A stretch of 64,000 bases of DNA from Pseudomonadota bacterium (GTDB lineage Bacteria; Myxococcota_A; UBA796; SXON01): the NCBI GenBank assembly GCA_030685065.1, contig JAUXQH010000029.1, positions 1 to 64,000 of the forward strand, in the 5' to 3' direction. The position numbers and the translations under genes were made by a program. The notes beneath the pieces are model-generated. The model was not told the DNA's origin, made no database searches, and was given only the letters and a program-made list of their open reading frames with translations. Position 1 is the stretch's first letter. Each line of letters starts with the position of its first letter. Below are positions 1 to 64,000 of this stretch, in pieces.

Positions 1-28
1 TCTGAGCCAGGATCAAACTCTCCAGTTT
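1..28 (-). rRNA. rrs: 5' end of 16S rRNA gene (partial; continues off the left edge)
   Basis: Positions 1-21 are the reverse complement of AGAGTTTGATCCTGGCTCAGA (universal 27F site). The exact mature 5' end is approximate. Confidence 0.93.
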
Positions 29-61
29 GTAATCCGTGTGTTTCTTACGAAACTTGGTCGC

Positions 62-85
62 AACGTTGCTGGCTAAAGCAACGTT
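62..85 (-). other. Hairpin in 16S leader (9-bp perfect arms AACGTTGCT/AGCAACGTT, 6-nt loop)
   Basis: Inverted repeat read directly from the sequence, about 35 nt upstream of the 16S 5' end. Confidence 0.6.
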
Positions 86-126
86 CGAGCCGAAACTCTA
101 TTGAACGTTACAGAAACTACTACCAA

Positions 127-139
127 TTTTTCAAAGACC
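127..139 (-). promoter_or_regulatory. boxA-like antitermination element in rrn leader (GGTCTTTGAAAAA)
   Basis: Minus strand reads GGTCTTTGAAAAA, resembling rrn boxA (GCTCTTTGAAAA-type), in the expected leader position. Confidence 0.5.
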
Positions 140-619
140 GGTTTGGTTTTCACTTCGGGTTGGATCCCGTTGTGTCATTCAAACCAATGTCGAGTCAGGC
201 GATTATTCCTGTCTCGTTTGTGCCGCGCTTCTATTCGCGCCGCTGTCCGCCGTCAAGTGTCTTTCCGTTCGGAAACGAGGAGACACCGAGGAGGTCGGAG
301 GAGTCAGGGTTTCATCCCTCTTCCGTCCGCGCCGCCGTTTACCCGGCTGGCGTCCTCCCGTCAAGCAGCCTCTGAACAAGTTCGCAGGCCGCGACGGGGG
401 AGCGTGTGAAGCGAGGTTTCATACCCTCTGCACCGCGCCGACCATCTACTGCATCAGCCTCGGCACGTCAAGGCTCTTTCCCCTCTGTTCACGTCGTCAT
501 CGCCGGCCGGGCCGCTGGCGATGCGCGGGTGGAGGACGAGGGCCGATGGCCCACGGAGAACCCCCACCGGCGGGATCTCCGTCGATCCGGTACATTGCGC
601 GGGTGAAGTGTGCCCCCCC

Positions 620-1306
620 GTGAGCGAACGAATCCTCCTCGTCGAAGACGACGCGAACATCCTCAAGGGCCTCGAGCTCAACCTGGGCCTCGAGGGCTAC
701 CAGGTACGCAGCGCGATGGACGGTACGAACGGCCTCGCCGCAGCCCAGGATTGGAAGCCGGACCTCGTGGTGCTCGACATCATGCTGCCCGGAATGAGCG
801 GGTACGATGTCTGCAGGGAGCTGCGCCGCCGTGGCTCGAACGTGCCGATCCTCGTCCTCTCCGCCAAGGGCACGGAGATGGACCGTGTGCAGGGCCTCGA
901 TCTGGGGGCGGATGACTACGTCACCAAGCCCTTCGGCCTCCAGGAGCTGCTCGCGCGGGTGAAGGCGCTGCTGCGCCGGAGCAAGCCCGCGCCCCAGGGG
1001 AAGCTCCTCACCTTCGGCGATGTCGAGGCCGACTTCACCGCGGGCGAGGTGCGCCGGGCGGGCGTCGCGGTGGAGATGACCGTACGCGAGCTGCACCTGC
1101 TGCAGTACCTGTCCGGGCGCGAGGGCCGCGTCGTGACGCGGCAGATGATCCTCGACGCGGTGTGGGGCGAAAACTACTTCGGCACGGAGCGCACGGTGGA
1201 CAACTTCATCACTCGCCTCCGGCAGAAGCTCGACAATCCGGACGAGCCCGCTCACTTCTTGACGGTGCGCGGCATGGGCTATCGCTTTCGCGGGGACAAC
1301 AAGTGA
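620..1306 (+). CDS. OmpR/PhoB-family response regulator (orphan)
   Basis: GTG start VSERILLVEDDANILKGLELNLGLEGY; LVVLDIMLPGMSGYDVC phosphoacceptor; K in VTKPF; C-terminal winged helix (RTVDNFITRLRQKL...VRGMGYRF). Confidence 0.9.
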   Translation: MSERILLVEDDANILKGLELNLGLEGYQVRSAMDGTNGLAAAQDWKPDLVVLDIMLPGMSGYDVCRELRRRGSNVPILVLSAKGTEMDRVQGLDLGADDYVTKPFGLQELLARVKALLRRSKPAPQGKLLTFGDVEADFTAGEVRRAGVAVEMTVRELHLLQYLSGREGRVVTRQMILDAVWGENYFGTERTVDNFITRLRQKLDNPDEPAHFLTVRGMGYRFRGDNK

Positions 1307-2406
1307 TGCTCCTCCTCCTCCTCGGGTGTGGCGGCGCCACGTTGCCCGTCCGCGTCGCGCCGGACATGAACGCACCGGTCGCGGAGGCTCCCGCCGCCCA
1401 ATGGCCCGCGCCGGCCCCGGAGGCGTGGCGGGCCGGAATGTTCGCGGGGCCGCCGATCCTCCTGCCGCCCACCGAGGCGTGGAGCCGGATGTTGCCCGGG
1501 CCCATCGTCGAGCCCATCACGTCCGACGGGGAGCGGCTGTACGCCGTGGCCGAGGGGCGCGTGTACTGCTTCGACCTCGACGGCACGCCGCTCTGGAACA
1601 TCCGCGCGCAGGCCTCGGGCGGGGTGGCCCTGACGGACCAGGGGCCCGTCGTCGGGACGGAGGCGGGCACGGTCCTCGTGCTGGACGCGAAGAGCGGCGC
1701 CACTCTCCGCACGATCGGCGGCAGCGGGCCGGTGCGAGGCCTCCCGGTCCAGCTCCCGGGCGAGATCGCATGGGTCACGAGGGACGGCCACGTCGGTTCG
1801 ACCGCGGGGTGGGGCAGCAAGATCGCCATCTCGGCGGCGGGTGGGGCCGCGGCGGACGGGTACACCCTGTACGTCACCACGCTCGAGGGCGCGCTGATCG
1901 CGATGAACCAGGAGGGCGGCATCGCGTGGCACGCCTCGCTTCCGGGCGCCGCGGTCGACGGCGCCGCGCTGGACGCCGAGCGCATCTACGTCCCCATCGG
2001 CTCCTCCACCGGCCAGCCGGGAGGGGTCGTCGCGTTCGATCGCTCCGGCAAGGAGCTGTGGCGCCACCAGACGGAGTTCCAGCCCGCCGGTCCGCTCGCG
2101 GTCGGGAGTCACGTGTTCGTGCCCGACAAGGACGGACACGTCTACGCGCTCGACCGCACCACGGGCGTCCGGTTGTGGGCCGCCGAGGGCTTCGGAGAGT
2201 TCACGGCCCAGCCCGCCCTGGTCGAAGGGCAGATCTACGCGGGAAATGGGGACGGCAACCTGTACCGGCTCGACGAGGACGACGGCGGCCAGGTCTGGAA
2301 AGTGCCGCTGGGCGCGAGCATCACCGGGGATCCGGTGTACGTCGGCGGCAAGTTCGTGGTGGGCCTCGCGAACGGCCGCCTGGTGGCCTTGTCCGAAGGG
2401 AACTGA
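1306..2406 (+). CDS. PQQ-like beta-propeller repeat lipoprotein
   Basis: TGATG overlap with upstream stop; MLLLLLGCGG lipobox-like start; repeated YCFDLDGTPLWNIRA / YALDRTTGVRLWAAEG / YRLDEDDGGQVWKVPLG blades. Confidence 0.75.
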   Translation: MLLLLLGCGGATLPVRVAPDMNAPVAEAPAAQWPAPAPEAWRAGMFAGPPILLPPTEAWSRMLPGPIVEPITSDGERLYAVAEGRVYCFDLDGTPLWNIRAQASGGVALTDQGPVVGTEAGTVLVLDAKSGATLRTIGGSGPVRGLPVQLPGEIAWVTRDGHVGSTAGWGSKIAISAAGGAAADGYTLYVTTLEGALIAMNQEGGIAWHASLPGAAVDGAALDAERIYVPIGSSTGQPGGVVAFDRSGKELWRHQTEFQPAGPLAVGSHVFVPDKDGHVYALDRTTGVRLWAAEGFGEFTAQPALVEGQIYAGNGDGNLYRLDEDDGGQVWKVPLGASITGDPVYVGGKFVVGLANGRLVALSEGN

Positions 2407-2437
2407 ACCGCGCCCCACGACGGGGTTAAGCGCGCCC

Positions 2438-3793
2438 ATGCGCCTCACCCTCGGCACCGGTCCCCTTCCCCGACTCCTCGCGCCCGGCGTCCCCGACTGG
2501 CTCGGTGCGGACGGGATCCGCGTCGGGTGGGCCCTGCGCGACCGCTTGTTCCTGCACGCGGGCGGCCACGTCGACGTGGTCGAGCTCCCGGACGAGATCG
2601 AGGAGGTCGCGGCCTCCCCCCACCGGTGGACCGTCGCGCTCGGAAGCGGCTTCGTCCGGGTCGATCCCGCCACCGCGCGCATCGAGGAGCTCCTCGTCGA
2701 TGACGAGGCCGAGCCGCTCGCGACGCACGCGGGCGAAGATCTGGGGCTCTTCGTCGAGGTCCCCGAGCACCGCCTGCTCCGCCTCGTGGACGGGCGGCCG
2801 CTCCCCCTCCCCGACGGCGCGCTGCGCGCACGCTGGATCCGCCCCTGGGCCACCGGGTTCGGCGCCGTCTGGGTCGACCTCGATGTCGTGTTCCGCCTCG
2901 GCACCCGCGTGTCCGTGCTGGGGCGGGCGCCGGCGCCGGAGGGGATCGCGTGCGGCCCCGAAGGCGGCGTGCTCATCGGCGTGAAGGGGGACGCCGTGGT
3001 GGCGGCTCCCCGCGGTCTCGCGCTCCGGGTTGGCCGCCCGCTCGACGCGGACAGCGCGCGCTTCTCGCCCGACGGGACGACGGTCCTCGCTGCGTGCCCG
3101 GAGGGCGTGGCCTGGGTCGACCTGTCGACCGGCGCCGTCCGCAAGGTCTGGGACGGATCGCTGGCGCCGGTGGGCTTCGCGCCGGGGCCCGTGCTCTGGG
3201 ACCTCGATCGTGGCGTGCTCCTGGATGAAGCCGGGGCCGTGTTGCTCGATGGGTTCGCGGGCGCGGCGCCGGCCATGGCGGGGCGCGTGCTCGCGGGTCC
3301 GGGCGGCGCGGTCTGGGACCTCGGATCCGGCGCGCGTGGGGCCGTGATCCTGCGGGACGGCGTCTGCGCCACCGATGGCGAGCGCACGATCCACGCGGAT
3401 GACACCCATGTGCAGGTGCTGGGCGGGCCTCGCTTCGCGCACACGTTGTGTGGAGAGGAAGATGCCGTCGACGCCGCGCGCATCGACGGGGACCTGCTCG
3501 TCCTGGCCACGCTCGACGGCGAGGTGGGCCGCTATACGCTCCCGAACGGCGAGCCGCGCGAGCGGACCCACCAGCGGAGCTCCTGGAAGTCTCCCGCGGC
3601 GCCCCGACCGGAGGGCGTCACGCTCACCAGCGACGAGGCCGAGAGCCGGGTCACGATCGGGGAGTCCAGCTGGCCCCTCCCGGCGGACGGCGCGGCTCGG
3701 GTGGGGGAGACCGTGTGGGCCTGGGCGCGGGAAGGCGCCCTGTTCGAGCTTCCGTCCGAGCTACCCGCTCAGCCTCCCTCCGAACTTCCCTAG
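2438..3793 (+). CDS. Predicted cytosolic beta-propeller (WD40/YVTN-like) protein, function unknown
   Basis: Long ORF from MRLTLGTGPLPRLL; repeated short beta-rich units (FSPDGTTVLAACPEGVAWVDLSTG...). Confidence 0.6.
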   Translation: MRLTLGTGPLPRLLAPGVPDWLGADGIRVGWALRDRLFLHAGGHVDVVELPDEIEEVAASPHRWTVALGSGFVRVDPATARIEELLVDDEAEPLATHAGEDLGLFVEVPEHRLLRLVDGRPLPLPDGALRARWIRPWATGFGAVWVDLDVVFRLGTRVSVLGRAPAPEGIACGPEGGVLIGVKGDAVVAAPRGLALRVGRPLDADSARFSPDGTTVLAACPEGVAWVDLSTGAVRKVWDGSLAPVGFAPGPVLWDLDRGVLLDEAGAVLLDGFAGAAPAMAGRVLAGPGGAVWDLGSGARGAVILRDGVCATDGERTIHADDTHVQVLGGPRFAHTLCGEEDAVDAARIDGDLLVLATLDGEVGRYTLPNGEPRERTHQRSSWKSPAAPRPEGVTLTSDEAESRVTIGESSWPLPADGAARVGETVWAWAREGALFELPSELPAQPPSELP

Positions 3794-4326
3794 TTCACGA
3801 CCTCGTCCACGTGGGCCGGCCGCACCGGAGTGAGCTCGGCGCGGAGGCCCTCGAAGCGGGCCCTGGTGAACCAGCCCCCGAGCCCGCCGGGGCGCGCCTG
3901 ACCGTCGACCGCGCGGAGGACCTCGTCCTCGTCGGTTGGAACCAGGCGCCCGTCCTTGTCCACCGGGCGCCACGAGGCCCACCACCGCCCATCGGTCCAC
4001 TCGATGAAGGCGCCCGCGAGCAGCCGGGGCTCGGCACCCTTCTGACGCTGGGTGAACCGGCCCAGGATCGCCATGGCATCGACCCCCGGCTGGCCAGCGA
4101 GGGAGGCGAGCACCCGGTGCGGGTCCCTCGCGGCCGCGAGCAACGGCGCGGCGTAGACGATCTGGACATCGTCCGGGCGGAACAGGAACACGGCGGGAGG
4201 CAAGGGACCGCGACCCACCGCCCGGATCACGCGATCGACGAGGCCGCGGCCGAAAACGTCGTCATCGGCGGCCCCGAAGTCGGGCTGCCGCCGGGCGATC
4301 GAGACACGTACTTGGATCCCAGACAT
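3790..4326 (-). CDS. Conserved-looking hypothetical protein
   Basis: 178-aa ORF in a gap between other genes, convergent with the upstream gene. Confidence 0.5.
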   Translation of the reverse strand: MSGIQVRVSIARRQPDFGAADDDVFGRGLVDRVIRAVGRGPLPPAVFLFRPDDVQIVYAAPLLAAARDPHRVLASLAGQPGVDAMAILGRFTQRQKGAEPRLLAGAFIEWTDGRWWASWRPVDKDGRLVPTDEDEVLRAVDGQARPGGLGGWFTRARFEGLRAELTPVRPAHVDEVVN

Positions 4327-4407
4327 CCCGGCCGGCTAACATGCGCGCGCCCTCACCGGACGCCCACGTGACCCATCGGGACCTCGTGCGCCGATCCGAT
4401 CACCCTC

Positions 4408-4857
4408 TCAGCAGCGCCCGTCCCCGTCGTCGTCACCGCAGGCCTCGCCCAACAACTGGCGCTCCAACAGCGCGCCCTCCGTGCCCGACTCGACGAGGAG
4501 GGTGCCGTGAAAGGTGCCGGGTGCCGCCGGCATGAAGCGGACCGTGATGGGGATGGCCTCGCCCGGCTCCATCAGCTTGGGAAAGGGCAGCTCGTCATTC
4601 GTGTAGAAGATGCCGCCGTTCTCGCTCTCCACCCACACCGCCGCGACGTAGGCAGCCACGTCCCCGTCGGAGGCGATGGTCACCTCGAGGGCTTGCGAGC
4701 GGCCCGACGGGCTGGCCTCGGCGAAGCGGAGCTGCCCCCCGGGGGCGACCGCCACGAGCGCGGCCCCGCCGGCCTCCAGGGTCTCTCCGAGGCCGAATTC
4801 GCCGCAACCGACGAGCAGGAGCGTGGGGAACAGGCGCGTGAGGAGGATGGGTCGCAT
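4408..4857 (-). CDS. Lipoprotein with Ig-like/choice-of-anchor (ASPM-SPD-2-Hydin-like) domain
   Basis: MRPILLTRLFPTLLLVGCGEF lipobox; VTIASDGDVAAYV...EAIPITVRFMPAAPGTFHGTLLVESG pattern. Confidence 0.65.
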   Translation of the reverse strand: MRPILLTRLFPTLLLVGCGEFGLGETLEAGGAALVAVAPGGQLRFAEASPSGRSQALEVTIASDGDVAAYVAAVWVESENGGIFYTNDELPFPKLMEPGEAIPITVRFMPAAPGTFHGTLLVESGTEGALLERQLLGEACGDDDGDGRC

Positions 4858-4993
4858 GGCGGAGACTCCGCGCTCCGAGGATGCAAGCCCGATGCCAATC
4901 GACGAAGCCCGCTCCACGGGCCCTTTCTGAACTAGTTCGCCCGAGAATGGGGCGCCCGTGCCCCAACGGGTGGGGCGCGGATAGGCTCCCCCG

Positions 4994-6601
4994 ATGCCGC
5001 CCGCCCCGATTCCGCCAGTGAAGCCCTCCGAGAGGCCCGCCCTCTTCGACTCCCCCTCGGCCGACGTGATCGCGGTCGCGTTGGTGCAGCGCGCCCGGCG
5101 CCGCCTCGGCCCGCTCCCGGACGCCGCCGTGGCGGATCTGCTCGCCGACACCGTGTTCCACGAGCGCAGGCGCCTGGAGGAGAGCGGCGGGGACGCCGCG
5201 TACATCGCCGCGGTGGAAAACGCGGCCAACACCCTTCGCGACATGCGCCGCGGCGAGATGGACGCCGCGCTCGAGGCCATCGTGGCCACCTACGGCCGGG
5301 AGATCCACAACCCCTTCTCGCCCCGCACCTACAAGTTCGCCACCCGCGTGATGCCGGGCGTGCTGACGCGCCTCCTGACCGCGTCGCGCGGCCGCGACCT
5401 CCTCCTCGGCGATGTCGACCCCTCCTCGCGCATGCGCGTCGACGGCCCGCTGGACCGCCTCCGTCGGATGGCGAGCACCTCGACGCTGATCCTCGCCCCC
5501 ACGCACGTCTCCAACCTCGACTCGCCGCTCCTCGGCTACGCGTTGTACGCCGCGGGCCTGCCGCCGTTCGCCTACGGGGCCGGGCTCAACCTCTTCTCGA
5601 ACCCGGCGATGGGCTTCTTCATGAAGCGCCTCGGCACCTACACGGTCGATCGGCGGAAGCGCAACCGCCTGTACAAGGAGACGCTCAAGGACTACTCCAT
5701 CGAGATCCTGCGCCGCCATTGCCACTCGTTGTTCTTTCCCGGCGGTACGCGTTCGCGCTCGGGGCGCCTCGAGCGGCACCTGAAGAAGGGCCTGCTCGGA
5801 ACGGGCCTCGCGGCCTGGCAGGAGAACCTCGCTGAGGGCCGCCCCCACCCGGACGTGTTCATCGTGCCGTGCACGCTCTCGATCGGCCTGGTGCTCGAGG
5901 CCGAGACGCTGATCGCCGACTCGCTCGCGGAGGAGGGCAAGCAGCGGTACATCATCCAGGACGACGAGTTCGCGGATTCGCGCCAGGTGGCCTCGTTCGT
6001 AGGGCGCATCATGCGACTCGACGCGGCGGTGCACGTGGTCTTCGGTGAGCCGATGGACATCGCGGGCAACCGGGTCGACGAGTCGGGCACCTCCCTGGAT
6101 CCGCACGGGCGCCCCGTCGATCGCCGGGACTATGTCTGCGATCGCGACGGGCGCGTGATCCGCGACGAGCAGCGCGACCACGTCTACACCGAGCGCGTGG
6201 CCGAGCGGCTCTCGGAGGCGTACCACCGGGACTTCGTCGTCCAGCCGACCCACCTCGCCGCCTGGGCAGCGTGGGAGGCGCTCCGCGCGCGCCACCAGGG
6301 GCTCGACACCTGGCGCCTGGTCCGGCTCCACCCGGGCGCGCGGATCGTCGATCGCGCGGCGGTGCTCGCCAACATCGAGCGCGCGAGCAAGGGCATCGCT
6401 CACCTCCGGCGCGTGGGCCCGCCCACCGCCGAGGGCGTCCTGGACGAGGCCATCACCCGCTTCGCGAGCTTCCACAAGAAGCGGGCGATGGAGCCGGTGA
6501 GCGGCCCCGTGAACCCGGACGGGTCCACGCCCGACCGGTTGAAGCTCGACAGCGAGCTGATCCTCTACTACCGGAACCGGTTGGACTGGATCAAGGCGTG
6601 A
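4994..6601 (+). CDS. PlsB/PlsC-type glycerophosphate acyltransferase-like protein
   Basis: LILAPTHVSNLDSPLLGYAL (HX4D-type block), LYKETLKDYSIEILRRHCHSLFFPGGTRSRSG (FPGGTRSR block). Confidence 0.82.
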   Translation: MPPAPIPPVKPSERPALFDSPSADVIAVALVQRARRRLGPLPDAAVADLLADTVFHERRRLEESGGDAAYIAAVENAANTLRDMRRGEMDAALEAIVATYGREIHNPFSPRTYKFATRVMPGVLTRLLTASRGRDLLLGDVDPSSRMRVDGPLDRLRRMASTSTLILAPTHVSNLDSPLLGYALYAAGLPPFAYGAGLNLFSNPAMGFFMKRLGTYTVDRRKRNRLYKETLKDYSIEILRRHCHSLFFPGGTRSRSGRLERHLKKGLLGTGLAAWQENLAEGRPHPDVFIVPCTLSIGLVLEAETLIADSLAEEGKQRYIIQDDEFADSRQVASFVGRIMRLDAAVHVVFGEPMDIAGNRVDESGTSLDPHGRPVDRRDYVCDRDGRVIRDEQRDHVYTERVAERLSEAYHRDFVVQPTHLAAWAAWEALRARHQGLDTWRLVRLHPGARIVDRAAVLANIERASKGIAHLRRVGPPTAEGVLDEAITRFASFHKKRAMEPVSGPVNPDGSTPDRLKLDSELILYYRNRLDWIKA

Positions 6602-7214
6602 CGAGCGCCGCCGGGAACACGGTCGGGGGCGCGGTACACGCGATCGTGGATCGCTCCGAGAGCCGCGCGTAGCGGTCCACCAGCGCCGGATGCGCGTCGA
6701 GCAGGGCCGGGGCGCGCAAGCCGACGTAGCCGAGCGCGGAGGCGATCGCGATGTCCGCCAGCGTGTACGCGTCGGCAACGGCGTGGACCCGCGTGCCGAG
6801 GTCCGCCTCCATCACCTCGAGCGCGCGACGCACCTTGCCCTCGTGGTGCGCGAGGGTGCCGGCATCCTGCCGGTCGGCGGGGCGTCGGCGCTCCAACATG
6901 CCGGCGACGACCGCGTCGCAGAGCCCATCACAGAGGGCCTCCCAACACAGCGCGTCGATGCGCGCGCCGGGCTCGGCCGGAAGGAGCGCGGGCATCGGGG
7001 TGTGCAGCTCGAGGTACTGCACGATCACGGGCGAATCGTAGAGCGCCCGGCCGTCCTCTCGCACCAGCGCGGGGATCTTTCCGAGGGGGTTCGCCTGGGT
7101 CACCGTCGGATCGGACGGGGCGACGTACACGGGCTCGAACGCGATGCCCTTCTCGAGCAGGACGACGTGCACCTTTCGGGCAAAGGGGCTGGTGGCGGAG
7201 AGGAGGAGTCGCAT
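6591..7214 (-). CDS. Glutathione S-transferase family protein
   Basis: MRLLLSATSPFARKVHVVLLEKGIAFEPV...NPLGKIPALVREDGRALYDSPVIVQYL; C-terminal YTLADIAIASALGY. Confidence 0.9.
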   Translation of the reverse strand: MRLLLSATSPFARKVHVVLLEKGIAFEPVYVAPSDPTVTQANPLGKIPALVREDGRALYDSPVIVQYLELHTPMPALLPAEPGARIDALCWEALCDGLCDAVVAGMLERRRPADRQDAGTLAHHEGKVRRALEVMEADLGTRVHAVADAYTLADIAIASALGYVGLRAPALLDAHPALVDRYARLSERSTIACTAPPTVFPAALVTP

Positions 7215-7266
7215 CCCGGCCACGTAGCACCCGCGCACCCGCGATTGGTGTACTCTTCTTCTCGTC

Positions 7267-9318
7267 ATGACGATGGTTCGCCCCCCCCTCCGCGACCTCT
7301 CCACCCGCGCGCTCGACTGCGCGTCCTGCGGCAGCGCAGTGGACGCGGAGGATCTGACCTGCGGCCGCTGCTCCCACCCCCGTCCGGCAAGGGGATGGAG
7401 GCCCGTGGGCATCCGCGTCTCCGGCGATCGCGCGCGCGCGCTGCCGGGCCGTTCGGAGAGCGCCCCGGAGGTCGAGGAAGAACGCCCAGGGCGCCACGCG
7501 CCGCTCCGCCTGAGGGTTCGCCCCCCGTCCGAGGACGGCGTGCTGGACGAATTCGACTTCGCCGCCGAGGTGGTCGACGTCGTGACCGCCCATGACGCCG
7601 GGGGTGACCCCTCCGCCGAGCTCGCGCCCGGCCAGCTCTACGCGGCCCGCTACCGGGTGGAAGAGGTGCTGGGCCGCACCCACGGCGCCCACCGCTACTC
7701 GGCCATCCAGGAGCCGCTCGTTCGCCGGGTGGTCCTCACGGTGCTCCGCGGCGACGCGTCGGACGACGCCACGGTCGCGCTCGAGTCCCGCTTCCTGCGC
7801 GAGGCCGGCGTGCTCTCCCGCATGCGTCATCCGAGCCTCGCGCCGGTGCACGAAGCGGGGCGCTCCCCGGCGGGCACCTGCTTCGCCACGGAGGAGCTGC
7901 TCTACGGGTTCACCCTCAGGGACCTCATCGATCGCGGCTCCCTCGGCCCCGATCGGCTCGTCGCCATCGCGGCGGACATCGCGGGGGCGCTCGCGGCGCT
8001 GCACGAGGCAGGCGTTCCCCATCGCTGCCTCCGGGTCGATCAGGTGGTCGTGGGGCCGCGGATCTGGCGCGCCGGGGCCGGCGCCGAAGTCGCCCAGGTG
8101 GGCCGCTACGGCCTCGAGGTCACCCCCGAGGACGTGATCGAGAACCTCGATCCGGAGGCCGCCGTCGCGTGGGCCCCCGAGGTCCTCCGAGGCGAAGAGC
8201 CGGACGAGAGCGCCGACATCTACTCGCTGGGCGTGATCCTCTACCGGGCGCTCGCGGGGCGCGCCCCCTACCCGGGCACCGCGTCCGAGGTCATGGGCGC
8301 GCGCACGCTGGCGGATCCTCCGGCCCTGGTCCGGGATCGCGACGGCGGGCTGGCCGACAAGCTCCGCGACGTGACGGATCGCTGCCTCCAGGCCGCGCCC
8401 GAGCGCCGCTACCCCTCGGCCCGCGCCCTCCTCGCCGTGCTCGAGGAGCTCGCCCAGGCGCCCAAGGTCGTCGCGGTGGCCCCTGTTCCCGTCCGCGTCC
8501 ACGTGCCGGCGCCTCCGCAGGCCCTGCCGCTGCGCGGCCTGTTGATGGCGGCGTTCGCGGGAGCGTTCGTTCCCACGGTCGCGGTGCTGGCGCTCCTCTT
8601 CCGCACGTCCGGCACGCCCGGCGCGGATACGCCCGGCGTCGACGCTCCGCGCCCCGGCCCGGTCGCGACCGCGCCCGTGGTCGTGGCGGCCCCGGTCGTC
8701 GCACCCGTGGCCCCCCCGGTCGAGGCGGCCCCCGCTCCCGAGGCCTCGGTCGTACCCGCGGCTGCGCCGGCTACACCTTCGCCGGAAGCGTCGCGTCGCA
8801 CCCGTGAGCCGGCGCCGAGCCGCGCGCCCGTCGCCGTCCGTCCGGGCGCCAAGGGGACGGCGCTCGAGCCGGTCGTCCTCGAGCCCGCCGTCGCTCCGGC
8901 GTGGCCTCCGGTCGCCACGACCGAGCCCGTCGTCCTCGCCGCCGTCGCCGCGGAGCCCCGGGTCGCGCCGGTCGAGGCCCCCGAGGCCGCCCGCGCGGAG
9001 TCCCCCGTGGTGGTCGTGCCCGGCGCCGCGGCGCTGTCGGGCCTGTGGCTCGGCAAGGTCTCCGGCGGGTCGTTCGCGCTCGACATCGCGGTCGCGCCGG
9101 ACGGCCGCGTGACCGGGCGCGCGCGTCGCAGCGATGGTGCCAGCGAGGGCACCGTGGCAGGCCGCGTGAGCACCTCCGAGGATGGCCTGCGGGTCGAGCT
9201 CCAGGTGACCGAGGGCGCCGACACGACGAGCTACAGCGGCGGCGTGCTCGACGGCGAGCTCCGCGGCCGCATCTACGCCGGCGGCAAGGCCCAGGGCCGG
9301 TTCACCGCTCGTCGGTAG
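7267..9318 (+). CDS. Zinc-ribbon + protein-kinase-fold membrane protein, predicted pseudokinase
   Basis: N-terminal CASCG...CGRC; kinase fold with APE (WAPEV) and DIYSLGVILYRALAGRAPYPG retained; TM segment GLLMAAFAGAFVPTVAVLALLF; catalytic motifs altered. Confidence 0.85.
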   Translation: MTMVRPPLRDLSTRALDCASCGSAVDAEDLTCGRCSHPRPARGWRPVGIRVSGDRARALPGRSESAPEVEEERPGRHAPLRLRVRPPSEDGVLDEFDFAAEVVDVVTAHDAGGDPSAELAPGQLYAARYRVEEVLGRTHGAHRYSAIQEPLVRRVVLTVLRGDASDDATVALESRFLREAGVLSRMRHPSLAPVHEAGRSPAGTCFATEELLYGFTLRDLIDRGSLGPDRLVAIAADIAGALAALHEAGVPHRCLRVDQVVVGPRIWRAGAGAEVAQVGRYGLEVTPEDVIENLDPEAAVAWAPEVLRGEEPDESADIYSLGVILYRALAGRAPYPGTASEVMGARTLADPPALVRDRDGGLADKLRDVTDRCLQAAPERRYPSARALLAVLEELAQAPKVVAVAPVPVRVHVPAPPQALPLRGLLMAAFAGAFVPTVAVLALLFRTSGTPGADTPGVDAPRPGPVATAPVVVAAPVVAPVAPPVEAAPAPEASVVPAAAPATPSPEASRRTREPAPSRAPVAVRPGAKGTALEPVVLEPAVAPAWPPVATTEPVVLAAVAAEPRVAPVEAPEAARAESPVVVVPGAAALSGLWLGKVSGGSFALDIAVAPDGRVTGRARRSDGASEGTVAGRVSTSEDGLRVELQVTEGADTTSYSGGVLDGELRGRIYAGGKAQGRFTARR

Positions 9319-9408
9319 CCAGGCGTTGCTCGCCTGCACGCGAGCGCCTCCGCGGCCCGGACTCGGCGTTAAGAAGTCCGGCATGCACCCCCGACCCGGA
9401 AGCTCCCC

Positions 9409-10293
9409 ATGAACGTCGCGATCGTCGGCACGGGCGACATCGTCGAGTCCCTCGCGCGGCTGGCGGCGGCCGCCGGAAACACGGTGACGGTGGGCGGCGC
9501 CCGTGGCCCGGAGGGCTTCGCGTCGACCACCGACCTCGCCACGCTCGCTCGCAGCACCGACCTGCTGCTGCTCGCCATGGCGCCGGACCACTTTCGCGGC
9601 ATCGTACGCGAGCTCGTTCCCGGGCCCGCCTCGCGCGCGGTGGTCGCGACCCGGGGGCTCGAGCCCGGCACCGGCAAGCGCCTCTCCGAGATCCTGGTCG
9701 AGGAGTCCGCCTGCCTGCGCGTCGGCGCGCTCGCCGGCCCCATCCTCCCCGGAGAGGTGCGGCGCAACAGCCCGTGCGCGGCGGTGGTGGCGTCTCCGTT
9801 CACGGAGGTCACCCGCGCCGCCTCGCAGGCGCTCCATTCGTCCGCATGCCGCATCTACAGCAGCCAGGACCTCCCGGGGGTCGAGCTCGCGGGCGCGCTG
9901 GTCGAGGTGCTCGCGATGGCCCTCGGGATCGCGCGCGGGCTCGGGCTCGGCGTCGGCGCGCAGGCGCTCATCGTCACGCGCGGGGTGGCGGAGGGCTCCC
10001 GCCTTGCGCGGATGGGCGGGGGCGACCCTCGCACGTTCTCCGGCCTCGCGGGCGTGGGCGAGCTGGTCGCGAGCGCCGCCCTGCCGGACCACCCCGGCTT
10101 CGTTCGCGGGCTGGCGCTCGCCCGGGGCGAGGCGGATCCCGCCGCCGCGGCGCTGTGCCAGGCGCTGCTCGGCCGCGTCGGTGACCTCCCGATCACCCAG
10201 GCGGTGGGCGCGCTCGCGGCGGGCAAGGCGAGAGCGGCCGAGGTGATCACGGGGCTGATGACGCGCGACAATCGCGAGGAGTTCGACGCGTGA
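9409..10293 (+). CDS. GpsA-like NAD(P)-dependent glycerol-3-phosphate dehydrogenase homolog (catalytic Lys replaced)
   Basis: MNVAIVGTGDIVESLARLAAAAGNTV; VELAGALVEVLAMALGIARGLGLG...ALIVTRGVAEGSRLARMGGGDPRTFSGLAGVGELV. Confidence 0.8.
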   Translation: MNVAIVGTGDIVESLARLAAAAGNTVTVGGARGPEGFASTTDLATLARSTDLLLLAMAPDHFRGIVRELVPGPASRAVVATRGLEPGTGKRLSEILVEESACLRVGALAGPILPGEVRRNSPCAAVVASPFTEVTRAASQALHSSACRIYSSQDLPGVELAGALVEVLAMALGIARGLGLGVGAQALIVTRGVAEGSRLARMGGGDPRTFSGLAGVGELVASAALPDHPGFVRGLALARGEADPAAAALCQALLGRVGDLPITQAVGALAAGKARAAEVITGLMTRDNREEFDA

Positions 10294-11159
10294 TCGGCGT
10301 CTACGACTCCGGCTACGGCGGGCTCACCGTGCTCCGCGCGCTCCGCGCGGCCCTCCCCACCCACGACTTCGTCTACCTCGGCGACTCGGGGCGGGCGCCC
10401 TACGGCGGGCGTGACACCGACACCATCCTCGACTTCGCCGAGCAATGCGTGGAGCGCCTGTTCGAGGAGGGTTGCCCGGTCGTCGTGGTCGCGTGCCACA
10501 CGGTGTCGTGCGTCGCGCTGCGCCACCTCCAACGGCGCTACGGCGGCGCGCACCGGCGGGTGCTCGGCGTCACCATCCCCGCCGCGGAGGCCGCCGTGGC
10601 CGAGAGCCGCGGGCACATCGGCGTCATCGGGACCACGCGCACGGTGTCGTCCGGCACCTTCGCCGCCGAGGTCGCCAAGCTCGGCGCGCATCGCGTCACC
10701 CAGCGGGCGGCGCCGCTCCTGGCTCCCATCGTCGAGGAGGGCTGGGCGGACACCGAGATCGCGCACCTCGCCGTTGCGCGGTACGTCGAGGAACTCGGCG
10801 ACATCGACACCCTCGTGCTCGGCTGCACCCACTACCCGCTGCTCCGGCCCGCGTTTCTCGCCGCGCTCCCTCCGGGTGTGGCGCTGCTCGACCCCGCGCC
10901 GTTCGTGGCCGCGCGGCTGGCCGACTGGCTGGAGCGACACCCCGAGGTCCTCGAGCCCGGCGGCTCCATCCCCACGATCCCGCGCGCGAGCGCCGGCTCC
11001 CTCCGCATCCTGTGCACCGGCGAACCCGCGAATTTCCGCGCGCACGGCGAGCTGTTCCTCGGGGAGCCGCTCCCGATCGTCGCGCACGTGGCCGAGGAGG
11101 GCGGGCGCCTTGCCCACAAGGACCGCGTCGAGGTCCGGCTGGGGCAGGTCGTGCGGTAG
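10290..11159 (+). CDS. murI: Glutamate racemase
   Basis: MIGVYDSGYGGLTVLRAL, YLGDSGRAPYGGR, VACHTVS (first Cys), LGCTHYPLL (second Cys); 4-nt overlap with upstream gene. Confidence 0.92.
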   Translation: MIGVYDSGYGGLTVLRALRAALPTHDFVYLGDSGRAPYGGRDTDTILDFAEQCVERLFEEGCPVVVVACHTVSCVALRHLQRRYGGAHRRVLGVTIPAAEAAVAESRGHIGVIGTTRTVSSGTFAAEVAKLGAHRVTQRAAPLLAPIVEEGWADTEIAHLAVARYVEELGDIDTLVLGCTHYPLLRPAFLAALPPGVALLDPAPFVAARLADWLERHPEVLEPGGSIPTIPRASAGSLRILCTGEPANFRAHGELFLGEPLPIVAHVAEEGGRLAHKDRVEVRLGQVVR

Positions 11160-11181
11160 GAGCGCTGGGGGAAACGCGGGC

Positions 11182-12408
11182 CTACTCGTACAGGCTCGCC
11201 CGCGACTCCGGCTGACCGACGACGAACCGCTCCTCCATCCGCACGCGAAACGCCTCCTCCCCGGCCGAGTCGAGCCCGATGACGGCGCGATCGGTGCCCC
11301 ACGCCGTGAGCGTTCGCCCGTCCGGCAACCGGTCGATGTCGCCGAGGACGAGCGTGGTCACCGCGGGCTCGGGAGACCACTCCCACAGCACCCGCCCCTC
11401 CCAGTCGAGGGAGACCACGCGGGAGTGGCCGTCCAGCAGCTGGTTGTCGAAGAGCAGCAGGCCCCCCTCCGTCGCCTCCGGGGCGTGTTGGGGACCGAAC
11501 GGGTCGATGGCGGTGGCCCCCTCCAAGCGCCGCACCACCTGCCCCGAGGCCTCGTCGACCTCGAGCACCGTGCCCAGCCAGTAGAGCGAGATGAGCCAGG
11601 TGCCACGCGCATCGTCTCGCGCGATCCCGTTCGCGTGGGTCCAGTCGGCGCCCCCGGGGAGCGAGTCCCACCCCTCGTGGCGCTCGACGATCTCGGTCTC
11701 GAACGCGTCCCACACCACGCGCTCGGAGCCGTCCAAGCCCCGGAACACGAGCTGATCGCCGAAGACGTTCTCGCCCTCCACCAGCTGCTCGACCGTGCGC
11801 AGGTACGCGACACCCCCGCCCGGCAACACGCTCTCCTCCAGGAGGACGAACTCGTGGTGCGCGTCGGGCACCTCCAGCACCTGCACCGCGCCGCCGTCGA
11901 GCGGGACACGCCAGAGCTCGGACGGCACGTTCACCACGTTGTACCAGATGGCCGTCCCGTCCCAGGACGCGCTGGTGGTGTGGGGCTTCGACGCGGCGCT
12001 CCACGCGACGGTGCGGCCCTCGCCGTCGACCACCAGGGCCCCCGTGCGCTCGCCGTCGACCGCGACGTAGGGGATCACCACGAACCCCTCCCACGCGCCG
12101 AGCTCCAGCGTGACATCGGGGATGTCGCCGGGCATGGCGTTCGTCCGGACACTCACGTCGGCCACCGCGACCCCGGCCTCCTCGACGGTGAGCGTCACGA
12201 GCGCGTCGGGGGGGAGCCCCCACAGGGTGTGCCGATGGTGCGTGGCGACCACCCCGGGCGTCCGGTTCGCCGCCCCGGCGGAGACCGTGCCCAGCACCTC
12301 CTCGGCCGAGTCCCACTCGACGACCACGAGGGTGCCGACCTCGGCCTCCTCCACGACCGCGGTGACTTCGGGAGGGACGTCGGCGCAACCGATCAGGAAG
12401 AGCATCAT
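11182..12408 (-). CDS. Arylsulfotransferase (ASST)-family lipoprotein
   Basis: MMLFLIGCADVPPE start; THHRHTLWGLPPD, HHEFVLLEE, WTHANGIARDD, GPQHAPEATEGGLLLFDNQ blades. Confidence 0.78.
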   Translation of the reverse strand: MMLFLIGCADVPPEVTAVVEEAEVGTLVVVEWDSAEEVLGTVSAGAANRTPGVVATHHRHTLWGLPPDALVTLTVEEAGVAVADVSVRTNAMPGDIPDVTLELGAWEGFVVIPYVAVDGERTGALVVDGEGRTVAWSAASKPHTTSASWDGTAIWYNVVNVPSELWRVPLDGGAVQVLEVPDAHHEFVLLEESVLPGGGVAYLRTVEQLVEGENVFGDQLVFRGLDGSERVVWDAFETEIVERHEGWDSLPGGADWTHANGIARDDARGTWLISLYWLGTVLEVDEASGQVVRRLEGATAIDPFGPQHAPEATEGGLLLFDNQLLDGHSRVVSLDWEGRVLWEWSPEPAVTTLVLGDIDRLPDGRTLTAWGTDRAVIGLDSAGEEAFRVRMEERFVVGQPESRASLYE

Positions 12409-12471
12409 CGGGGCCCAGCGTAACGCCCGAGCGACTGGACAAGGTGCGCCCGTCGCGCGGACAATCCCCCG

Positions 12472-14076
12472 GTGTCCACCCGCTCCCCCCACGATCCCCG
12501 CCAGGTCAGCCAGTCCCCGACGCTCCCGGGCGCCGGCGCAACCGGCCCCCGGCCCTTCGACGTAGCCGACCTCTACGCCGGCCCCGCCACCCGCGCCGAG
12601 GGCCTCGCCGGGCAACGCGAGCCGGGCGCCCCCGCGCTCGACGAGAAGCTGCGGCAGGCCTACTTCTGGATCGTCAACCACGCGATCATCACCCCCTACT
12701 ACGACCTCGAGTTCAACGACGCGCCGCCCGCGACGCTGCGCTTCGGGGGCGCGGGCACGGAGGTGCGGCTGCCGACGGCGCAGTCCTACTCGTCGTTCGT
12801 GCTGCTCCCGCTCCTGACCTTCGCGAGCCGGAAGCGGTGCCTGTTCATCGGCGGCCCGGGCCGCGGCAAGACCGCGTCGGCGATGCTGATGGGGCTCCTC
12901 GCCGGCTACACCGTGCAGGACCTCCGGCGCGCGATCCAGCACGGCCAGCCGCAGATGACGGTGGCCGATCTCCTCGGCAACCCCCTCCCGAAAGACCTGA
13001 TGGCGGCCGCGCGCGCCGAGGACATCCGCATCGCCTGGCGCAAATGGTTGACCATGCGCGTGAAGATCGTCGACGAGTACAACCGCATTCCGACGCGCAC
13101 CCAGTCCGCGCTGCTGACGCTGCTCGCCGAGGGCTACGCCGAGATCCTCGACCAGACGATGGAGAGCCCGGAGAGCTCCTGGTTCCTCACCGCGAACGAC
13201 GACATGGGCGGCGGCACCTACCAGGTCATCGAGGCGCTGAAGGACCGCATCGACATCGTCGTCAAGGCGCTCGACTTCAACCCGCGCTTCCTCGGGGAGC
13301 TGATCACGCGGGTCGAGGAGCGGGTCAAGCCCGAGGACATCGTGCCGCCCGAGATCATCTTCACGCCCGAAGAGCTCGACCAGGTGTACCGGCAGACCTT
13401 GAAGATCCCCCTCCCCCGGCCCGTGCGCCGCCGCATCGAGTTCTTCGCCTCCCAGTTCGACTTCTGCGATCTGGCCGCGCGCGACCTCGAGTACAAGACC
13501 AAGGACACCATCCGCCTCGCCGGAAAGACGCTGGGGAGCGTCTGCGCGGCGGACTGCGGGCGCGACAAGGTCAAGGCGCTCTGCTCGCAGACGGAGAACG
13601 GATTCTCGGTGCGCGGCCTGATGACGCTCATCGGGTTCTGCAAGACCCTCGCGTGGTTCCGGGGCTCGGTCGAGGTGACCCTTCAGGACGTCCGTCAGAT
13701 CGTGCCGTGGATCCTCCACGAGAAGCTGATCCAGAACCCCTCCTCCCCGTTCTTCGACACCTCCGGCAACGGCGTGCTCCGCATCGACCGCATCGCCTGG
13801 ATCCGCCAGGCGTTCGACGCCGCCTGCGCCGAGTACGACCGCCTCGATCTCGACCGCGCCGATCCGCTCGAAGCCATCGACGCCACCTTCGACACCGGTC
13901 TGGACGGGGTCCCCGAGGCCGAGGTGAAGAAGCGCATCGCGACGGTCGAGGCGAGCCTGGGTGAGCTCGCGAAGAACACGAAGCTGCTCGCCCACGTCCA
14001 GAAAGACGTCCTGAAGCTGAAGTACTACCATCAGCGTTACTCCAACTATCTTCGGTGGTTGCAGTGGGCCCCTTGA
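12472..14076 (+). CDS. MoxR-family AAA+ ATPase
   Basis: Walker A GGPGRGKTAS; Walker B VKIVDEYNRIP; sensor-1 SSWFLTANDD; ALKDRIDIVV. Confidence 0.88.
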   Translation: MSTRSPHDPRQVSQSPTLPGAGATGPRPFDVADLYAGPATRAEGLAGQREPGAPALDEKLRQAYFWIVNHAIITPYYDLEFNDAPPATLRFGGAGTEVRLPTAQSYSSFVLLPLLTFASRKRCLFIGGPGRGKTASAMLMGLLAGYTVQDLRRAIQHGQPQMTVADLLGNPLPKDLMAAARAEDIRIAWRKWLTMRVKIVDEYNRIPTRTQSALLTLLAEGYAEILDQTMESPESSWFLTANDDMGGGTYQVIEALKDRIDIVVKALDFNPRFLGELITRVEERVKPEDIVPPEIIFTPEELDQVYRQTLKIPLPRPVRRRIEFFASQFDFCDLAARDLEYKTKDTIRLAGKTLGSVCAADCGRDKVKALCSQTENGFSVRGLMTLIGFCKTLAWFRGSVEVTLQDVRQIVPWILHEKLIQNPSSPFFDTSGNGVLRIDRIAWIRQAFDAACAEYDRLDLDRADPLEAIDATFDTGLDGVPEAEVKKRIATVEASLGELAKNTKLLAHVQKDVLKLKYYHQRYSNYLRWLQWAP

Positions 14077-15110
14077 TGGAACAGGCGAGGCTGTCCGGCC
14101 CCGGCGCCGACTGGCTCGCCGAGCACCGCGTCCGGCTGAACGAGCGCTTCGAGCGTTCCCGGCGCCGGTTCCCCTCGCTCGACGCGGACGAGGTCCTCGC
14201 GCGCCTCGAGGCGGCCCTCCCCGCGGTGGCGGGCGCGGAGCCGGCGGCCGCGCGGCTCATGGACGTCGTCTACGACCTGGTGCTCCTGCACGCGGGCCGG
14301 GGCGCCTTCGCGCGGCACCCGGGGCTCGGCGTGCTGCTCGGCGAGACCTTCGCGGCGCTGCGCCCCACGCTCCTCACCGCGCCCACGTCGCTGCCCGGCG
14401 CGTTGTCCAACGCCGTCGAGAACCTCGGAGACGTGGGGGAGCCCTGGGCGCGGGCGCTGCCGGGCGTGGTCGGGACATCCGCGGACGCCACGGGTGGGGG
14501 GCTCGACGCGGCCACGCTCCTCGACGCGGGCGCGGTGCTGGCCTGGCGGCTCGGCGAGGCGCGGCTCCGCGAGAGGGCCCTCGATCGGGCACGCGGGTTG
14601 CCGGTCGCGACGGTGCGCGCCGCCCTGGCGCTCGGAGACATCGACGTGCCGACGGTCCTCGCCCGGCTGTCCGCCGACGCGTGGAACGATCCGCTGGAAT
14701 CGAGCGACAAGGCGTGGCGACGCGTGGGCGTGGCCGGGGGCTTCTCCGGCTTCGGCGGCCCGTTCGACGCGCCGCCCCGGGTGCTCGACGGCGGCGAGCC
14801 GCACCTGTTCCACGTCGTGAGCGGCGGGCGCTTCTACCGCGTGGACGCCGACCGCTTCGGCGCCCACGTCCGGCCCGAACCCGATCCGGGGCTCGGGATG
14901 CGCGAGGCGAGGAAGGGACACCTCCTGTCCGGCTGGATGGCCCCGAAGGGCGGATGGGCCGAGCCCGACGGCACGTTCCACCTCCCCGAGGGCAAGCTCC
15001 CCGTGCACGAGGAGGTGGGCCTGGACACGTGGACGCGCGTGGGCCACGTGATCGTGGCGGCCCGGCAAGACAGCCACGAGCTGCACGTGTACGCGACGGG
15101 CCCGCGGTGA
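14076..15110 (+). CDS. Hypothetical protein encoded between MoxR and VWA genes
   Basis: ATGA overlap with the MoxR stop; beta-rich C-terminus (GGFSGFGGPFDAPPRVLDGGEPHLFHVVSGGRFYRV). Confidence 0.7.
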   Translation: MEQARLSGPGADWLAEHRVRLNERFERSRRRFPSLDADEVLARLEAALPAVAGAEPAAARLMDVVYDLVLLHAGRGAFARHPGLGVLLGETFAALRPTLLTAPTSLPGALSNAVENLGDVGEPWARALPGVVGTSADATGGGLDAATLLDAGAVLAWRLGEARLRERALDRARGLPVATVRAALALGDIDVPTVLARLSADAWNDPLESSDKAWRRVGVAGGFSGFGGPFDAPPRVLDGGEPHLFHVVSGGRFYRVDADRFGAHVRPEPDPGLGMREARKGHLLSGWMAPKGGWAEPDGTFHLPEGKLPVHEEVGLDTWTRVGHVIVAARQDSHELHVYATGPR

Positions 15111-15126
15111 CCGGGGCGGCGTCCCG

Positions 15127-16842
15127 ATGACCGATCCCGACCTCCTCGCCACCTGGGAGGCCGCGTGGCCCCAGGCCCTCGCGGCGTGGTCGCCCTACAT
15201 CCAGCTCCGTCGGCCGCGCTTCCTCGCGCAGCCGACGAGCGAGGGCGAGCCCGGCATGGAGGGCCAGATCGCGGCCATCCGGATGCGCGACCTCACGGTG
15301 CTCGTGAACACCACGGTGGTGCGGGAGAAGGGCCTGGCGCACCTCGCCCTCCCCGTGCTCGCCCACGAGATCGGCCACCACGTGCACGTGCCGGGCTCGC
15401 TCACCGACAGCGCCCGCCTGCTCGCGGGGATGGCCCGCATCCTCCAGGGGCTGCCCGACAGCGCCGCGCCGATGGTGGCCAACCTCTACGCGGATCTGCT
15501 CGTGAACGACCGGCTCCAACGGCGCTGCGAGATCGATGTCGCCTCGGTGTACCGCGTGCTGCGGGAGCCCTCGGGCAGCCGCGTGTGGGCGCTGTACACG
15601 CGCGCGTACGAGCACCTCTGGCGCCTGCCCGCGGGCGCGCTGGCGCCCGACGGCATCGACGAGACCACCGACGGCGACGCGCTGCTCGTGGCGCGCCTCG
15701 TGCGGGCGTTCGCCGCGGACTGGCTGCGGGGCGCGCGGCGCTTCGCGAGCGTGGTGTACCCCTACCTCGCCGCCGACGTGAGGGAGCAGGCCGACAAGGG
15801 CGGCGGCCGGGCGACCTTCACCAGCAAGGGGCTGCTCGACACGCGTGACGCGGGCCAGGGGGAGGTGCCCGACGGCCTGGTGGACCTCGACCCGTCCGAG
15901 ACGGACGACGACGGCTTCACCGACGACTACGGGCGCGTGGAGGGCACGAGGACCGAGGGAGCAGGCGGCGAGGGCCAGGCGCGCGCCCCGTGGACCTACG
16001 CCGACCTCCTCCGCCGCCTCGGCGTCGACCTCGACTCCGCCGCGGTGACCGCCCGCTACTACCGCGAGCGCGCGCTCCCGCACCTCCTCCCCTTCCCCAC
16101 CCGCCGGGCGCCGCGGGTGATGGAGCCGCTCGCGGAGGGGTTCGAGACGTGGGAGGCGGGCGATCCGCTCGAGGAGCTCGACGTCCTCGGCTCGATCATG
16201 GTCTCTCCGGTGCCGATCCCCGGCGTCACCACCGTGCGCCGCGTCTACGGGGAGACCCCCGGCTCCGACCCCGCGCGCCGCCCGGTCGACCTCGACCTGT
16301 ACATCGACTGTTCCGGCAGCATGCCCGAGCCCTCCCACGATCTCTCCTGGCTCGCGCTGGCGGGCGTGATCCTGGCGCTCTCGGCCGTCCGCACCGGCGG
16401 TCGCGTTCAGGCCACCTTGTGGTCCGGCGCGGGCCAGACCGCGCGAACGGACGGCTTCGTCAGCGACGAGAAGGCGATCCTCGAGGTGGTCTGCGGCTAC
16501 ATCAGCGGCGGCACCTCGTTTCCGCTGCCGCTCCTCCGCCAGACGTGGGAAGACCGCGCCGCGGACGCCCCGGCAGCGCACGTCGTGGTGATCTCGGACG
16601 ATGGCGTGGACACGATGCTCGCGGCGGACGAGCGCGGGGTTCCGGGCGCGGAGATCGCGACGATGGCGCTCGAGAAGGCCCGCGGCGGCGGCACCCTGGT
16701 GCTCAACCTCCCCGACGTCGACCGGTACGCGCCCGCGCCCACCTTCCGGGCGCTCGGATGGAGGCTGCACGCCGTCACGAAGTGGGAGGACCTGTTGGTG
16801 TTCGCCCGGGCGTTCGTGCGGGAGACGTTCGCGCAAGACTAG
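15127..16842 (+). CDS. Putative zincin-motif (HEIGHH) + VWA-domain protein
   Basis: LPVLAHEIGHHVHVPG (HEXXH); VWA MIDAS DLYIDCSGSM, GGTSFP and VISDDGVD. Confidence 0.82.
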   Translation: MTDPDLLATWEAAWPQALAAWSPYIQLRRPRFLAQPTSEGEPGMEGQIAAIRMRDLTVLVNTTVVREKGLAHLALPVLAHEIGHHVHVPGSLTDSARLLAGMARILQGLPDSAAPMVANLYADLLVNDRLQRRCEIDVASVYRVLREPSGSRVWALYTRAYEHLWRLPAGALAPDGIDETTDGDALLVARLVRAFAADWLRGARRFASVVYPYLAADVREQADKGGGRATFTSKGLLDTRDAGQGEVPDGLVDLDPSETDDDGFTDDYGRVEGTRTEGAGGEGQARAPWTYADLLRRLGVDLDSAAVTARYYRERALPHLLPFPTRRAPRVMEPLAEGFETWEAGDPLEELDVLGSIMVSPVPIPGVTTVRRVYGETPGSDPARRPVDLDLYIDCSGSMPEPSHDLSWLALAGVILALSAVRTGGRVQATLWSGAGQTARTDGFVSDEKAILEVVCGYISGGTSFPLPLLRQTWEDRAADAPAAHVVVISDDGVDTMLAADERGVPGAEIATMALEKARGGGTLVLNLPDVDRYAPAPTFRALGWRLHAVTKWEDLLVFARAFVRETFAQD

Positions 16843-16860
16843 ACGCCGACAATACGGTAG

Positions 16861-17910
16861 ATGGCGCAGATGCTCGTCCTCCTGCTCGCGACCGCCTGCT
16901 TTCCCCGCCTCTCCCCGTCCGCGGGCGAAGAGACGGACAGCCCCGCCGACGACTCCGGCGCCCTGCTCGTCGAGACGCGCTGCGGAGACGACGCGGATGA
17001 CGACGGGGACGGTGACATCGACTGCGACGACGCCGACTGCATCGATGCGCGCGTGTGCGAGGACGCGGACACGGACACCGACACGGAGGACACCGACACG
17101 CTGCCCGACCAGGAGGCGGACTGTTCGGACGGCCGCGATGACGACGACGACGGAGACGTGGACTGTGACGATCGCGACTGCGTCGGCGACTCCGCGTGCA
17201 CCGAGCCGGACGAGTGTTGGGACACCGACATCTACGACGACCTCGGGCCGTCGGTGGCGAGCGGCACCGCGGCCGGGAATGACGGCAACGGGTCCTGCGG
17301 CGGAGGAAGCACCGCCGACACCTTCGTGGCCTGGACCGCCCCCGCCACCGACACCTACATGTTCGACACCGTCGGGAGCGCGGCCGACACGACGCTCTGG
17401 GTGACGAGCGACACGTGTGACGGCACCGAGCTCGCCTGCGACGACGACACCTTCGGCACCGACTCCCAGGTGAGTGTGGCCCTCACGCGCGGGGACACCG
17501 TCGTGGTGGGCGTCGAGGCCGCCGGGAGCTGGGTGCTCAACGCCTGGCAGGGAGACTGCCCGCAGTACTCGATCGGGAGCGAGCTCGCGGTCTCGGGGAC
17601 GACCACGTCCTCGATGCCGAGCCTCACGTCCTCCATCTGCACGACGGATCCGCTCTCGGCGGCCACCCTGCGCTGGATCGCGCCCTCCGCGGGGGTCTGG
17701 ACCTTCTCCACCGCCGACTCGGCCTACGACACGGTCCTCGCGCTGTACGAGGAGACCTGCGACGGCGCCGAGATCGACTGCAACGACGACACGGGCGACA
17801 CGACGTCCGAGATCTCCACCTACCTCTCGGCGGGAGAGGTCGTGGCCATCGCCGTCGGCGGGTACGAGGGCGCGGCGGGGGAGTACCTGCTGACCATCTC
17901 CGCGGGGTAG
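16861..17910 (+). CDS. Secreted/lipoprotein with acidic Cys-rich repeats and DT-rich linker
   Basis: LLLATAC lipobox; RCGDDADDDGDGDIDCDDADC and DCSDGRDDDDDGDVDCDDRDC repeats; DTDTDTEDTDT; two similar C-terminal beta-domains. Confidence 0.75.
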   Translation: MAQMLVLLLATACFPRLSPSAGEETDSPADDSGALLVETRCGDDADDDGDGDIDCDDADCIDARVCEDADTDTDTEDTDTLPDQEADCSDGRDDDDDGDVDCDDRDCVGDSACTEPDECWDTDIYDDLGPSVASGTAAGNDGNGSCGGGSTADTFVAWTAPATDTYMFDTVGSAADTTLWVTSDTCDGTELACDDDTFGTDSQVSVALTRGDTVVVGVEAAGSWVLNAWQGDCPQYSIGSELAVSGTTTSSMPSLTSSICTTDPLSAATLRWIAPSAGVWTFSTADSAYDTVLALYEETCDGAEIDCNDDTGDTTSEISTYLSAGEVVAIAVGGYEGAAGEYLLTISAG

Positions 17911-18011
17911 CGGATCGTCCGCCCGTTGGCGCGCGCACGCGGGATGTTGGGTTCTCTCATTGACGGCGGCCGGCCCGCGGGGCACGGTGGGCCCGCTTCG
18001 GAGACACATCC

Positions 18012-18581
18012 TTGGGACGCCTCGTGGTCGCTGTCGATCTCGCCCCGCAGGGCCTCTGTCGGCTCTTCCGTCCGCGTGCGGACGCCTGGGAGGCGCTGGA
18101 GAGCGATGTCTGGCAGGACGTCCACGCGGAGCTCGAGCGTCACCTGACGCGCGGGCCGGACGCGGACGTGCTGGACGTGATCGACGCCGCCTGCCTCATG
18201 GAGTCGACGTGCGAGGGCCCCGGACACCTCGCCCTCGCCTGCCGGGATGACCTGCAGGTGACCGCCCTGGCCGGCGCGCATTGGTACCAGATGGGGCTGG
18301 GGCTCCTCGCGGTGCGCGTCCAGGCCCGCCTCGCGGCCGCCGGCTACCGTGTCGCGGGCGGGGTGGTCGATCCGGCCCTCGTCGCCGCGACCCCGACCGC
18401 CCACCCCCTCGTCGCCGTGGGGGGCTCCCTCGTGGCGCTCGACCGCGCGACGGGAGAGCTCATCGTCGACGAAGGCGAGGATCCCCCCGTGGCGGACGCC
18501 GAGCTCCTGGCGCGCGTGCGGTCGGACGGGCTGTGCCGCTGTCAGCTCTGCGTGGAGCTGAGGGCGCGCCCGACGTCCTGA
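18012..18581 (+). CDS. Hypothetical protein (TTG start), C-terminal CRCQLC motif
   Basis: 189-aa ORF MGRLVVAVDLAPQGL...RSDGLCRCQLCVELRARPTS in an otherwise unoccupied interval. Confidence 0.55.
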   Translation: MGRLVVAVDLAPQGLCRLFRPRADAWEALESDVWQDVHAELERHLTRGPDADVLDVIDAACLMESTCEGPGHLALACRDDLQVTALAGAHWYQMGLGLLAVRVQARLAAAGYRVAGGVVDPALVAATPTAHPLVAVGGSLVALDRATGELIVDEGEDPPVADAELLARVRSDGLCRCQLCVELRARPTS

Positions 18582-18587
18582 TCGCGG

Positions 18588-19994
18588 CTACGGAGTCGCG
18601 GCGCAGGTGAGCCAAGGGAGGGTCGTGACGACCCCCGCGACGTAGGCGTCGAGCGCGGCCGCGAGCGCTACTCCGTCGGGCACCTCCGCCACGGGCAGGG
18701 TGTTGGACGCCAGCGGATCGGCGACCAGGTCGAACGCCAGCACGCCCCCTCCTCGGCATCCGTAGATCACCTGGCCCTGCAAGCTCTCGACGCCGACGTA
18801 CTCGAGCGTCTCCACGCCGCCCGCGGCAGAGTACAGGCCCGAGAAGGCCTGTTCGCGGCACCCCTCCAGCAGCGACCGGCCCTCGGCGGAGGGGAGCGGC
18901 GGGAGGCCCAGCGCGTCGACGATGGTGGGGAAGACGTCCATGTTGCTGGCGACGCAGGGGAGGTGCGCGTCCGTCACGCCCGGGCCCCAGAAGAGGAGCG
19001 GCACGTGAACCAGCTCGTTGCGCAGGCTCTGCCCGTGTCCAAGGCTCGCCGTGGGCCCGTCGAAGAAGGACTCTCCGTGGTCGGCGGTCACGACGATCAG
19101 CGTCTCGTCGAGCCGCCCGCGGGCCTCGAGGGCGGCCATCAGCGTGTCGATGGCGCGGTCGACCCCCAGGATCTGCTCGTCGTAGATCGCGCGGACCGAC
19201 TCCAGGATCCGCGCCCGATCTTCCTCCGTCTCGGCGTCCTCGAGGGCGTCGCCGATCTGGTTCTCCTGGGCGAAGGACGGATCGTCGACGTTGAACGGCA
19301 TGTCCGCCGGGTCGGCCCAGGTCCAGAGGTCCTCCTGCTCCGGGCGATAGGGCGAGTGGGCGTCCATCGGCTGGAGGAACAGGAGGAACGGCTCATCGGA
19401 GGAGAGGGTGTCGAGCCAGTCGACGGCGAGGCCCACGGCACCCGCGGCGTTGCCGGGCTCGTCGACGACGGGGAGCGAAACGCCGAAGCCGTGGCCGAGC
19501 TCGTAGTCCCGGGTCAACAGGACCTGGTTCCCCGTCACGAGCGCCGTCGCGAAGCCCTGCTCGGCAAGGTACGGCGCGAAGGAGGGCACCGTGAACAGCT
19601 GATTGGGGCCCGTGTCATCGAAGAAGCGGACGCCGTGCGTCGGTTGGTCGCTGCCGGACAGGAGCGACGCGGTCGCGGGGGCTGTCCACGAGCCGGTGCT
19701 TACCGCCCGGTCGACGCCGATCCATCCCGAGCGCGCATCGAGGCGCGGCAAGGTGCCGCGCAGGCTGCCCCACCGCGGGAGCGCATCGGCGCGCAGGGTG
19801 TCCACCTGCACGATCACGACGTTTCGGGGCCGGAAATCCCCCAGGTCGACCTTGACGTCGGCCGGCTCGCCCCGCCCCGTTTCGTCCGAGGGGGTGCCAT
19901 CCACCCCGGGGCCATCGTTCGCCAGACAGCCGCCCGCCGACAGGGCGAGGAACACCGGCAGGAGCGTTCGGATCGATCGCATCACGATCATCAT
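18588..19994 (-). CDS. Sulfatase/alkaline-phosphatase-superfamily lipoprotein (Thr at nucleophile position)
   Basis: MRSIRTLLPVFLALSAGGCLAND lipobox; RNVVIVQVDTLRADALPRWG; WTAPATASLLSGSDQPTHG; VTADHGESFFDG; HVPLLFWGPG. Confidence 0.85.
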   Translation of the reverse strand: MMIVMRSIRTLLPVFLALSAGGCLANDGPGVDGTPSDETGRGEPADVKVDLGDFRPRNVVIVQVDTLRADALPRWGSLRGTLPRLDARSGWIGVDRAVSTGSWTAPATASLLSGSDQPTHGVRFFDDTGPNQLFTVPSFAPYLAEQGFATALVTGNQVLLTRDYELGHGFGVSLPVVDEPGNAAGAVGLAVDWLDTLSSDEPFLLFLQPMDAHSPYRPEQEDLWTWADPADMPFNVDDPSFAQENQIGDALEDAETEEDRARILESVRAIYDEQILGVDRAIDTLMAALEARGRLDETLIVVTADHGESFFDGPTASLGHGQSLRNELVHVPLLFWGPGVTDAHLPCVASNMDVFPTIVDALGLPPLPSAEGRSLLEGCREQAFSGLYSAAGGVETLEYVGVESLQGQVIYGCRGGGVLAFDLVADPLASNTLPVAEVPDGVALAAALDAYVAGVVTTLPWLTCAATP

Positions 19995-20099
19995 GCCTCC
20001 GGACGACCGATCGGATTCGAGCTGTGTTCGATTTCGGTGGGTGGCAATTCCCAACGCGGACGCGCCCACGATTGACTCCCCTCCCCCATCCCGCGGACA

Positions 20100-20708
20100 A
20101 TGGCGCCCATGTCCGCGCCCCCTCCGATCGCCGCCTGGGTGCGCTGGGCGGCCGACGCTCCTCCGATCTTCGACGCTGTCCCGGAGGGATTTCCCGGTGG
20201 GGTGGTCCGCGTGCGCGCGGTCGTGGCCGACCTCTACGCGCGCCATGGCGCCCGCGCCGAGCCCCACGTGCTCCAGGCGTTCGACGCGAAGGACAGCTCG
20301 GCGAAGGAGCGCGCGCGGCTCGGGGCCGTGCTCCTGGCGTGCCGGGTGCTGGCGCATCCCTCGCTCCTCCCGGGCGCCTCGACCGGCCCCTCGGCCGACA
20401 CGGGCCGGGCGGGGGCCTTCGAGCGCCTCTTTCGCGACCTGACCGAGTGGGCGGCCGCCGTCGGATCGAACACGTCGAGCGAGGAGCGGCGCGAGGAGCT
20501 GGTCCGGCGCTGCCTGCACGCGGTCGGGGCCCGTCCGGGCGGCGAGAGCGTGGCCGAGGCGGAGGACCGGCTCGGGCAGGTCGACATCATCGAGCGCGCG
20601 CGCCTGTTGAAGGCCGCCGCCGAGCGCGAGCGGCGCACGCGCGAGCTACGGGAGGCCATGGTTCGCGCCGCCGCCGAAGAGGCCGCCGCCAAGATGGGCC
20701 GGGAGTAG
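20100..20708 (+). CDS. Hypothetical alpha-helical protein
   Basis: 202-aa ORF ending 5 nt before the multidomain gene at 20713; likely co-transcribed. Confidence 0.5.
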   Translation: MAPMSAPPPIAAWVRWAADAPPIFDAVPEGFPGGVVRVRAVVADLYARHGARAEPHVLQAFDAKDSSAKERARLGAVLLACRVLAHPSLLPGASTGPSADTGRAGAFERLFRDLTEWAAAVGSNTSSEERREELVRRCLHAVGARPGGESVAEAEDRLGQVDIIERARLLKAAAERERRTRELREAMVRAAAEEAAAKMGRE

Positions 20709-20712
20709 CCGT

Positions 20713-23016
20713 TTGCCGACCGTCCTCATCACCCAGTGCCTCCAGCGCGACTTCGTAGACCCGATCCGGCCTGGAGATCCGCTCCCGAACCGGCTGCACG
20801 TCGGCGCGGACGAGGCGCAGCGACTGCTCGGAGACGATCCCGCGCAGAGCCCGCTCGCGCAGCTGCTCGCGTGGAGCCGCGGGGCGCCCGGGCTGCACCT
20901 CATCCACATCCGCGACTGGCACGATCCCGCCGATCCCGCCCAGCGCGCCCACCTCGACACCTTCGGCGATCACTGCATCCGCGACACCCGCGGGGCCCGC
21001 TTCGCCGTAGAGGACGACGAGGAGCTGGGCCCCGACGAGCACATCGTCGACGCGACGGGCCTGAACGACTTCGCCACCACCTGCCTGCCCCGCGTGCTCG
21101 CCCGGATCGCCGCGGTCGCGGACGGGGGGCCCCTCCGCGTGGGCGTCATCGGCGTCTGGACGGAGGCGAAGGTGAGCTTTCTGCTCTACGACCTCGCCAC
21201 CGAGCTCGGGATCGGGGCGCTCGCCACGTGCAGCGCGCTCACCGCCTCGAGCTCGCGCTCTCGCCACTTCCACGCGCTCGACCAGCTCGAGCGCCTGCTC
21301 GGAGTGCGCGTGTTCCACGACGTCGCCGGCTTCGCCGCCTGGCTCGCCCCGGGCGCCGCCCCCGCGCCCCCGCCGCCCCGAAAGCGCCCCGTGGCGATCG
21401 ACGGCATCGGCCTCTCCGAGACGGAAGAAGCCGTGGTGGGGGGGCTGTTCCGGGACAGCGCCAAGGTGTCGCTCGAGCCCCTCGCGGGCGGGTTCTCCGG
21501 GGCGCGGGTCTATCGCGCGCGGAGCCACGACCTCGAGGGGCATCGGCAAGCCGACACGGTGGTGAAGCTCGGCCCCTCCTCGATGCTCGGTCCGGAGCGC
21601 GCCTCGACCGAGCGGGTGGCGGAGGTGCTCGGAAACTTCGTGCCCAGCATCCGCGCCTACGTCGACTTCGGGGCCCACGCGGGCCTGCGGTACGCGTGGG
21701 CGTCGATGGGCCAGGGGTCGGTCCGCACGTTCAAGTCGATCTGGGAGAGCGGCGGGGACGACGCCACGATCGAGCGCGTCCTCCGCGTCGCGTTCGAAGA
21801 GGTGCTCGAGCCCTTCTGGAGCGCCGCCCGGTACGAGCGCCTCCCGCTGCTCGAACACTTCCAATTCGAGCAGTTCGCGCCCCAGGTGCGGGCGGCCGTC
21901 GAGGCCGTCCTCGGGCACCCCGCGACCGAGGACACCTTCCTTTTTCCGGGCGACTACACCGTTCGAAACCTCTGCCTCGCGTACGAAGCGGACCTCCCCG
22001 GCCTGCCCGTCTTCCCCGGCGAGACCCACCTCGTCGCGCACGTCCACGGTGACCTGAACTTCGCCAACATCCTCGTCGACGCGCGCGACAACGTCTGGAT
22101 CATCGACTTCGCGAGCTCCCGGTCGGGCCCCGTGGCGATGGACCTGGCGAAGCTCGAGAACGATCTCCTCTACCTCCTCACCCCCCTCGCGTCCGAGGCC
22201 GACCTCGCGGAAGCGCTGAAGATCACCAGCGCCCTGCGCGCGGTGCGCGATCTGCGGGAGCCGCTTCCCGTGGCCGCTCCGACCGACCATGTCGGGCTGG
22301 TCCGCACGTGGCGCGTGCTCCGCGTCCTACGGGACCTCGGCGCGCGCATGTGCCGCGAGGAGCGCAACCCGACGACGATCGACATCCTCCTGCTCCGCTA
22401 CGCGGCCCACACGCTCTCGTTCGACGAGGCTTCGCCGCTGCAGCGCCGATGGGCGCTGGCCGCCGCCTGCGGGCACGCCGAGGACGCGGTGACGACGCTC
22501 CGCGCCGAGCGGGTGCTGCGCGTCGACCACGTCGTCGGCGCCGGACGGTTGGGGCTCACGTTGTGTCCGGGGCGGCGCGACAAGGGGCGCGATCTCGCCG
22601 CGGATGTCGACACGCTCGTCGCGGTGGGCACGCGCCGGCTGCTGTGCCTCCTCCCCGAGGAGGAGCTCGACGATGTGGGCGCCGGCGGGCTGCGTGCCGC
22701 CGTGGAGGCCCGCGGCATCGCGTTTCTCCAGGTGCCCATCCCGGATCAGGGCGTCCCGTCGATGGCCGAGGCGCGCGCGGCCGTCGCGTGGATCCTGGAG
22801 GGCGTGGCGCGCCAGGAGCCCGTGGTGGTGCACTGCATGGGCGGCCTCGGCCGCGCGGGCACGATCGCGGCATGCACCCTGGTCGCGATCGGCCGCACCG
22901 CCGCCGAGGCGATCGCCGAGGTGCGGGCCGCACGCGGCCCCCGATGCGTCGAAAACCTGCGTCAGGAGCGGTTCGTGTCGCTGTTCGAGCTCGAGTACCG
23001 CGCTACACGTTCCTGA
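20713..23016 (+). CDS. Tripartite protein: degenerate isochorismatase-like domain + APH-like kinase + cysteine (DSP/PTP-like) phosphatase
   Basis: N-term VLITQCLQRDFVDPIRPG...VGVIGVWTEAKVSFLLYDLAT; middle VHGDLNFANILVDARDNVWIIDFASS; C-term FLQVPIPDQGVPS...VVVHCMGGLGRAGTIAAC. Confidence 0.8.
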   Translation: MPTVLITQCLQRDFVDPIRPGDPLPNRLHVGADEAQRLLGDDPAQSPLAQLLAWSRGAPGLHLIHIRDWHDPADPAQRAHLDTFGDHCIRDTRGARFAVEDDEELGPDEHIVDATGLNDFATTCLPRVLARIAAVADGGPLRVGVIGVWTEAKVSFLLYDLATELGIGALATCSALTASSSRSRHFHALDQLERLLGVRVFHDVAGFAAWLAPGAAPAPPPPRKRPVAIDGIGLSETEEAVVGGLFRDSAKVSLEPLAGGFSGARVYRARSHDLEGHRQADTVVKLGPSSMLGPERASTERVAEVLGNFVPSIRAYVDFGAHAGLRYAWASMGQGSVRTFKSIWESGGDDATIERVLRVAFEEVLEPFWSAARYERLPLLEHFQFEQFAPQVRAAVEAVLGHPATEDTFLFPGDYTVRNLCLAYEADLPGLPVFPGETHLVAHVHGDLNFANILVDARDNVWIIDFASSRSGPVAMDLAKLENDLLYLLTPLASEADLAEALKITSALRAVRDLREPLPVAAPTDHVGLVRTWRVLRVLRDLGARMCREERNPTTIDILLLRYAAHTLSFDEASPLQRRWALAAACGHAEDAVTTLRAERVLRVDHVVGAGRLGLTLCPGRRDKGRDLAADVDTLVAVGTRRLLCLLPEEELDDVGAGGLRAAVEARGIAFLQVPIPDQGVPSMAEARAAVAWILEGVARQEPVVVHCMGGLGRAGTIAACTLVAIGRTAAEAIAEVRAARGPRCVENLRQERFVSLFELEYRATRS

Positions 23017-24001
23017 GCGCGGAGAAGCAGGCCGCGCCGAGCGCCGCGGACACCGGGATCGTGAGGATCCACGCCGTGAGGATCCGGCGGGTGACGCCCC
23101 AGGACACCGCCGAGAGGCGGGTTGTCGCCCCGGCGCCCATGATCGCGGACGTGATGCAGTGCGTCGTGGACGTGGGCAGCCCGAAGTGGGAGCAGACCTG
23201 GAGCACCAGCGCGGCGCTGGTCTCCGCGCAGAACCCGTGGATGGGCCGCAGCTTGAAGATCTTGCTGCCCATCGTGTGGATGATGCGCCACCCGCCCGCC
23301 GCCGTGCCCAGCCCCATCGCGAGCGCGCAGGCGATGACGACCCAGAACGGCACCGGGAACTTGCCCGCGGGATCGATGCTGCCCGTGTACGACACCAGGG
23401 CCATGGTGATGACGCCCATCGTCTTCTGCGCGTCGTTCTGCCCGTGTGACACCGCCATCAGCGCCGCGCTGGCGAGCTGGAGCTTCCGGAACACGACGTT
23501 GATGCGGGCGGGGCGCATCCGGCGCACCACCCAGAAGGTGCCGATCATGCCGACGAAGGCGGCAGCGAAGCCGAAGAAGGGGCTCACCACGAGCGCGAGG
23601 ACCACCTTCTCCACGCCCGTCGGGTTGATCGAGTCCCACCCCGCGTGCAGGTAGCCGGCGCCCACCAGGCCGCCGACCAGGGCGTGCGACGAGGACGAGG
23701 GCAGCCCGAACCACCAGGTGAACAGATTCCAGGCGATGGCGGCGAGGAGCGCGGAGAGCACGAGCTGCTGCGTGACCTGGGCCGGATCGAGGAGATCCTT
23801 GCCGATGGTGGTGGCCACCGCGGTGCCCAGAAAGGCGCCCACGATGTTGAACGCCGCCGCCATGAGCACCGCCGTGCGGGGCCGCAACACGCCGGTAGAG
23901 ACCACGGTGGCGATCGCGTTCGCGGTGTCGTGGAACCCGTTGATGAAGTCGAACACGAGCGCGGCGGCGACGACGAGGATGAGGAGCGTGAGCGTCGTCA
24001 T
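23003..24001 (-). CDS. pit: Inorganic phosphate transporter, PiT family
   Basis: DFINGFHDTANAIATVVSTGVLRPRTAVLMAAAFNIVGAF and duplicated SHGQNDAQKTMGV; multiple TM segments. Confidence 0.92.
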   Translation of the reverse strand: MTTLTLLILVVAAALVFDFINGFHDTANAIATVVSTGVLRPRTAVLMAAAFNIVGAFLGTAVATTIGKDLLDPAQVTQQLVLSALLAAIAWNLFTWWFGLPSSSSHALVGGLVGAGYLHAGWDSINPTGVEKVVLALVVSPFFGFAAAFVGMIGTFWVVRRMRPARINVVFRKLQLASAALMAVSHGQNDAQKTMGVITMALVSYTGSIDPAGKFPVPFWVVIACALAMGLGTAAGGWRIIHTMGSKIFKLRPIHGFCAETSAALVLQVCSHFGLPTSTTHCITSAIMGAGATTRLSAVSWGVTRRILTAWILTIPVSAALGAACFSALRNV

Positions 24002-24004
24002 CGG

Positions 24005-24655
24005 CTACCCGTTCTTGATGACGATGGCTTCGATGATCGTCGCGACGGAGGCGCAGCGATCGACGGAGTCCTCGAGGCCCTCGAGGAATTCCTTGTGCTT
24101 GATGAGCTTGATCGCGTCCTTCTCGTTCGCGAACAGGTCCCCGAGGCGCAGCCGGAACACCACGTCCGCCTCGTGCTCGAGGTAGTGGATCGAGCGCGTC
24201 AGGGCGCGGATCCGATCCGCGCCGGCGCCGGTGCGGAGCACCTCGATCGCCTCGGAGAACTGGGTCGTCGCCTTGTAGAGGATGTCCGCGAGCTCGCGGC
24301 TCCCCTCCGGGAGCGAGTCCATCTGGTGGACGGTCAGGTGGTTGGCCGTGGCGCTGATGAAGTCGGACACGTTCTCGAGGGAGCCGGTCAGGTGGTAGAG
24401 ATCCTCCCGATCGATGGGCGTGACGAAGGTGGCGTCGAGCTGATCCGCCATGTCCTTCATCGCCTTGTCACCGTCGTGCTCGGCGTCGCGAATGCGCTCG
24501 ACCAGGACCAGCCGCGCGTCCCGTCCCTCGGCGCGCGTCAGCTCGACGAAGAGCCGCGCGGCCTCGTCGGCGGCTTTCGCGGCGTCGGCCACGTAGTCGA
24601 AGAAGCGACCCTCTTCTGGAAGAAACCAACGAATCGCCTGTTGAAGCCACGCCAT
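24005..24655 (-). CDS. DUF47/PhoU-like phosphate transport regulator
   Basis: ERIRDAEHDGDKAMKDMADQLDATFVTPIDREDLYHLTGSLENVSDFI; adjacent to pit. Confidence 0.88.
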   Translation of the reverse strand: MAWLQQAIRWFLPEEGRFFDYVADAAKAADEAARLFVELTRAEGRDARLVLVERIRDAEHDGDKAMKDMADQLDATFVTPIDREDLYHLTGSLENVSDFISATANHLTVHQMDSLPEGSRELADILYKATTQFSEAIEVLRTGAGADRIRALTRSIHYLEHEADVVFRLRLGDLFANEKDAIKLIKHKEFLEGLEDSVDRCASVATIIEAIVIKNG

Positions 24656-24773
24656 TTCACGCCCCACAATCGTCACGTAGTCGTTTCGAATCCGTGGCAC
24701 CGTACAGGGCCGGGGCCCCCCAAGCAACCCTGTCTGCGCGGGGGAGTACAATGGCGTCTCCTTTGGATCCCAC

Positions 24774-26117
24774 TTGCTGCCTAAACAGTTGATGGCCTTG
24801 TTTGCCGTGCCCGTGCTGACGGCGGCCTACCTCCTCGGCCTCGCCGTGCTCGCGCCGGCGGGCCTCTCACCGGACTCCTCCCGCCTCCTCGCGGGGCTCT
24901 CCGGGGCCTCCCTCCTGGCCACCACGATCCTGCTGATGGGAAAGGTGCATCGTCGGGAGGGGCAGATCCTGGAGGCCACCGGATTTTTGCGGCAGGTGCA
25001 GGAGGGCGCCGTCCACCGGTTCCTGCCCGTGACGCGCGAGGACACGTTCGGGCTGCTCGCGGAGGGGATCAACCGGCTCGTCGGCGAGCTTCGAACCCGC
25101 CACCTCGGCGCGGAGAGCGAGCGCGTGCTCGACGGCGCGATGGTCCGCGAGACCCCGAACGGCCTGCTCATCACGGACGGCGCCGGGCGGGTGCGCCGCT
25201 TCAACCCCGCCTTCAAGGAGCTCCTCCCCTTCTCGTCCGATCCCATCGGCAAGGCGCCCATCGAGACCATCCCCGTGCACGAGTTCCAGGAGGTCATCGA
25301 CGAGACCCGGCGCACGCGCCAACCCTCCGAGCGGATCGCCACCGTGGGCCGCCGCGAGGTGCTCGTGCGCGGGATCCCCCTCGCGGACGGGGCCGGCTGC
25401 ATGGGCGTCGTGCTCGACATCACGTCCGTGCGCGCCGCCGAGCGTGCCCGACGGGACTTCGTCGCGAACGTATCTCACGAGCTCCGCACGCCCGTCACCG
25501 CGCTGGTCGGCTACGCCGAGAGCCTCCTCGAGGACCGGAGCGAGATGCCGGACTGGGCCCAGCCCATGCTCGAGGCGATGAACCGGAACGCGCGCCGGCT
25601 CGCCGCGCTCATCGAGGACGTGCTCCAGCTCTCGAAGATCGAGGCCCGCCAAGGGGACCTCCCGCTCGCCTCCGAGCCCCTCCGCCCGGTCGTGCGGGAG
25701 GTGCTCGCGCGCTTCACCGACCGCGCCCGTCAGAAGGACATCACGCTCACCTTCGCCGACGGCCCCGAGATCGAGGCGCGCATCAGCGGCGAGGCCTTCG
25801 AGCACGCGCTCGGCAACCTCGTCGACAACGCGCTCAAGTACACCAACAACGGCGGCCGGATCGAGGTCCTCGTGGAGAACAGCGGCGGCGCCGTGACCGT
25901 GGCCGTGAAGGACGATGGCATCGGGGTGGCGAGCATCCACCACGCCCGCATCTTCGAGAGGTTCTACCGGGTGGACGCCGCCCGGAGCCGGGACGCGGGG
26001 GGCACCGGCCTCGGCCTGGCCCTCGTCAAGCACCTGTGCTTCGCGATGCAGGCCGAGGTCGCGCTCGAGAGCGATCTGGGGCAGGGCAGCACCTTCACGC
26101 TGCGCCTCCCCCAATAG
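24774..26117 (+). CDS. PhoR-like PAS-containing sensor histidine kinase
   Basis: Two N-terminal TM segments; HisKA FVANVSHELRTPVTALVGYAESLL; N box NLVDNALKYTNNGG; G boxes DGIGV / GGTGLGLALVKH. TTG or downstream ATG start. Confidence 0.88.
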   Translation: MLPKQLMALFAVPVLTAAYLLGLAVLAPAGLSPDSSRLLAGLSGASLLATTILLMGKVHRREGQILEATGFLRQVQEGAVHRFLPVTREDTFGLLAEGINRLVGELRTRHLGAESERVLDGAMVRETPNGLLITDGAGRVRRFNPAFKELLPFSSDPIGKAPIETIPVHEFQEVIDETRRTRQPSERIATVGRREVLVRGIPLADGAGCMGVVLDITSVRAAERARRDFVANVSHELRTPVTALVGYAESLLEDRSEMPDWAQPMLEAMNRNARRLAALIEDVLQLSKIEARQGDLPLASEPLRPVVREVLARFTDRARQKDITLTFADGPEIEARISGEAFEHALGNLVDNALKYTNNGGRIEVLVENSGGAVTVAVKDDGIGVASIHHARIFERFYRVDAARSRDAGGTGLGLALVKHLCFAMQAEVALESDLGQGSTFTLRLPQ

Positions 26118-26154
26118 GGCGGACGAGCGGAGCGTCAGGCGCTACCTTGGCGCC

Positions 26155-27393
26155 ATGCTCCTGCTCGCGCTGTTCGCCTGTGATCCCGACAAGACGCCCA
26201 CGCCCGGCACGGAGACCGGCCCCACCTACTACGCCGACGTCCGGCCGATCCTCGACAAGTCGTGCGCGCGTTGCCACAGCGAGGGAGGGCTCGCCTTCTC
26301 GATGGACGACGCGGCCACCGCGCAGGGGGTGGCCGCCGCGATGAAGACCGCGGTGGAGAGCGGGCGCATGCCGCCCCCCGCGCCGGACCCCCAATGCCGC
26401 GACTACAGCGCGTCCGAGCGGTTCACGCTGACGGACGAGGAGAAGGCGACGATCGCCGCCTGGGCCGACGCGGACGCGCCGCTCGGGGAAGAAGCGGATG
26501 CTCCCGCGACGCGCGACAACAGCCTCGTGACCATCGCGCCGTACGACGTCGAGCTCTGGGCCAGCAGCGCCTACACCCCCTCGTTCACCTCGGCGGACGG
26601 CAACGACTACCGCTGCTTCCTCCTCGACGTGGGGAACACGGACCGCACGTGGATCCGCGGGATGCAGGCGCTGGTCGACAACACCCTGATCGTGCACCAC
26701 GTCGTGTTGTTCGAGCCGGACGGCACGGATGATCTCTGGGGCGCCGGCGATCCGCACGACGGCTTCGCGTGCAGCGGCCTCGGCCAGGGGAACTGGAGCA
26801 CGATCGGCGCCTGGGGCCCCGGCGCCAACCCCACCGTCCTGCCCGACGGCATGGGCATCCGGCTCGAGCCGAGAGCGCAGGTGATCCTCCAGATGCACTA
26901 CTTCGACAGCTTCGAGGGTGCGGATCAGGAGTCGGACCAGTCCGGGTACGGCCTCCTCCTGACGGACACGGTCACGCACGAAGCGGACAACCTGGCGGCG
27001 GGCCCCACCAACTTCACGCTCGACGCGGGAGATGGCGCGTCGGTCGCGCGCGACATGTACACCTGGGGCGAGGACGCCCTCGTCCTCGCGGTCTGGCCGC
27101 ACATGCACCTGCTCGGCAGCGCCTTCGAGGAGACCGTCACCCACGCCGACGGCACGGAGACCTGCCTGTTGCGGATGAACAGCTGGGACTTCAACAACCA
27201 GGTCACCGCCAACTTCCTCGAGCCGGTGGCGCTGACCGCGGGGGACCGCGTGAAGGTCAAGTGCACGTGGGACAACAGCGCCACGAGCCCCAACCAGTAC
27301 TACGATCCGCCCCGCGACATCGTGTTCGGCGAGGGCACGGCGGACGAGATGTGCTTCGGGTTCACCCTCGTGGCGACGGCCGTCACACCGTAG
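26155..27393 (+). CDS. Cytochrome c (CXXCH) + copper type II ascorbate-dependent monooxygenase (PHM)-like lipoprotein
   Basis: MLLLALFACDPD; SCARCHSEGG heme motif; PHM-like His/Met motifs IVHHVVLFEP, QMHYFD, WPHMHLLG. Confidence 0.78.
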   Translation: MLLLALFACDPDKTPTPGTETGPTYYADVRPILDKSCARCHSEGGLAFSMDDAATAQGVAAAMKTAVESGRMPPPAPDPQCRDYSASERFTLTDEEKATIAAWADADAPLGEEADAPATRDNSLVTIAPYDVELWASSAYTPSFTSADGNDYRCFLLDVGNTDRTWIRGMQALVDNTLIVHHVVLFEPDGTDDLWGAGDPHDGFACSGLGQGNWSTIGAWGPGANPTVLPDGMGIRLEPRAQVILQMHYFDSFEGADQESDQSGYGLLLTDTVTHEADNLAAGPTNFTLDAGDGASVARDMYTWGEDALVLAVWPHMHLLGSAFEETVTHADGTETCLLRMNSWDFNNQVTANFLEPVALTAGDRVKVKCTWDNSATSPNQYYDPPRDIVFGEGTADEMCFGFTLVATAVTP

Positions 27394-27435
27394 CCCTCCC
27401 CCTCCGGGGCAGCCCGCTCGGTTAGACGCCCGCCC

Positions 27436-27855
27436 ATGGCACGCCCCCCCTCCAACGCTCCCTGCCCGTGCGGCTCGAACAAGAAGGCCAAGGGCTGCTG
27501 CCTTCCCGTGCTCGAGGGCGCCCCGGCGGCCACGCCCGAGGCGCTCATGCGCTCCCGCTACGCCGCCTACAGTTGCGGGGACACCGGGCACCTCCTGCGG
27601 AGCACCCACCCCGAGAGCCCCCATCGGCACGCGGATGAACGAGCGTGGACCGAGGAGCTCCGCCGCTACTGCGCGGCGGTGGAATTCCTCGGGCTGACCG
27701 TGCACGCCGCCTCCGAGGACGGCGACAGCGGCCGGGTGCGCTTCTACGCCCAGCTCTCCATGGGCGGGCGAGACGCGTCGTTCGGGGAAGACAGCCGGTT
27801 CCGGAAGGTCGATGGCCGCTGGACCTACCTGGACGGCGAGCGGTGGACGCCCTGA
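27436..27855 (+). CDS. YchJ-like SEC-C/zinc-motif protein
   Basis: APCPCGSNKKAKGCCLPVLEG...ALMRSRYAAYSCGD...WTYLDGE. Confidence 0.88.
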   Translation: MARPPSNAPCPCGSNKKAKGCCLPVLEGAPAATPEALMRSRYAAYSCGDTGHLLRSTHPESPHRHADERAWTEELRRYCAAVEFLGLTVHAASEDGDSGRVRFYAQLSMGGRDASFGEDSRFRKVDGRWTYLDGERWTP

Positions 27856-27858
27856 TCG

Positions 27859-29721
27859 CTACTCGCAGCGCTCGTTCACGACCATCGCGTTGTTGTCTTC
27901 CACACACTCGGTCAGCGCCGCGTTGAGCGCGGCGTCGCGATCCACCTCGACGAACGGCCGCGCCCCCCCGAGGTCGGCGGCGGCGATCTCCAGCGTGATG
28001 CCGTCGCTCGAGAAGCCCGACGCGATGGGCGCGGGGGTCGTGGCGCTCGCGACCACCGGGCCGTTTTCTCCCGCCCGGACCACGAGCCCGATGCCGGCGG
28101 GGAGGTCCTCGGTGCCTTGGTTCCACACCCGCACGAGGAGGTAGAGGCGGTCGGGACACTCCTCCGCGCACACCTCCACGACCTCGGGCTGGACGTCGTT
28201 CCAGCTGGAGGGCGGCAGGCCCGCGTTGCCCGAGCGAAAGTTGTTGTACTCGGCCCAGTTCGGCGTCTGGACGGTGGGGATGCCTCCATCGTCGTCCACG
28301 TTGGTGATGCTGTAGGCATGCTGGTTCCACAGGGCGCGCCCGGCGGGCCAGGACTCGTCGGCATCCCCGTAGACCGTCAGGCCGAAGCGCCCGGCGCCGT
28401 GCGTCATGATGATCTCGACCTGGCCGTCATTGTCGACGTCGGCCACCGCCGGGGTCTCGAACAAGGTGGCGGAGCTGTGGTCTCCGCTCTCCATCTTGAT
28501 GCTGCCATCGAGCCCGTTGAACACCCGCACCGTGGTTTCGTCCGCCAGCACGACCTCCGGATAGCCGTCCTGCTCGAAGTCGAAGAGGATGGGCCCGGCC
28601 GCGCCGCTCTGGTCCTGCACGCGCACGGTCCACACCCGCGTCCCGTCCCAACGGTAGGCGCGCATCTCGCCGCTACCGACCGCCACGAACTCGGGGGCGC
28701 CGTCCCCGTCGAGGTCGTCCGCCGCGATGGGGCCCACGTAGTTGGTGGCGTTGAAGGTGTCCGTCCACCCGGTGGGCGTCAGGTCGGTCTCGAGCGTGTA
28801 GACCTTGTTGCCGCTGTTCACCACGAATTCGGGCTCGCCGTCGAGGTCGAAGTCGGCGACCGCGACCGACCCATCTCCCAGGCCGTTGGTGAACCGCGCC
28901 CGGCCGTGCAGATCGTAGATGGCGTTGCCGACGACCACCTCGAGGGTGCCGTCTCCATCGATGTCCACGGGCACGGCCACGCTGCCCTCGAGGTAGTCGG
29001 GGTAGCCCTCGTTGGGGCACGCCCCGACACCGTGTTCGCCCGTGCCGAGCAGCGTCCCGTCGTGGGCGAGGATGTTGTTCCCGGCCACGATCTCGGCGAG
29101 CCCGTCGTTGTCCAGGTCGGCGATGGCCGGGTTGAGCGCCGACATCAACGTGGCGCCGCCGGAGCGGCTCGTGATCGCGGTCGCCCAGAGGAGCACGCCG
29201 GTGTTGTCGAGGAGCACGACCTGCGCGGTTCCGTTCGAGCCCGCGATCTCGGGCACGCCGTCCCCATCGACATCTCCGATGGCCACCTGGGAGAGCCCGT
29301 CGGTGATCGCGCGGCTCGTCCACTTGATCCGGCCCGTGCTGCCATCGACCGCCACCAGCCCGGAGCCGCTGTTGGTGACGATGAGGATGTCCGGCGTATC
29401 CCCGGCGGAGATGAAGCCGTCGCCGTTGTCGTCGTCCAGGTTGCCCACGATCGGCGGCCCGTAGGCGTTGTTTCCGGGCAGCTCCCACTCGACCACGGGG
29501 GTGAAGGTGCCCTCCGACAGGGGCACGTCGCAGCTGTCGTTCAGACCCACCTCGATCGCGGGGGCGGACGCGGGATCACACTCTCCAGGGGGCGGCGTGG
29601 TGTCCGTGTCGTCGTCGGGCCCCGCGGCGGTGTCGTCGGTCTCGTCGGGGTCCTCCGCCTTGGATGTCAGGTCGTACTCGGAGCAGGCGGCGAGGAGCAT
29701 GAGGAGCGAGGTGGCGCGCAT
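27859..29721 (-). CDS. FG-GAP/VCBS-repeat lipoprotein (integrin-like propeller)
   Basis: MRATSLLMLLAACSEYD lipobox; repeats such as IGDVDGDGVPEIAGSNG, IADLDNDGLAEIVAGN, AVADFDLDGEPEFVVNSG, AADDLDGDGAPEFVAVG. Confidence 0.85.
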   Translation of the reverse strand: MRATSLLMLLAACSEYDLTSKAEDPDETDDTAAGPDDDTDTTPPPGECDPASAPAIEVGLNDSCDVPLSEGTFTPVVEWELPGNNAYGPPIVGNLDDDNGDGFISAGDTPDILIVTNSGSGLVAVDGSTGRIKWTSRAITDGLSQVAIGDVDGDGVPEIAGSNGTAQVVLLDNTGVLLWATAITSRSGGATLMSALNPAIADLDNDGLAEIVAGNNILAHDGTLLGTGEHGVGACPNEGYPDYLEGSVAVPVDIDGDGTLEVVVGNAIYDLHGRARFTNGLGDGSVAVADFDLDGEPEFVVNSGNKVYTLETDLTPTGWTDTFNATNYVGPIAADDLDGDGAPEFVAVGSGEMRAYRWDGTRVWTVRVQDQSGAAGPILFDFEQDGYPEVVLADETTVRVFNGLDGSIKMESGDHSSATLFETPAVADVDNDGQVEIIMTHGAGRFGLTVYGDADESWPAGRALWNQHAYSITNVDDDGGIPTVQTPNWAEYNNFRSGNAGLPPSSWNDVQPEVVEVCAEECPDRLYLLVRVWNQGTEDLPAGIGLVVRAGENGPVVASATTPAPIASGFSSDGITLEIAAADLGGARPFVEVDRDAALNAALTECVEDNNAMVVNERCE

Positions 29722-29759
29722 GCGCGAACGGTAGCGCAACTCGAGCCGAGCCGCTTGCC

Positions 29760-30254
29760 CTACGCGAGCTGAACCGGGACTCCGAGCTTTTCGAGCGCGA
29801 GCGACAGCGTCCCGTCTTTGAGGATCTGGTTGAGCCGATGGTCGCCGCCGGGGATCGTCCAGAGCTCGATCCCCTCCCCCGCGCCCGCGACGAGGCGGTG
29901 GGAGTCCTCCAAGGGGACGATGTCGTCGAGGTCTCCGTGGATGACGATCCCGCGGGTGCCCGGCGGGAGCGACACGTCGATCCCGAGGCGGTGCGCGGCC
30001 GGGGCGATGAACACCGTGGGCCCGCTCCACACGCCGTCGAGCACCAGGCGGGTGGCGACCGCGCCGCCGTAGGAGGAGGCGACGACCACGCGGGGAGAGT
30101 GCTCGGCGATCGCGGCGGCGGCGCCCGCGACGGCCTCGGGAAACGAGGTGGTGTCGAGCGCGGGGGTGTAGGCGCCGTAGCGTGCGCGCAGCCACAGGGC
30201 CTTGGTGCCGGTCGGCCCGCTCTCGAGGCCGTGGAGGAAGACGATGGACGACAT
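29760..30254 (-). CDS. YqiA/YcfP-like alpha/beta-fold esterase
   Basis: IVFLHGLESGPTGTKA; ASSYGGAVA nucleophile elbow; VIHGDLDDIVP; GGDHRL. Confidence 0.75.
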   Translation of the reverse strand: MSSIVFLHGLESGPTGTKALWLRARYGAYTPALDTTSFPEAVAGAAAAIAEHSPRVVVASSYGGAVATRLVLDGVWSGPTVFIAPAAHRLGIDVSLPPGTRGIVIHGDLDDIVPLEDSHRLVAGAGEGIELWTIPGGDHRLNQILKDGTLSLALEKLGVPVQLA

Positions 30255-30307
30255 GGGGCGCGTCCTATCGCGAGACGTGGGGTTCGCTATCGCTTAGGAT
30301 CGGCCTC

Positions 30308-30880
30308 ATGTTCCGCGCACTCCTGCTCCTCGCGATGCTTCCGGCCGCCGCCGCGCCGGCCCCGAGCGCGCCATCCCCCCGCACCCAGGTGTCGACGATG
30401 TCCTCCTTGCCCGCGCTCACCGCGCTCTCCGGCGCCCCCCTCCCCGACGCCACGCTGGCCGGCAAGGTCGTCCTGTTCGTGAACGTCGCGAGCAAGTGCG
30501 GGCTGACCCCGCAATACGACGGCCTACAGAAGTTGTGGACGGAGCTGAAGGATCAGGGCCTCGTCATCGTGGGCGTGCCGTCCAACCAATTCGCGGGGCA
30601 GGAGCCCGGCTCCTCCGGCGAGATCGCGACCTTCTGCAAGCTCAACTACGGCGTCGACTTCCCGCTCCTGCAGAAGCAGGACGTGAACGGCGGCGATCGC
30701 AGCCCGCTCTACCAATTCCTGGTCGACAGCCCGGCCGGCGGGGGCGGAAACATCAAGTGGAACTTCGAGAAGTTCATCGTGGGTCGCGACGGCACGGTGA
30801 AGGCGCGGTTCGCGCCCACGGTCGCGCCCGACAGCCCGGACCTGCGCACGGCGATCGAAGCCGCGTTGGCATCCAAGTGA
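30308..30880 (+). CDS. Glutathione peroxidase family (Cys-type), exported
   Basis: Signal peptide; LFVNVASKCGLTPQYDGLQKLW; VPSNQFAGQEPGS; IKWNFEKFIVGRDG. Confidence 0.92.
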   Translation: MFRALLLLAMLPAAAAPAPSAPSPRTQVSTMSSLPALTALSGAPLPDATLAGKVVLFVNVASKCGLTPQYDGLQKLWTELKDQGLVIVGVPSNQFAGQEPGSSGEIATFCKLNYGVDFPLLQKQDVNGGDRSPLYQFLVDSPAGGGGNIKWNFEKFIVGRDGTVKARFAPTVAPDSPDLRTAIEAALASK

Positions 30881-31380
30881 AGCGCGTCCTGCTCGCCCTC
30901 GCCTTCATCGGATCGGCCGCCGCGCAGGAGCCGGTGGCCGCGGCCGTCACGCTCGACGGGAATCGCCTCGTGCTCCCCGGCGCCATCACGTTCAACACCG
31001 GCGCCGCCACGCTCACCCCCGAGAGCGACGTTGCCGTGTCGGCCGCGGCGGCGTGGCTCCAATCGAAGAGCTCCATCACCACCGCGCGGGTCGAGGGCCA
31101 TTCGGACTCCGTGGGAGATGCCTCCGCCGCCCAGAGCCTCACCGAGGCGCGCGCGATGGCGGTTGCCAAGGCGCTCGTCGCCAAGGGTGTCGACTGCAAG
31201 CGCCTCGTCGCGGTGGGCTTCGGCGGAAACAAGCCGGTGGCCGACAACGGCACCGCCGAGGGCAAGGCCCAGAACCGCCGCGTCGAGATCCACAACGCCG
31301 CGATGCGCGGCATCGCCATCGGCGGGATGCCGCTGGATGGTGGGGGTCAGGTCGCCGGGGATGTCTGTTCGGGCGGGTAG
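30877..31380 (+). CDS. OmpA-like peptidoglycan-binding domain protein
   Basis: GTGA overlap with upstream stop; ITFNTGAATLTPES...VEGHSDSVGDASAAQSLTEARAMAV...VAVGFGGNKPVADN...QNRRVEI. Confidence 0.85.
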   Translation: MKRVLLALAFIGSAAAQEPVAAAVTLDGNRLVLPGAITFNTGAATLTPESDVAVSAAAAWLQSKSSITTARVEGHSDSVGDASAAQSLTEARAMAVAKALVAKGVDCKRLVAVGFGGNKPVADNGTAEGKAQNRRVEIHNAAMRGIAIGGMPLDGGGQVAGDVCSGG

Positions 31381-31451
31381 ACTGTCGGGGAGCTGGTCGC
31401 GCCGCAGTGCCTCGGGGGGCGTTGCGGGGGCTCCCCCCCGCCCCAAGAACA

Positions 31452-33542
31452 TCAGACCTCGATCCCACGCGCCCGCCCAATCGTGGGGTCGGGATCGCGA
31501 AGCCGCGCATCCGCCAGGGCATCCGAGCGGGCCAGCGCGCCCGTGCTGCCCGCGGCGCCGAGGAGCTGGGAGAGCCCGCGCACGGACCCGTAATAGTGGC
31601 CCGCTGCGTGGTCGGCGTCGGTGAGGCAGGCGCGAACCGCGCTGCGAGAGATGTCCGGGAGGTTCAGCGTGCCGAGGGCCTGTGACCAGAGGGCATCGAT
31701 GTAGTTCTGGTCCGCCGGAAACTCGAGGAGGCCCGCCAGGGTGAGCAGGAGCATGCCGCGGGGGCCCTCCACCGTCGCGAGCACGCCCCGATTTGGCAGG
31801 TGGCCGGCGTCGACGGCGGCCCAGAGCGCCTCGGCCGCGACGAGCAGGCGCTTGAGCTCCATGCCGGCGTGGGCGAGCCAGCCGTGGAACATGACCTCCG
31901 CCGAGAGCCCCGCTTGGGTGTCCGGCGCCAGCACGTACCGGCACAGTGACGGTTGGCAGCCCGGATCGCCCAGGTTTGCGCGCGGGGCGAGATCCGCCGG
32001 CGGCTCGTGGTGACTGTAGAACCCGGCGGATTGGAAGGTGTAGAACAGCTCGGCGCGGCCGGGCAGGGCATCCCACAAGTCGGAGTACTGGGTGACACGG
32101 TTGAGGCTGCCCGCCGCCCAATTCAAGCCACGCGCGGCGTCACCCCCGATTTGGGAGGCCGAGACCCCCGGATCCCGCGGGATCACCGAGGCGCGCACAT
32201 CCTCCGCGATCTCGTGCAGATCGAGGTCGAGGAAGCCATCGTACAGATCCGCCTTGCCGTCATGGTTCAGATCGGTGTAACGGGCCACCACGAGCGGGTG
32301 GCTCGGGCCCACGAACTGCACGAAGTCCGGCAGGCTCTGCTGCTCGTGATGCCACTGCGCCTTCCTGACGCGCCGCGCGAGCGCCGCGTGGTCCTCCCCC
32401 GCCGACATGCCCTGGAGGATCGCGACGAAGCAATCGACCGCCTCGGAGGCGGACACCTTTCCAGCGGCGGTACGGAAGTAGGTCGAATCCCAGGAGGAGT
32501 AGATGTCCGCGTCCGGGAAGAGCCGCGCGATGGCGAACCGCGTCGTGAGGCCCGCGCATTGGCCGTTGATCATGAGCTTGTAGCCGCGCTGCACCACGTG
32601 GGTGAGCGACGCGCGCATGTCGAACGCGCCGAGCTGCGCGTGGCGGTTCACGAGCACCCCCACGAACGCCTCGACGCCCATCTCCTCGTTCTCGTCCGTG
32701 GGGCTGGCCGAGCGCGCCCAGACCTCGATGGGCTGCCCCGACGGCGTACGGAACGGCGCCCGGAGCACGGTGTAACGGCGGCGCGGCATGCCCTCGACGA
32801 GCGGCGCGTCGGCCACCTCCGTGAAGCCGTGGCGGCCGGTGAGCACCTCGCACTCGCCCTCGTGGAAATCGAACGCCGAGCTCATCGCGAGCCGCCACGG
32901 CCCCGTGAGCTCGGCGTAGGGAGGCGCGGGGCGGACGAGCGCGCGGAGCAGGCCGGTGGCGCGGGCCTTGTCGGCGGCGCCCAGGCAGGGCCCGCGGAGC
33001 TGCAGGAGCTGGATTGCGTGGGCGCGGAGGGCGGGCCGGGAGGTGTCGCCCACCTCGCGCTCGATCCCCTCGAAGATCCAGCTGGCGGCTACGTCCGCGT
33101 GCGGCCGGAACGACGCGTCGCGCCGGACGGTCGCGATGACGTGGGCCAGGATGGTGACACACGCCGAGCGGAGCTGCGCCGCGCGGTCGGGGTCGGCCGA
33201 AGCGGCGGTGCCGCCCACGGCGGCGGCGTCCAACGCCACGCGGACCTGGCGGAGCAGGCCGCGCGCCTGTGCCTCGTCCAACCGCTCGGTGCGCACCGGG
33301 GCGTCCGGGTGGAACACGCTGGTGGGGAAGAGCCGCTCAAACGTGAGCGTGCGCCGGGTGGAGATCCAGCGGGCGGCGCGGACGAGCGCGGTCGTCGCGG
33401 CGATGCCCTCGGGCGCGGGGCCCGGCTCGTCGCGGAATTCGCCGTCCATCCCGATCCAGAGCGGAGGCGCACCACGCCGGCCCACGGTGAGATCGAGCAG
33501 GTTGACCGCGGTGTATGGCGGGGCAGGCGTCAGGTCCGGCAT
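31452..33542 (-). CDS. Large protein of unknown function with EF-hand-like DLNHDGKADLYDG loop
   Basis: 696-aa ORF occupying the whole interval; no recognisable catalytic domain. Confidence 0.6.
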   Translation of the reverse strand: MPDLTPAPPYTAVNLLDLTVGRRGAPPLWIGMDGEFRDEPGPAPEGIAATTALVRAARWISTRRTLTFERLFPTSVFHPDAPVRTERLDEAQARGLLRQVRVALDAAAVGGTAASADPDRAAQLRSACVTILAHVIATVRRDASFRPHADVAASWIFEGIEREVGDTSRPALRAHAIQLLQLRGPCLGAADKARATGLLRALVRPAPPYAELTGPWRLAMSSAFDFHEGECEVLTGRHGFTEVADAPLVEGMPRRRYTVLRAPFRTPSGQPIEVWARSASPTDENEEMGVEAFVGVLVNRHAQLGAFDMRASLTHVVQRGYKLMINGQCAGLTTRFAIARLFPDADIYSSWDSTYFRTAAGKVSASEAVDCFVAILQGMSAGEDHAALARRVRKAQWHHEQQSLPDFVQFVGPSHPLVVARYTDLNHDGKADLYDGFLDLDLHEIAEDVRASVIPRDPGVSASQIGGDAARGLNWAAGSLNRVTQYSDLWDALPGRAELFYTFQSAGFYSHHEPPADLAPRANLGDPGCQPSLCRYVLAPDTQAGLSAEVMFHGWLAHAGMELKRLLVAAEALWAAVDAGHLPNRGVLATVEGPRGMLLLTLAGLLEFPADQNYIDALWSQALGTLNLPDISRSAVRACLTDADHAAGHYYGSVRGLSQLLGAAGSTGALARSDALADARLRDPDPTIGRARGIEV

Positions 33543-33619
33543 CGGCGCTCCAGGCCGGACAAGCTACCGCTTCGTCCGCGAGCGCGTCAAGCCGCGCCGT
33601 GCCTGGGACGGCCCCGCGC

Positions 33620-34651
33620 TCAGCGCGGCGCTTGCGACGTCGGCCCCCCGCGCGCGGCCGCCTTCTCCCTCGCCGCCTTCCGCGCGGCCCGAGCGGCGCG
33701 CCCCGTGACCGGCTGCTCGATCGTGTAGGCGAGCACGGTGGGCTCCCCCTTGCGGGTGATGCGCACGTACAGCTCCGGCTCCTTCCGCAGCGCGATGTAC
33801 GCGCCGATCGCCTGGAGCACGCTGTGGATGCGGCGCCCGTTGATGTCGTGCACGATGTCGCCGCTCTTCAGACCGCCCTCGCGGAGCACGCTGCACCGCG
33901 ACAGGGCGACGCGAAAGCCGTCGAGCTCGTTGGTGGCCTTGTCGCGGTGGGTCCACACCGAGCCGAGCTTCTGCAGCTCCCCCATGTGGGTGGCGTAGTA
34001 CTCGATGAGATCGCGGTCGATGTACCAGGCGGCCTCGGCCACGCGCGCGATGGACTGCGACGACTCGGGGCACGGCGGGCGGCGGGGATGCCGCTCAGCG
34101 CGGTTGCGGGCGCGCTTCATCGACCGCACGGCCTGGCGCGTGTCCTCCACGGCCTGCTGGGCCTGGCCGTCATCGTCGGCGGCGGGGGTGTCCCCGGTGG
34201 CCTCCCCGTTCTCCATCGCGGCGAGCGCGGCGCGATCCGCGTCGGTCAGCGTGGGCTCGGGGAGCGGCGGCTCGGGGACGGCCGGCGGCGGCGGGACCGG
34301 GTCGGGCGCGGCCACGGCGACCTCGGCCGGGAGCGGGAGCGCCACGGGGATCGGAACGTCCACCACGGGCTTGGAGGTGGGGGCCGGGGGCGCGGGGGGT
34401 GCCGGAGACGCGGCGGGCACGCTCGCGATCGGAACGGGCTCGACGAAGAGCGAGACGTGGAACGGCGTGTCCAGCAGGGGCTCGATGGGGAGCTCGCCCT
34501 CTTCCTCATCGGGGTCGGACAGGTCGAGGTCGTCCTGGTTCTCGAACTCCGGTGTCGCTCCCTGACGCCACGCGAGCAAGCCGGGGGCCATCACGGCGAC
34601 GTGAAGGGCGGTGCTCGCGGCCAGGAAGGCGATCAGGCGGGAGGGGCGCAC
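33620..34651 (-). CDS. Single-TM, Pro-rich TonB/GspC-like periplasmic protein with C-terminal PDZ-like domain
   Basis: N-terminal TM; long PAPP/EP-rich region; C-term GGLKSGDIVHDINGRRIHSVLQAIGAYIALRKEPELYVRITRKGE. Confidence 0.65.
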   Translation of the reverse strand: MRPSRLIAFLAASTALHVAVMAPGLLAWRQGATPEFENQDDLDLSDPDEEEGELPIEPLLDTPFHVSLFVEPVPIASVPAASPAPPAPPAPTSKPVVDVPIPVALPLPAEVAVAAPDPVPPPPAVPEPPLPEPTLTDADRAALAAMENGEATGDTPAADDDGQAQQAVEDTRQAVRSMKRARNRAERHPRRPPCPESSQSIARVAEAAWYIDRDLIEYYATHMGELQKLGSVWTHRDKATNELDGFRVALSRCSVLREGGLKSGDIVHDINGRRIHSVLQAIGAYIALRKEPELYVRITRKGEPTVLAYTIEQPVTGRAARAARKAAREKAAARGGPTSQAPR

Positions 34652-34696
34652 GACGGTACTCGACTATCCGATGGACGCGCCGCCCGCGCGAGCCAT

Positions 34697-35632
34697 TCAG
34701 CGGCCCACGAGCTCCCGGAGGGCCTCGGGCCCGGGCACGACCGCCTGCCACCAGATCGGCGCGCGCATGGCGCGGGCCCAGGCGGCGAGGCCACGCCCGA
34801 ACGAGGCGGGCCGCGGGTCCGCCCAGGCGACCGCCACGGCGCCGCCGAGGGCGAGGAGCGCCACGCCCGGGACGAAGGGAAAGCTCGCGCAGAGGCGGAG
34901 CGCGACCATGCGCGCGGCCACCTCTACCGCCCAGGCGTCCTCTTCCGGCGCGAGGACGGGCCAGCCCGGCGGCGCGGCCGGATCGAGGCGCGCCAGGGTA
35001 TCGACCATGGGGGCGAGGGCGAGGCGGACGGCGTCCCCGGTCTCCGGGCGCGCGAGGAGGGCGCCGAGGTCGGCGGCGTGCAGGCGGCGGATCCAGCGGC
35101 CCGCGAACCCAGGCGGGAGCTCCGCCGACGCGGCGCCCTCGCCGCCGAGGAGCGCCGCGAGCGCACCCGCCACGGTGACGCCCGGCGCGCCGAGGATGGC
35201 GCCCACCTGGGCCTCCTGGCGCGCCGCCGCCGCGTCGAGCGGCGCGTCGTGGCCGAGCGCGCCGTCGATCTGCGGGGGGGCCGCGCTCCGGGTGGCCCAG
35301 GCCGAATAGCAGCCCGGGTCGATGCCGACGCGGCGCTCGGCGCCGGTATCGACGAGCACGAGCGGGTATTGCCGGCAGATGGCGGGCTTCGACGCCGCGC
35401 CGAAGCGCGCGTGCAGCCGGCAACCGGCGCTGTCGAGGAAGACGCAGCGCCCATCGACGAAGCGGAGCCGCCCGTCCATGACCGGGCTGTCCACGCCGAG
35501 CTCCGCGCCGAGCGTCCGCACGCGCGCCACCTCCTCCTCCGAGACCAGGCGGACCCGCACCCCCATGCAGCTGCCACCGCAGCCGGTACAGGCGTGACCG
35601 AGGAGACCGACGGCGCGGGGAGCGGTGGGCAT
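34697..35632 (-). CDS. YkgJ-family Fe-S/zinc cysteine-cluster protein
   Basis: CTGCGGSCMGVRV...GRCVFLDSAGCRLHARFGAASKPAICRQYPLV...GCYSAW. Confidence 0.75.
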   Translation of the reverse strand: MPTAPRAVGLLGHACTGCGGSCMGVRVRLVSEEEVARVRTLGAELGVDSPVMDGRLRFVDGRCVFLDSAGCRLHARFGAASKPAICRQYPLVLVDTGAERRVGIDPGCYSAWATRSAAPPQIDGALGHDAPLDAAAARQEAQVGAILGAPGVTVAGALAALLGGEGAASAELPPGFAGRWIRRLHAADLGALLARPETGDAVRLALAPMVDTLARLDPAAPPGWPVLAPEEDAWAVEVAARMVALRLCASFPFVPGVALLALGGAVAVAWADPRPASFGRGLAAWARAMRAPIWWQAVVPGPEALRELVGR

Positions 35633-35703
35633 CGCGCACGTATAGCTCCTCCCCCTCGTCGGGCGCGGTAATCCGCTGGGTGAGCGCGTCCAACTCGACC
35701 GGA

Positions 35704-36576
35704 TCAGCCCGTGGCGGCGTAGGCCGGCACCGGCCGATCCTGGTCCCACGCCGGCGCGCCGCCGCCCAGCCGCCGGTACCGGTACGCGCCCCAGATCGCC
35801 GCGCCCAGTGCCCCGGCGTGGATGGAGAGGGGGTCGGCGGCCAGCTCGATCGCGCCGTTGGTCGCCTTCGGGTCGGCGGCGAGCGCGTCGCGGAGGGCGG
35901 CCTCGAGCCCGGCGTCACCCGCCAGGCCCCCGGAGAGGAACACCACGCCCCGCACCTTGAGCGAGCGGAGGAGCCGCGCGAACCGCCCCGCCATGCTGTC
36001 GTGGATGCCGCGGAGGATGTTGGGCGTGTCGATGCCGCGCGAGACCATGTTGATCACGTCGGTCTCCGCGAGCACCGCGCAGATCGAGGACACCGACTCG
36101 GGCTGGCGGGCGCCGAGGGAGAGCGGCCCCACCTCGCTGATCGAGACGCCGAGGTACCGCGAGATGTTCTCCAGGAACTGCCCGGAGCCCGAGGCGCACT
36201 GGCTCGTCATCTTGTAGTCGAGCACGCGGCCGGAGGCGTCCATGGAGACGGCCCGCGTGTGGAGGGCGCCGATGTCGAGCACGGTGCGGGCGCGGGGGTC
36301 GAGGAGCAGGGCGCCGCGGGCGTGGGTGGTCATGCCGTAGAAGTGCCCGGTCGTGAACGGGATCTCCTCGCCTTCGCCGGTGCTCGCGATGTAGTGCACC
36401 TCGTCGACGCCGGACTCCTGCCAAGTGCGCTGGACCACCTCGTCCACGACCGAGGCCACGTCGCGCCGCCGGATGCGGGCGGTGGCGGAGGCCAGCACGC
36501 GGGGTTCGCCGGTGCAGTCGACCACGACGGCCTTGACCGCCCCGGAGCCGACGTCGATGCCTGCCGTGATGGTCAT
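35704..36576 (-). CDS. bcrD: ATP-dependent benzoyl-CoA reductase subunit D (BadG/BcrD-like activase)
   Basis: AGIDVGSGAVKAVVVD; LDYKMTSQCASGSGQFLENISRYLGVSISEVGPLS; BadF/BadG ATPase fold. Confidence 0.88.
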   Translation of the reverse strand: MTITAGIDVGSGAVKAVVVDCTGEPRVLASATARIRRRDVASVVDEVVQRTWQESGVDEVHYIASTGEGEEIPFTTGHFYGMTTHARGALLLDPRARTVLDIGALHTRAVSMDASGRVLDYKMTSQCASGSGQFLENISRYLGVSISEVGPLSLGARQPESVSSICAVLAETDVINMVSRGIDTPNILRGIHDSMAGRFARLLRSLKVRGVVFLSGGLAGDAGLEAALRDALAADPKATNGAIELAADPLSIHAGALGAAIWGAYRYRRLGGGAPAWDQDRPVPAYAATG

Positions 36577-37895
36577 GCCGCACCTCCCGCAACGTTACGG
36601 ACGGACGCCGGCTCGGCGCCCGGATGGTCGACCCGGAGCGCGAAGATCGCGGCGCCGAGGGCCCCGGTGTAGATGCTGGACGCCGAGATGTTCACCGTCC
36701 GCGCGCCGTAGTTCTCCGCCACCAGCTCCCGGAGGGCTCGCACCGCGGCGGGGTTGTTGGCCACCCCGCCCGTGAAGGTGAACTCGTCCGCCACGCCGCC
36801 CGAGCGCGCGAGCAGGCTCATCGCGCGCAGGATCACCGCGCGGTGCAGGCCGGCGAGGATGTCCTCGCGCCGCTCTCCGATGGAGAGGCGCTCGCGCAGC
36901 TCGGCGCCCGCGAACACGGTGCACGTGGAGTTGATGCGCACCCGCCGCTGGCTCTGCTCGGCGAGCGGGCCCAGCTCGTGCAGGCCGATGTTCATCTCGT
37001 CGGCGATGTAGCCGAGGTACCGCCCGCACCCGGCGGCGCAGCGGTCGTTCATCTGGAAGCTGGTGACGATGCCATCCCCGTCGACCTGGATCGCCTTGGT
37101 GTCCTGCCCGCCGATGTCCAGCACCGTGCGCGTGCCGGGGAACATCGCGTGGGCGCCGAGCCCGTGGCAGAGGATCTCGGAGCGGATCCACTCCTTCGGA
37201 AACGGCAGGCGGGCGCGCCCGTAGCCGGTCCCGCAGGTGACGCGGGCGTCCAGGTCCGTGTCGACGGCGGCCTGCACCGCGGCGCGGACATCGGGCGGAT
37301 TGCCGACACGATCGAGGGCCGCGCCGATGTGGTCCTGGAAACCGAGCTCCACCGGCGTGTTCTCGACCTGGATGATGCACTTGTCGTACAGGCCGAGGAG
37401 CAGGTCGAAGCTGGTGTTCTCGCGCCGCGCCACGTCCTCGGCGTGGCGCGAGTACGCCGATCCGGCGACGTCCCGGAAGAAGTCGGAGCGAACTCCGGGG
37501 TTCTGGGCCAGGAAATACTGCTCCTCCTCCGCGCGGACACCAACCACGATCTCCTCGACCGCCGCGTGGGCGCCGGCGCGCAGGGCGGGCACCACGGCCA
37601 GGTCGATCTCGGCGTGGATGCCCGCCTCGAGCCGCACGAGCTGGGCGAGCGTCTGTTCGACGCGGAACGCCCGCAACAGGCGCTCCAGGGCGGGATCGCC
37701 CGCCTGGTCGGCGACCCGCTCGCGGAGGAGGCCGAACCGCGCCGAGACGAACGCCTCGGTGCGCGCCACGTTCGCGGCGAGGTCGTAGTTGGCACGGGAG
37801 TTGGTGATCCCCTGCCCGAGCACGCGCCCGTCCTCCCCGAGCACGACGGCCTTGGTGGTGGTCGACCCGAGATCGACGCCGACGTAACAGTTCAT
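36573..37895 (-). CDS. bcrA: ATP-dependent benzoyl-CoA reductase subunit A (BcrA-like)
   Basis: MNCYVGVDLGSTTTKAVVLGEDG; FQMNDRCAAGCGRYLGYIADEMNIGLHELGPLA; size about 440 aa; 4-nt overlaps with neighbours. Confidence 0.9.
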   Translation of the reverse strand: MNCYVGVDLGSTTTKAVVLGEDGRVLGQGITNSRANYDLAANVARTEAFVSARFGLLRERVADQAGDPALERLLRAFRVEQTLAQLVRLEAGIHAEIDLAVVPALRAGAHAAVEEIVVGVRAEEEQYFLAQNPGVRSDFFRDVAGSAYSRHAEDVARRENTSFDLLLGLYDKCIIQVENTPVELGFQDHIGAALDRVGNPPDVRAAVQAAVDTDLDARVTCGTGYGRARLPFPKEWIRSEILCHGLGAHAMFPGTRTVLDIGGQDTKAIQVDGDGIVTSFQMNDRCAAGCGRYLGYIADEMNIGLHELGPLAEQSQRRVRINSTCTVFAGAELRERLSIGERREDILAGLHRAVILRAMSLLARSGGVADEFTFTGGVANNPAAVRALRELVAENYGARTVNISASSIYTGALGAAIFALRVDHPGAEPASVRNVAGGAA

Positions 37896-39199
37896 GGGGT
37901 GCTCCCGGGATCGGCGGGGATCGCCGGGGCGGGCGGTCGGGCCGCGGCGCGCCGCCGCTCACGGAGCATCTGGAAGTAGCTCTCCAAGCGGTTCTTGATG
38001 TTGGCCGCCGAGAAGTAGCGGGGATCCACCAGGTCGCTCTCGATGAACGCCCCCGGGATGCCGGTGCGCCTCTCGACCTCGCGCAGGATGAGCAGCTGCC
38101 CCGCCGAGAAGCTGTTGCAGCTCTTCACCGAGTTGATGACGAACCCGTCCGCCGCGTACTCCTCGATGTACTCGACGAGCATGTCGATGCGGTCGGGCAG
38201 GCTGTGGTTGGTGTAGCAGCCGCTGCAGTAGTCGCAGAGCGTCCCCAGCGGATCGGTGGGGTCGTGGCGGAAGCCGAAGTCGTAGGTCCCGCCGACCTTG
38301 GTGTAGGTGCTCGCCACCACCACGGCGCCCTCGTCGCTGAACATCTGCCAGAATTGGTTGAAGCTGGTCCAATTCGGCGGCCCCTCGATCACGAGGCGGA
38401 AGTGCTGAGCGTCGAGGCGGCCGCTCGGGGTCTCGGGGCCCTGGTTGGCCGCGATGCGCTCGTCGACCTCCTCCCGCAGCGCTGCGTAGTAGTCCGCGCC
38501 CTCCTGGGTGCCGCGGAACGCGCTGAACATCGGGCCGATGTAGTAGACGCCGCCGAAGTAGCTGTCGATCGGGCTCGGCGTCCGCTTGGCCGCGTGCAGC
38601 ACGTAGACGAGGTCCTCCTCCGCGCGCGCCGAGAGGCGCAACATCTCGCGCAGCTTCTCCTCGTCGTAGGGCCGCCCGGTCACCTTCTCCAGCGCCGGGA
38701 TGACGTCCTCGCGGAGCTGGCGGACCATGTAGGCGCGCTGATCGGCGGTGATCTGCCCGTCTCCCTGGTAGGGCACCTGGAGGAACACCGTCGGGCAGTC
38801 GTAGTGCTCGCGGAGCAGCTCGAACCACTTCATGAAGGTGTAGCAGCCGGTGTAGGACAGCAGCAGCAGGTCCGGCGGGGGCAGGCGGGTGCCCGTGGGG
38901 CCGATGTTGCCCTGGAGCATCATCCCGATGTCCGCCTTGACGTAGGTGCACACGTCGGCGCTGTGGCCGGCCTTCTCCGCCTCGGCGATGTAGCCACGCG
39001 ACAGGCCGCGCATCCCCGACTGGAGCGCGTTGATCTCGGGGAGCACCGGCAGGGCCCCGAAGCTGCGGATCAGCTCGGTGAGGTTGCCGGGGACGAAGGT
39101 GTACACGACCTTCTCGCCCGTCTGCGGGGCCGCCTCCAGCCGCTCGAAGTGGTCGCCGATCATGTCCTTCTGGAGGATCATGGAGCGGTCCTTGCTCAT
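37892..39199 (-). CDS. bcrB: ATP-dependent benzoyl-CoA reductase subunit B (BcrB-like)
   Basis: HgdB-like fold; SYTGCYTFMKWFELLREHYDCP; CDYCSGCYTNHSLPDRIDMLVEYI. Confidence 0.87.
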   Translation of the reverse strand: MSKDRSMILQKDMIGDHFERLEAAPQTGEKVVYTFVPGNLTELIRSFGALPVLPEINALQSGMRGLSRGYIAEAEKAGHSADVCTYVKADIGMMLQGNIGPTGTRLPPPDLLLLSYTGCYTFMKWFELLREHYDCPTVFLQVPYQGDGQITADQRAYMVRQLREDVIPALEKVTGRPYDEEKLREMLRLSARAEEDLVYVLHAAKRTPSPIDSYFGGVYYIGPMFSAFRGTQEGADYYAALREEVDERIAANQGPETPSGRLDAQHFRLVIEGPPNWTSFNQFWQMFSDEGAVVVASTYTKVGGTYDFGFRHDPTDPLGTLCDYCSGCYTNHSLPDRIDMLVEYIEEYAADGFVINSVKSCNSFSAGQLLILREVERRTGIPGAFIESDLVDPRYFSAANIKNRLESYFQMLRERRRAAARPPAPAIPADPGSTP

Positions 39200-40491
39200 G
39201 GGGAACCTCCGTCGGCCGCGGTGGGAGAGTGGGGACCAGCGCGCGCGACGTCGGGGGCCTCGTCCCGGGTGCCGATCCAGAGCTTGATCGAGTCGGAGAA
39301 GGTCCCCGCCTGCTCGCGGTACTGCTGGAACTGACCGGTGTTCTCGGCGTACTCGAAGGCGATGCACGGGAGCTTCGCGGCCTCCGCGCCAGCGCGGAGC
39401 ATGGGGCGGTCCAGGAGCGCCGGATCGCAGAAGGACGGCGCGGCAAAGATGACGCCGTCCGCCCCGGCCGCGGCGACCTGCTCGGGGACGAGGCGCCGCT
39501 TTCCGCCCGCGTCCGGCTCGTAGTACACGCTCGTCTTGCGGTGGCGGAACAACGTGGCGTGCGCGAGGCGGGCGAGCGGGCCGGCGTCGGGCATCCCGTC
39601 GACCGGGGCGCCGTCGGGGCAGCCGGTCGGCCCGAGCACCAGGCGGTTGCCGATGAGCAGATCGTCGTCCACGACGTAACAGCCGGCGCGTTCGATGGTG
39701 CGGATGAGGCCGAGCGGAGGCTGCTCGCAGAACGCCCCGACGAGGATCACGCGGGCGTTGTCCCGGGCGTGCGCGGGGTCGGCCTCGGCCAGCCGCAGGT
39801 AGGCGCGGGCGCGGGGCAGCCAGTCCTCCACCGGGCACACCTCGCCAGCGCGGAGGAGGAGGTACAGCTCCTCCGTCGGCACCTTCCACGGGGCCATGCG
39901 CCGGAGGGTGTAGAGGGCCTCGACGACGCCGCGCATCTCGTCGTAGAGCGCGATCGAAGCCTCGAGGTGGGCGTCGGTGACCACGCGCCCGGTGATGCGG
40001 GAGAGGTCCGCGAGGATGGTGCGGAGCTCCTCCACCCAGAACCCCATGGCCCGCTCGGGCCGGTTCACCTGGGGAAGGTCGACGTAGTGCACGTAGGTGC
40101 CGGGCTCGAGCAGCTGCCACATGCCCGACAGGTTGCGGATCACGTCGCACGTGCTCGGGAACAACATCGCCGAGAGGCACCTCAGCCGGCCGGAGAGCCC
40201 GAGCTCGACCACGGACCGGGGCAGGTGGCAGATGTAGCTCTGGTAGTAGGCGTCGCCGCGGATGATCTCCAGGTTCCCGCCGCCGTGGACGCCCACCGGC
40301 AACATCCCCGCGGCGTGGATGAGCTCGCGCGGCACATAGACCGGCAGGTACCCGCAGGCCTTGCGCCCGGGCGCCGCGTCCAGCCACGCCCGGACGACGC
40401 CGAGGTCGAGATCCTCGTACAGGCCGCGGGCCCAGGCGACGATCTCGGCGCGCGAGGAGCCGCCGTCGCGGCGGGAGGGCTCGGGGGTCAT
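39196..40491 (-). CDS. bcrC: ATP-dependent benzoyl-CoA reductase subunit C (BcrC-like)
   Basis: YVPRELIHAAGMLPVGVHGGG; YICHLPRSVVELGL; MLFPSTCDVIRNLSGMW; VGAFCEQPPLGLIRTIE. Confidence 0.87.
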   Translation of the reverse strand: MTPEPSRRDGGSSRAEIVAWARGLYEDLDLGVVRAWLDAAPGRKACGYLPVYVPRELIHAAGMLPVGVHGGGNLEIIRGDAYYQSYICHLPRSVVELGLSGRLRCLSAMLFPSTCDVIRNLSGMWQLLEPGTYVHYVDLPQVNRPERAMGFWVEELRTILADLSRITGRVVTDAHLEASIALYDEMRGVVEALYTLRRMAPWKVPTEELYLLLRAGEVCPVEDWLPRARAYLRLAEADPAHARDNARVILVGAFCEQPPLGLIRTIERAGCYVVDDDLLIGNRLVLGPTGCPDGAPVDGMPDAGPLARLAHATLFRHRKTSVYYEPDAGGKRRLVPEQVAAAGADGVIFAAPSFCDPALLDRPMLRAGAEAAKLPCIAFEYAENTGQFQQYREQAGTFSDSIKLWIGTRDEAPDVARAGPHSPTAADGGSP

Positions 40492-41270
40492 GCGGTCCTC
40501 CAGGTGGGTTGGCGCCGCTCCAGGAAGGCCCGCAGGCCCTCCTCCGGGTCCGGGTGCGCCATCAGGTCCGTGAGGTAGAGCTGCTCCAGCGCCGGGAGGT
40601 CCTCGTGGAGCCCACGCAGCAGCGGCCGCCGGGCCGCGCGCCAGGCCATCCGCAGCGCGTGCGGCGACAGCGGCGCGAGGGCGCGCTCGTACCACCCGAC
40701 GATGGACGCCTCGGGGTCCTCGGTGCACGCCTCGGCGAGCCCCATCGCCACCGCGTCGGCCCCGCGCACGGCATCGCCCGTGGTCACCAGCCGGGTGGCC
40801 TTCGCGCCGCCGACGCGCCAACGGAGCCCCAGCGCGGCGATCGGCGGGAACACGCCGAGCTTGACCTCGGGCACGCCGAGGGAGGCGTCGGGGGTCACGT
40901 GGACGGTGCCGCACCAGAGCGCCAGCTCGGCCCCGCCGCCGAGGCAGCGCCCCCGCACCGCGGCCGCCGTGGGGAGCCCGGTCTCCTCGAGCTCGACGAA
41001 CAGCTGGTGGAAGGCGGGGAGCATCGCGTCGACCCGCCCGGGGAGGTGCTCCTCGACGGAGGCCCCGTAGCAGAAGTGGGCGCCCTGGCCCTGGAACAAC
41101 ACGAGGCGCACGCGCGGATCGGCGGCGACGCGGCCCACCGCATCGCGCAGCGCGAGGACGGCGTCGGTGTCGAGCAGGTTGGCGGGCGGCCGCGCGAGGA
41201 TCAGGCGGACGAGCCCGCCGTCGTGGGAGGTGTGGACCTCGACCGGAGGCGCCTTCGCGGGGGCGCTCAC
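40488..41270 (-). CDS. dch: Enoyl-CoA hydratase family; probable cyclohexa-1,5-diene-1-carbonyl-CoA hydratase (Dch)
   Basis: Crotonase fold (VRLILARPPANLLD, AVRGRCLGGGAELALWC, PEVKLGVFPP); context of bcr genes; GTG start overlapping the upstream gene. Confidence 0.75.
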   Translation of the reverse strand: MSAPAKAPPVEVHTSHDGGLVRLILARPPANLLDTDAVLALRDAVGRVAADPRVRLVLFQGQGAHFCYGASVEEHLPGRVDAMLPAFHQLFVELEETGLPTAAAVRGRCLGGGAELALWCGTVHVTPDASLGVPEVKLGVFPPIAALGLRWRVGGAKATRLVTTGDAVRGADAVAMGLAEACTEDPEASIVGWYERALAPLSPHALRMAWRAARRPLLRGLHEDLPALEQLYLTDLMAHPDPEEGLRAFLERRQPTWRTA

Positions 41271-42364
41271 GCCGACACCGACGGGACGAGCACGATGCGC
41301 CGGGTGGCGCGGTGCGCGTGGACGTCGGCGAAGGCGGTCGCGATGTCGGCGAGCGGTCGGAGCTCCACGCGGCTGGCGATGTCGATGCGCCCGTCCAGCG
41401 CCATCTGCACCACCTCCGGGTAGTACGCGGGGTCGCACCCCCAGTTGCCGAGGGCTCGCGCGTCGAACGCCATGAGGTTCGACAGGCGCACCTCGAGGCG
41501 GTCGAGGGTGAAGCCGACCACGCACAGGGTCGCGCCGTGCACGAGGAGGTCGAAGGCGAGCGACTGGCCCGCCGCGGTTCCCGAGCACTCGAGGATGGTC
41601 CAGCGCGTGGTGGGGACACCGGCGGCCCGACACGCCTCGACCACCTGCTTGCGGAGCTCGCGCGACGCCCGCCCCGTCGCGTCCACCGTCAACTCCACCC
41701 CGAGGGCGGCGGCCTCGGCGAGCCGCGCCGAGGACACGTCGATCCCGACGACCCACGCCCCGAGGGCGCGGGCGATCTGGGCGGCGTAGCCGCCGACGCC
41801 GCCGAGGCCGATGACCACCGCCACGTCCCCGGCGCGGAGGCCGGCGCGCCGGATCGCCTGGAAGGGCGTGGACACCGCGTCGGCCACGACCGCGAGGTGG
41901 CGGAGCGAGACGCCCGCGGCGCCGAGCGGCGCGTCGGGATCCCCCGTGAAGCCGGGCACGACGCACAGCCCGTGGGCCGGCACGCGCACGTGGGTGGCGA
42001 AGCCGCCGTCCTGGTCGTTCCCCGGCATGATCTGGCGCTTGCAGATCATCGGGTGCCCGGCGCGACAGTCCGCGCAGGCGCCGCAGGGGATCACCGCGGG
42101 CACCACCACCCCGGCGCCGAGCAGGTGGGTCGCGGCAGCGCCCGCCTCGCGGACCACCCCCGCGATCTCGTGCCCGAGGATGAGCGGCAGGGCGTGGCGG
42201 GTGCGCACGCCGTCGTAGAGGAAGCCGAGGTCGGTGTGACAGAGGCCGCAGCCCGCCACCTCCACCAGCACCTCGTCTTCCGCGAGCGGGCCCCCGTCGC
42301 GCTCCGTCGGGCGCAGCGGGGCGCCGACCTCGACCAGCTCGTAGCCGCGCAGGCCGCCGGTCAC
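41267..42364 (-). CDS. had: Zinc-dependent alcohol dehydrogenase; probable 6-hydroxycyclohex-1-ene-1-carbonyl-CoA dehydrogenase (Had)
   Basis: GCGLCHTDLGFLYDGVRTRHALPLILGHEIAGVV; CGACADCRAGHPMICKRQIMPGND; GLGGVGGYAAQIA; bcr context. Confidence 0.8.
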   Translation of the reverse strand: MTGGLRGYELVEVGAPLRPTERDGGPLAEDEVLVEVAGCGLCHTDLGFLYDGVRTRHALPLILGHEIAGVVREAGAAATHLLGAGVVVPAVIPCGACADCRAGHPMICKRQIMPGNDQDGGFATHVRVPAHGLCVVPGFTGDPDAPLGAAGVSLRHLAVVADAVSTPFQAIRRAGLRAGDVAVVIGLGGVGGYAAQIARALGAWVVGIDVSSARLAEAAALGVELTVDATGRASRELRKQVVEACRAAGVPTTRWTILECSGTAAGQSLAFDLLVHGATLCVVGFTLDRLEVRLSNLMAFDARALGNWGCDPAYYPEVVQMALDGRIDIASRVELRPLADIATAFADVHAHRATRRIVLVPSVSA

Positions 42365-43212
42365 GTGCCGAGCCCGAACACACGGCTGGCGTTTCCGGAG
42401 AGGAGGAGGTCGGCGCGGTCGGGCGGCACGCCGAGGCGCCCGAAGTCGTCGAGGTAGCGGGCCCAGTCCAGTCCGTTGGACCCGAACATCACCTTCTCGC
42501 TGCCGGTCCGTGACTTCATGAACCCGACCAGCGCGGGCGAGAGGTACCGCGGCATCCAGGCGCTGGTGGAGAGGTAGACGTTGGGCCACTTCGACGCGAC
42601 GGCGATCGCCTCGTCGACCCACGGGAAGCCGGTGTGCGTGCCGACGAGCACGAGGTCGGGGAAGTCGCACGCGATGCGGTCGAGCTGCATCGGCCGCCCG
42701 TGCTCGCTCGGCATCGCCTCCAGCACGTGCCCGATCTGCATCGTGACCGGGATCCCCAGGCCCTCGCACATGGCGTAGAGCGGGTAGAGCTTCCGATGGT
42801 CGAGCCCGATGTCGTAGCCGTATATGTGTAGGTAGATCCCCTTGAAGCCGTGCTCGCGCACGTCGTGCGCCACCTTGTCCAGGCTCTTGCGGATGTGGAG
42901 CGGGTCGTAGCTGGCGAGCCCGTAGACCCGGCCGGGGAACCGCCGGGACAGCTCGGCGATGCGGTCGGTCATGTCGAGCGCGAAGCGCTCCTGCCGCGTG
43001 TAGGACCAGGCCAGCAGGTCCGTGGCGAGCACCGTGCGCACCCCGGCGGCGTCCATGGCCGCGATCAGGTCCTCGGCGGTGGCGTAGCCCTCGCCCCAGG
43101 CCTGCTCGACCTTGCACTTGAGCTCACCGGGGGCGTTCGTGGCCTGGACCCAGCTGTCCTTCCACTCCCGCAGCAGGAGGGGAAAAAGCGTGTCGACAGC
43201 GGCGGATGCCAT
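42361..43212 (-). CDS. Amidohydrolase-2 (metal-dependent TIM-barrel) family protein
   Basis: HDVREHGFKGIYLHIYGYDIGLDHRKLYPLYAMCEGLGIPVTMQIGH...LVLVGTHTGFPWVDEAI...MFGSNGLDWARYLDDF...LLLSGNASRVF. Confidence 0.85.
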   Translation of the reverse strand: MASAAVDTLFPLLLREWKDSWVQATNAPGELKCKVEQAWGEGYATAEDLIAAMDAAGVRTVLATDLLAWSYTRQERFALDMTDRIAELSRRFPGRVYGLASYDPLHIRKSLDKVAHDVREHGFKGIYLHIYGYDIGLDHRKLYPLYAMCEGLGIPVTMQIGHVLEAMPSEHGRPMQLDRIACDFPDLVLVGTHTGFPWVDEAIAVASKWPNVYLSTSAWMPRYLSPALVGFMKSRTGSEKVMFGSNGLDWARYLDDFGRLGVPPDRADLLLSGNASRVFGLGT

Positions 43213-43290
43213 GAGGGGGCTCCAGTTCGGGGTGCCGGGCACCCCGAGGGCGGGGGGTGCCGATCCCTACCGCCGAGCCGCGCTCCCGGT

Positions 43291-43310
43291 CATCGGTCGA
43301 ACGTCCGATG
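43291..43310. promoter_or_regulatory. Imperfect 20-bp palindrome CATCGGTCGAACGTCCGATG, putative operator upstream of the bcr operon
   Basis: 9-bp arms with one mismatch and AA centre; 79 bp upstream of the first gene; same sequence family as 46040-46059. Confidence 0.65.
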
Positions 43311-43325
43311 GTCCGACGCCGACAA

Positions 43326-43868
43326 TCAGCGAAAGCGTGCCGCCATCGCTTGCCATCCCGGGTCCCCGAGCACCTGGTTCGCCATCGGGTAGAGCATCCC
43401 CTCCTCCTTCGCGTTGTGCTGCTGGATCAGCATCATCAGCGTGTCGCCCTGCTCCTCGAGCGCGGTGCGCTCCTCCTCGGCGGCGCAGCGCGCCATCTCG
43501 TCGAGGATGGCGCGCATGTGCGCGTGCTCCCCCCGCATGACCTCGGTGGGCCCGAAGCCGTGGTGCCCCGTGGCGTCCTCGAAGGCGGGGAAGAGCACCT
43601 GCTCCTCCCAGTCGAGGTGCCGGCGCAGCGCCGCGTCGAAGCGGCGGGCGGCATCGACCGCCCCGGCGAGGTCGGGGGCGGACTCGACCTCGGCCCAGAC
43701 GGCGTCGATGTCCCGGTGGTCCGCGGTGAAGAACGCCACCAGCCCCACGTCGGTCGACGCGGCGGGCCGACCGGCCGGGGCCGGGGAGCCGGGGGGTGAC
43801 GCGGCAGCGGCGCGCCCGGGGGGCACGGCGGCGGCGCGGGAACCGAGGAGGCGGGAGATCAGGCTCAT
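43326..43868 (-). CDS. Hemerythrin HHE-domain protein
   Basis: FFTADHRDIDAVW, RHLDWEEQVLFPAFED, MRGEHAHMRAILDEM, QQHNAKEEGMLYPMAN. Confidence 0.88.
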   Translation of the reverse strand: MSLISRLLGSRAAAVPPGRAAAASPPGSPAPAGRPAASTDVGLVAFFTADHRDIDAVWAEVESAPDLAGAVDAARRFDAALRRHLDWEEQVLFPAFEDATGHHGFGPTEVMRGEHAHMRAILDEMARCAAEEERTALEEQGDTLMMLIQQHNAKEEGMLYPMANQVLGDPGWQAMAARFR

Positions 43869-43894
43869 GGAGACGCTCCGGGGGAACGGGGGTG

Positions 43895-43912
43895 TGTTAT
43901 CAAGCGATAACA
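43895..43912. promoter_or_regulatory. Perfect inverted repeat TGTTATC-AAGC-GATAACA, putative TetR operator
   Basis: 7-bp perfect arms in the divergent hemerythrin/TetR intergenic region, abutting the TetR start codon. Confidence 0.75.
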
Positions 43913-44766
43913 TGACGCGCCGCGAAGAGATTGTCACCGCCACGTTGGAGCTGCTCGCCACGACGCCGCTCGACCGGGTCACCACGCGGGGCATCGCCGC
44001 GCGGGTGGGCATCACGCAGCCGGCGCTGTTCCGGCACTTCGAGGGGCGCGACGCGATCGTGGAGGCCGCCGTGACGTGGACGCGCGGCGAGCTCGAGGGC
44101 GTGGCGGCCGCGGTGCTGTCGGCGCCGGCGCCGCCGCTCGTGCGCGCCGAGGCGCTGGCGCGCGCCCTCGGCCATCACGTGACCCGCTGGCCCGGCGTGC
44201 CGCGGCTGCTCTTCGAGGACGTGGCGCGCGGCGAGGACACCGCCTGGAGCGCGGCGCTCCGGGGCCTGCAACAGGCGCAGCGGGCCCTCGTCGCGGGGCT
44301 CGTCCGGGAGGCCGTTGCGCGCGGCGAGGCGCCCGCCGCGATCGACCCGGACCGCGCCGGCGCCTTGTTCGTGGCCGGGATCCAGGGCGTGCTCGTCCAG
44401 TGGCTGGTCGGGGGCGCCACCGGCACGCCCGACGTCCTCGGCTTCGTGGAGGTGTGGCGCGCGGGCGTCGTCGCCGGTCTCCCGCGCTCCCCCGTCGGCG
44501 AGGACCCGGGGGCGTCCGCGCCGGTGCGCGCGTCGGAGGCGGATGTGTGGATCGACGCCACCGCGATCCTGCGGGGCGGGGCCGATCCGCTCTCGGCGGT
44601 GCTCGCCGCGGCGGACCGCGTGGCCCCGGGCGGCGCCCTCCGCGTCGTCGCCCCGTTCGCGCCCATGCCGCTCGGGGCGCTCCTGCGGGGCCGCGGCTGG
44701 GCGGTCGAGATCGCGTGCGCCACCGCGGGGGGCCCCTACACCCTCGTCGCGCGGCGGCCGGCGTGA
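43912..44766 (+). CDS. TetR-family regulator fused to C-terminal DUF2249/TusA-like domain
   Basis: MTRREEIVTATLELLATTPLDRVTTRGIAARVGITQPALFRHFEGRDAIV; C-term DVWIDATAILRGGADPLSAVLAAADRVAPGGALRVVAPFAPMPLGALLRGRGW. Confidence 0.82.
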   Translation: MTRREEIVTATLELLATTPLDRVTTRGIAARVGITQPALFRHFEGRDAIVEAAVTWTRGELEGVAAAVLSAPAPPLVRAEALARALGHHVTRWPGVPRLLFEDVARGEDTAWSAALRGLQQAQRALVAGLVREAVARGEAPAAIDPDRAGALFVAGIQGVLVQWLVGGATGTPDVLGFVEVWRAGVVAGLPRSPVGEDPGASAPVRASEADVWIDATAILRGGADPLSAVLAAADRVAPGGALRVVAPFAPMPLGALLRGRGWAVEIACATAGGPYTLVARRPA

Positions 44767-46028
44767 GCGCCGCCCTCCCCTCCTACGGCGCCCCGCGCCT
44801 CGACCAGGGGCCCCCGCTCGCGATCCCGGCGAGCTTCTTCCTCACCGCGCCGGTCGCCATCGTCGCGGCCGGGGTGCTCGTGCTCGTGTACGGCGGCGCG
44901 CTCCAGAGCCGCTGGACCGGCCCCGCCTTCGCCGTGGCGCACCTCGGCACGCTCGGCCTCCTCGGCGCGACCATGCTGGGCGCGCTCTACCAGCTCATCC
45001 CGGTGCTCGGGGGCACGCCGGTGCCGGGGGTGCGCCTCGCCCACGCCGTGCACGCGCTGTTCGTGGGCGGGCTCGCGGCGCTGGTGGCGCGGTTCTGCGG
45101 GGCGCCGCCTCCGTTCGGGTGGGGCGGCGCGGCGGCGTTGACCGGCGCGATCACGCTGTTCGCCGGGCCGGTGGCGGTGGCGCTCGCCCGGGCGCCGTCC
45201 CGCACCTGGCCCGTGGTCGGGATGCGGGCCGCGGCGCTCGCCCTCGTCGTCGCGCTCCTCCTCGGCCTGCGGTTGGCCGTCCCGCCGCTCTCGCCGCTGC
45301 GGCCGCTCTGGATCCAGGTCCACCTGACCGTCGGGCTCCTCGGCTGGGTGGGCGGGCTGGTCGCCGCCGTCGCGTGGCAGCTCGTGCCGATGTTCTACCT
45401 CGTCCCGGCCTTCGATCGGCGCCTTCCCGCCGTCGTCCTCGCGCTCCAGGTGGTCGGGGTCGTCGGCCCGCTCGGGGTGCTCGCGCTGGCCGAGGCGGGG
45501 GTCGACGTGGGGAGCGGGGCGGCGCTCGTCGCCGCGGCGCCGGCGGCCCTCGCGGTGTGGGGGATCGCGCCCGCGGCGCTCCTGCACGGGCTGGTCCGGC
45601 GAAAGCGCGCGGGGGCCGACGGCAGCGTGCGGTTCTGGTTCGCGGCGCTGCCCGTCGCGCTCGCGCTCGGTCCGCTGGCGCTCGCCGCGTGGGCCCTGCC
45701 GGACCCGCGGTGGGCGCTCGCCTTCGGATGGCTGGCGATCTGGGGGTGGGCCGGCACGATCGTGCACGGCATGCTCACGCGCATCGTCCCGTTCCTCACG
45801 TGGTTCCACCGGTTCTCGCCGCTGCTCGGCAAGCGACGCGTCCCCGCGATGCGCGCGCTCTACCCGGACGTGCGCGTGCGCATCGGCCTCGCCCTGCACG
45901 TCGGCACCACGCTCGCGGGGCTCGTCGCCATCCTCCTCCGCGTCGCGTGGCCCGCGGGCCTGGGCCTCGTCGTCACGGGCGGCTGGTTGGGGTGGCACCT
46001 CGTCGCCACGTTGCGCCGGAGGCCGTGA
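44763..46028 (+). CDS. Polytopic membrane protein (possibly heme-copper-oxidase-subunit-I/NnrS-like)
   Basis: About 11-12 hydrophobic segments; conserved-looking AHLGTLGLLGATMLGALYQLIPVLGG, IQVHLTVGLLGW, IVHGMLTRIVPFLTWFH; GTGA overlap with the TetR gene. Confidence 0.65.
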   Translation: MSAALPSYGAPRLDQGPPLAIPASFFLTAPVAIVAAGVLVLVYGGALQSRWTGPAFAVAHLGTLGLLGATMLGALYQLIPVLGGTPVPGVRLAHAVHALFVGGLAALVARFCGAPPPFGWGGAAALTGAITLFAGPVAVALARAPSRTWPVVGMRAAALALVVALLLGLRLAVPPLSPLRPLWIQVHLTVGLLGWVGGLVAAVAWQLVPMFYLVPAFDRRLPAVVLALQVVGVVGPLGVLALAEAGVDVGSGAALVAAAPAALAVWGIAPAALLHGLVRRKRAGADGSVRFWFAALPVALALGPLALAAWALPDPRWALAFGWLAIWGWAGTIVHGMLTRIVPFLTWFHRFSPLLGKRRVPAMRALYPDVRVRIGLALHVGTTLAGLVAILLRVAWPAGLGLVVTGGWLGWHLVATLRRRP

Positions 46029-46039
46029 GGCCGACGCGC

Positions 46040-46059
46040 CATCGGTCGAACGACCGATG
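46040..46059. promoter_or_regulatory. Perfect 20-bp palindrome CATCGGTCG-AA-CGACCGATG, putative operator of the 11-gene operon
   Basis: Perfect 9-bp arms; 36 bp upstream of the first gene; near-identical to 43291-43310. Confidence 0.75.
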
Positions 46060-46095
46060 TGGACCCCGGGCTCCCATCGATAGCATGGCGTCATC

Positions 46096-47544
46096 ATGTT
46101 GCTCCGTTCCCTCATGGCGGTGGCCTGCAGCGGGCCGCCAGCGGAGGAGGCCCGCGAGGAATTCTCACGGGTGGGCGGAGAGATCGCGGCCGGGCCTCTC
46201 CTGTCCGCGTGGAGCGACGGAGACGTTCTGATCATGACGGGCGGCCACCCCGGCGGGACGGAGGGGGTGCTCGCCCGCTACGACGGCGAGGCCGTTTCGG
46301 TCGAGGCGGGGGTGGCCGACCGGACCTTGTGGTGGATCGCCGGCCCGCGCGCCGGGGAGTGGTACGCGGTCGGTGAAGGCGGTCGGATCGTCCACGAGAC
46401 CGATGGCGTGCGGGTGCGCGAGGATGTCCCGACCGACGCGACGCTGTTCGGCGTGTGGGCGGACGAGGACGTGGCGTGGGCGGTGGGCGGGACGGTCGGC
46501 CCCGAGGGGACCACCGGCGAGATCTGGACGCGGCGGGACGGGATGTGGTCGGCGTTCGCGACGAACCTGCCAGGCGCGGTCTTCAAGGTGTGGGACGGGT
46601 GGTTCGTCGGGGACGGGCACGCGTGGCGGCTCGTCGACGACGCGCTGGTAGAAGCGAGCCCGACGGGGCGCCTGGTCACCGTGCGCGGGCGCGCGGACGA
46701 CGACGTATGGGCGGTCGGCGGGCTCGGCGCGCCGCTGGTGACCCACTGGGACGGCGCGGCCTGGTCCGAGGTCGACGCCGCGGCGCTGGGCCAGCCGCTC
46801 TCCGGCCTGTGGACGGGCGCGGGCGAGGACGTCTACGTGGCGGGCAACTTCGGCACCGCCGCCATCCTCCGGGATGACACGTGGGAGGTGCCGGAGGTGC
46901 CCCCCACGGACGCGCACCTCCACGCGGTGTGGCGCCACGGCGACGCTGTCTACTGGGTGGGAGGTGACCTCTACGGCGATGGCGATGGGACCGGCGTCCT
47001 CGTCCGCTACGGCCTCCCGCGCGCGTCGGTCGCCGCGGCGCCAGCCGTGCCCCGCGTACCTACCGGGCCACGGTTCCCCGGCATCTCCGTCGCCCACGCC
47101 CGCGAGCCGCTCCGCGCCGGAGCGCCTGCCCCCCCGTTCACCCTGCCCGACCTCGCCGGCGCGGCGCATGACCTCGCGACGCTCCGCGGCCGGGTGGTGG
47201 TCGTGAACTTCTGGGCGAGCTGGTGCGCCCCCTGCCTGGCCGAGCTGCCCCAGCTCGACGCGCTCCACACCCGCCTCGATCCGCTCGGCGCCACGGTCCT
47301 CGCCGTCACCATCGACCGCCAGGCCGGCCCGGCCCTGGGCGTCGTCCGGCGGCTCGGGTTGGGGATGCCCGTCCGCCTGGACGCGCGGGGAGAGGTGGCC
47401 ACGGCATGGGCCCCTCCCGCGTTGCCGACGACCTACCTGCTCGACCGGAGCGGCGTTGTCGCCGGGATGTGGTCGCGGGCGCTCGGGGCGCCGGAGCTGG
47501 CCGCCATCGAGGCCGACGTGCGCGCGCTCCTGGGGCGGCCATGA
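46096..47544 (+). CDS. Beta-propeller-like lipoprotein fused to C-terminal TlpA/ResA-type thioredoxin
   Basis: MLLRSLMAVACSGPP; N-terminal repeats (VWADEDVAWAVGGTVG, ADDDVWAVGGLGAPLVTHWDGAAWSEV); C-term VVVVNFWASWCAPCLAELPQLDAL...LPTTYLLDRSG. Confidence 0.85.
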   Translation: MLLRSLMAVACSGPPAEEAREEFSRVGGEIAAGPLLSAWSDGDVLIMTGGHPGGTEGVLARYDGEAVSVEAGVADRTLWWIAGPRAGEWYAVGEGGRIVHETDGVRVREDVPTDATLFGVWADEDVAWAVGGTVGPEGTTGEIWTRRDGMWSAFATNLPGAVFKVWDGWFVGDGHAWRLVDDALVEASPTGRLVTVRGRADDDVWAVGGLGAPLVTHWDGAAWSEVDAAALGQPLSGLWTGAGEDVYVAGNFGTAAILRDDTWEVPEVPPTDAHLHAVWRHGDAVYWVGGDLYGDGDGTGVLVRYGLPRASVAAAPAVPRVPTGPRFPGISVAHAREPLRAGAPAPPFTLPDLAGAAHDLATLRGRVVVVNFWASWCAPCLAELPQLDALHTRLDPLGATVLAVTIDRQAGPALGVVRRLGLGMPVRLDARGEVATAWAPPALPTTYLLDRSGVVAGMWSRALGAPELAAIEADVRALLGRP

Positions 47545-50174
47545 TCCTGCTGCTCGGGTGCGCACCGATGCCGACGCCGCGCGCGCGCTTCGACGCGGAG
47601 GTCGTCCCCGTGCTCGAGCGCGGATGCACCGCGTCCACCTGCCACGGCACGACCGACGTTCCGCCCGCAGGGCTCACCTTCACCACCGACGGCGACGGCA
47701 CCCTCGTCGACCTCGACGCCGCCTACGCCACCGCGAAGTCGCGCATCGACACGGCGGAGGATCCCGCGTTCTCCACGCTGCTCCGCAAGACGCTCGCGAC
47801 GACGTGGGGCGGGCTTCCGCACGCCGCGGGGGCACAGTTTCCCTCTCCGGAGGATCCGGCCTACCTCGCCATCGCGGCGTGGATCGCCGTGGAGACCGGC
47901 GGAGGCGAGGACCCCGCGCCGCTCTCGCCCGCCGAGCAGCGCTACGCCGACACGGTCCAGCCCGAGCTCGCCGCGCGCGGCTGCTTCGCGGGCGGCTGCC
48001 ACGGCATCGAGGGGGCGGTCCCGTTCCGCCTCGATCCGGGGGTCGGCGGCGCCTTCCCCGTCGCCGCGACCCGCGCCAACTACGACGCGGCGCGCGCGAT
48101 GCTCTCGCTCGACGGGGACGCCTCCCAATCGCGGCTGCTCCGCAAGGCGCTGCCGCTGTGGGCCGGCGGCATCCTGCACAAGGGCGGCAACACCGGCCTC
48201 CTCGACGGCCCCGACGACCCCGCGGTCGCCGCCATCGAGGCCTGGGCGTGCGCCGAGCGCGAGGAGCGCCTGGGGGAGGGCTGCGCGCCGCGCATGGACG
48301 GGTTCGTCTACGTGCGCGGCCCCGTCGTGCCCGCAGATGCGTTCGATCTGGACGTCTACCTCCCCGGCTCCGACCTGTGGTGGTGGCGGGACGGCGCGTC
48401 GGAGGACCTCACCTCGGCGCTCCACGCCACCCCCGCCGACGTGCGCGATCCCGCGATCGACCCGACCGGCACGCACCTCCTCTTCGCGATGCGGACCGAC
48501 GCCGACGCGGGCCACGCCCTCTACGAGATGGACCTCGCCACGCGGATCGCCCGCCGCCTCACCGAGCCCGGCGCCGCCACCGACCGCGCCCCCACCTACG
48601 GGCCCGACGGCCACGTGTGGTTCAGCTCGACGCGCGGCGGCTCGCTCGACGACGCGGGGCTCCGGCCGGACGCGGAGCTCTACGAGCTCGACCCCGACAG
48701 CGGCACGATCACCCGCCGCACCTGGACCCCGCACGTGGAGATCCGGCCGGTGTTCCTCGTCCACGGCAACGAGAACGGCGGCGAGGTCGCGTTCACCGCG
48801 CTCCGCGAGGCCGACCCCCGCCAGCGCCGCGCCCACCCCTTCCGCTTTCCGCCCGACCTGGCGACCGAGTACCACCAACACTTCGGCATCACGCCGACGG
48901 AGACCCTCGTGGACGACCTGCGCGAGCTCCCCGACGGCCGCTACGTGGCGCTCTTCGGCGCGCTCGACCAGGGCTGGGAGGGCGGGAGCCTCGCCATTAT
49001 CGACCGCAACTTCGGGCCCGAGATCACCGATGGCCGCGCCGCGTCGATCCCCAACTATCTAGACCCGGTGACCCGCCTCGCCGACGGCCGTCGCTGGCGC
49101 GATCCGGCGCCGCTGCCGGACGGCACGCTGCTCGCCGCGGTGAGCGACGGCGGGCGCTTCCGCATCGTCTCGCTCGGCTTCGCCGAGTCGGTCCGCGGCG
49201 ACGGCCCCGCCATCGTGTCCGAGGAGGGGCTGGCCGAGGACCCCGAGCTCTCCGTCTACGACCCCGAGCCCGTCGTCGTCCGCGAGCCCGCGCCGATGGC
49301 GGCGGCCTCCTCGTGGAACCCCGAGTCGACCACCGGCCTGCTCCACCACCAGGGGCTCCCGGTCATCGACGCGCTCCTCTCGTCCCTCTCGCCCGCCGGC
49401 GCGCGGCCGGTGCGCGACGACATCGTGGGCGTGCGGCTCATCGAGGGGCTCCCACGCACGGATGCCTTCACCGGCATCCCCGCGCGCACCCCCACGCGCG
49501 TGCTCGGCGAGCTCCCCCTCGCGGCCGACGGGACCTTCCAGGCCGAGCTCCCCGCCGGGGTCCCGTTCCGTATCCAGGGCCTCGACGCGGCGGGACGCGC
49601 CGTCGGCGCCCAGCACAACCGCTGGTTCTACGTCGCCCCGGGGCAGACGCTCTCCCAGGGCGTGCAGGCCGCGGATCCCGACGTCTACGGCGCCGCCTGC
49701 GCCGCCTGCCACGGCGCCCTCGACGGCGACCCCGACCACGCCTTCGGCGCCCCCGACGTGCTCACCACCGCGTCGGTCACCCTCTCCCGCTACCAGGACG
49801 GCGACCCCGCGCGCCCCCTGGAGCCGCCGCGGCTCGGCGACGCGACGCGCATCGAGGTCGATTGGCATCGCGACGTGCGCCCGCTCCTCGACGGCTGCGC
49901 CGGCTGCCACGACGCGACCCTCCCACCGCGGCTCGACGACACCCCGACCGAGCGCTACGACCAAGGCTACGAGGCCCTCCTCGACGGATGGGTGGAGCCG
50001 GGGAGCGCGCGGGGGAGCCGCCTGGTCGAGGTGCTCACCGGCGAGGCGCTCGACGCCCCCGGCGAGCCGCCCGACGCGCTCGGCGCGGGGGCCCACGGGG
50101 GCCTCGACGCCGACGCGCTGCGGACAATCGCGCGGTGGATCGACCTGGGCGCGTCCTGGGTGGGGACGCCATGA
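47541..50174 (+). CDS. Multiheme c-type cytochrome lipoprotein (4 motifs, two CX4CH) with propeller-like middle
   Basis: CTASTCH, CFAGGCH, CAACH, CAGCH; MILLLGCAPMP start; ATGA overlap. Confidence 0.85.
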   Translation: MILLLGCAPMPTPRARFDAEVVPVLERGCTASTCHGTTDVPPAGLTFTTDGDGTLVDLDAAYATAKSRIDTAEDPAFSTLLRKTLATTWGGLPHAAGAQFPSPEDPAYLAIAAWIAVETGGGEDPAPLSPAEQRYADTVQPELAARGCFAGGCHGIEGAVPFRLDPGVGGAFPVAATRANYDAARAMLSLDGDASQSRLLRKALPLWAGGILHKGGNTGLLDGPDDPAVAAIEAWACAEREERLGEGCAPRMDGFVYVRGPVVPADAFDLDVYLPGSDLWWWRDGASEDLTSALHATPADVRDPAIDPTGTHLLFAMRTDADAGHALYEMDLATRIARRLTEPGAATDRAPTYGPDGHVWFSSTRGGSLDDAGLRPDAELYELDPDSGTITRRTWTPHVEIRPVFLVHGNENGGEVAFTALREADPRQRRAHPFRFPPDLATEYHQHFGITPTETLVDDLRELPDGRYVALFGALDQGWEGGSLAIIDRNFGPEITDGRAASIPNYLDPVTRLADGRRWRDPAPLPDGTLLAAVSDGGRFRIVSLGFAESVRGDGPAIVSEEGLAEDPELSVYDPEPVVVREPAPMAAASSWNPESTTGLLHHQGLPVIDALLSSLSPAGARPVRDDIVGVRLIEGLPRTDAFTGIPARTPTRVLGELPLAADGTFQAELPAGVPFRIQGLDAAGRAVGAQHNRWFYVAPGQTLSQGVQAADPDVYGAACAACHGALDGDPDHAFGAPDVLTTASVTLSRYQDGDPARPLEPPRLGDATRIEVDWHRDVRPLLDGCAGCHDATLPPRLDDTPTERYDQGYEALLDGWVEPGSARGSRLVEVLTGEALDAPGEPPDALGAGAHGGLDADALRTIARWIDLGASWVGTP

Positions 50175-50554
50175 CGTGGCTCCTCGCGCTCCTAGATGCG
50201 TGCGTGGACGACCCGGGCGCGGCGGCACTGCCGGCCGTCGACACCGGCGCCTTCTACGCCGAGGTGGAGCCCATCCTCGGGGCGCGCTGCGGCAACCCAG
50301 CCTGCCACGGCAGCGCCGCCCGCCCCTTCGAGGTCTACGCGGTCCACCTGCACCGCGCCGATCCCGACGCCACCTGGTCCGACGCGCCGCTGACCGCCGC
50401 CGAGCACGCCCGCGACCTCGCGCGCGCCCGGAGCTTCTTGCCCGATGCGCTGCTGCGCAAGCCGATCGACGCGGTGGACCACGGGGGCGGCGCGGTCTGG
50501 GAGGACACGGGCGAGGCCGAGTGGCAGGCCATCCGCGACTGGGCCGAGCAATGA
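50171..50554 (+). CDS. Small c-type cytochrome-like protein (CX4CH)
   Basis: AEVEPILGARCGNPACHGSAARPFEVYAV; ATGA overlap. Confidence 0.75.
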   Translation: MTWLLALLDACVDDPGAAALPAVDTGAFYAEVEPILGARCGNPACHGSAARPFEVYAVHLHRADPDATWSDAPLTAAEHARDLARARSFLPDALLRKPIDAVDHGGGAVWEDTGEAEWQAIRDWAEQ

Positions 50555-50736
50555 TCCTGCTGCTGCTCCTCGCCTGCGTGACGCTCCAGCCCTGGGAGCG
50601 CGTCGACCTGATGACCCGCGTCATGGCGGATCCCTTCGACCCGACCGAGGCGGCGTTCGACGCCCACGTGCGGGAGACGCGCGAGGGGATGACCGGCGCC
50701 GACGCGGCCGGAGGTGCCGCGTGTGGCTGCAATTGA
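50551..50736 (+). CDS. DUF4266-like short lipoprotein ending GAACGCN
   Basis: MILLLLLACVTLQPWERVDLMTRVMADPFDPTEAAFDAHVRETREGMTGADAAGGAACGCN; size, PWER motif and CGCN C-terminus. Confidence 0.78.
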   Translation: MILLLLLACVTLQPWERVDLMTRVMADPFDPTEAAFDAHVRETREGMTGADAAGGAACGCN

Positions 50737-51773
50737 GCGTGGCCCATGCCCAGGAGGCCGCCGCCCGGGTCGACACCTACGCGGACGGGTGGATCGTGGT
50801 CGTGTCGCCCGCCGCGAACGTGTCCGTGCCGCTGACGAAGACCTGGCGCGTCGGGGGCGCGTGGACCGCCGACATCGTCAGCGGCGCGACGCCGCTGCTG
50901 CGCGCCGACGTCGTGTCGTCGGCCACCCACTTCGAGGACACGCGGCACGGCGTCGACCTCTCCGCGACAGCCGCGCCGACCGGCGGCTGGAAGCTGACCG
51001 GCGCGCTGTCCGCGAGCGTCGAGCCGGACCACACCGCGGGCACCGCGGGCGTGCTCGTGGACACGGAGGCCTTCGGGCGGATGGTCACGCTCTCTGCCGG
51101 CTGGCACTCGACGGCCTCGCGCGCCGGCCGCGCCGATGACGCGGCCTATGCCTCCCATGCGTCCGACCACGCGCTGGACCTGCGCTGGACGCAGATCCTC
51201 GACCGGGCCACGGTCGCGACCGCGCGCTTGAGCGCCGAGGCCAGCGTCTGCGGCACGGACCTCGGCTGTCAGGCGAACCCCTACCGGCTCGTTGCGGTCG
51301 ACGATCTCGTGCTCTCGGAGCGCCACCCCGACCGTCGCGGCCGCCTCGCCGGGTCGCTCCGGGTCTCCCGCGCCTGCGGTCCGTCCACCGCGCTCCACGG
51401 CGGGATCCGCGCCTACACCGACACCTGGCGCGTCACGGGCGGGGGCGCGGACCTCTCGGCCGCGCGGTCGTTCCTCGGCGAGCGGGTCGTGGTCGGCGCG
51501 ACGGGACGCCTCGGTCTGCAGGGCGCCGCGTCGTTCTGGCGAGGATCCTACGGGGGGACGCCCGCGTGGCGGACCGCGGACCCCGAGCTCGCCGGCTTCA
51601 CCCTCGCGGCGGCGGGCGGGCGGGCGGAGTGGGCGGCGTTCGGCGTGGGGCCGTCGTCCCGTCTCGCGCTGTCGGTCCGCGTCGAGCGCCAATGGTACCG
51701 CTATCCCGACGACATCGCCGTGCCGCGGCGGGCCGCCTGGGTCATCGGGGGAGGGCTCGATGTGGATTATTGA
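50721..51773 (+). CDS. DUF3570-like outer-membrane beta-barrel protein with two ApbE-type flavinylation-like motifs
   Basis: GTG start; exported-like N-term; YADGWIVVVSPAANVSVPLTKTWRVGGAWTADIVSGATPLLRADVVSSATHFEDTRHG; alternating beta-strand C-term ending GGGLDVDY. Confidence 0.72.
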   Translation: MWLQLSVAHAQEAAARVDTYADGWIVVVSPAANVSVPLTKTWRVGGAWTADIVSGATPLLRADVVSSATHFEDTRHGVDLSATAAPTGGWKLTGALSASVEPDHTAGTAGVLVDTEAFGRMVTLSAGWHSTASRAGRADDAAYASHASDHALDLRWTQILDRATVATARLSAEASVCGTDLGCQANPYRLVAVDDLVLSERHPDRRGRLAGSLRVSRACGPSTALHGGIRAYTDTWRVTGGGADLSAARSFLGERVVVGATGRLGLQGAASFWRGSYGGTPAWRTADPELAGFTLAAAGGRAEWAAFGVGPSSRLALSVRVERQWYRYPDDIAVPRRAAWVIGGGLDVDY

Positions 51774-52245
51774 GCTCCTGGCCTGCACCGGCGCGGGGCC
51801 CGCCGAGCCCGTTTCCGACGCCGAGGCCGAGCCCTTCGCCTGCGAGCTGGGGGTGCTGCGGGAGGGGAGCTTCGTGCCGCTGGCGGAGGCGGAGACCGTC
51901 GAGCTGCATCTCGGCTTCCAGGGCTTCCTCCTGCTCGCGCTCCACGCGCGGGCGGAGGACCCGCCGACCGAGGTGGACGCCACGGTGGGGGTCACCGTCG
52001 ACGGCCTCGATCCCTACAGCGTCTCCCAGCCGCGGGTCGCCTTCACCGACGGCGTGACCGACGAGCTCCTCGTCTTCCTCACCAGCAACTACGCCTCCTG
52101 GTACGAGGGCCGCACCGCCTCGCTCGGGCTGCGCCTGCGATCGGCGGACCGCGTGTGTGTCACCGAGGGCGCGGCGGTGCTCGTGGACGAGGACCCGTGC
52201 ATCCACACCGGCGGCGAGCCCGTGTGCCCGGACACCGGCGAATGA
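51760..52245 (+). CDS. Small lipoprotein, unknown function
   Basis: MWIIELLACTGAGP; 14-nt overlap with upstream gene; ATGA overlap with the next. Confidence 0.65.
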   Translation: MWIIELLACTGAGPAEPVSDAEAEPFACELGVLREGSFVPLAEAETVELHLGFQGFLLLALHARAEDPPTEVDATVGVTVDGLDPYSVSQPRVAFTDGVTDELLVFLTSNYASWYEGRTASLGLRLRSADRVCVTEGAAVLVDEDPCIHTGGEPVCPDTGE

Positions 52246-54584
52246 TCGGGCTCCTCTTCGCCTGCGCGCAGGACGACGCATGGGCGCCGCGCACGCTCAC
52301 GCCCTACCCCAACCCCTTCGGCCCGGACGACGCGCTCTGGGCGCCCCAGCCCCACCGCTCGAACCCCCAGGAGATCGCGGTCGTCGGGCGTCGCGCCTTC
52401 GTGTCGCTCTCGGGGAGCGCGGATCAACCGGACCACCGCGTGGCGGTCGTCGACCTGGACACGCTCGCCGTCGTGGCCCACGTCGAGGTCGGGTCGAACC
52501 CGATCGGCCTGGCGGTGCGCGGAGGCGAGGTCGTCGTGTTCAACCGCTTCAGCAACTGGATGTCGGTGATCGACGCGGCCACGTTGGAGGTCCGCGCGCT
52601 GCCGACCGACTTCTACGCGATGGAGGGCGCGTTCTCGCCCGACGGCGGCGAGCTGTGGATCACCAACCGCTGGCGGGACGCGGTGATCGTCGCGGAGATG
52701 GACGGCGACGAGGTGGTCCGCGAGGAGCGGCTCGCCGTCGGCGCCAACCCGCGGGACATCGCGTTTTCCGACGACGGCGCCCGGGTGGCCGTGGCCAACC
52801 TCACCGGCCTCACCGTCTCGCTCTTCGATGCGCCCACCCGGAACGAGGTGCGTCGCATCGCCGTCGGCGCGCCCCCGAACGGCCTCGCCTTCGCCGGCGA
52901 CTGGCTCCTCGTCGCGACCACCTCCGCCTCCACCCACCACCTCCCCTTCGACGGCCCCGACGGCGACGGCGACGGCCTCCCCGGGGACGGCACCCCCAAC
53001 GTCAACTTCCAGGACATGCAGAACGAGCTCGTCGTCTACGACGCCGCCACCGGAGAGCAGGCGTGGCGCTACACCTCCGACTCCATCTGCTGCCGCGACT
53101 TCCGCGACGTCGATCCCGACGATGCCGCCCGCCACGGCGACCTGCTCCCCCCGTCGGACACGTGGATCGTCGGGGGCGCGCTCCCCGAGCAGATCGTGGT
53201 GGACGGCAACGACGTGTGGGTCGGCTACTCCGGGTCGGATCAGCTCCAGCGCTTCACGCTGGACCCCGTCACCGGCGCGCTCGCCCCCGGCGAGGTGCGG
53301 AACACCGGGCTGGCCCCGCACGGGCTCGCGATCGACGGAGACCGGGTGCTCGTGGCGCATCGGCTCGGCGAGACGCTCGGGATCTACGGCGAGACCGCGG
53401 TCGAGGTCCTCGTGGGAGATCCCGGGTTCCCGGCGACGGACGCGGAGATCGGCGAGCTGTTCAACTCCGTGACCGCGCCCTTCACCGTGGACGGTGACCA
53501 GGCCTGCGTGCAGTGCCATCGCGACGGCGGGAACATCGACAAGGCGGTGGGGATGCCCCTGGCGCGCCATCCGGGGATCAACCGGCGCATGGTCATGGCG
53601 TACCGCGGCGCCGTCGACACGCGGCCGTGGTTTTTCGAGACCGCGATGGACGAGACCAACTTCCGCGCGGTCATCAACGAGTTCGCGCGCGTCGAGAACT
53701 TCTGCTGCGAGGACTACACGCTCTTTCCGGACGGGGCGCCGGCGGACTGCGTGAGCAACCCGCCCCCGGAATGTGACACGGAGCCCAACGCGGGGAGCGT
53801 GGACGGTTTTGCCGCCGCGCGGGGCACCGGCCTCGAGCATGCGCGCCCGACCGCCGCCGTCACGCGCGACGCGTTCTTCGAGGCCGCCGCCGCGCGGATC
53901 ATCGGCCGCACCACCACCTTCGGCGATGGCGTCTACTACGAGGACCCCGTCACCGGGGCGCGCGCGCCGCTCTCGCTGAACCTCGAGGGCATCACCCGCG
54001 CCCTCGGGGTCTTCCTCCTCACCGACACCCAGCTGCTCCCCAACCCCAACGACCCGGACTCCGCCGCCGCGCGCCGCGGCCGGGCGCTCTTCGAGAGCAC
54101 GTCGGTCGGCTGCGCCACGTGCCACCCCTCCCCCACCTTCGCCCTCGCCACCGACACCAACCCCGCCGGCCTCCCGCTCCAGCTCGCCCCCGTCGTCACC
54201 CCCGACCGCGACGCCGCCGGGATCAACCTCGACCTGCTCTCCGACGGCTTTCTCGCCACCTTTCCCGACACGGACCAGGACACGTGCGACGCGGTCTGCG
54301 GCGAGGGCGCCTGCGAGGAGGACGCCTACGCCTGCGACGACCTGCTCGACGTGAAGTTCGGCGTCACCACGCTGCGTGGCATCTGGGACCGCGCGCCCCA
54401 CCTGCTCCACGACGGCCGCGCCAACGGGCTGCGCGAGGTCCTGTGTACGCCGGGCCACCCCGCCCTCCTCCCCGGCGAGACGGGCTTCAACGAGCGGGAC
54501 GGCATCCCGAACACCCACGGGAGCACGAGCCAGCTCACCCCCGCCGAGATCGCCGACCTGATCGCCTACCAGGCGACGCTGTGA
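52242..54584 (+). CDS. YVTN beta-propeller fused to MauG/CcpA-like di-heme cytochrome c peroxidase domain
   Basis: YVTN-like blades (VAVVDLDTLAVVAHVEVGSNPIGLAV); CVQCH and CATCH; TTLRGIWDRAPHLLHDGRANGLREVL. Confidence 0.85.
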   Translation: MIGLLFACAQDDAWAPRTLTPYPNPFGPDDALWAPQPHRSNPQEIAVVGRRAFVSLSGSADQPDHRVAVVDLDTLAVVAHVEVGSNPIGLAVRGGEVVVFNRFSNWMSVIDAATLEVRALPTDFYAMEGAFSPDGGELWITNRWRDAVIVAEMDGDEVVREERLAVGANPRDIAFSDDGARVAVANLTGLTVSLFDAPTRNEVRRIAVGAPPNGLAFAGDWLLVATTSASTHHLPFDGPDGDGDGLPGDGTPNVNFQDMQNELVVYDAATGEQAWRYTSDSICCRDFRDVDPDDAARHGDLLPPSDTWIVGGALPEQIVVDGNDVWVGYSGSDQLQRFTLDPVTGALAPGEVRNTGLAPHGLAIDGDRVLVAHRLGETLGIYGETAVEVLVGDPGFPATDAEIGELFNSVTAPFTVDGDQACVQCHRDGGNIDKAVGMPLARHPGINRRMVMAYRGAVDTRPWFFETAMDETNFRAVINEFARVENFCCEDYTLFPDGAPADCVSNPPPECDTEPNAGSVDGFAAARGTGLEHARPTAAVTRDAFFEAAAARIIGRTTTFGDGVYYEDPVTGARAPLSLNLEGITRALGVFLLTDTQLLPNPNDPDSAAARRGRALFESTSVGCATCHPSPTFALATDTNPAGLPLQLAPVVTPDRDAAGINLDLLSDGFLATFPDTDQDTCDAVCGEGACEEDAYACDDLLDVKFGVTTLRGIWDRAPHLLHDGRANGLREVLCTPGHPALLPGETGFNERDGIPNTHGSTSQLTPAEIADLIAYQATL

Positions 54585-55474
54585 CCTACGACGCGCCGAT
54601 CATGCACACCCAGATCGAGGTGCGCCTCGACGACGACGAACGCGCCGCCGCCGACGCCGCCGCGGTCTTCACCGTGTTCCGCGAGGTCGAGTCCACCGCG
54701 AACGAGTGGCTCCCCGGCTCGGCGCTCGCGGCGGTCAACGCCGGCGCCGGGGGGCCGACCGTGCCGATCCCCGACGATCTGCGCGCGCTCCTGCGCGAGG
54801 GCCTCGACGCGAGCGCGCTCACCGGCGGCGCCTTCGACGTGACCTGGGCGGCGTTGTGGGGCCTCTGGGACTGGGATCGCCCCGTGCTGCCGGCGCAGGA
54901 GGCCGTGGCGGATCGGCTCCCCCACATCGGGTGGGCGCGCGTCGAGCTGACCGAGGCGGGGGTCCGCCTCCCCGACGCGGAGATGCGCATCGGGCTCGGC
55001 GGCATCGCGAAGGGCTGGGCGCTCGACCGGGCCGCCGAGGTGCTGCGCGCGCGCGGCCGGGACCACTTCCTGCTGTCCGCTGGGGGCCAGGTCTACGCCG
55101 CCGGCGACTACACCGTCGGGATCCGCGATCCGCGCGGCGACGCCCCCTTCGCCACCCTCGCCGTCCACGATGCCTCCGTCAGCACCAGCGGCGACTACGA
55201 GCGCTTCTTCCTCGTCGACGCGGTGCGCTATCACCACCTCCTCGACCCGCGGACCGGGTGGCCCGCGCGCGGTCTGCGCAGCGCCACGGTGATCTGCGCC
55301 GAGGCGACCCTCGCGGATGCCCTCTCCACCGCCGTGATGGTCCTCGGGCCGGAGCGGGGCCTCGCGCTCGCCGAGGACCTGCCGGGGGTGGAGGCGGTCC
55401 TCGTGGGAGAGGACGGCCGGGTCTACGTCACGAGCGCGGCGCCCCTCGTCGCGCTCCGCCGGGCGACGCCATGA
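54581..55474 (+). CDS. apbE: FAD:protein FMN transferase
   Basis: VESTANEWLPGSALAAVNAGAG; GGAFDVTWAALWGLWDW; RIGLGGIAKGWALDRAAEVLRARGRDHFLLSAGGQVYAAG; VSTSGDYERFF; HHLLDPRTGWPA. Confidence 0.9.
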   Translation: MTYDAPIMHTQIEVRLDDDERAAADAAAVFTVFREVESTANEWLPGSALAAVNAGAGGPTVPIPDDLRALLREGLDASALTGGAFDVTWAALWGLWDWDRPVLPAQEAVADRLPHIGWARVELTEAGVRLPDAEMRIGLGGIAKGWALDRAAEVLRARGRDHFLLSAGGQVYAAGDYTVGIRDPRGDAPFATLAVHDASVSTSGDYERFFLVDAVRYHHLLDPRTGWPARGLRSATVICAEATLADALSTAVMVLGPERGLALAEDLPGVEAVLVGEDGRVYVTSAAPLVALRRATP

Positions 55475-57114
55475 TGGCGGGCCTCGGCCTGTTCCGCCGC
55501 GCGACCTTCGTGCTGGCCGTGGCGCTCTCCCTCGACGCCCTGCTCGCGCTCCGCGGCCGCGTCGCCCCGCCGCCCGCGCCGGCGTCCTTCCGCGCCTACG
55601 ACCTCGACGTCCGCTCGCCCACGGACCGCCGCTACGGCCCCAACCGCCTCGCCCGGAGCCACGGGATCTGGGTGGTGCGGTCCGAGGGCACGCCCTACGA
55701 GATCGGGTACGCGACGGGGCTCCTCGCCGGGGACATGGCGGACCGCAACGAGGACGCCATCGTCAACGAGTTCTACACGCACGTCACCAACCCGTTCGTG
55801 CGCTACGCGCTGGCGCGCGGGGTGCCGCTGCTCGCCGACGCGATGAACGCGGGCACCCCGCTCGCCTACCTCGAGGAGGTCCGGGGGCTCACCGACACCG
55901 GCGACGACCACATGGGGTGGCTGGCGCCCGCCTACACCCGGAAGCTCTGCTACCACGCGATCCACGACGTCGGGCAGGCCATGGTCGGGCAGGCCCCGGG
56001 GGACAGCCCTCTGCTCGGCTGCACCGGGTTTCTCGCCGGGGGCGCCCGCACCGCCGACGGCCACTGGATCATCGGCCGCAACTGGGACTTCGACGGCGGG
56101 CGCCTCTTCGACGAGGAGAAGGCGGTCATCCTCGTGAAGCGGGACGGAGTCCTCCCCTTCCTCCACGTCGCCATCGTGGGCCTCGCCGGGGTGGTGTCGG
56201 GCGTCAACGCCGCGGGGATCGGCGTCGCCGTGCTCGCGGGCGCCTCCGACGCGCCCATCCGCCCGGGCGCGCCGATGATCTTCATCGTGCGCGAGATCCT
56301 CGAGCAGGCGCGCAGCCTCGACGACGCGCGGGCCATCCTCGATGCCCGTCGGGGCTTCGTCTCCGAGGGCCTCCTGGTGGTCGACGGGACGCGCGGCGAG
56401 GGCGCGGTCTTCGAGGTGACGCCCGACCAGGTGGAGGTGCTCCCCGCGGACGGCGCCATCGCGCTCTCCAACCACTTCCGCTCGGCGGCGCTCGGGGACG
56501 ACCTCGCCAACCAGCAGCGGATGGCCGAGGGCACGACCATCGCCCGTCTCGCGCGCATGGAGGAGCTCATCGCGCCCGAGCACGGCCCGATCGATCTTTC
56601 CCGCGCGCTGACCATCCTCCGCGACCGCGCGGGCGTCGGCGGCGCCGCGCTGCCGGCCGGGCACGAGAGCGCGCTGAACGCCGACGTGGCCTCCCACGGC
56701 GTGGTGATCGACGCGACCGCGCGGACGATCACCGTGTCGATGTCGCCGAACCTCTCCGGGGGCTTCGTCCGCTTCTCCCTCGACGACGTTCTCGCCGGGA
56801 ACCTCGACGGCGTGCAGGTCGCGGGGCCGGATGACCCCGAGCTCACCTACCGCGTGCGCGAGGCCCGCCTGCTCCGCCACCAGGCGGCCCGCGTCGCGCC
56901 CGCCGCCGCCGAGCCCCTCCTCCGCCAATCGCTCCGGCTCGCGCCCGGCACCCCCGAGGCGCTCCTCGCGCTCGCCGAGACCCTCGTCGCGCTCGACCGG
57001 GGAGACGAGGCCCTCCCGCTCGTCGACCAGGCCATCGCCACCCCGCCCGCCCACGCGAAGGATCGGCGCCGGGCCGAGGCCATCCGCGTCGAGGTCATCG
57101 ATGCGCCTCGATGA
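55471..57114 (+). CDS. C45-type Ntn hydrolase (acyltransferase/phospholipase-B-like), N-terminal membrane anchor, C-terminal TPR-like helices
   Basis: LLGCTGFLAGGARTADGHWIIGRNWDFDGG...VSGVNAAGIGVAVLAG; C-terminal APAAAEPLLRQSLRLAPGTPEALLALAETL. Confidence 0.8.
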   Translation: MMAGLGLFRRATFVLAVALSLDALLALRGRVAPPPAPASFRAYDLDVRSPTDRRYGPNRLARSHGIWVVRSEGTPYEIGYATGLLAGDMADRNEDAIVNEFYTHVTNPFVRYALARGVPLLADAMNAGTPLAYLEEVRGLTDTGDDHMGWLAPAYTRKLCYHAIHDVGQAMVGQAPGDSPLLGCTGFLAGGARTADGHWIIGRNWDFDGGRLFDEEKAVILVKRDGVLPFLHVAIVGLAGVVSGVNAAGIGVAVLAGASDAPIRPGAPMIFIVREILEQARSLDDARAILDARRGFVSEGLLVVDGTRGEGAVFEVTPDQVEVLPADGAIALSNHFRSAALGDDLANQQRMAEGTTIARLARMEELIAPEHGPIDLSRALTILRDRAGVGGAALPAGHESALNADVASHGVVIDATARTITVSMSPNLSGGFVRFSLDDVLAGNLDGVQVAGPDDPELTYRVREARLLRHQAARVAPAAAEPLLRQSLRLAPGTPEALLALAETLVALDRGDEALPLVDQAIATPPAHAKDRRRAEAIRVEVIDAPR

Positions 57115-58174
57115 ACGAGTCGTGATCGGGCTGTTCGCCGCCGTGGTGATCCTCGACACGGTGCGCGACGTCGACGGCTCCGCGCTCCCCGTCGGGCTCG
57201 CCGCGGCCGGCACCGGGCTGCACCTGCTCGCGGGCCTCCGCCGGCCGGAGGTCGTGCCTCGCGCCGAGGGCTGGACCGGCCGCTCCTTTGGCACCGACGC
57301 GGGGTGGCGGCTCCTCCTGTTCCTCAAGGGGGTGTTCGGGCGTCGGATCGCGGCGGGGATCGGCACCTTCCTCGCCGCCTGGTACGTGGCGTTCGCGCCG
57401 AGCGTCCGCCGGGGGCTGGAGAGCTACCGCGTGCGGGTGCTGCCGGATCGGTCCCCGTTGGCCGCGAGCTTCGCCATCTTCCGGAGCTTCGCGCACGCGG
57501 TGCTCGATCGCCTCACCTACGTGGAGGCGGGCCCGGCCGCCTTCCGCTATGCCCGCGAGGGCGAGGAGCACCTCCTCGACGCCTTCGGCGAGCCACGGGG
57601 CGCCATCCTCCTCGGCGCCCACGTCGGCAACATCGAGGTGTCGTCCGGGACCGGCGAGAACGCGCCGCGCATGAAGAAGCTCCACGTGTTGCGCTTCGAG
57701 ACCCCCGGGGATCACGGCCGCGCGCTGATCGCGAGCATGCCGGAGGCGTGGCGGCCCAAGGTCATCGCCGTGAACGCCGGCGAGGGGTTCTCGGCGCTCA
57801 CGGTGGTCCGCGTCCTCCGCGAGGGCGCCGTGGTCGCGATGATGGGCGACCGCCTCATCGACGATCGCACCGTGACCGTCGACTTCCTCGGCAGTCCGTG
57901 CCGCTTCCCCGCCGGCCCCTGGCTGATCGCCGCCCTCGCGCGCGTGCCGATCGTGGTGGTCGGCGCCTTCGAGGAGGGGCCGGGGACCTACCGGGTCATC
58001 GCCACGCCGCCGATCCACTGCGTGTTCGACCGCAAGCGCCCGCGCGAGGAGCAGCTCCGCGAGTGGGCGCAGATCTACGCCGACCGGGTGGGCGCGCTCG
58101 TGCGCCGCTATCCGACCCAGTACTACAATTTCCACGACGTTTGGGTGAGCACGCCATGCCCGGTGGACCCGTGA
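57101..58174 (+). CDS. LpxL/HtrB-like lysophospholipid acyltransferase family protein
   Basis: GAILLGAHVGNIEVSSG; VVAMMGDRLIDDRTVTVDFLGSPCRFPAGPWLIAALARVPIV. Confidence 0.82.
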   Translation: MRLDERVVIGLFAAVVILDTVRDVDGSALPVGLAAAGTGLHLLAGLRRPEVVPRAEGWTGRSFGTDAGWRLLLFLKGVFGRRIAAGIGTFLAAWYVAFAPSVRRGLESYRVRVLPDRSPLAASFAIFRSFAHAVLDRLTYVEAGPAAFRYAREGEEHLLDAFGEPRGAILLGAHVGNIEVSSGTGENAPRMKKLHVLRFETPGDHGRALIASMPEAWRPKVIAVNAGEGFSALTVVRVLREGAVVAMMGDRLIDDRTVTVDFLGSPCRFPAGPWLIAALARVPIVVVGAFEEGPGTYRVIATPPIHCVFDRKRPREEQLREWAQIYADRVGALVRRYPTQYYNFHDVWVSTPCPVDP

Positions 58175-59238
58175 GCGCGGTCATGTCCGACAACGAGGCC
58201 GCCCGTTTCGCGGCGCAACGCCTCGCCTTCTCCCCCCTCGTCTTCCAGGCCTGCCGCGCGCTGCGGGATCTCGGCATCCTCGAGCAGGTCTCCCGCGCCC
58301 GCGGCAAGGGCGTGACCGCGAGTGAGGTCGTCGCGACGGGCACGGTGTCCGCCTACGTGGCGGCGCTGCTGTTGGAGGCCGGGCTGGGCGCCGGGCTCTG
58401 CACCTGTGAGGACCTCGCGCCCGAGCCGCGCTTCTTCATCACCGCCATGGGCGTGTACTGGCTCCGCGACCAGCTCACCCGCGTGAACGCCGAGTTCAAC
58501 CACCACGTCTGCTACGGCGGCGCCTTCCACCTCCGCGAAGCGCTGCTGGAAGGGAGAGCGGCGGGGCTGCCGGCCATCGACGCCACCGGGGCGGCCACGG
58601 TGTACGAGGCCCTCGCGAGCCTGGCGCCCGACGTGAAGAAGGCCTGGTTCGACTTCGACCACTACTACTCGGACGGGGTGTTCGAGGCGTGCCTTCCGCG
58701 GGTCCTCGCGCCGGGCGTGCGCCACGTGGTGGACATCGGCGGAAACACCGGGCGCTTTGCCCGCCTCTGCTTGGAGGGCGGCGTCGAACGGATGACGCTG
58801 GTCGACCTCCCCGGGCAGCTCGCCGTGGCGCGGGAGAACCTGAAGGGCTTCGCTCCGCGGGTGGACTACGCGCCCACGAACGTGCTCGACGTCGCCGCGC
58901 CTTTTCCGGCGGGCGCGGACGTGTACTGGCTCAGCCAGTTCCTCGACTGTTTCGGGGAGGACGAGATCCGCTCCATCCTCGCGCGGGTGCGCGCGGCGAT
59001 GCGCCCGGACTCCAAGGTGTTCATCCTCGAGACCTTCTGGAACGAGCAGCGCTACGAGGCGGCGCGTTTTTGTGTCATCGGCACGTCTCTGTACTTCGCG
59101 TGCATCGCCAACGGAAACTCCCGGATGTACCACTCGGAGGTGATGAAGGGCCTCGCGCGGGACGCGGGCCTCGTCGTCGCGGACGAGGTGAAGCACGTCG
59201 GGCTGTCCCACTCCTTGATCGTCCTGGGCGCCGGCTAG
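58156..59238 (+). CDS. SAM-dependent O-methyltransferase (family 2)-like
   Basis: VRHVVDIGGNTGRFARLCLEG; VERMTLVDLPGQLAVARENL; YWLSQFLDCFGEDEIRSILARVRAAMRPDSKVFILETFW. Confidence 0.85.
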   Translation: MPGGPVSAVMSDNEAARFAAQRLAFSPLVFQACRALRDLGILEQVSRARGKGVTASEVVATGTVSAYVAALLLEAGLGAGLCTCEDLAPEPRFFITAMGVYWLRDQLTRVNAEFNHHVCYGGAFHLREALLEGRAAGLPAIDATGAATVYEALASLAPDVKKAWFDFDHYYSDGVFEACLPRVLAPGVRHVVDIGGNTGRFARLCLEGGVERMTLVDLPGQLAVARENLKGFAPRVDYAPTNVLDVAAPFPAGADVYWLSQFLDCFGEDEIRSILARVRAAMRPDSKVFILETFWNEQRYEAARFCVIGTSLYFACIANGNSRMYHSEVMKGLARDAGLVVADEVKHVGLSHSLIVLGAG

Positions 59239-59267
59239 TTGCGGCCCCCCCCTCCCATCCCGGCCTC

Positions 59268-61142
59268 TCATTCTCTGGGGCGGTTGAAGACCTTGCTGGC
59301 GGCGTGGGTGGCACGCCCGAACAGGGAACGGGCGAGGTGGCGGGCCACGGTGAGCTTCTCACCGGCGGCGCCGAGGGTGCGGACGCCCTCCCCGCCGAGC
59401 TGACCGGCGAGGTATTGCTCTCGCGTCTTACGACGTTGGAGCTTGCCCGAGGAGGTCTTCGGGAGCTGCCCGGCCGCGAGGAGGACCACGTCGGCGACCT
59501 TGAGCGAGAGCCGGTCCGCGACGGTGCTGGCGATGGTCTCCTTCAGGTCGGCCGGTGGCTCGGCGCGGGTCTCCACCACCACCACCAGCTCCTCGCTCTC
59601 CTTGCCGGGACGGGAGAACGCCACCACGTTGCCCTTGCGCACGCCGTCGATATCGGCGACCGCCCACTCGATGGTCTGCGGGTGGTGGTTGCGGCCCTTG
59701 AGGATGATGAGATCCTTGCTGCGGCCGGAGATGTACACGTTGCCGTGGTGGACGAAGCCGAGGTCACCGGTGCGGAGCCAGATCGTGTCGTCCGCCGCGC
59801 CGGCCCCTCCACCGTCCGCGACGAGGATCGGGCCGTACGCCTCGGCGGTAGCGGCGGCATCCTTCCAGTAGCCGTCGGTCAGCGAGGGGCCGGCGAACAC
59901 GAGCTCTCCCTCGCGGTCCTCGCCCAGGAAGTTGCCCTCGAGGTCGATGACGGCGAGGCGGTGCTGGTCGAAGGGCCTGCCGCAGCCCACGAAGGCGAGC
60001 GCGAGCGCGTCGTCCTCGGGAGCAACCACCCGGCCCTCGCCGCGAAAGGCCTCCGCGTCGAGCAGCAGCACGGGAAGGTCGGCGCCGACCTCCGCGAAAG
60101 ACATCGCCAGCGTCGCCTCGGCCATGCCGTACGCCGGCATCGGCACCCCCGGCTTGAGGCCGCACTGCGCGAAGCGCTCCACGAACTCGAGCAACACGTT
60201 CGCGTTGATGGGCTCGGCACCGCAGCCGATGAGGCGCACACGCGACAGGTCCCAGGCGGACAGCTCCTTCTCCGAGGCGCGCTTCGTCGCGAGCGCGAAC
60301 GCGAAGTTGGGCCCGAAGGAGAGCGTCCCCTTGTAGTCGTGCAGCGTCTGGAGCCAGATGTTCGGCCGCATGACGAAGGAGAGCGTCGGGATGAAGACCA
60401 CGTCCGCCGCCTTCATGAGCGGCGTGATGACAAAACCGATGAGCCCCATGTCGTGGTAGAGCGGCAGCCAGCTCACCGCCACGTCGCGGCCCATCTCCAT
60501 GCCCGTGCCCTCCGTCGCGATGGCCCAGCAGTTGGCCACGAGCGATTTGTGCGACACCATCACGCCCTTCGGCGCGGAGGTGGAGCCGCTCGTGAACTGG
60601 AGGAACGCCAAATCCTCCGCGGTGATGTCCGGCAGCGGGCCCTCGCTCTTCTTCCCCGCGTCGAGGGACTCGACCAACACCAGGTCCTGGAGCGTCTCCA
60701 CCTTCGGGACAACCTGCCACAACACGGATGACAGCGGCCTGTCCGTGATGAGGAGCCGGGCCCCCGCCGCCTGGAGGATGGTCACGGCGCTCTCCGCGTA
60801 GGCGTCGAGCTTGCCGAACGACAGCGGCGGGAACATCGGCACCGGCACCAGCCCGGCGAGCAGCGCGCCGAGGAACGTGATGACGAAGTCCTGCGGCCGC
60901 GACAGCACGATGGCGACGCGATCGCCTTGGTTCAGGCCCTGTCCGAGCAGCGCGTGGGCCCGCACCTCGGCCGCGCTGTACAGCGCCGCGTAGGAGAAAA
61001 AGGTCGGCTTGTTGGCGTTGTCCAGAAAGGTGTGCCCGTGCTTCTCCACTCCGCGGATGCGACGGAGCGCATCCACGACGGTCGCGGGTGCGTGGGACAG
61101 ATCGACGGTCACGGGGTGTGCTGCGGACAACATTTGGATCAC
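59268..61142 (-). CDS. Fatty-acyl-AMP ligase (FAAL)-like AMP-dependent synthetase
   Basis: LAFLQFTSGSTSAPKGVMVSH; VSWLPLYHDMGLIGFVITPL; RLIGCGAEPINANVL; YGMAEATLAMSF. Confidence 0.88.
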   Translation of the reverse strand: MIQMLSAAHPVTVDLSHAPATVVDALRRIRGVEKHGHTFLDNANKPTFFSYAALYSAAEVRAHALLGQGLNQGDRVAIVLSRPQDFVITFLGALLAGLVPVPMFPPLSFGKLDAYAESAVTILQAAGARLLITDRPLSSVLWQVVPKVETLQDLVLVESLDAGKKSEGPLPDITAEDLAFLQFTSGSTSAPKGVMVSHKSLVANCWAIATEGTGMEMGRDVAVSWLPLYHDMGLIGFVITPLMKAADVVFIPTLSFVMRPNIWLQTLHDYKGTLSFGPNFAFALATKRASEKELSAWDLSRVRLIGCGAEPINANVLLEFVERFAQCGLKPGVPMPAYGMAEATLAMSFAEVGADLPVLLLDAEAFRGEGRVVAPEDDALALAFVGCGRPFDQHRLAVIDLEGNFLGEDREGELVFAGPSLTDGYWKDAAATAEAYGPILVADGGGAGAADDTIWLRTGDLGFVHHGNVYISGRSKDLIILKGRNHHPQTIEWAVADIDGVRKGNVVAFSRPGKESEELVVVVETRAEPPADLKETIASTVADRLSLKVADVVLLAAGQLPKTSSGKLQRRKTREQYLAGQLGGEGVRTLGAAGEKLTVARHLARSLFGRATHAASKVFNRPRE

Positions 61143-61295
61143 CCTGCGATGGCCACACCTCTATCCGCGCCCCTGACCGTCCCGGTATCGGCCGAACGGC
61201 GGGCGAACGCGATGGGATGGCGATATGCCACCATGCTCGGGAAGCTCGAGTCCGGGGCCGTCCACGGTCAATGGCACACCCCGAAAGGATCACCG

Positions 61296-61703
61296 TTGAA
61301 CCGCCCCCACATCCACCCGGTCCAGGTCTACTACGAGGACACCGACTTCTCCGGCGTCGTCTACCACGCGAACTACCTGAAATATTACGAGCGAGCGCGG
61401 GAGCACCTCCTGGGCGTCGAGGAGCTGGTCCGGCTGTACCGGGAAACCGGCATCGGTTTTGTCGTCTACAAGGTCGAGATGACGTTTCGCGAGGGCGCCG
61501 TGTTCGGCGACAGCCTCGAGATCCGCACGACCGTGCGCGCGGAGAGCGACTACCGCGCGGTGTTCAACCAGCAGGTGTGGCGCGTGGGCGGCAAGACGGC
61601 CCTGGTGGAGGGGCTGGTGCAGCTGGTCTGCGTGAACCGGGACAAGCAGCTGGTGCCCCTCCCCGCCAACGTGCTCCGCGCGCTCCAGACCGCCGCGCCT
61701 TGA
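61296..61703 (+). CDS. YbgC-like acyl-CoA thioesterase (hotdog fold)
   Basis: VQVYYEDTDFSGVVYHANYLKYYERAREHLL. TTG start preferred because AAAGGA lies just upstream; the track's longer in-frame start (for example ATG 61149) is possible. Confidence 0.85.
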   Translation: MNRPHIHPVQVYYEDTDFSGVVYHANYLKYYERAREHLLGVEELVRLYRETGIGFVVYKVEMTFREGAVFGDSLEIRTTVRAESDYRAVFNQQVWRVGGKTALVEGLVQLVCVNRDKQLVPLPANVLRALQTAAP

Positions 61704-61798
61704 TCGCGCGCCTCGCGACCCACACGTCGCGCTCGGCGTCCACCCCGCGTGATGTTCAGGCTCCCCCCTGGATGGCACCCTTCTTGCCTACCCTCGCC

Positions 61799-62485
61799 AT
61801 GACTCCTGGAGCTCCCATGTCCCTCTCCCACCTCGTCCTCCTCGCCGCCCTCCCCCTCACCTTGCTCGGCTGCCCGGCCAACACCGACACCCCCGCGAAG
61901 GACGACACGGGGGAGGCGGATGCCGATACGGATACCGATACGGACACGGATACGGACACCGACACGGACACCGATACGGATACGGACACCGACACGGACA
62001 CGGACACGGACACGGACACCGATACGGATACGGATACGGATACGGATACGGACACGGACACGGACACGGACACGGACACCGATACGGACACCGACACCGA
62101 CACCGACGTTGACGTGTGTGGAGAGCGCGATCTCCTCTTCACCGCCGAGGTGCGCGACAGCACCGGCGCGGCCAGCGCGACCTGGACCAGCTCGGACGAC
62201 CTCTTCCTCGCCGGCGTGGTCAACAACGTCTGCACCACCGACATCTCGTTCACGACCTCGTCAACGTGCCTGGTGAACAGCGCCACGGTGATGGGGAGCA
62301 CCGGCCCCGGCATGGGGGTGGGCGTCTCCTGCGGGGACGCGATCACCGCGTGGACCGTGCCAGCCGGCGGGACCGTGAGCGACGCCTTGAGCTGGGGCCG
62401 CATGACCCCCGACACCTACACGATCACGGTCGACTTCAACTACGCGCGGGCCAGCGCGACTACCAGTATCGTCGTCACGCGGTAG
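61799..62485 (+). CDS. Lipoprotein with long (Asp-Thr)n linker and C-terminal beta domain
   Basis: MSLSHLVLLAALPLTLLGCPANTD lipobox; DTDTDT... tract; C-terminal DSTGAASATWTSSDDLFLAGVV... Confidence 0.8.
   Translation: MTPGAPMSLSHLVLLAALPLTLLGCPANTDTPAKDDTGEADADTDTDTDTDTDTDTDTDTDTDTDTDTDTDTDTDTDTDTDTDTDTDTDTDTDTDTDTDTDTDVDVCGERDLLFTAEVRDSTGAASATWTSSDDLFLAGVVNNVCTTDISFTTSSTCLVNSATVMGSTGPGMGVGVSCGDAITAWTVPAGGTVSDALSWGRMTPDTYTITVDFNYARASATTSIVVTR
61925..62104 (+). repeat. 180-bp hexanucleotide tandem array GAYACS encoding about 30 Asp-Thr repeats
   Basis: Uninterrupted GAT/GAC-ACG/ACC units read from the sequence, in frame. Confidence 0.9.
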
Positions 62486-62560
62486 CCATCGTCCGCCCCT
62501 CCCCGAGCGGCGCGGAATCACCCGCCGCGACGCGCCTTCTATGTTCACGGGGGAGGCGTC

Positions 62561-63361
62561 ATGGGGCGACAGACGGATCGGCTGCACGATCGGCTCGCGA
62601 TCGCGCCCAACAACGTCGCGGTCTACGCACGGGCCTTGCACGCCCTCACCGAAGGGGGGGTGCCCTTCCTCGTCGGCGGTGCCTGGGGCATGGCCGAGCT
62701 GGCCGGCGTGTGGCGACACACCAAGGACCTCGACCTGTTCGTTCGCCCCGAGCAGGTCGAGCACGTCCTCGGGACGTTGGCCGAGGCCGGCTTCCGTACG
62801 GAGGTGCTCTCCCCCGTGTGGTTGGGGAAAGCCTGGTACGACGACTTGTTCATCGACATCATCTTCAGCTCGGGCAACGGCATCGCCACCGTGGACGACC
62901 GTTGGTTCCACTACGCCCTCCCCGGCACCGTGCTCGAAGTGCCCGTGCACTTCTGCCCGGCGGAGGAGACGATCTGGTCGAAGGCCTGGATCATGGAACG
63001 CGAGCGCTTCGACGGCGCCGACGTGGCCCACCTGCTCCGCGCCACCGGCCCCCGGATGGATTGGCACCGCCTGCTCGAGCGCTTCGCCGAACACTGGCGC
63101 GTGCTGTACGGGCACCTGGTGCTGTTCGGATACATCTACCCGAGCGAGCGCCGCCGCATCCCGGCTTGGGTCATGCTGGAGTTGACCCAACGGCTTCAGC
63201 GCGAGCTCGGCGCGGAGCCGCCGCTCGATCGGCACTGCCTCGGCCCTCTGCTCTCCAACCAGCAATACAAGCCCGACCTCGAGCGCTGGGGGTACACGGT
63301 CCCGGACGAAGCAAGTGAAGGGACACCCAGGGGAACCCATGCGTCTCGCCGCGGCCGGTGA
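62561..63361 (+). CDS. Nucleotidyltransferase-fold protein
   Basis: PFLVGGAWGMAELAGVWRHTKDLDLFVRPEQVE; IDIIFSSGNG; GGGGGAGG-type RBS upstream of ATG. Confidence 0.7.
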   Translation: MGRQTDRLHDRLAIAPNNVAVYARALHALTEGGVPFLVGGAWGMAELAGVWRHTKDLDLFVRPEQVEHVLGTLAEAGFRTEVLSPVWLGKAWYDDLFIDIIFSSGNGIATVDDRWFHYALPGTVLEVPVHFCPAEETIWSKAWIMERERFDGADVAHLLRATGPRMDWHRLLERFAEHWRVLYGHLVLFGYIYPSERRRIPAWVMLELTQRLQRELGAEPPLDRHCLGPLLSNQQYKPDLERWGYTVPDEASEGTPRGTHASRRGR

Positions 63362-64000
63362 TCTCCACTACACGGTCAACAGCCGGGGCGCCGTGCGTCG
63401 TCAGTTCGCCGACATCGGCGCGCGGGCGGACGTGCTGCTCCTGTGTGGGGACCTGACCGATCACGGGTTGCCGGAAGAAGCCGAGGCGCTCGCCGAGGAC
63501 CTGCAGACGCTTCCCGTGCCCGTGGTGGCGGTCCTCGGAAACCACGACTTCGAGGGGGGGCGTGTCGACCAGGTCGTGGACACCCTCCGCGGCAAAGGGG
63601 TGCGCGTGCTCGACGGAGAGAGCTGCGTCGTAGAGGGCGTGGGGTTCGTGGGGGTCAAGGGCTTCGGGGGCGGGTTCGGCAAGCGCGCGCTCGGCCCCTG
63701 GGGCGAGAACGCCATCAAGTTGTTCGTCCAGGAGGCCGTGGACGAGGCGATGAAGCTCGAGCGCGCCCTGGCCCGGCTCCGCCAGGAGCCCAAGGTCGTG
63801 CTGCTCCACTACGCGCCCATCCAGGACACCGTGGAGGGCGAGGCGCCGCAGATCTGGCCCTTCCTCGGATCGAGCCGGCTCGAGGAGCCGATCGACCGGT
63901 ACGGGGCGGTGGTCGCGTTCCACGGGCACTGTCACCACGGCTCGGTCGAGGGGCACACGCGGAGCGGCACGCCGGTCTACAACGTGGCCATGCCGCTCCT
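63339..64000 (+). CDS. Calcineurin-like metallophosphoesterase (partial; runs off the right edge; not in the supplied ORF track)
   Basis: MRLAAAGDLHYTVNSRG; VLLLCGDLTDHG; VVAVLGNHDFEGG; VVLLHYAP; VAFHGHCHHGS. Confidence 0.88.
   Translation, partial: MRLAAAGDLHYTVNSRGAVRRQFADIGARADVLLLCGDLTDHGLPEEAEALAEDLQTLPVPVVAVLGNHDFEGGRVDQVVDTLRGKGVRVLDGESCVVEGVGFVGVKGFGGGFGKRALGPWGENAIKLFVQEAVDEAMKLERALARLRQEPKVVLLHYAPIQDTVEGEAPQIWPFLGSSRLEEPIDRYGAVVAFHGHCHHGSVEGHTRSGTPVYNVAMPL

Follow-up and report, generated by a model that had tools for sequence, protein, structure and literature searches.

A conserved palindrome before the benzoyl-CoA reductase and redox operons of an uncultured member of the Myxococcota: a candidate site for a four-cysteine GerE-type activator

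Introduction

Several described systems come close to the one considered here. The PimM-type PAS-LuxR activators of Streptomyces act from a palindromic site in the −35 region (PMC9774167), and NreB/NreC of Staphylococcus pairs a four-cysteine, PAS-type [4Fe-4S] oxygen sensor with a LuxR-type DNA-binding protein in nitrate respiration (PMC4601167, PMC8139620). At the Azoarcus bzd promoter, AcpR, of the FNR family, activates the benzoyl-CoA genes without oxygen from −41.5, over the −35 box (PMC6678401). For genes of NO and nitrate respiration, the regulators already described include DNR, NnrR, HcpR, NorR, NsrR and NarL (PMC1274295), of which NsrR reads NO (PMC2577008). In the literature searched we found nothing on how benzoyl-CoA reductase is regulated in Myxococcota, nor any paper about GerE-type Fe-S sensors.

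The DNA analysed here (the window) is the first 64,000 nucleotides of contig JAUXQH010000029.1 (assembly GCA_030685065.1). A first-pass annotation of its sequence had noticed one palindrome before two operons that flank a hemerythrin gene, a TetR gene and a membrane protein gene, and had proposed that a single dimeric repressor controls both.

Results

Two copies of one palindrome in the window

The sites and the promoter elements associated with them are:

46040..46059, + strand: palindromic site (putative activator site) before the redox operon; perfect dyad, PWM score 27.2, −10-like TA at the conserved offset
46081..46086, + strand: −10-like TAGCAT, 22 bases after the palindrome, an offset conserved across sites
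43291..43310, − strand: palindromic site (putative activator site) before the benzoyl-CoA reductase (bcr) operon; one broken pair, PWM score 22.2
43264..43269, − strand: −10-like TAGGGA towards bcr; its TA has the conserved offset of +22
61186..61205, − strand: tentative, weak third site before the fatty-acyl-AMP ligase gene 59268–61133; PWM score 12.0, TA near the right offset; candidate only
43895..43912, no strand: separate dyad TGTTATC-AAGC-GATAACA, overlapping the TetR-DUF2249 gene start; candidate TetR operator

Both copies are present as annotated, 46040–46059 reading CATCGGTCG-AA-CGACCGATG and 43291–43310 reading CATCGGTCG-AA-CGTCCGATG. Both are intergenic, with the stop codon of the preceding gene 11 and 15 bp before them; the ATG at 46096 is 36 bp downstream of the former, and the start of the amidohydrolase gene (43212, − strand) is 78 bp from the latter. 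The hemerythrin gene (43326–43868) and bcr share a strand, so the genes on either side of the 43291 site are in tandem.

The window palindromes are not chance occurrences. They are its only matches at up to three mismatches, against 0.15 expected from shuffles, and the genome-wide search that the first-pass annotation had called for gave only three exact copies of the W form, CATCGGWCGNNCGWCCGATG, in the 8.09-Mb genome, namely the two in the window and one on contig C50 (C50:26487), while a control pattern gave 0 exact matches in the same genome. Across all GTDB species genomes (264 Gb) CATCGGWCGNNCGWCCGATG occurs exactly in 64 stretches, so that about 0.002 would be expected per 8 Mb. A looser genome-wide pattern (N at the W positions, one mismatch) was discarded as too noisy.

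The flanking operons

The genes around the two sites are:

42361..43212, − strand: amidohydrolase (PF04909) with which the bcr operon begins; its homologues hold the same first position in the bcr operons of G029, G042 and G051
41267..42364, − strand: Had, 6-hydroxycyclohex-1-ene-1-carbonyl-CoA dehydrogenase; TIGR03201 above cut-off
40488..41270, − strand: Dch-like dienoyl-CoA hydratase; best match TIGR03189, below cut-off
35704..40491, − strand: BcrC, BcrB, BcrA and BcrD, ATP-dependent benzoyl-CoA reductase (TIGR02263, TIGR02260, TIGR02259, TIGR02261)
43326..43868, − strand: hemerythrin gene between both sites; PF01814
43912..44767, + strand: TetR-DUF2249 regulator; PF00440 and PF10006
44763..46028, + strand: polytopic membrane protein of an unnamed family; no Pfam or NCBIfam match
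46096..59238, + strand: redox operon, encoding a thioredoxin-like lipoprotein, an HZS_alpha-like protein, a cytochrome c/beta-propeller protein, ApbE and others

By these protein-family models the identification of an ATP-dependent benzoyl-CoA reductase (BcrCBAD) is solid, BcrC, BcrB and BcrD scoring above the NCBIfam cut-offs and BcrA just below. Bcr operons headed by the amidohydrolase (that of the window and those at L151, L152 and L029) are without the ring-opening hydratase Oah (TIGR03200), and those of G021, G022, G017, G018, G002, G003, G013 and G010 have Oah and are without the amidohydrolase; a non-orthologous replacement of the ring-cleaving step is possible. The second gene of the redox operon was found in six genomes of the order only, all of which have Had. 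The product of 47541–50174, within the same operon, matches the middle domain of hydrazine synthase alpha at 30 bits, and a stronger match (51 bits) is encoded at L359:1820-5092 in G210, adjoining a regulator gene and a site. Homologues of the membrane protein are encoded near bcr in G042 and G038 and near the four-cysteine regulator described below in G081, a locus that also has a hemerythrin gene nearby.

Recurrence of the site in relatives

Relatives' loci were fetched by protein homology, and genes were called, and their starts placed, by a simple home-made GC-frame caller; the relatives are non-independent samples. Sites lie 25–80 bp upstream of the target operons or genes. They precede bcr operons (G029, G042 and G022, also G051 and G021), redox operons (G021, G022, G018 and G010) and an operon for a fatty-acyl-AMP ligase, NAD-epimerase, ACP, acyl-CoA dehydrogenase, B12-radical-SAM protein and regulator (G051, G029, G017 and G010, with weaker forms in G042, G037, G021 and G022). 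This ligase operon (L031:3444-9723 and homologues) is conserved and found nearly always in bcr-bearing genomes; the fatty-acyl-AMP ligase of the window was dropped as an orthologue of the operon ligases, its identity to any of them being only 32–34%. In G038 and G028 the regulator's own gene is preceded by the site.

When the 150 bp upstream of each gene were searched with a consensus drawn from the window alone and at most four mismatches, a site was found for 14 of 54 target genes compared with 8 of 457 other genes of the same loci (P=7e-10). Moreover, a de novo palindromic EM motif search of the homology-chosen promoters converged from unrelated seeds on caTCGGTCg..cGACCGAtg. The proposal that one dyad-binding regulator serves the bcr and redox operons is thus borne out by recurrence upstream of several homologous operons of both kinds, whose lack of the motif would have spoken against it. 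The regulon is also much larger than these two operons.

In particular, boxC (benzoyl-CoA dihydrolase, TIGR03222 above cut-off) is preceded by a site in G038 and G051 (L284:6951 and L301:1431), and by a weaker one in G042, so that the aerobic benzoyl-CoA pathway, to which this gene belongs, may share its switch with the anaerobic route. A BzdR/BoxR-like gene stands beside the site in G038. Further sites precede radical-SAM genes (G018, G051), and HxsB-like maturase and chemotaxis genes (G010), and in G029 a composite site, with its TA at +22, stands before a gene for a hemerythrin-type protein of 492 aa (L361:1-1476). No site was found before boxC of most genomes, including boxC of genomes without the regulator, nor upstream of bcr in the regulator-less G043 and G034; the bcr operons of G010, G017, G018, G002 and G038 have no good site despite the presence of the regulator.

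On contig C50 of the window's own genome, two regulator paralogues, one with the full cysteine set and one with a shifted third cysteine (C50:25961), adjoin a copper nitrite reductase gene (TIGR02376 above cut-off) and the third exact site. A further paralogue (C50:7805) is without two of the cysteines. Further up, the variant dyad CCTCCGTCGATCGACGGATC stands before a NapA-like operon (just below cut-off). These nitrite and nitrate genes, with the NO reductase targets described below, suggest a regulon for nitrate, NO or anaerobiosis of which bcr and the redox operon form one branch.

A four-cysteine GerE protein accompanies the site

The largest gene family common to the loci is a LuxR/GerE-type protein of about 165 aa, the only regulator conserved beside these operons. 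In many genomes its gene is the last of the ligase operon, and the regulator genes often carry or adjoin a site. The C-terminal GerE helix–turn–helix (PF00196) was matched in 17/17 members, the best PDB match being the DNA-binding domain of NarL; PAS models match the N-terminal domain in 2/17 members (E<0.01), and four cysteines are conserved in 43, 40, 39 and 40 of 43 sequences. Within the order the regulator is found together with Had (14/16, P=4e-8) and likewise with the epimerase (14/15, P=5e-9), and near-exact sites were found in 7/20 genomes with the regulator versus 1/47 without it (P=6e-4).

An independent test used 20 loci picked by regulator similarity alone, most of them from other classes of the phylum; the PWM had been trained on part of the order set, and the other-class set was not used in training. 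These loci held 9 sites above 15 bits, all intergenic, the maximum in reversed sequence being 12.3, and 136 kb from regulator-less genomes held 0 sites. Most of the sites precede quinol-type NO reductases (NorB_cytochrome_c-like and COX1) and ferredoxins, and an HZS_alpha protein gene is also among the targets. The full composite of site and TA stands before the NorB gene of G125, and no site was found before the NorB genes of G002 and G003.

Considering that all of this co-occurrence is correlative, the activator could be real and yet be another regulator, for example of the FNR/CRP or Rrf2 type, found with the four-cysteine GerE protein by chance. An Rrf2-like gene does adjoin the site in G064, and another lies near the site in G305. 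We regard this as unlikely: in gene-family clustering the Rrf2 candidate, which we rejected, occurs at one locus only and is not common to the others, the CRP/FNR site consensus (TTGAT-N4-ATCAA) differs from the dyad described here, and in distant classes GerE similarity alone led to sites near GerE genes.

The palindrome is phased to a −10-like element

When the sites were aligned on the palindrome, a T at +22 and an A at +23 stood out from a background of about 30% AT. With near-duplicates counted once, 19/40 sites have TA at exactly +22, compared with a background rate of 1.1% (P~1e-26), and 25/40 have it at 21–23; in both window sites it is at +22. Read as positions −12/−11 of a −10 box, this TA places the palindrome at about −53 to −34, with its centre at about −43 to −43.5, over the −35 region; no −35 consensus is seen at the sites, and the palindrome occupies the place of that box. 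By position the palindrome therefore fits a class II-type activator site, which has its centre near −42 and keeps a constant spacing to the −10 box.

This layout bears on the repressor of the first-pass annotation. A perfect, intergenic dyad near start codons, with a TetR gene between its two copies, does look like a dimeric repressor's operator, and the local TetR-DUF2249 might be that repressor. A repressor would not, however, need fixed phasing to the −10 box, and the constant distance to TA and the replaced −35 box favour an activator. The TetR gene, divergent from the hemerythrin gene, carries at its start the different dyad at 43895–43912, and it is the GerE protein, coded elsewhere, whose family goes with the motif across the phylum. 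Both the repressor and its proposed identity were accordingly set aside, and we consider them distinctly improbable.

We also considered that the palindromes might be gene-end hairpins in RNA or transcription terminators, given that both window copies lie 11–15 bp past a stop codon. Only 9/80 consensus-departing pairs still pair, however, and thus RNA pairing is not under selection; 12/33 sites have a divergent upstream neighbour, and a hairpin would leave the −10 spacing unexplained. We give this explanation almost no weight.

Discussion

We suggest that the palindrome is likely to be the site of a one-component, FNR/DNR-like anaerobic activator responding to oxygen or NO, most likely the four-cysteine GerE protein. 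This activator, of about 165 aa, would combine a short, weakly PAS-like N-terminal domain carrying the cysteines with a LuxR/GerE helix–turn–helix, and we infer from the genomic association that it binds the site. A dimer of class II type would sit on the palindrome from about −53 to −34, over the missing −35 box; because of this overlap, the polymerase could use the −10 element, which lies 22 bases further on, only with the activator bound. The GerE dimer, held on the dyad core TCGGTCG-NN-CGACCGA, would thereby recruit the polymerase.

The cysteines probably bind an iron–sulfur cluster, by analogy with known sensors, and its loss or change with oxygen or NO may set DNA binding. We rate oxygen as the sensed signal at about even; NO is a reasonable possibility of somewhat lower standing, and another signal or a structural metal appears improbable. 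Oxygen depletion would then lead to joint activation of benzoyl-CoA reduction, the redox operon, radical-SAM lipid or natural-product genes, and N-oxide respiration. More tentatively, it is conceivable, though short of an even prospect, that one-component iron–sulfur GerE activators replace FNR/DNR phylum-wide, sensing oxygen or NO directly and governing nitrate and NO reduction, and that in this order they have recruited bcr and the aerobic box pathway, so that one switch serves both modes of benzoyl-CoA metabolism.

The analysis offers a testable operator, a promoter geometry and a candidate regulator for anaerobic life in large-genome uncultured bacteria, and would tie the respiration of nitrate and NO to the anaerobic reduction of benzoyl-CoA. 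A four-cysteine domain fused to GerE is a sensor layout of which we found no description in the literature searched.

Comparison with known systems

The PimM type is like the proposed regulator in being an activator with an N-terminal sensor and a LuxR/GerE helix–turn–helix in one component and a palindromic site in the −35 region (PMC9774167). It differs in its site, CTVGGGAWWTCCCBAG compared with caTCGGTCg..cGACCGAtg, and in its control of polyketide clusters, unlike the four cysteines and anaerobic-respiration regulon seen here. NreB/NreC consists of two proteins with phosphotransfer, whereas here the sensor and the helix–turn–helix form one polypeptide with no kinase or receiver; four conserved cysteines are found here as in NreB/FNR-like Fe-S sensors, although the cysteine spacing differs from that of NreB. 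DNR, NnrR, HcpR, NorR, NsrR and NarL do not match the proposed regulator in domain composition or in binding site, and of the domains NarL shares only the helix–turn–helix; NarL sites have a 7-2-7 layout, as does the core TCGGTCG-NN-CGACCGA. Finally, AcpR has the CRP/FNR fold and site in contrast to the GerE fold here, and the class II position of the two is similar.
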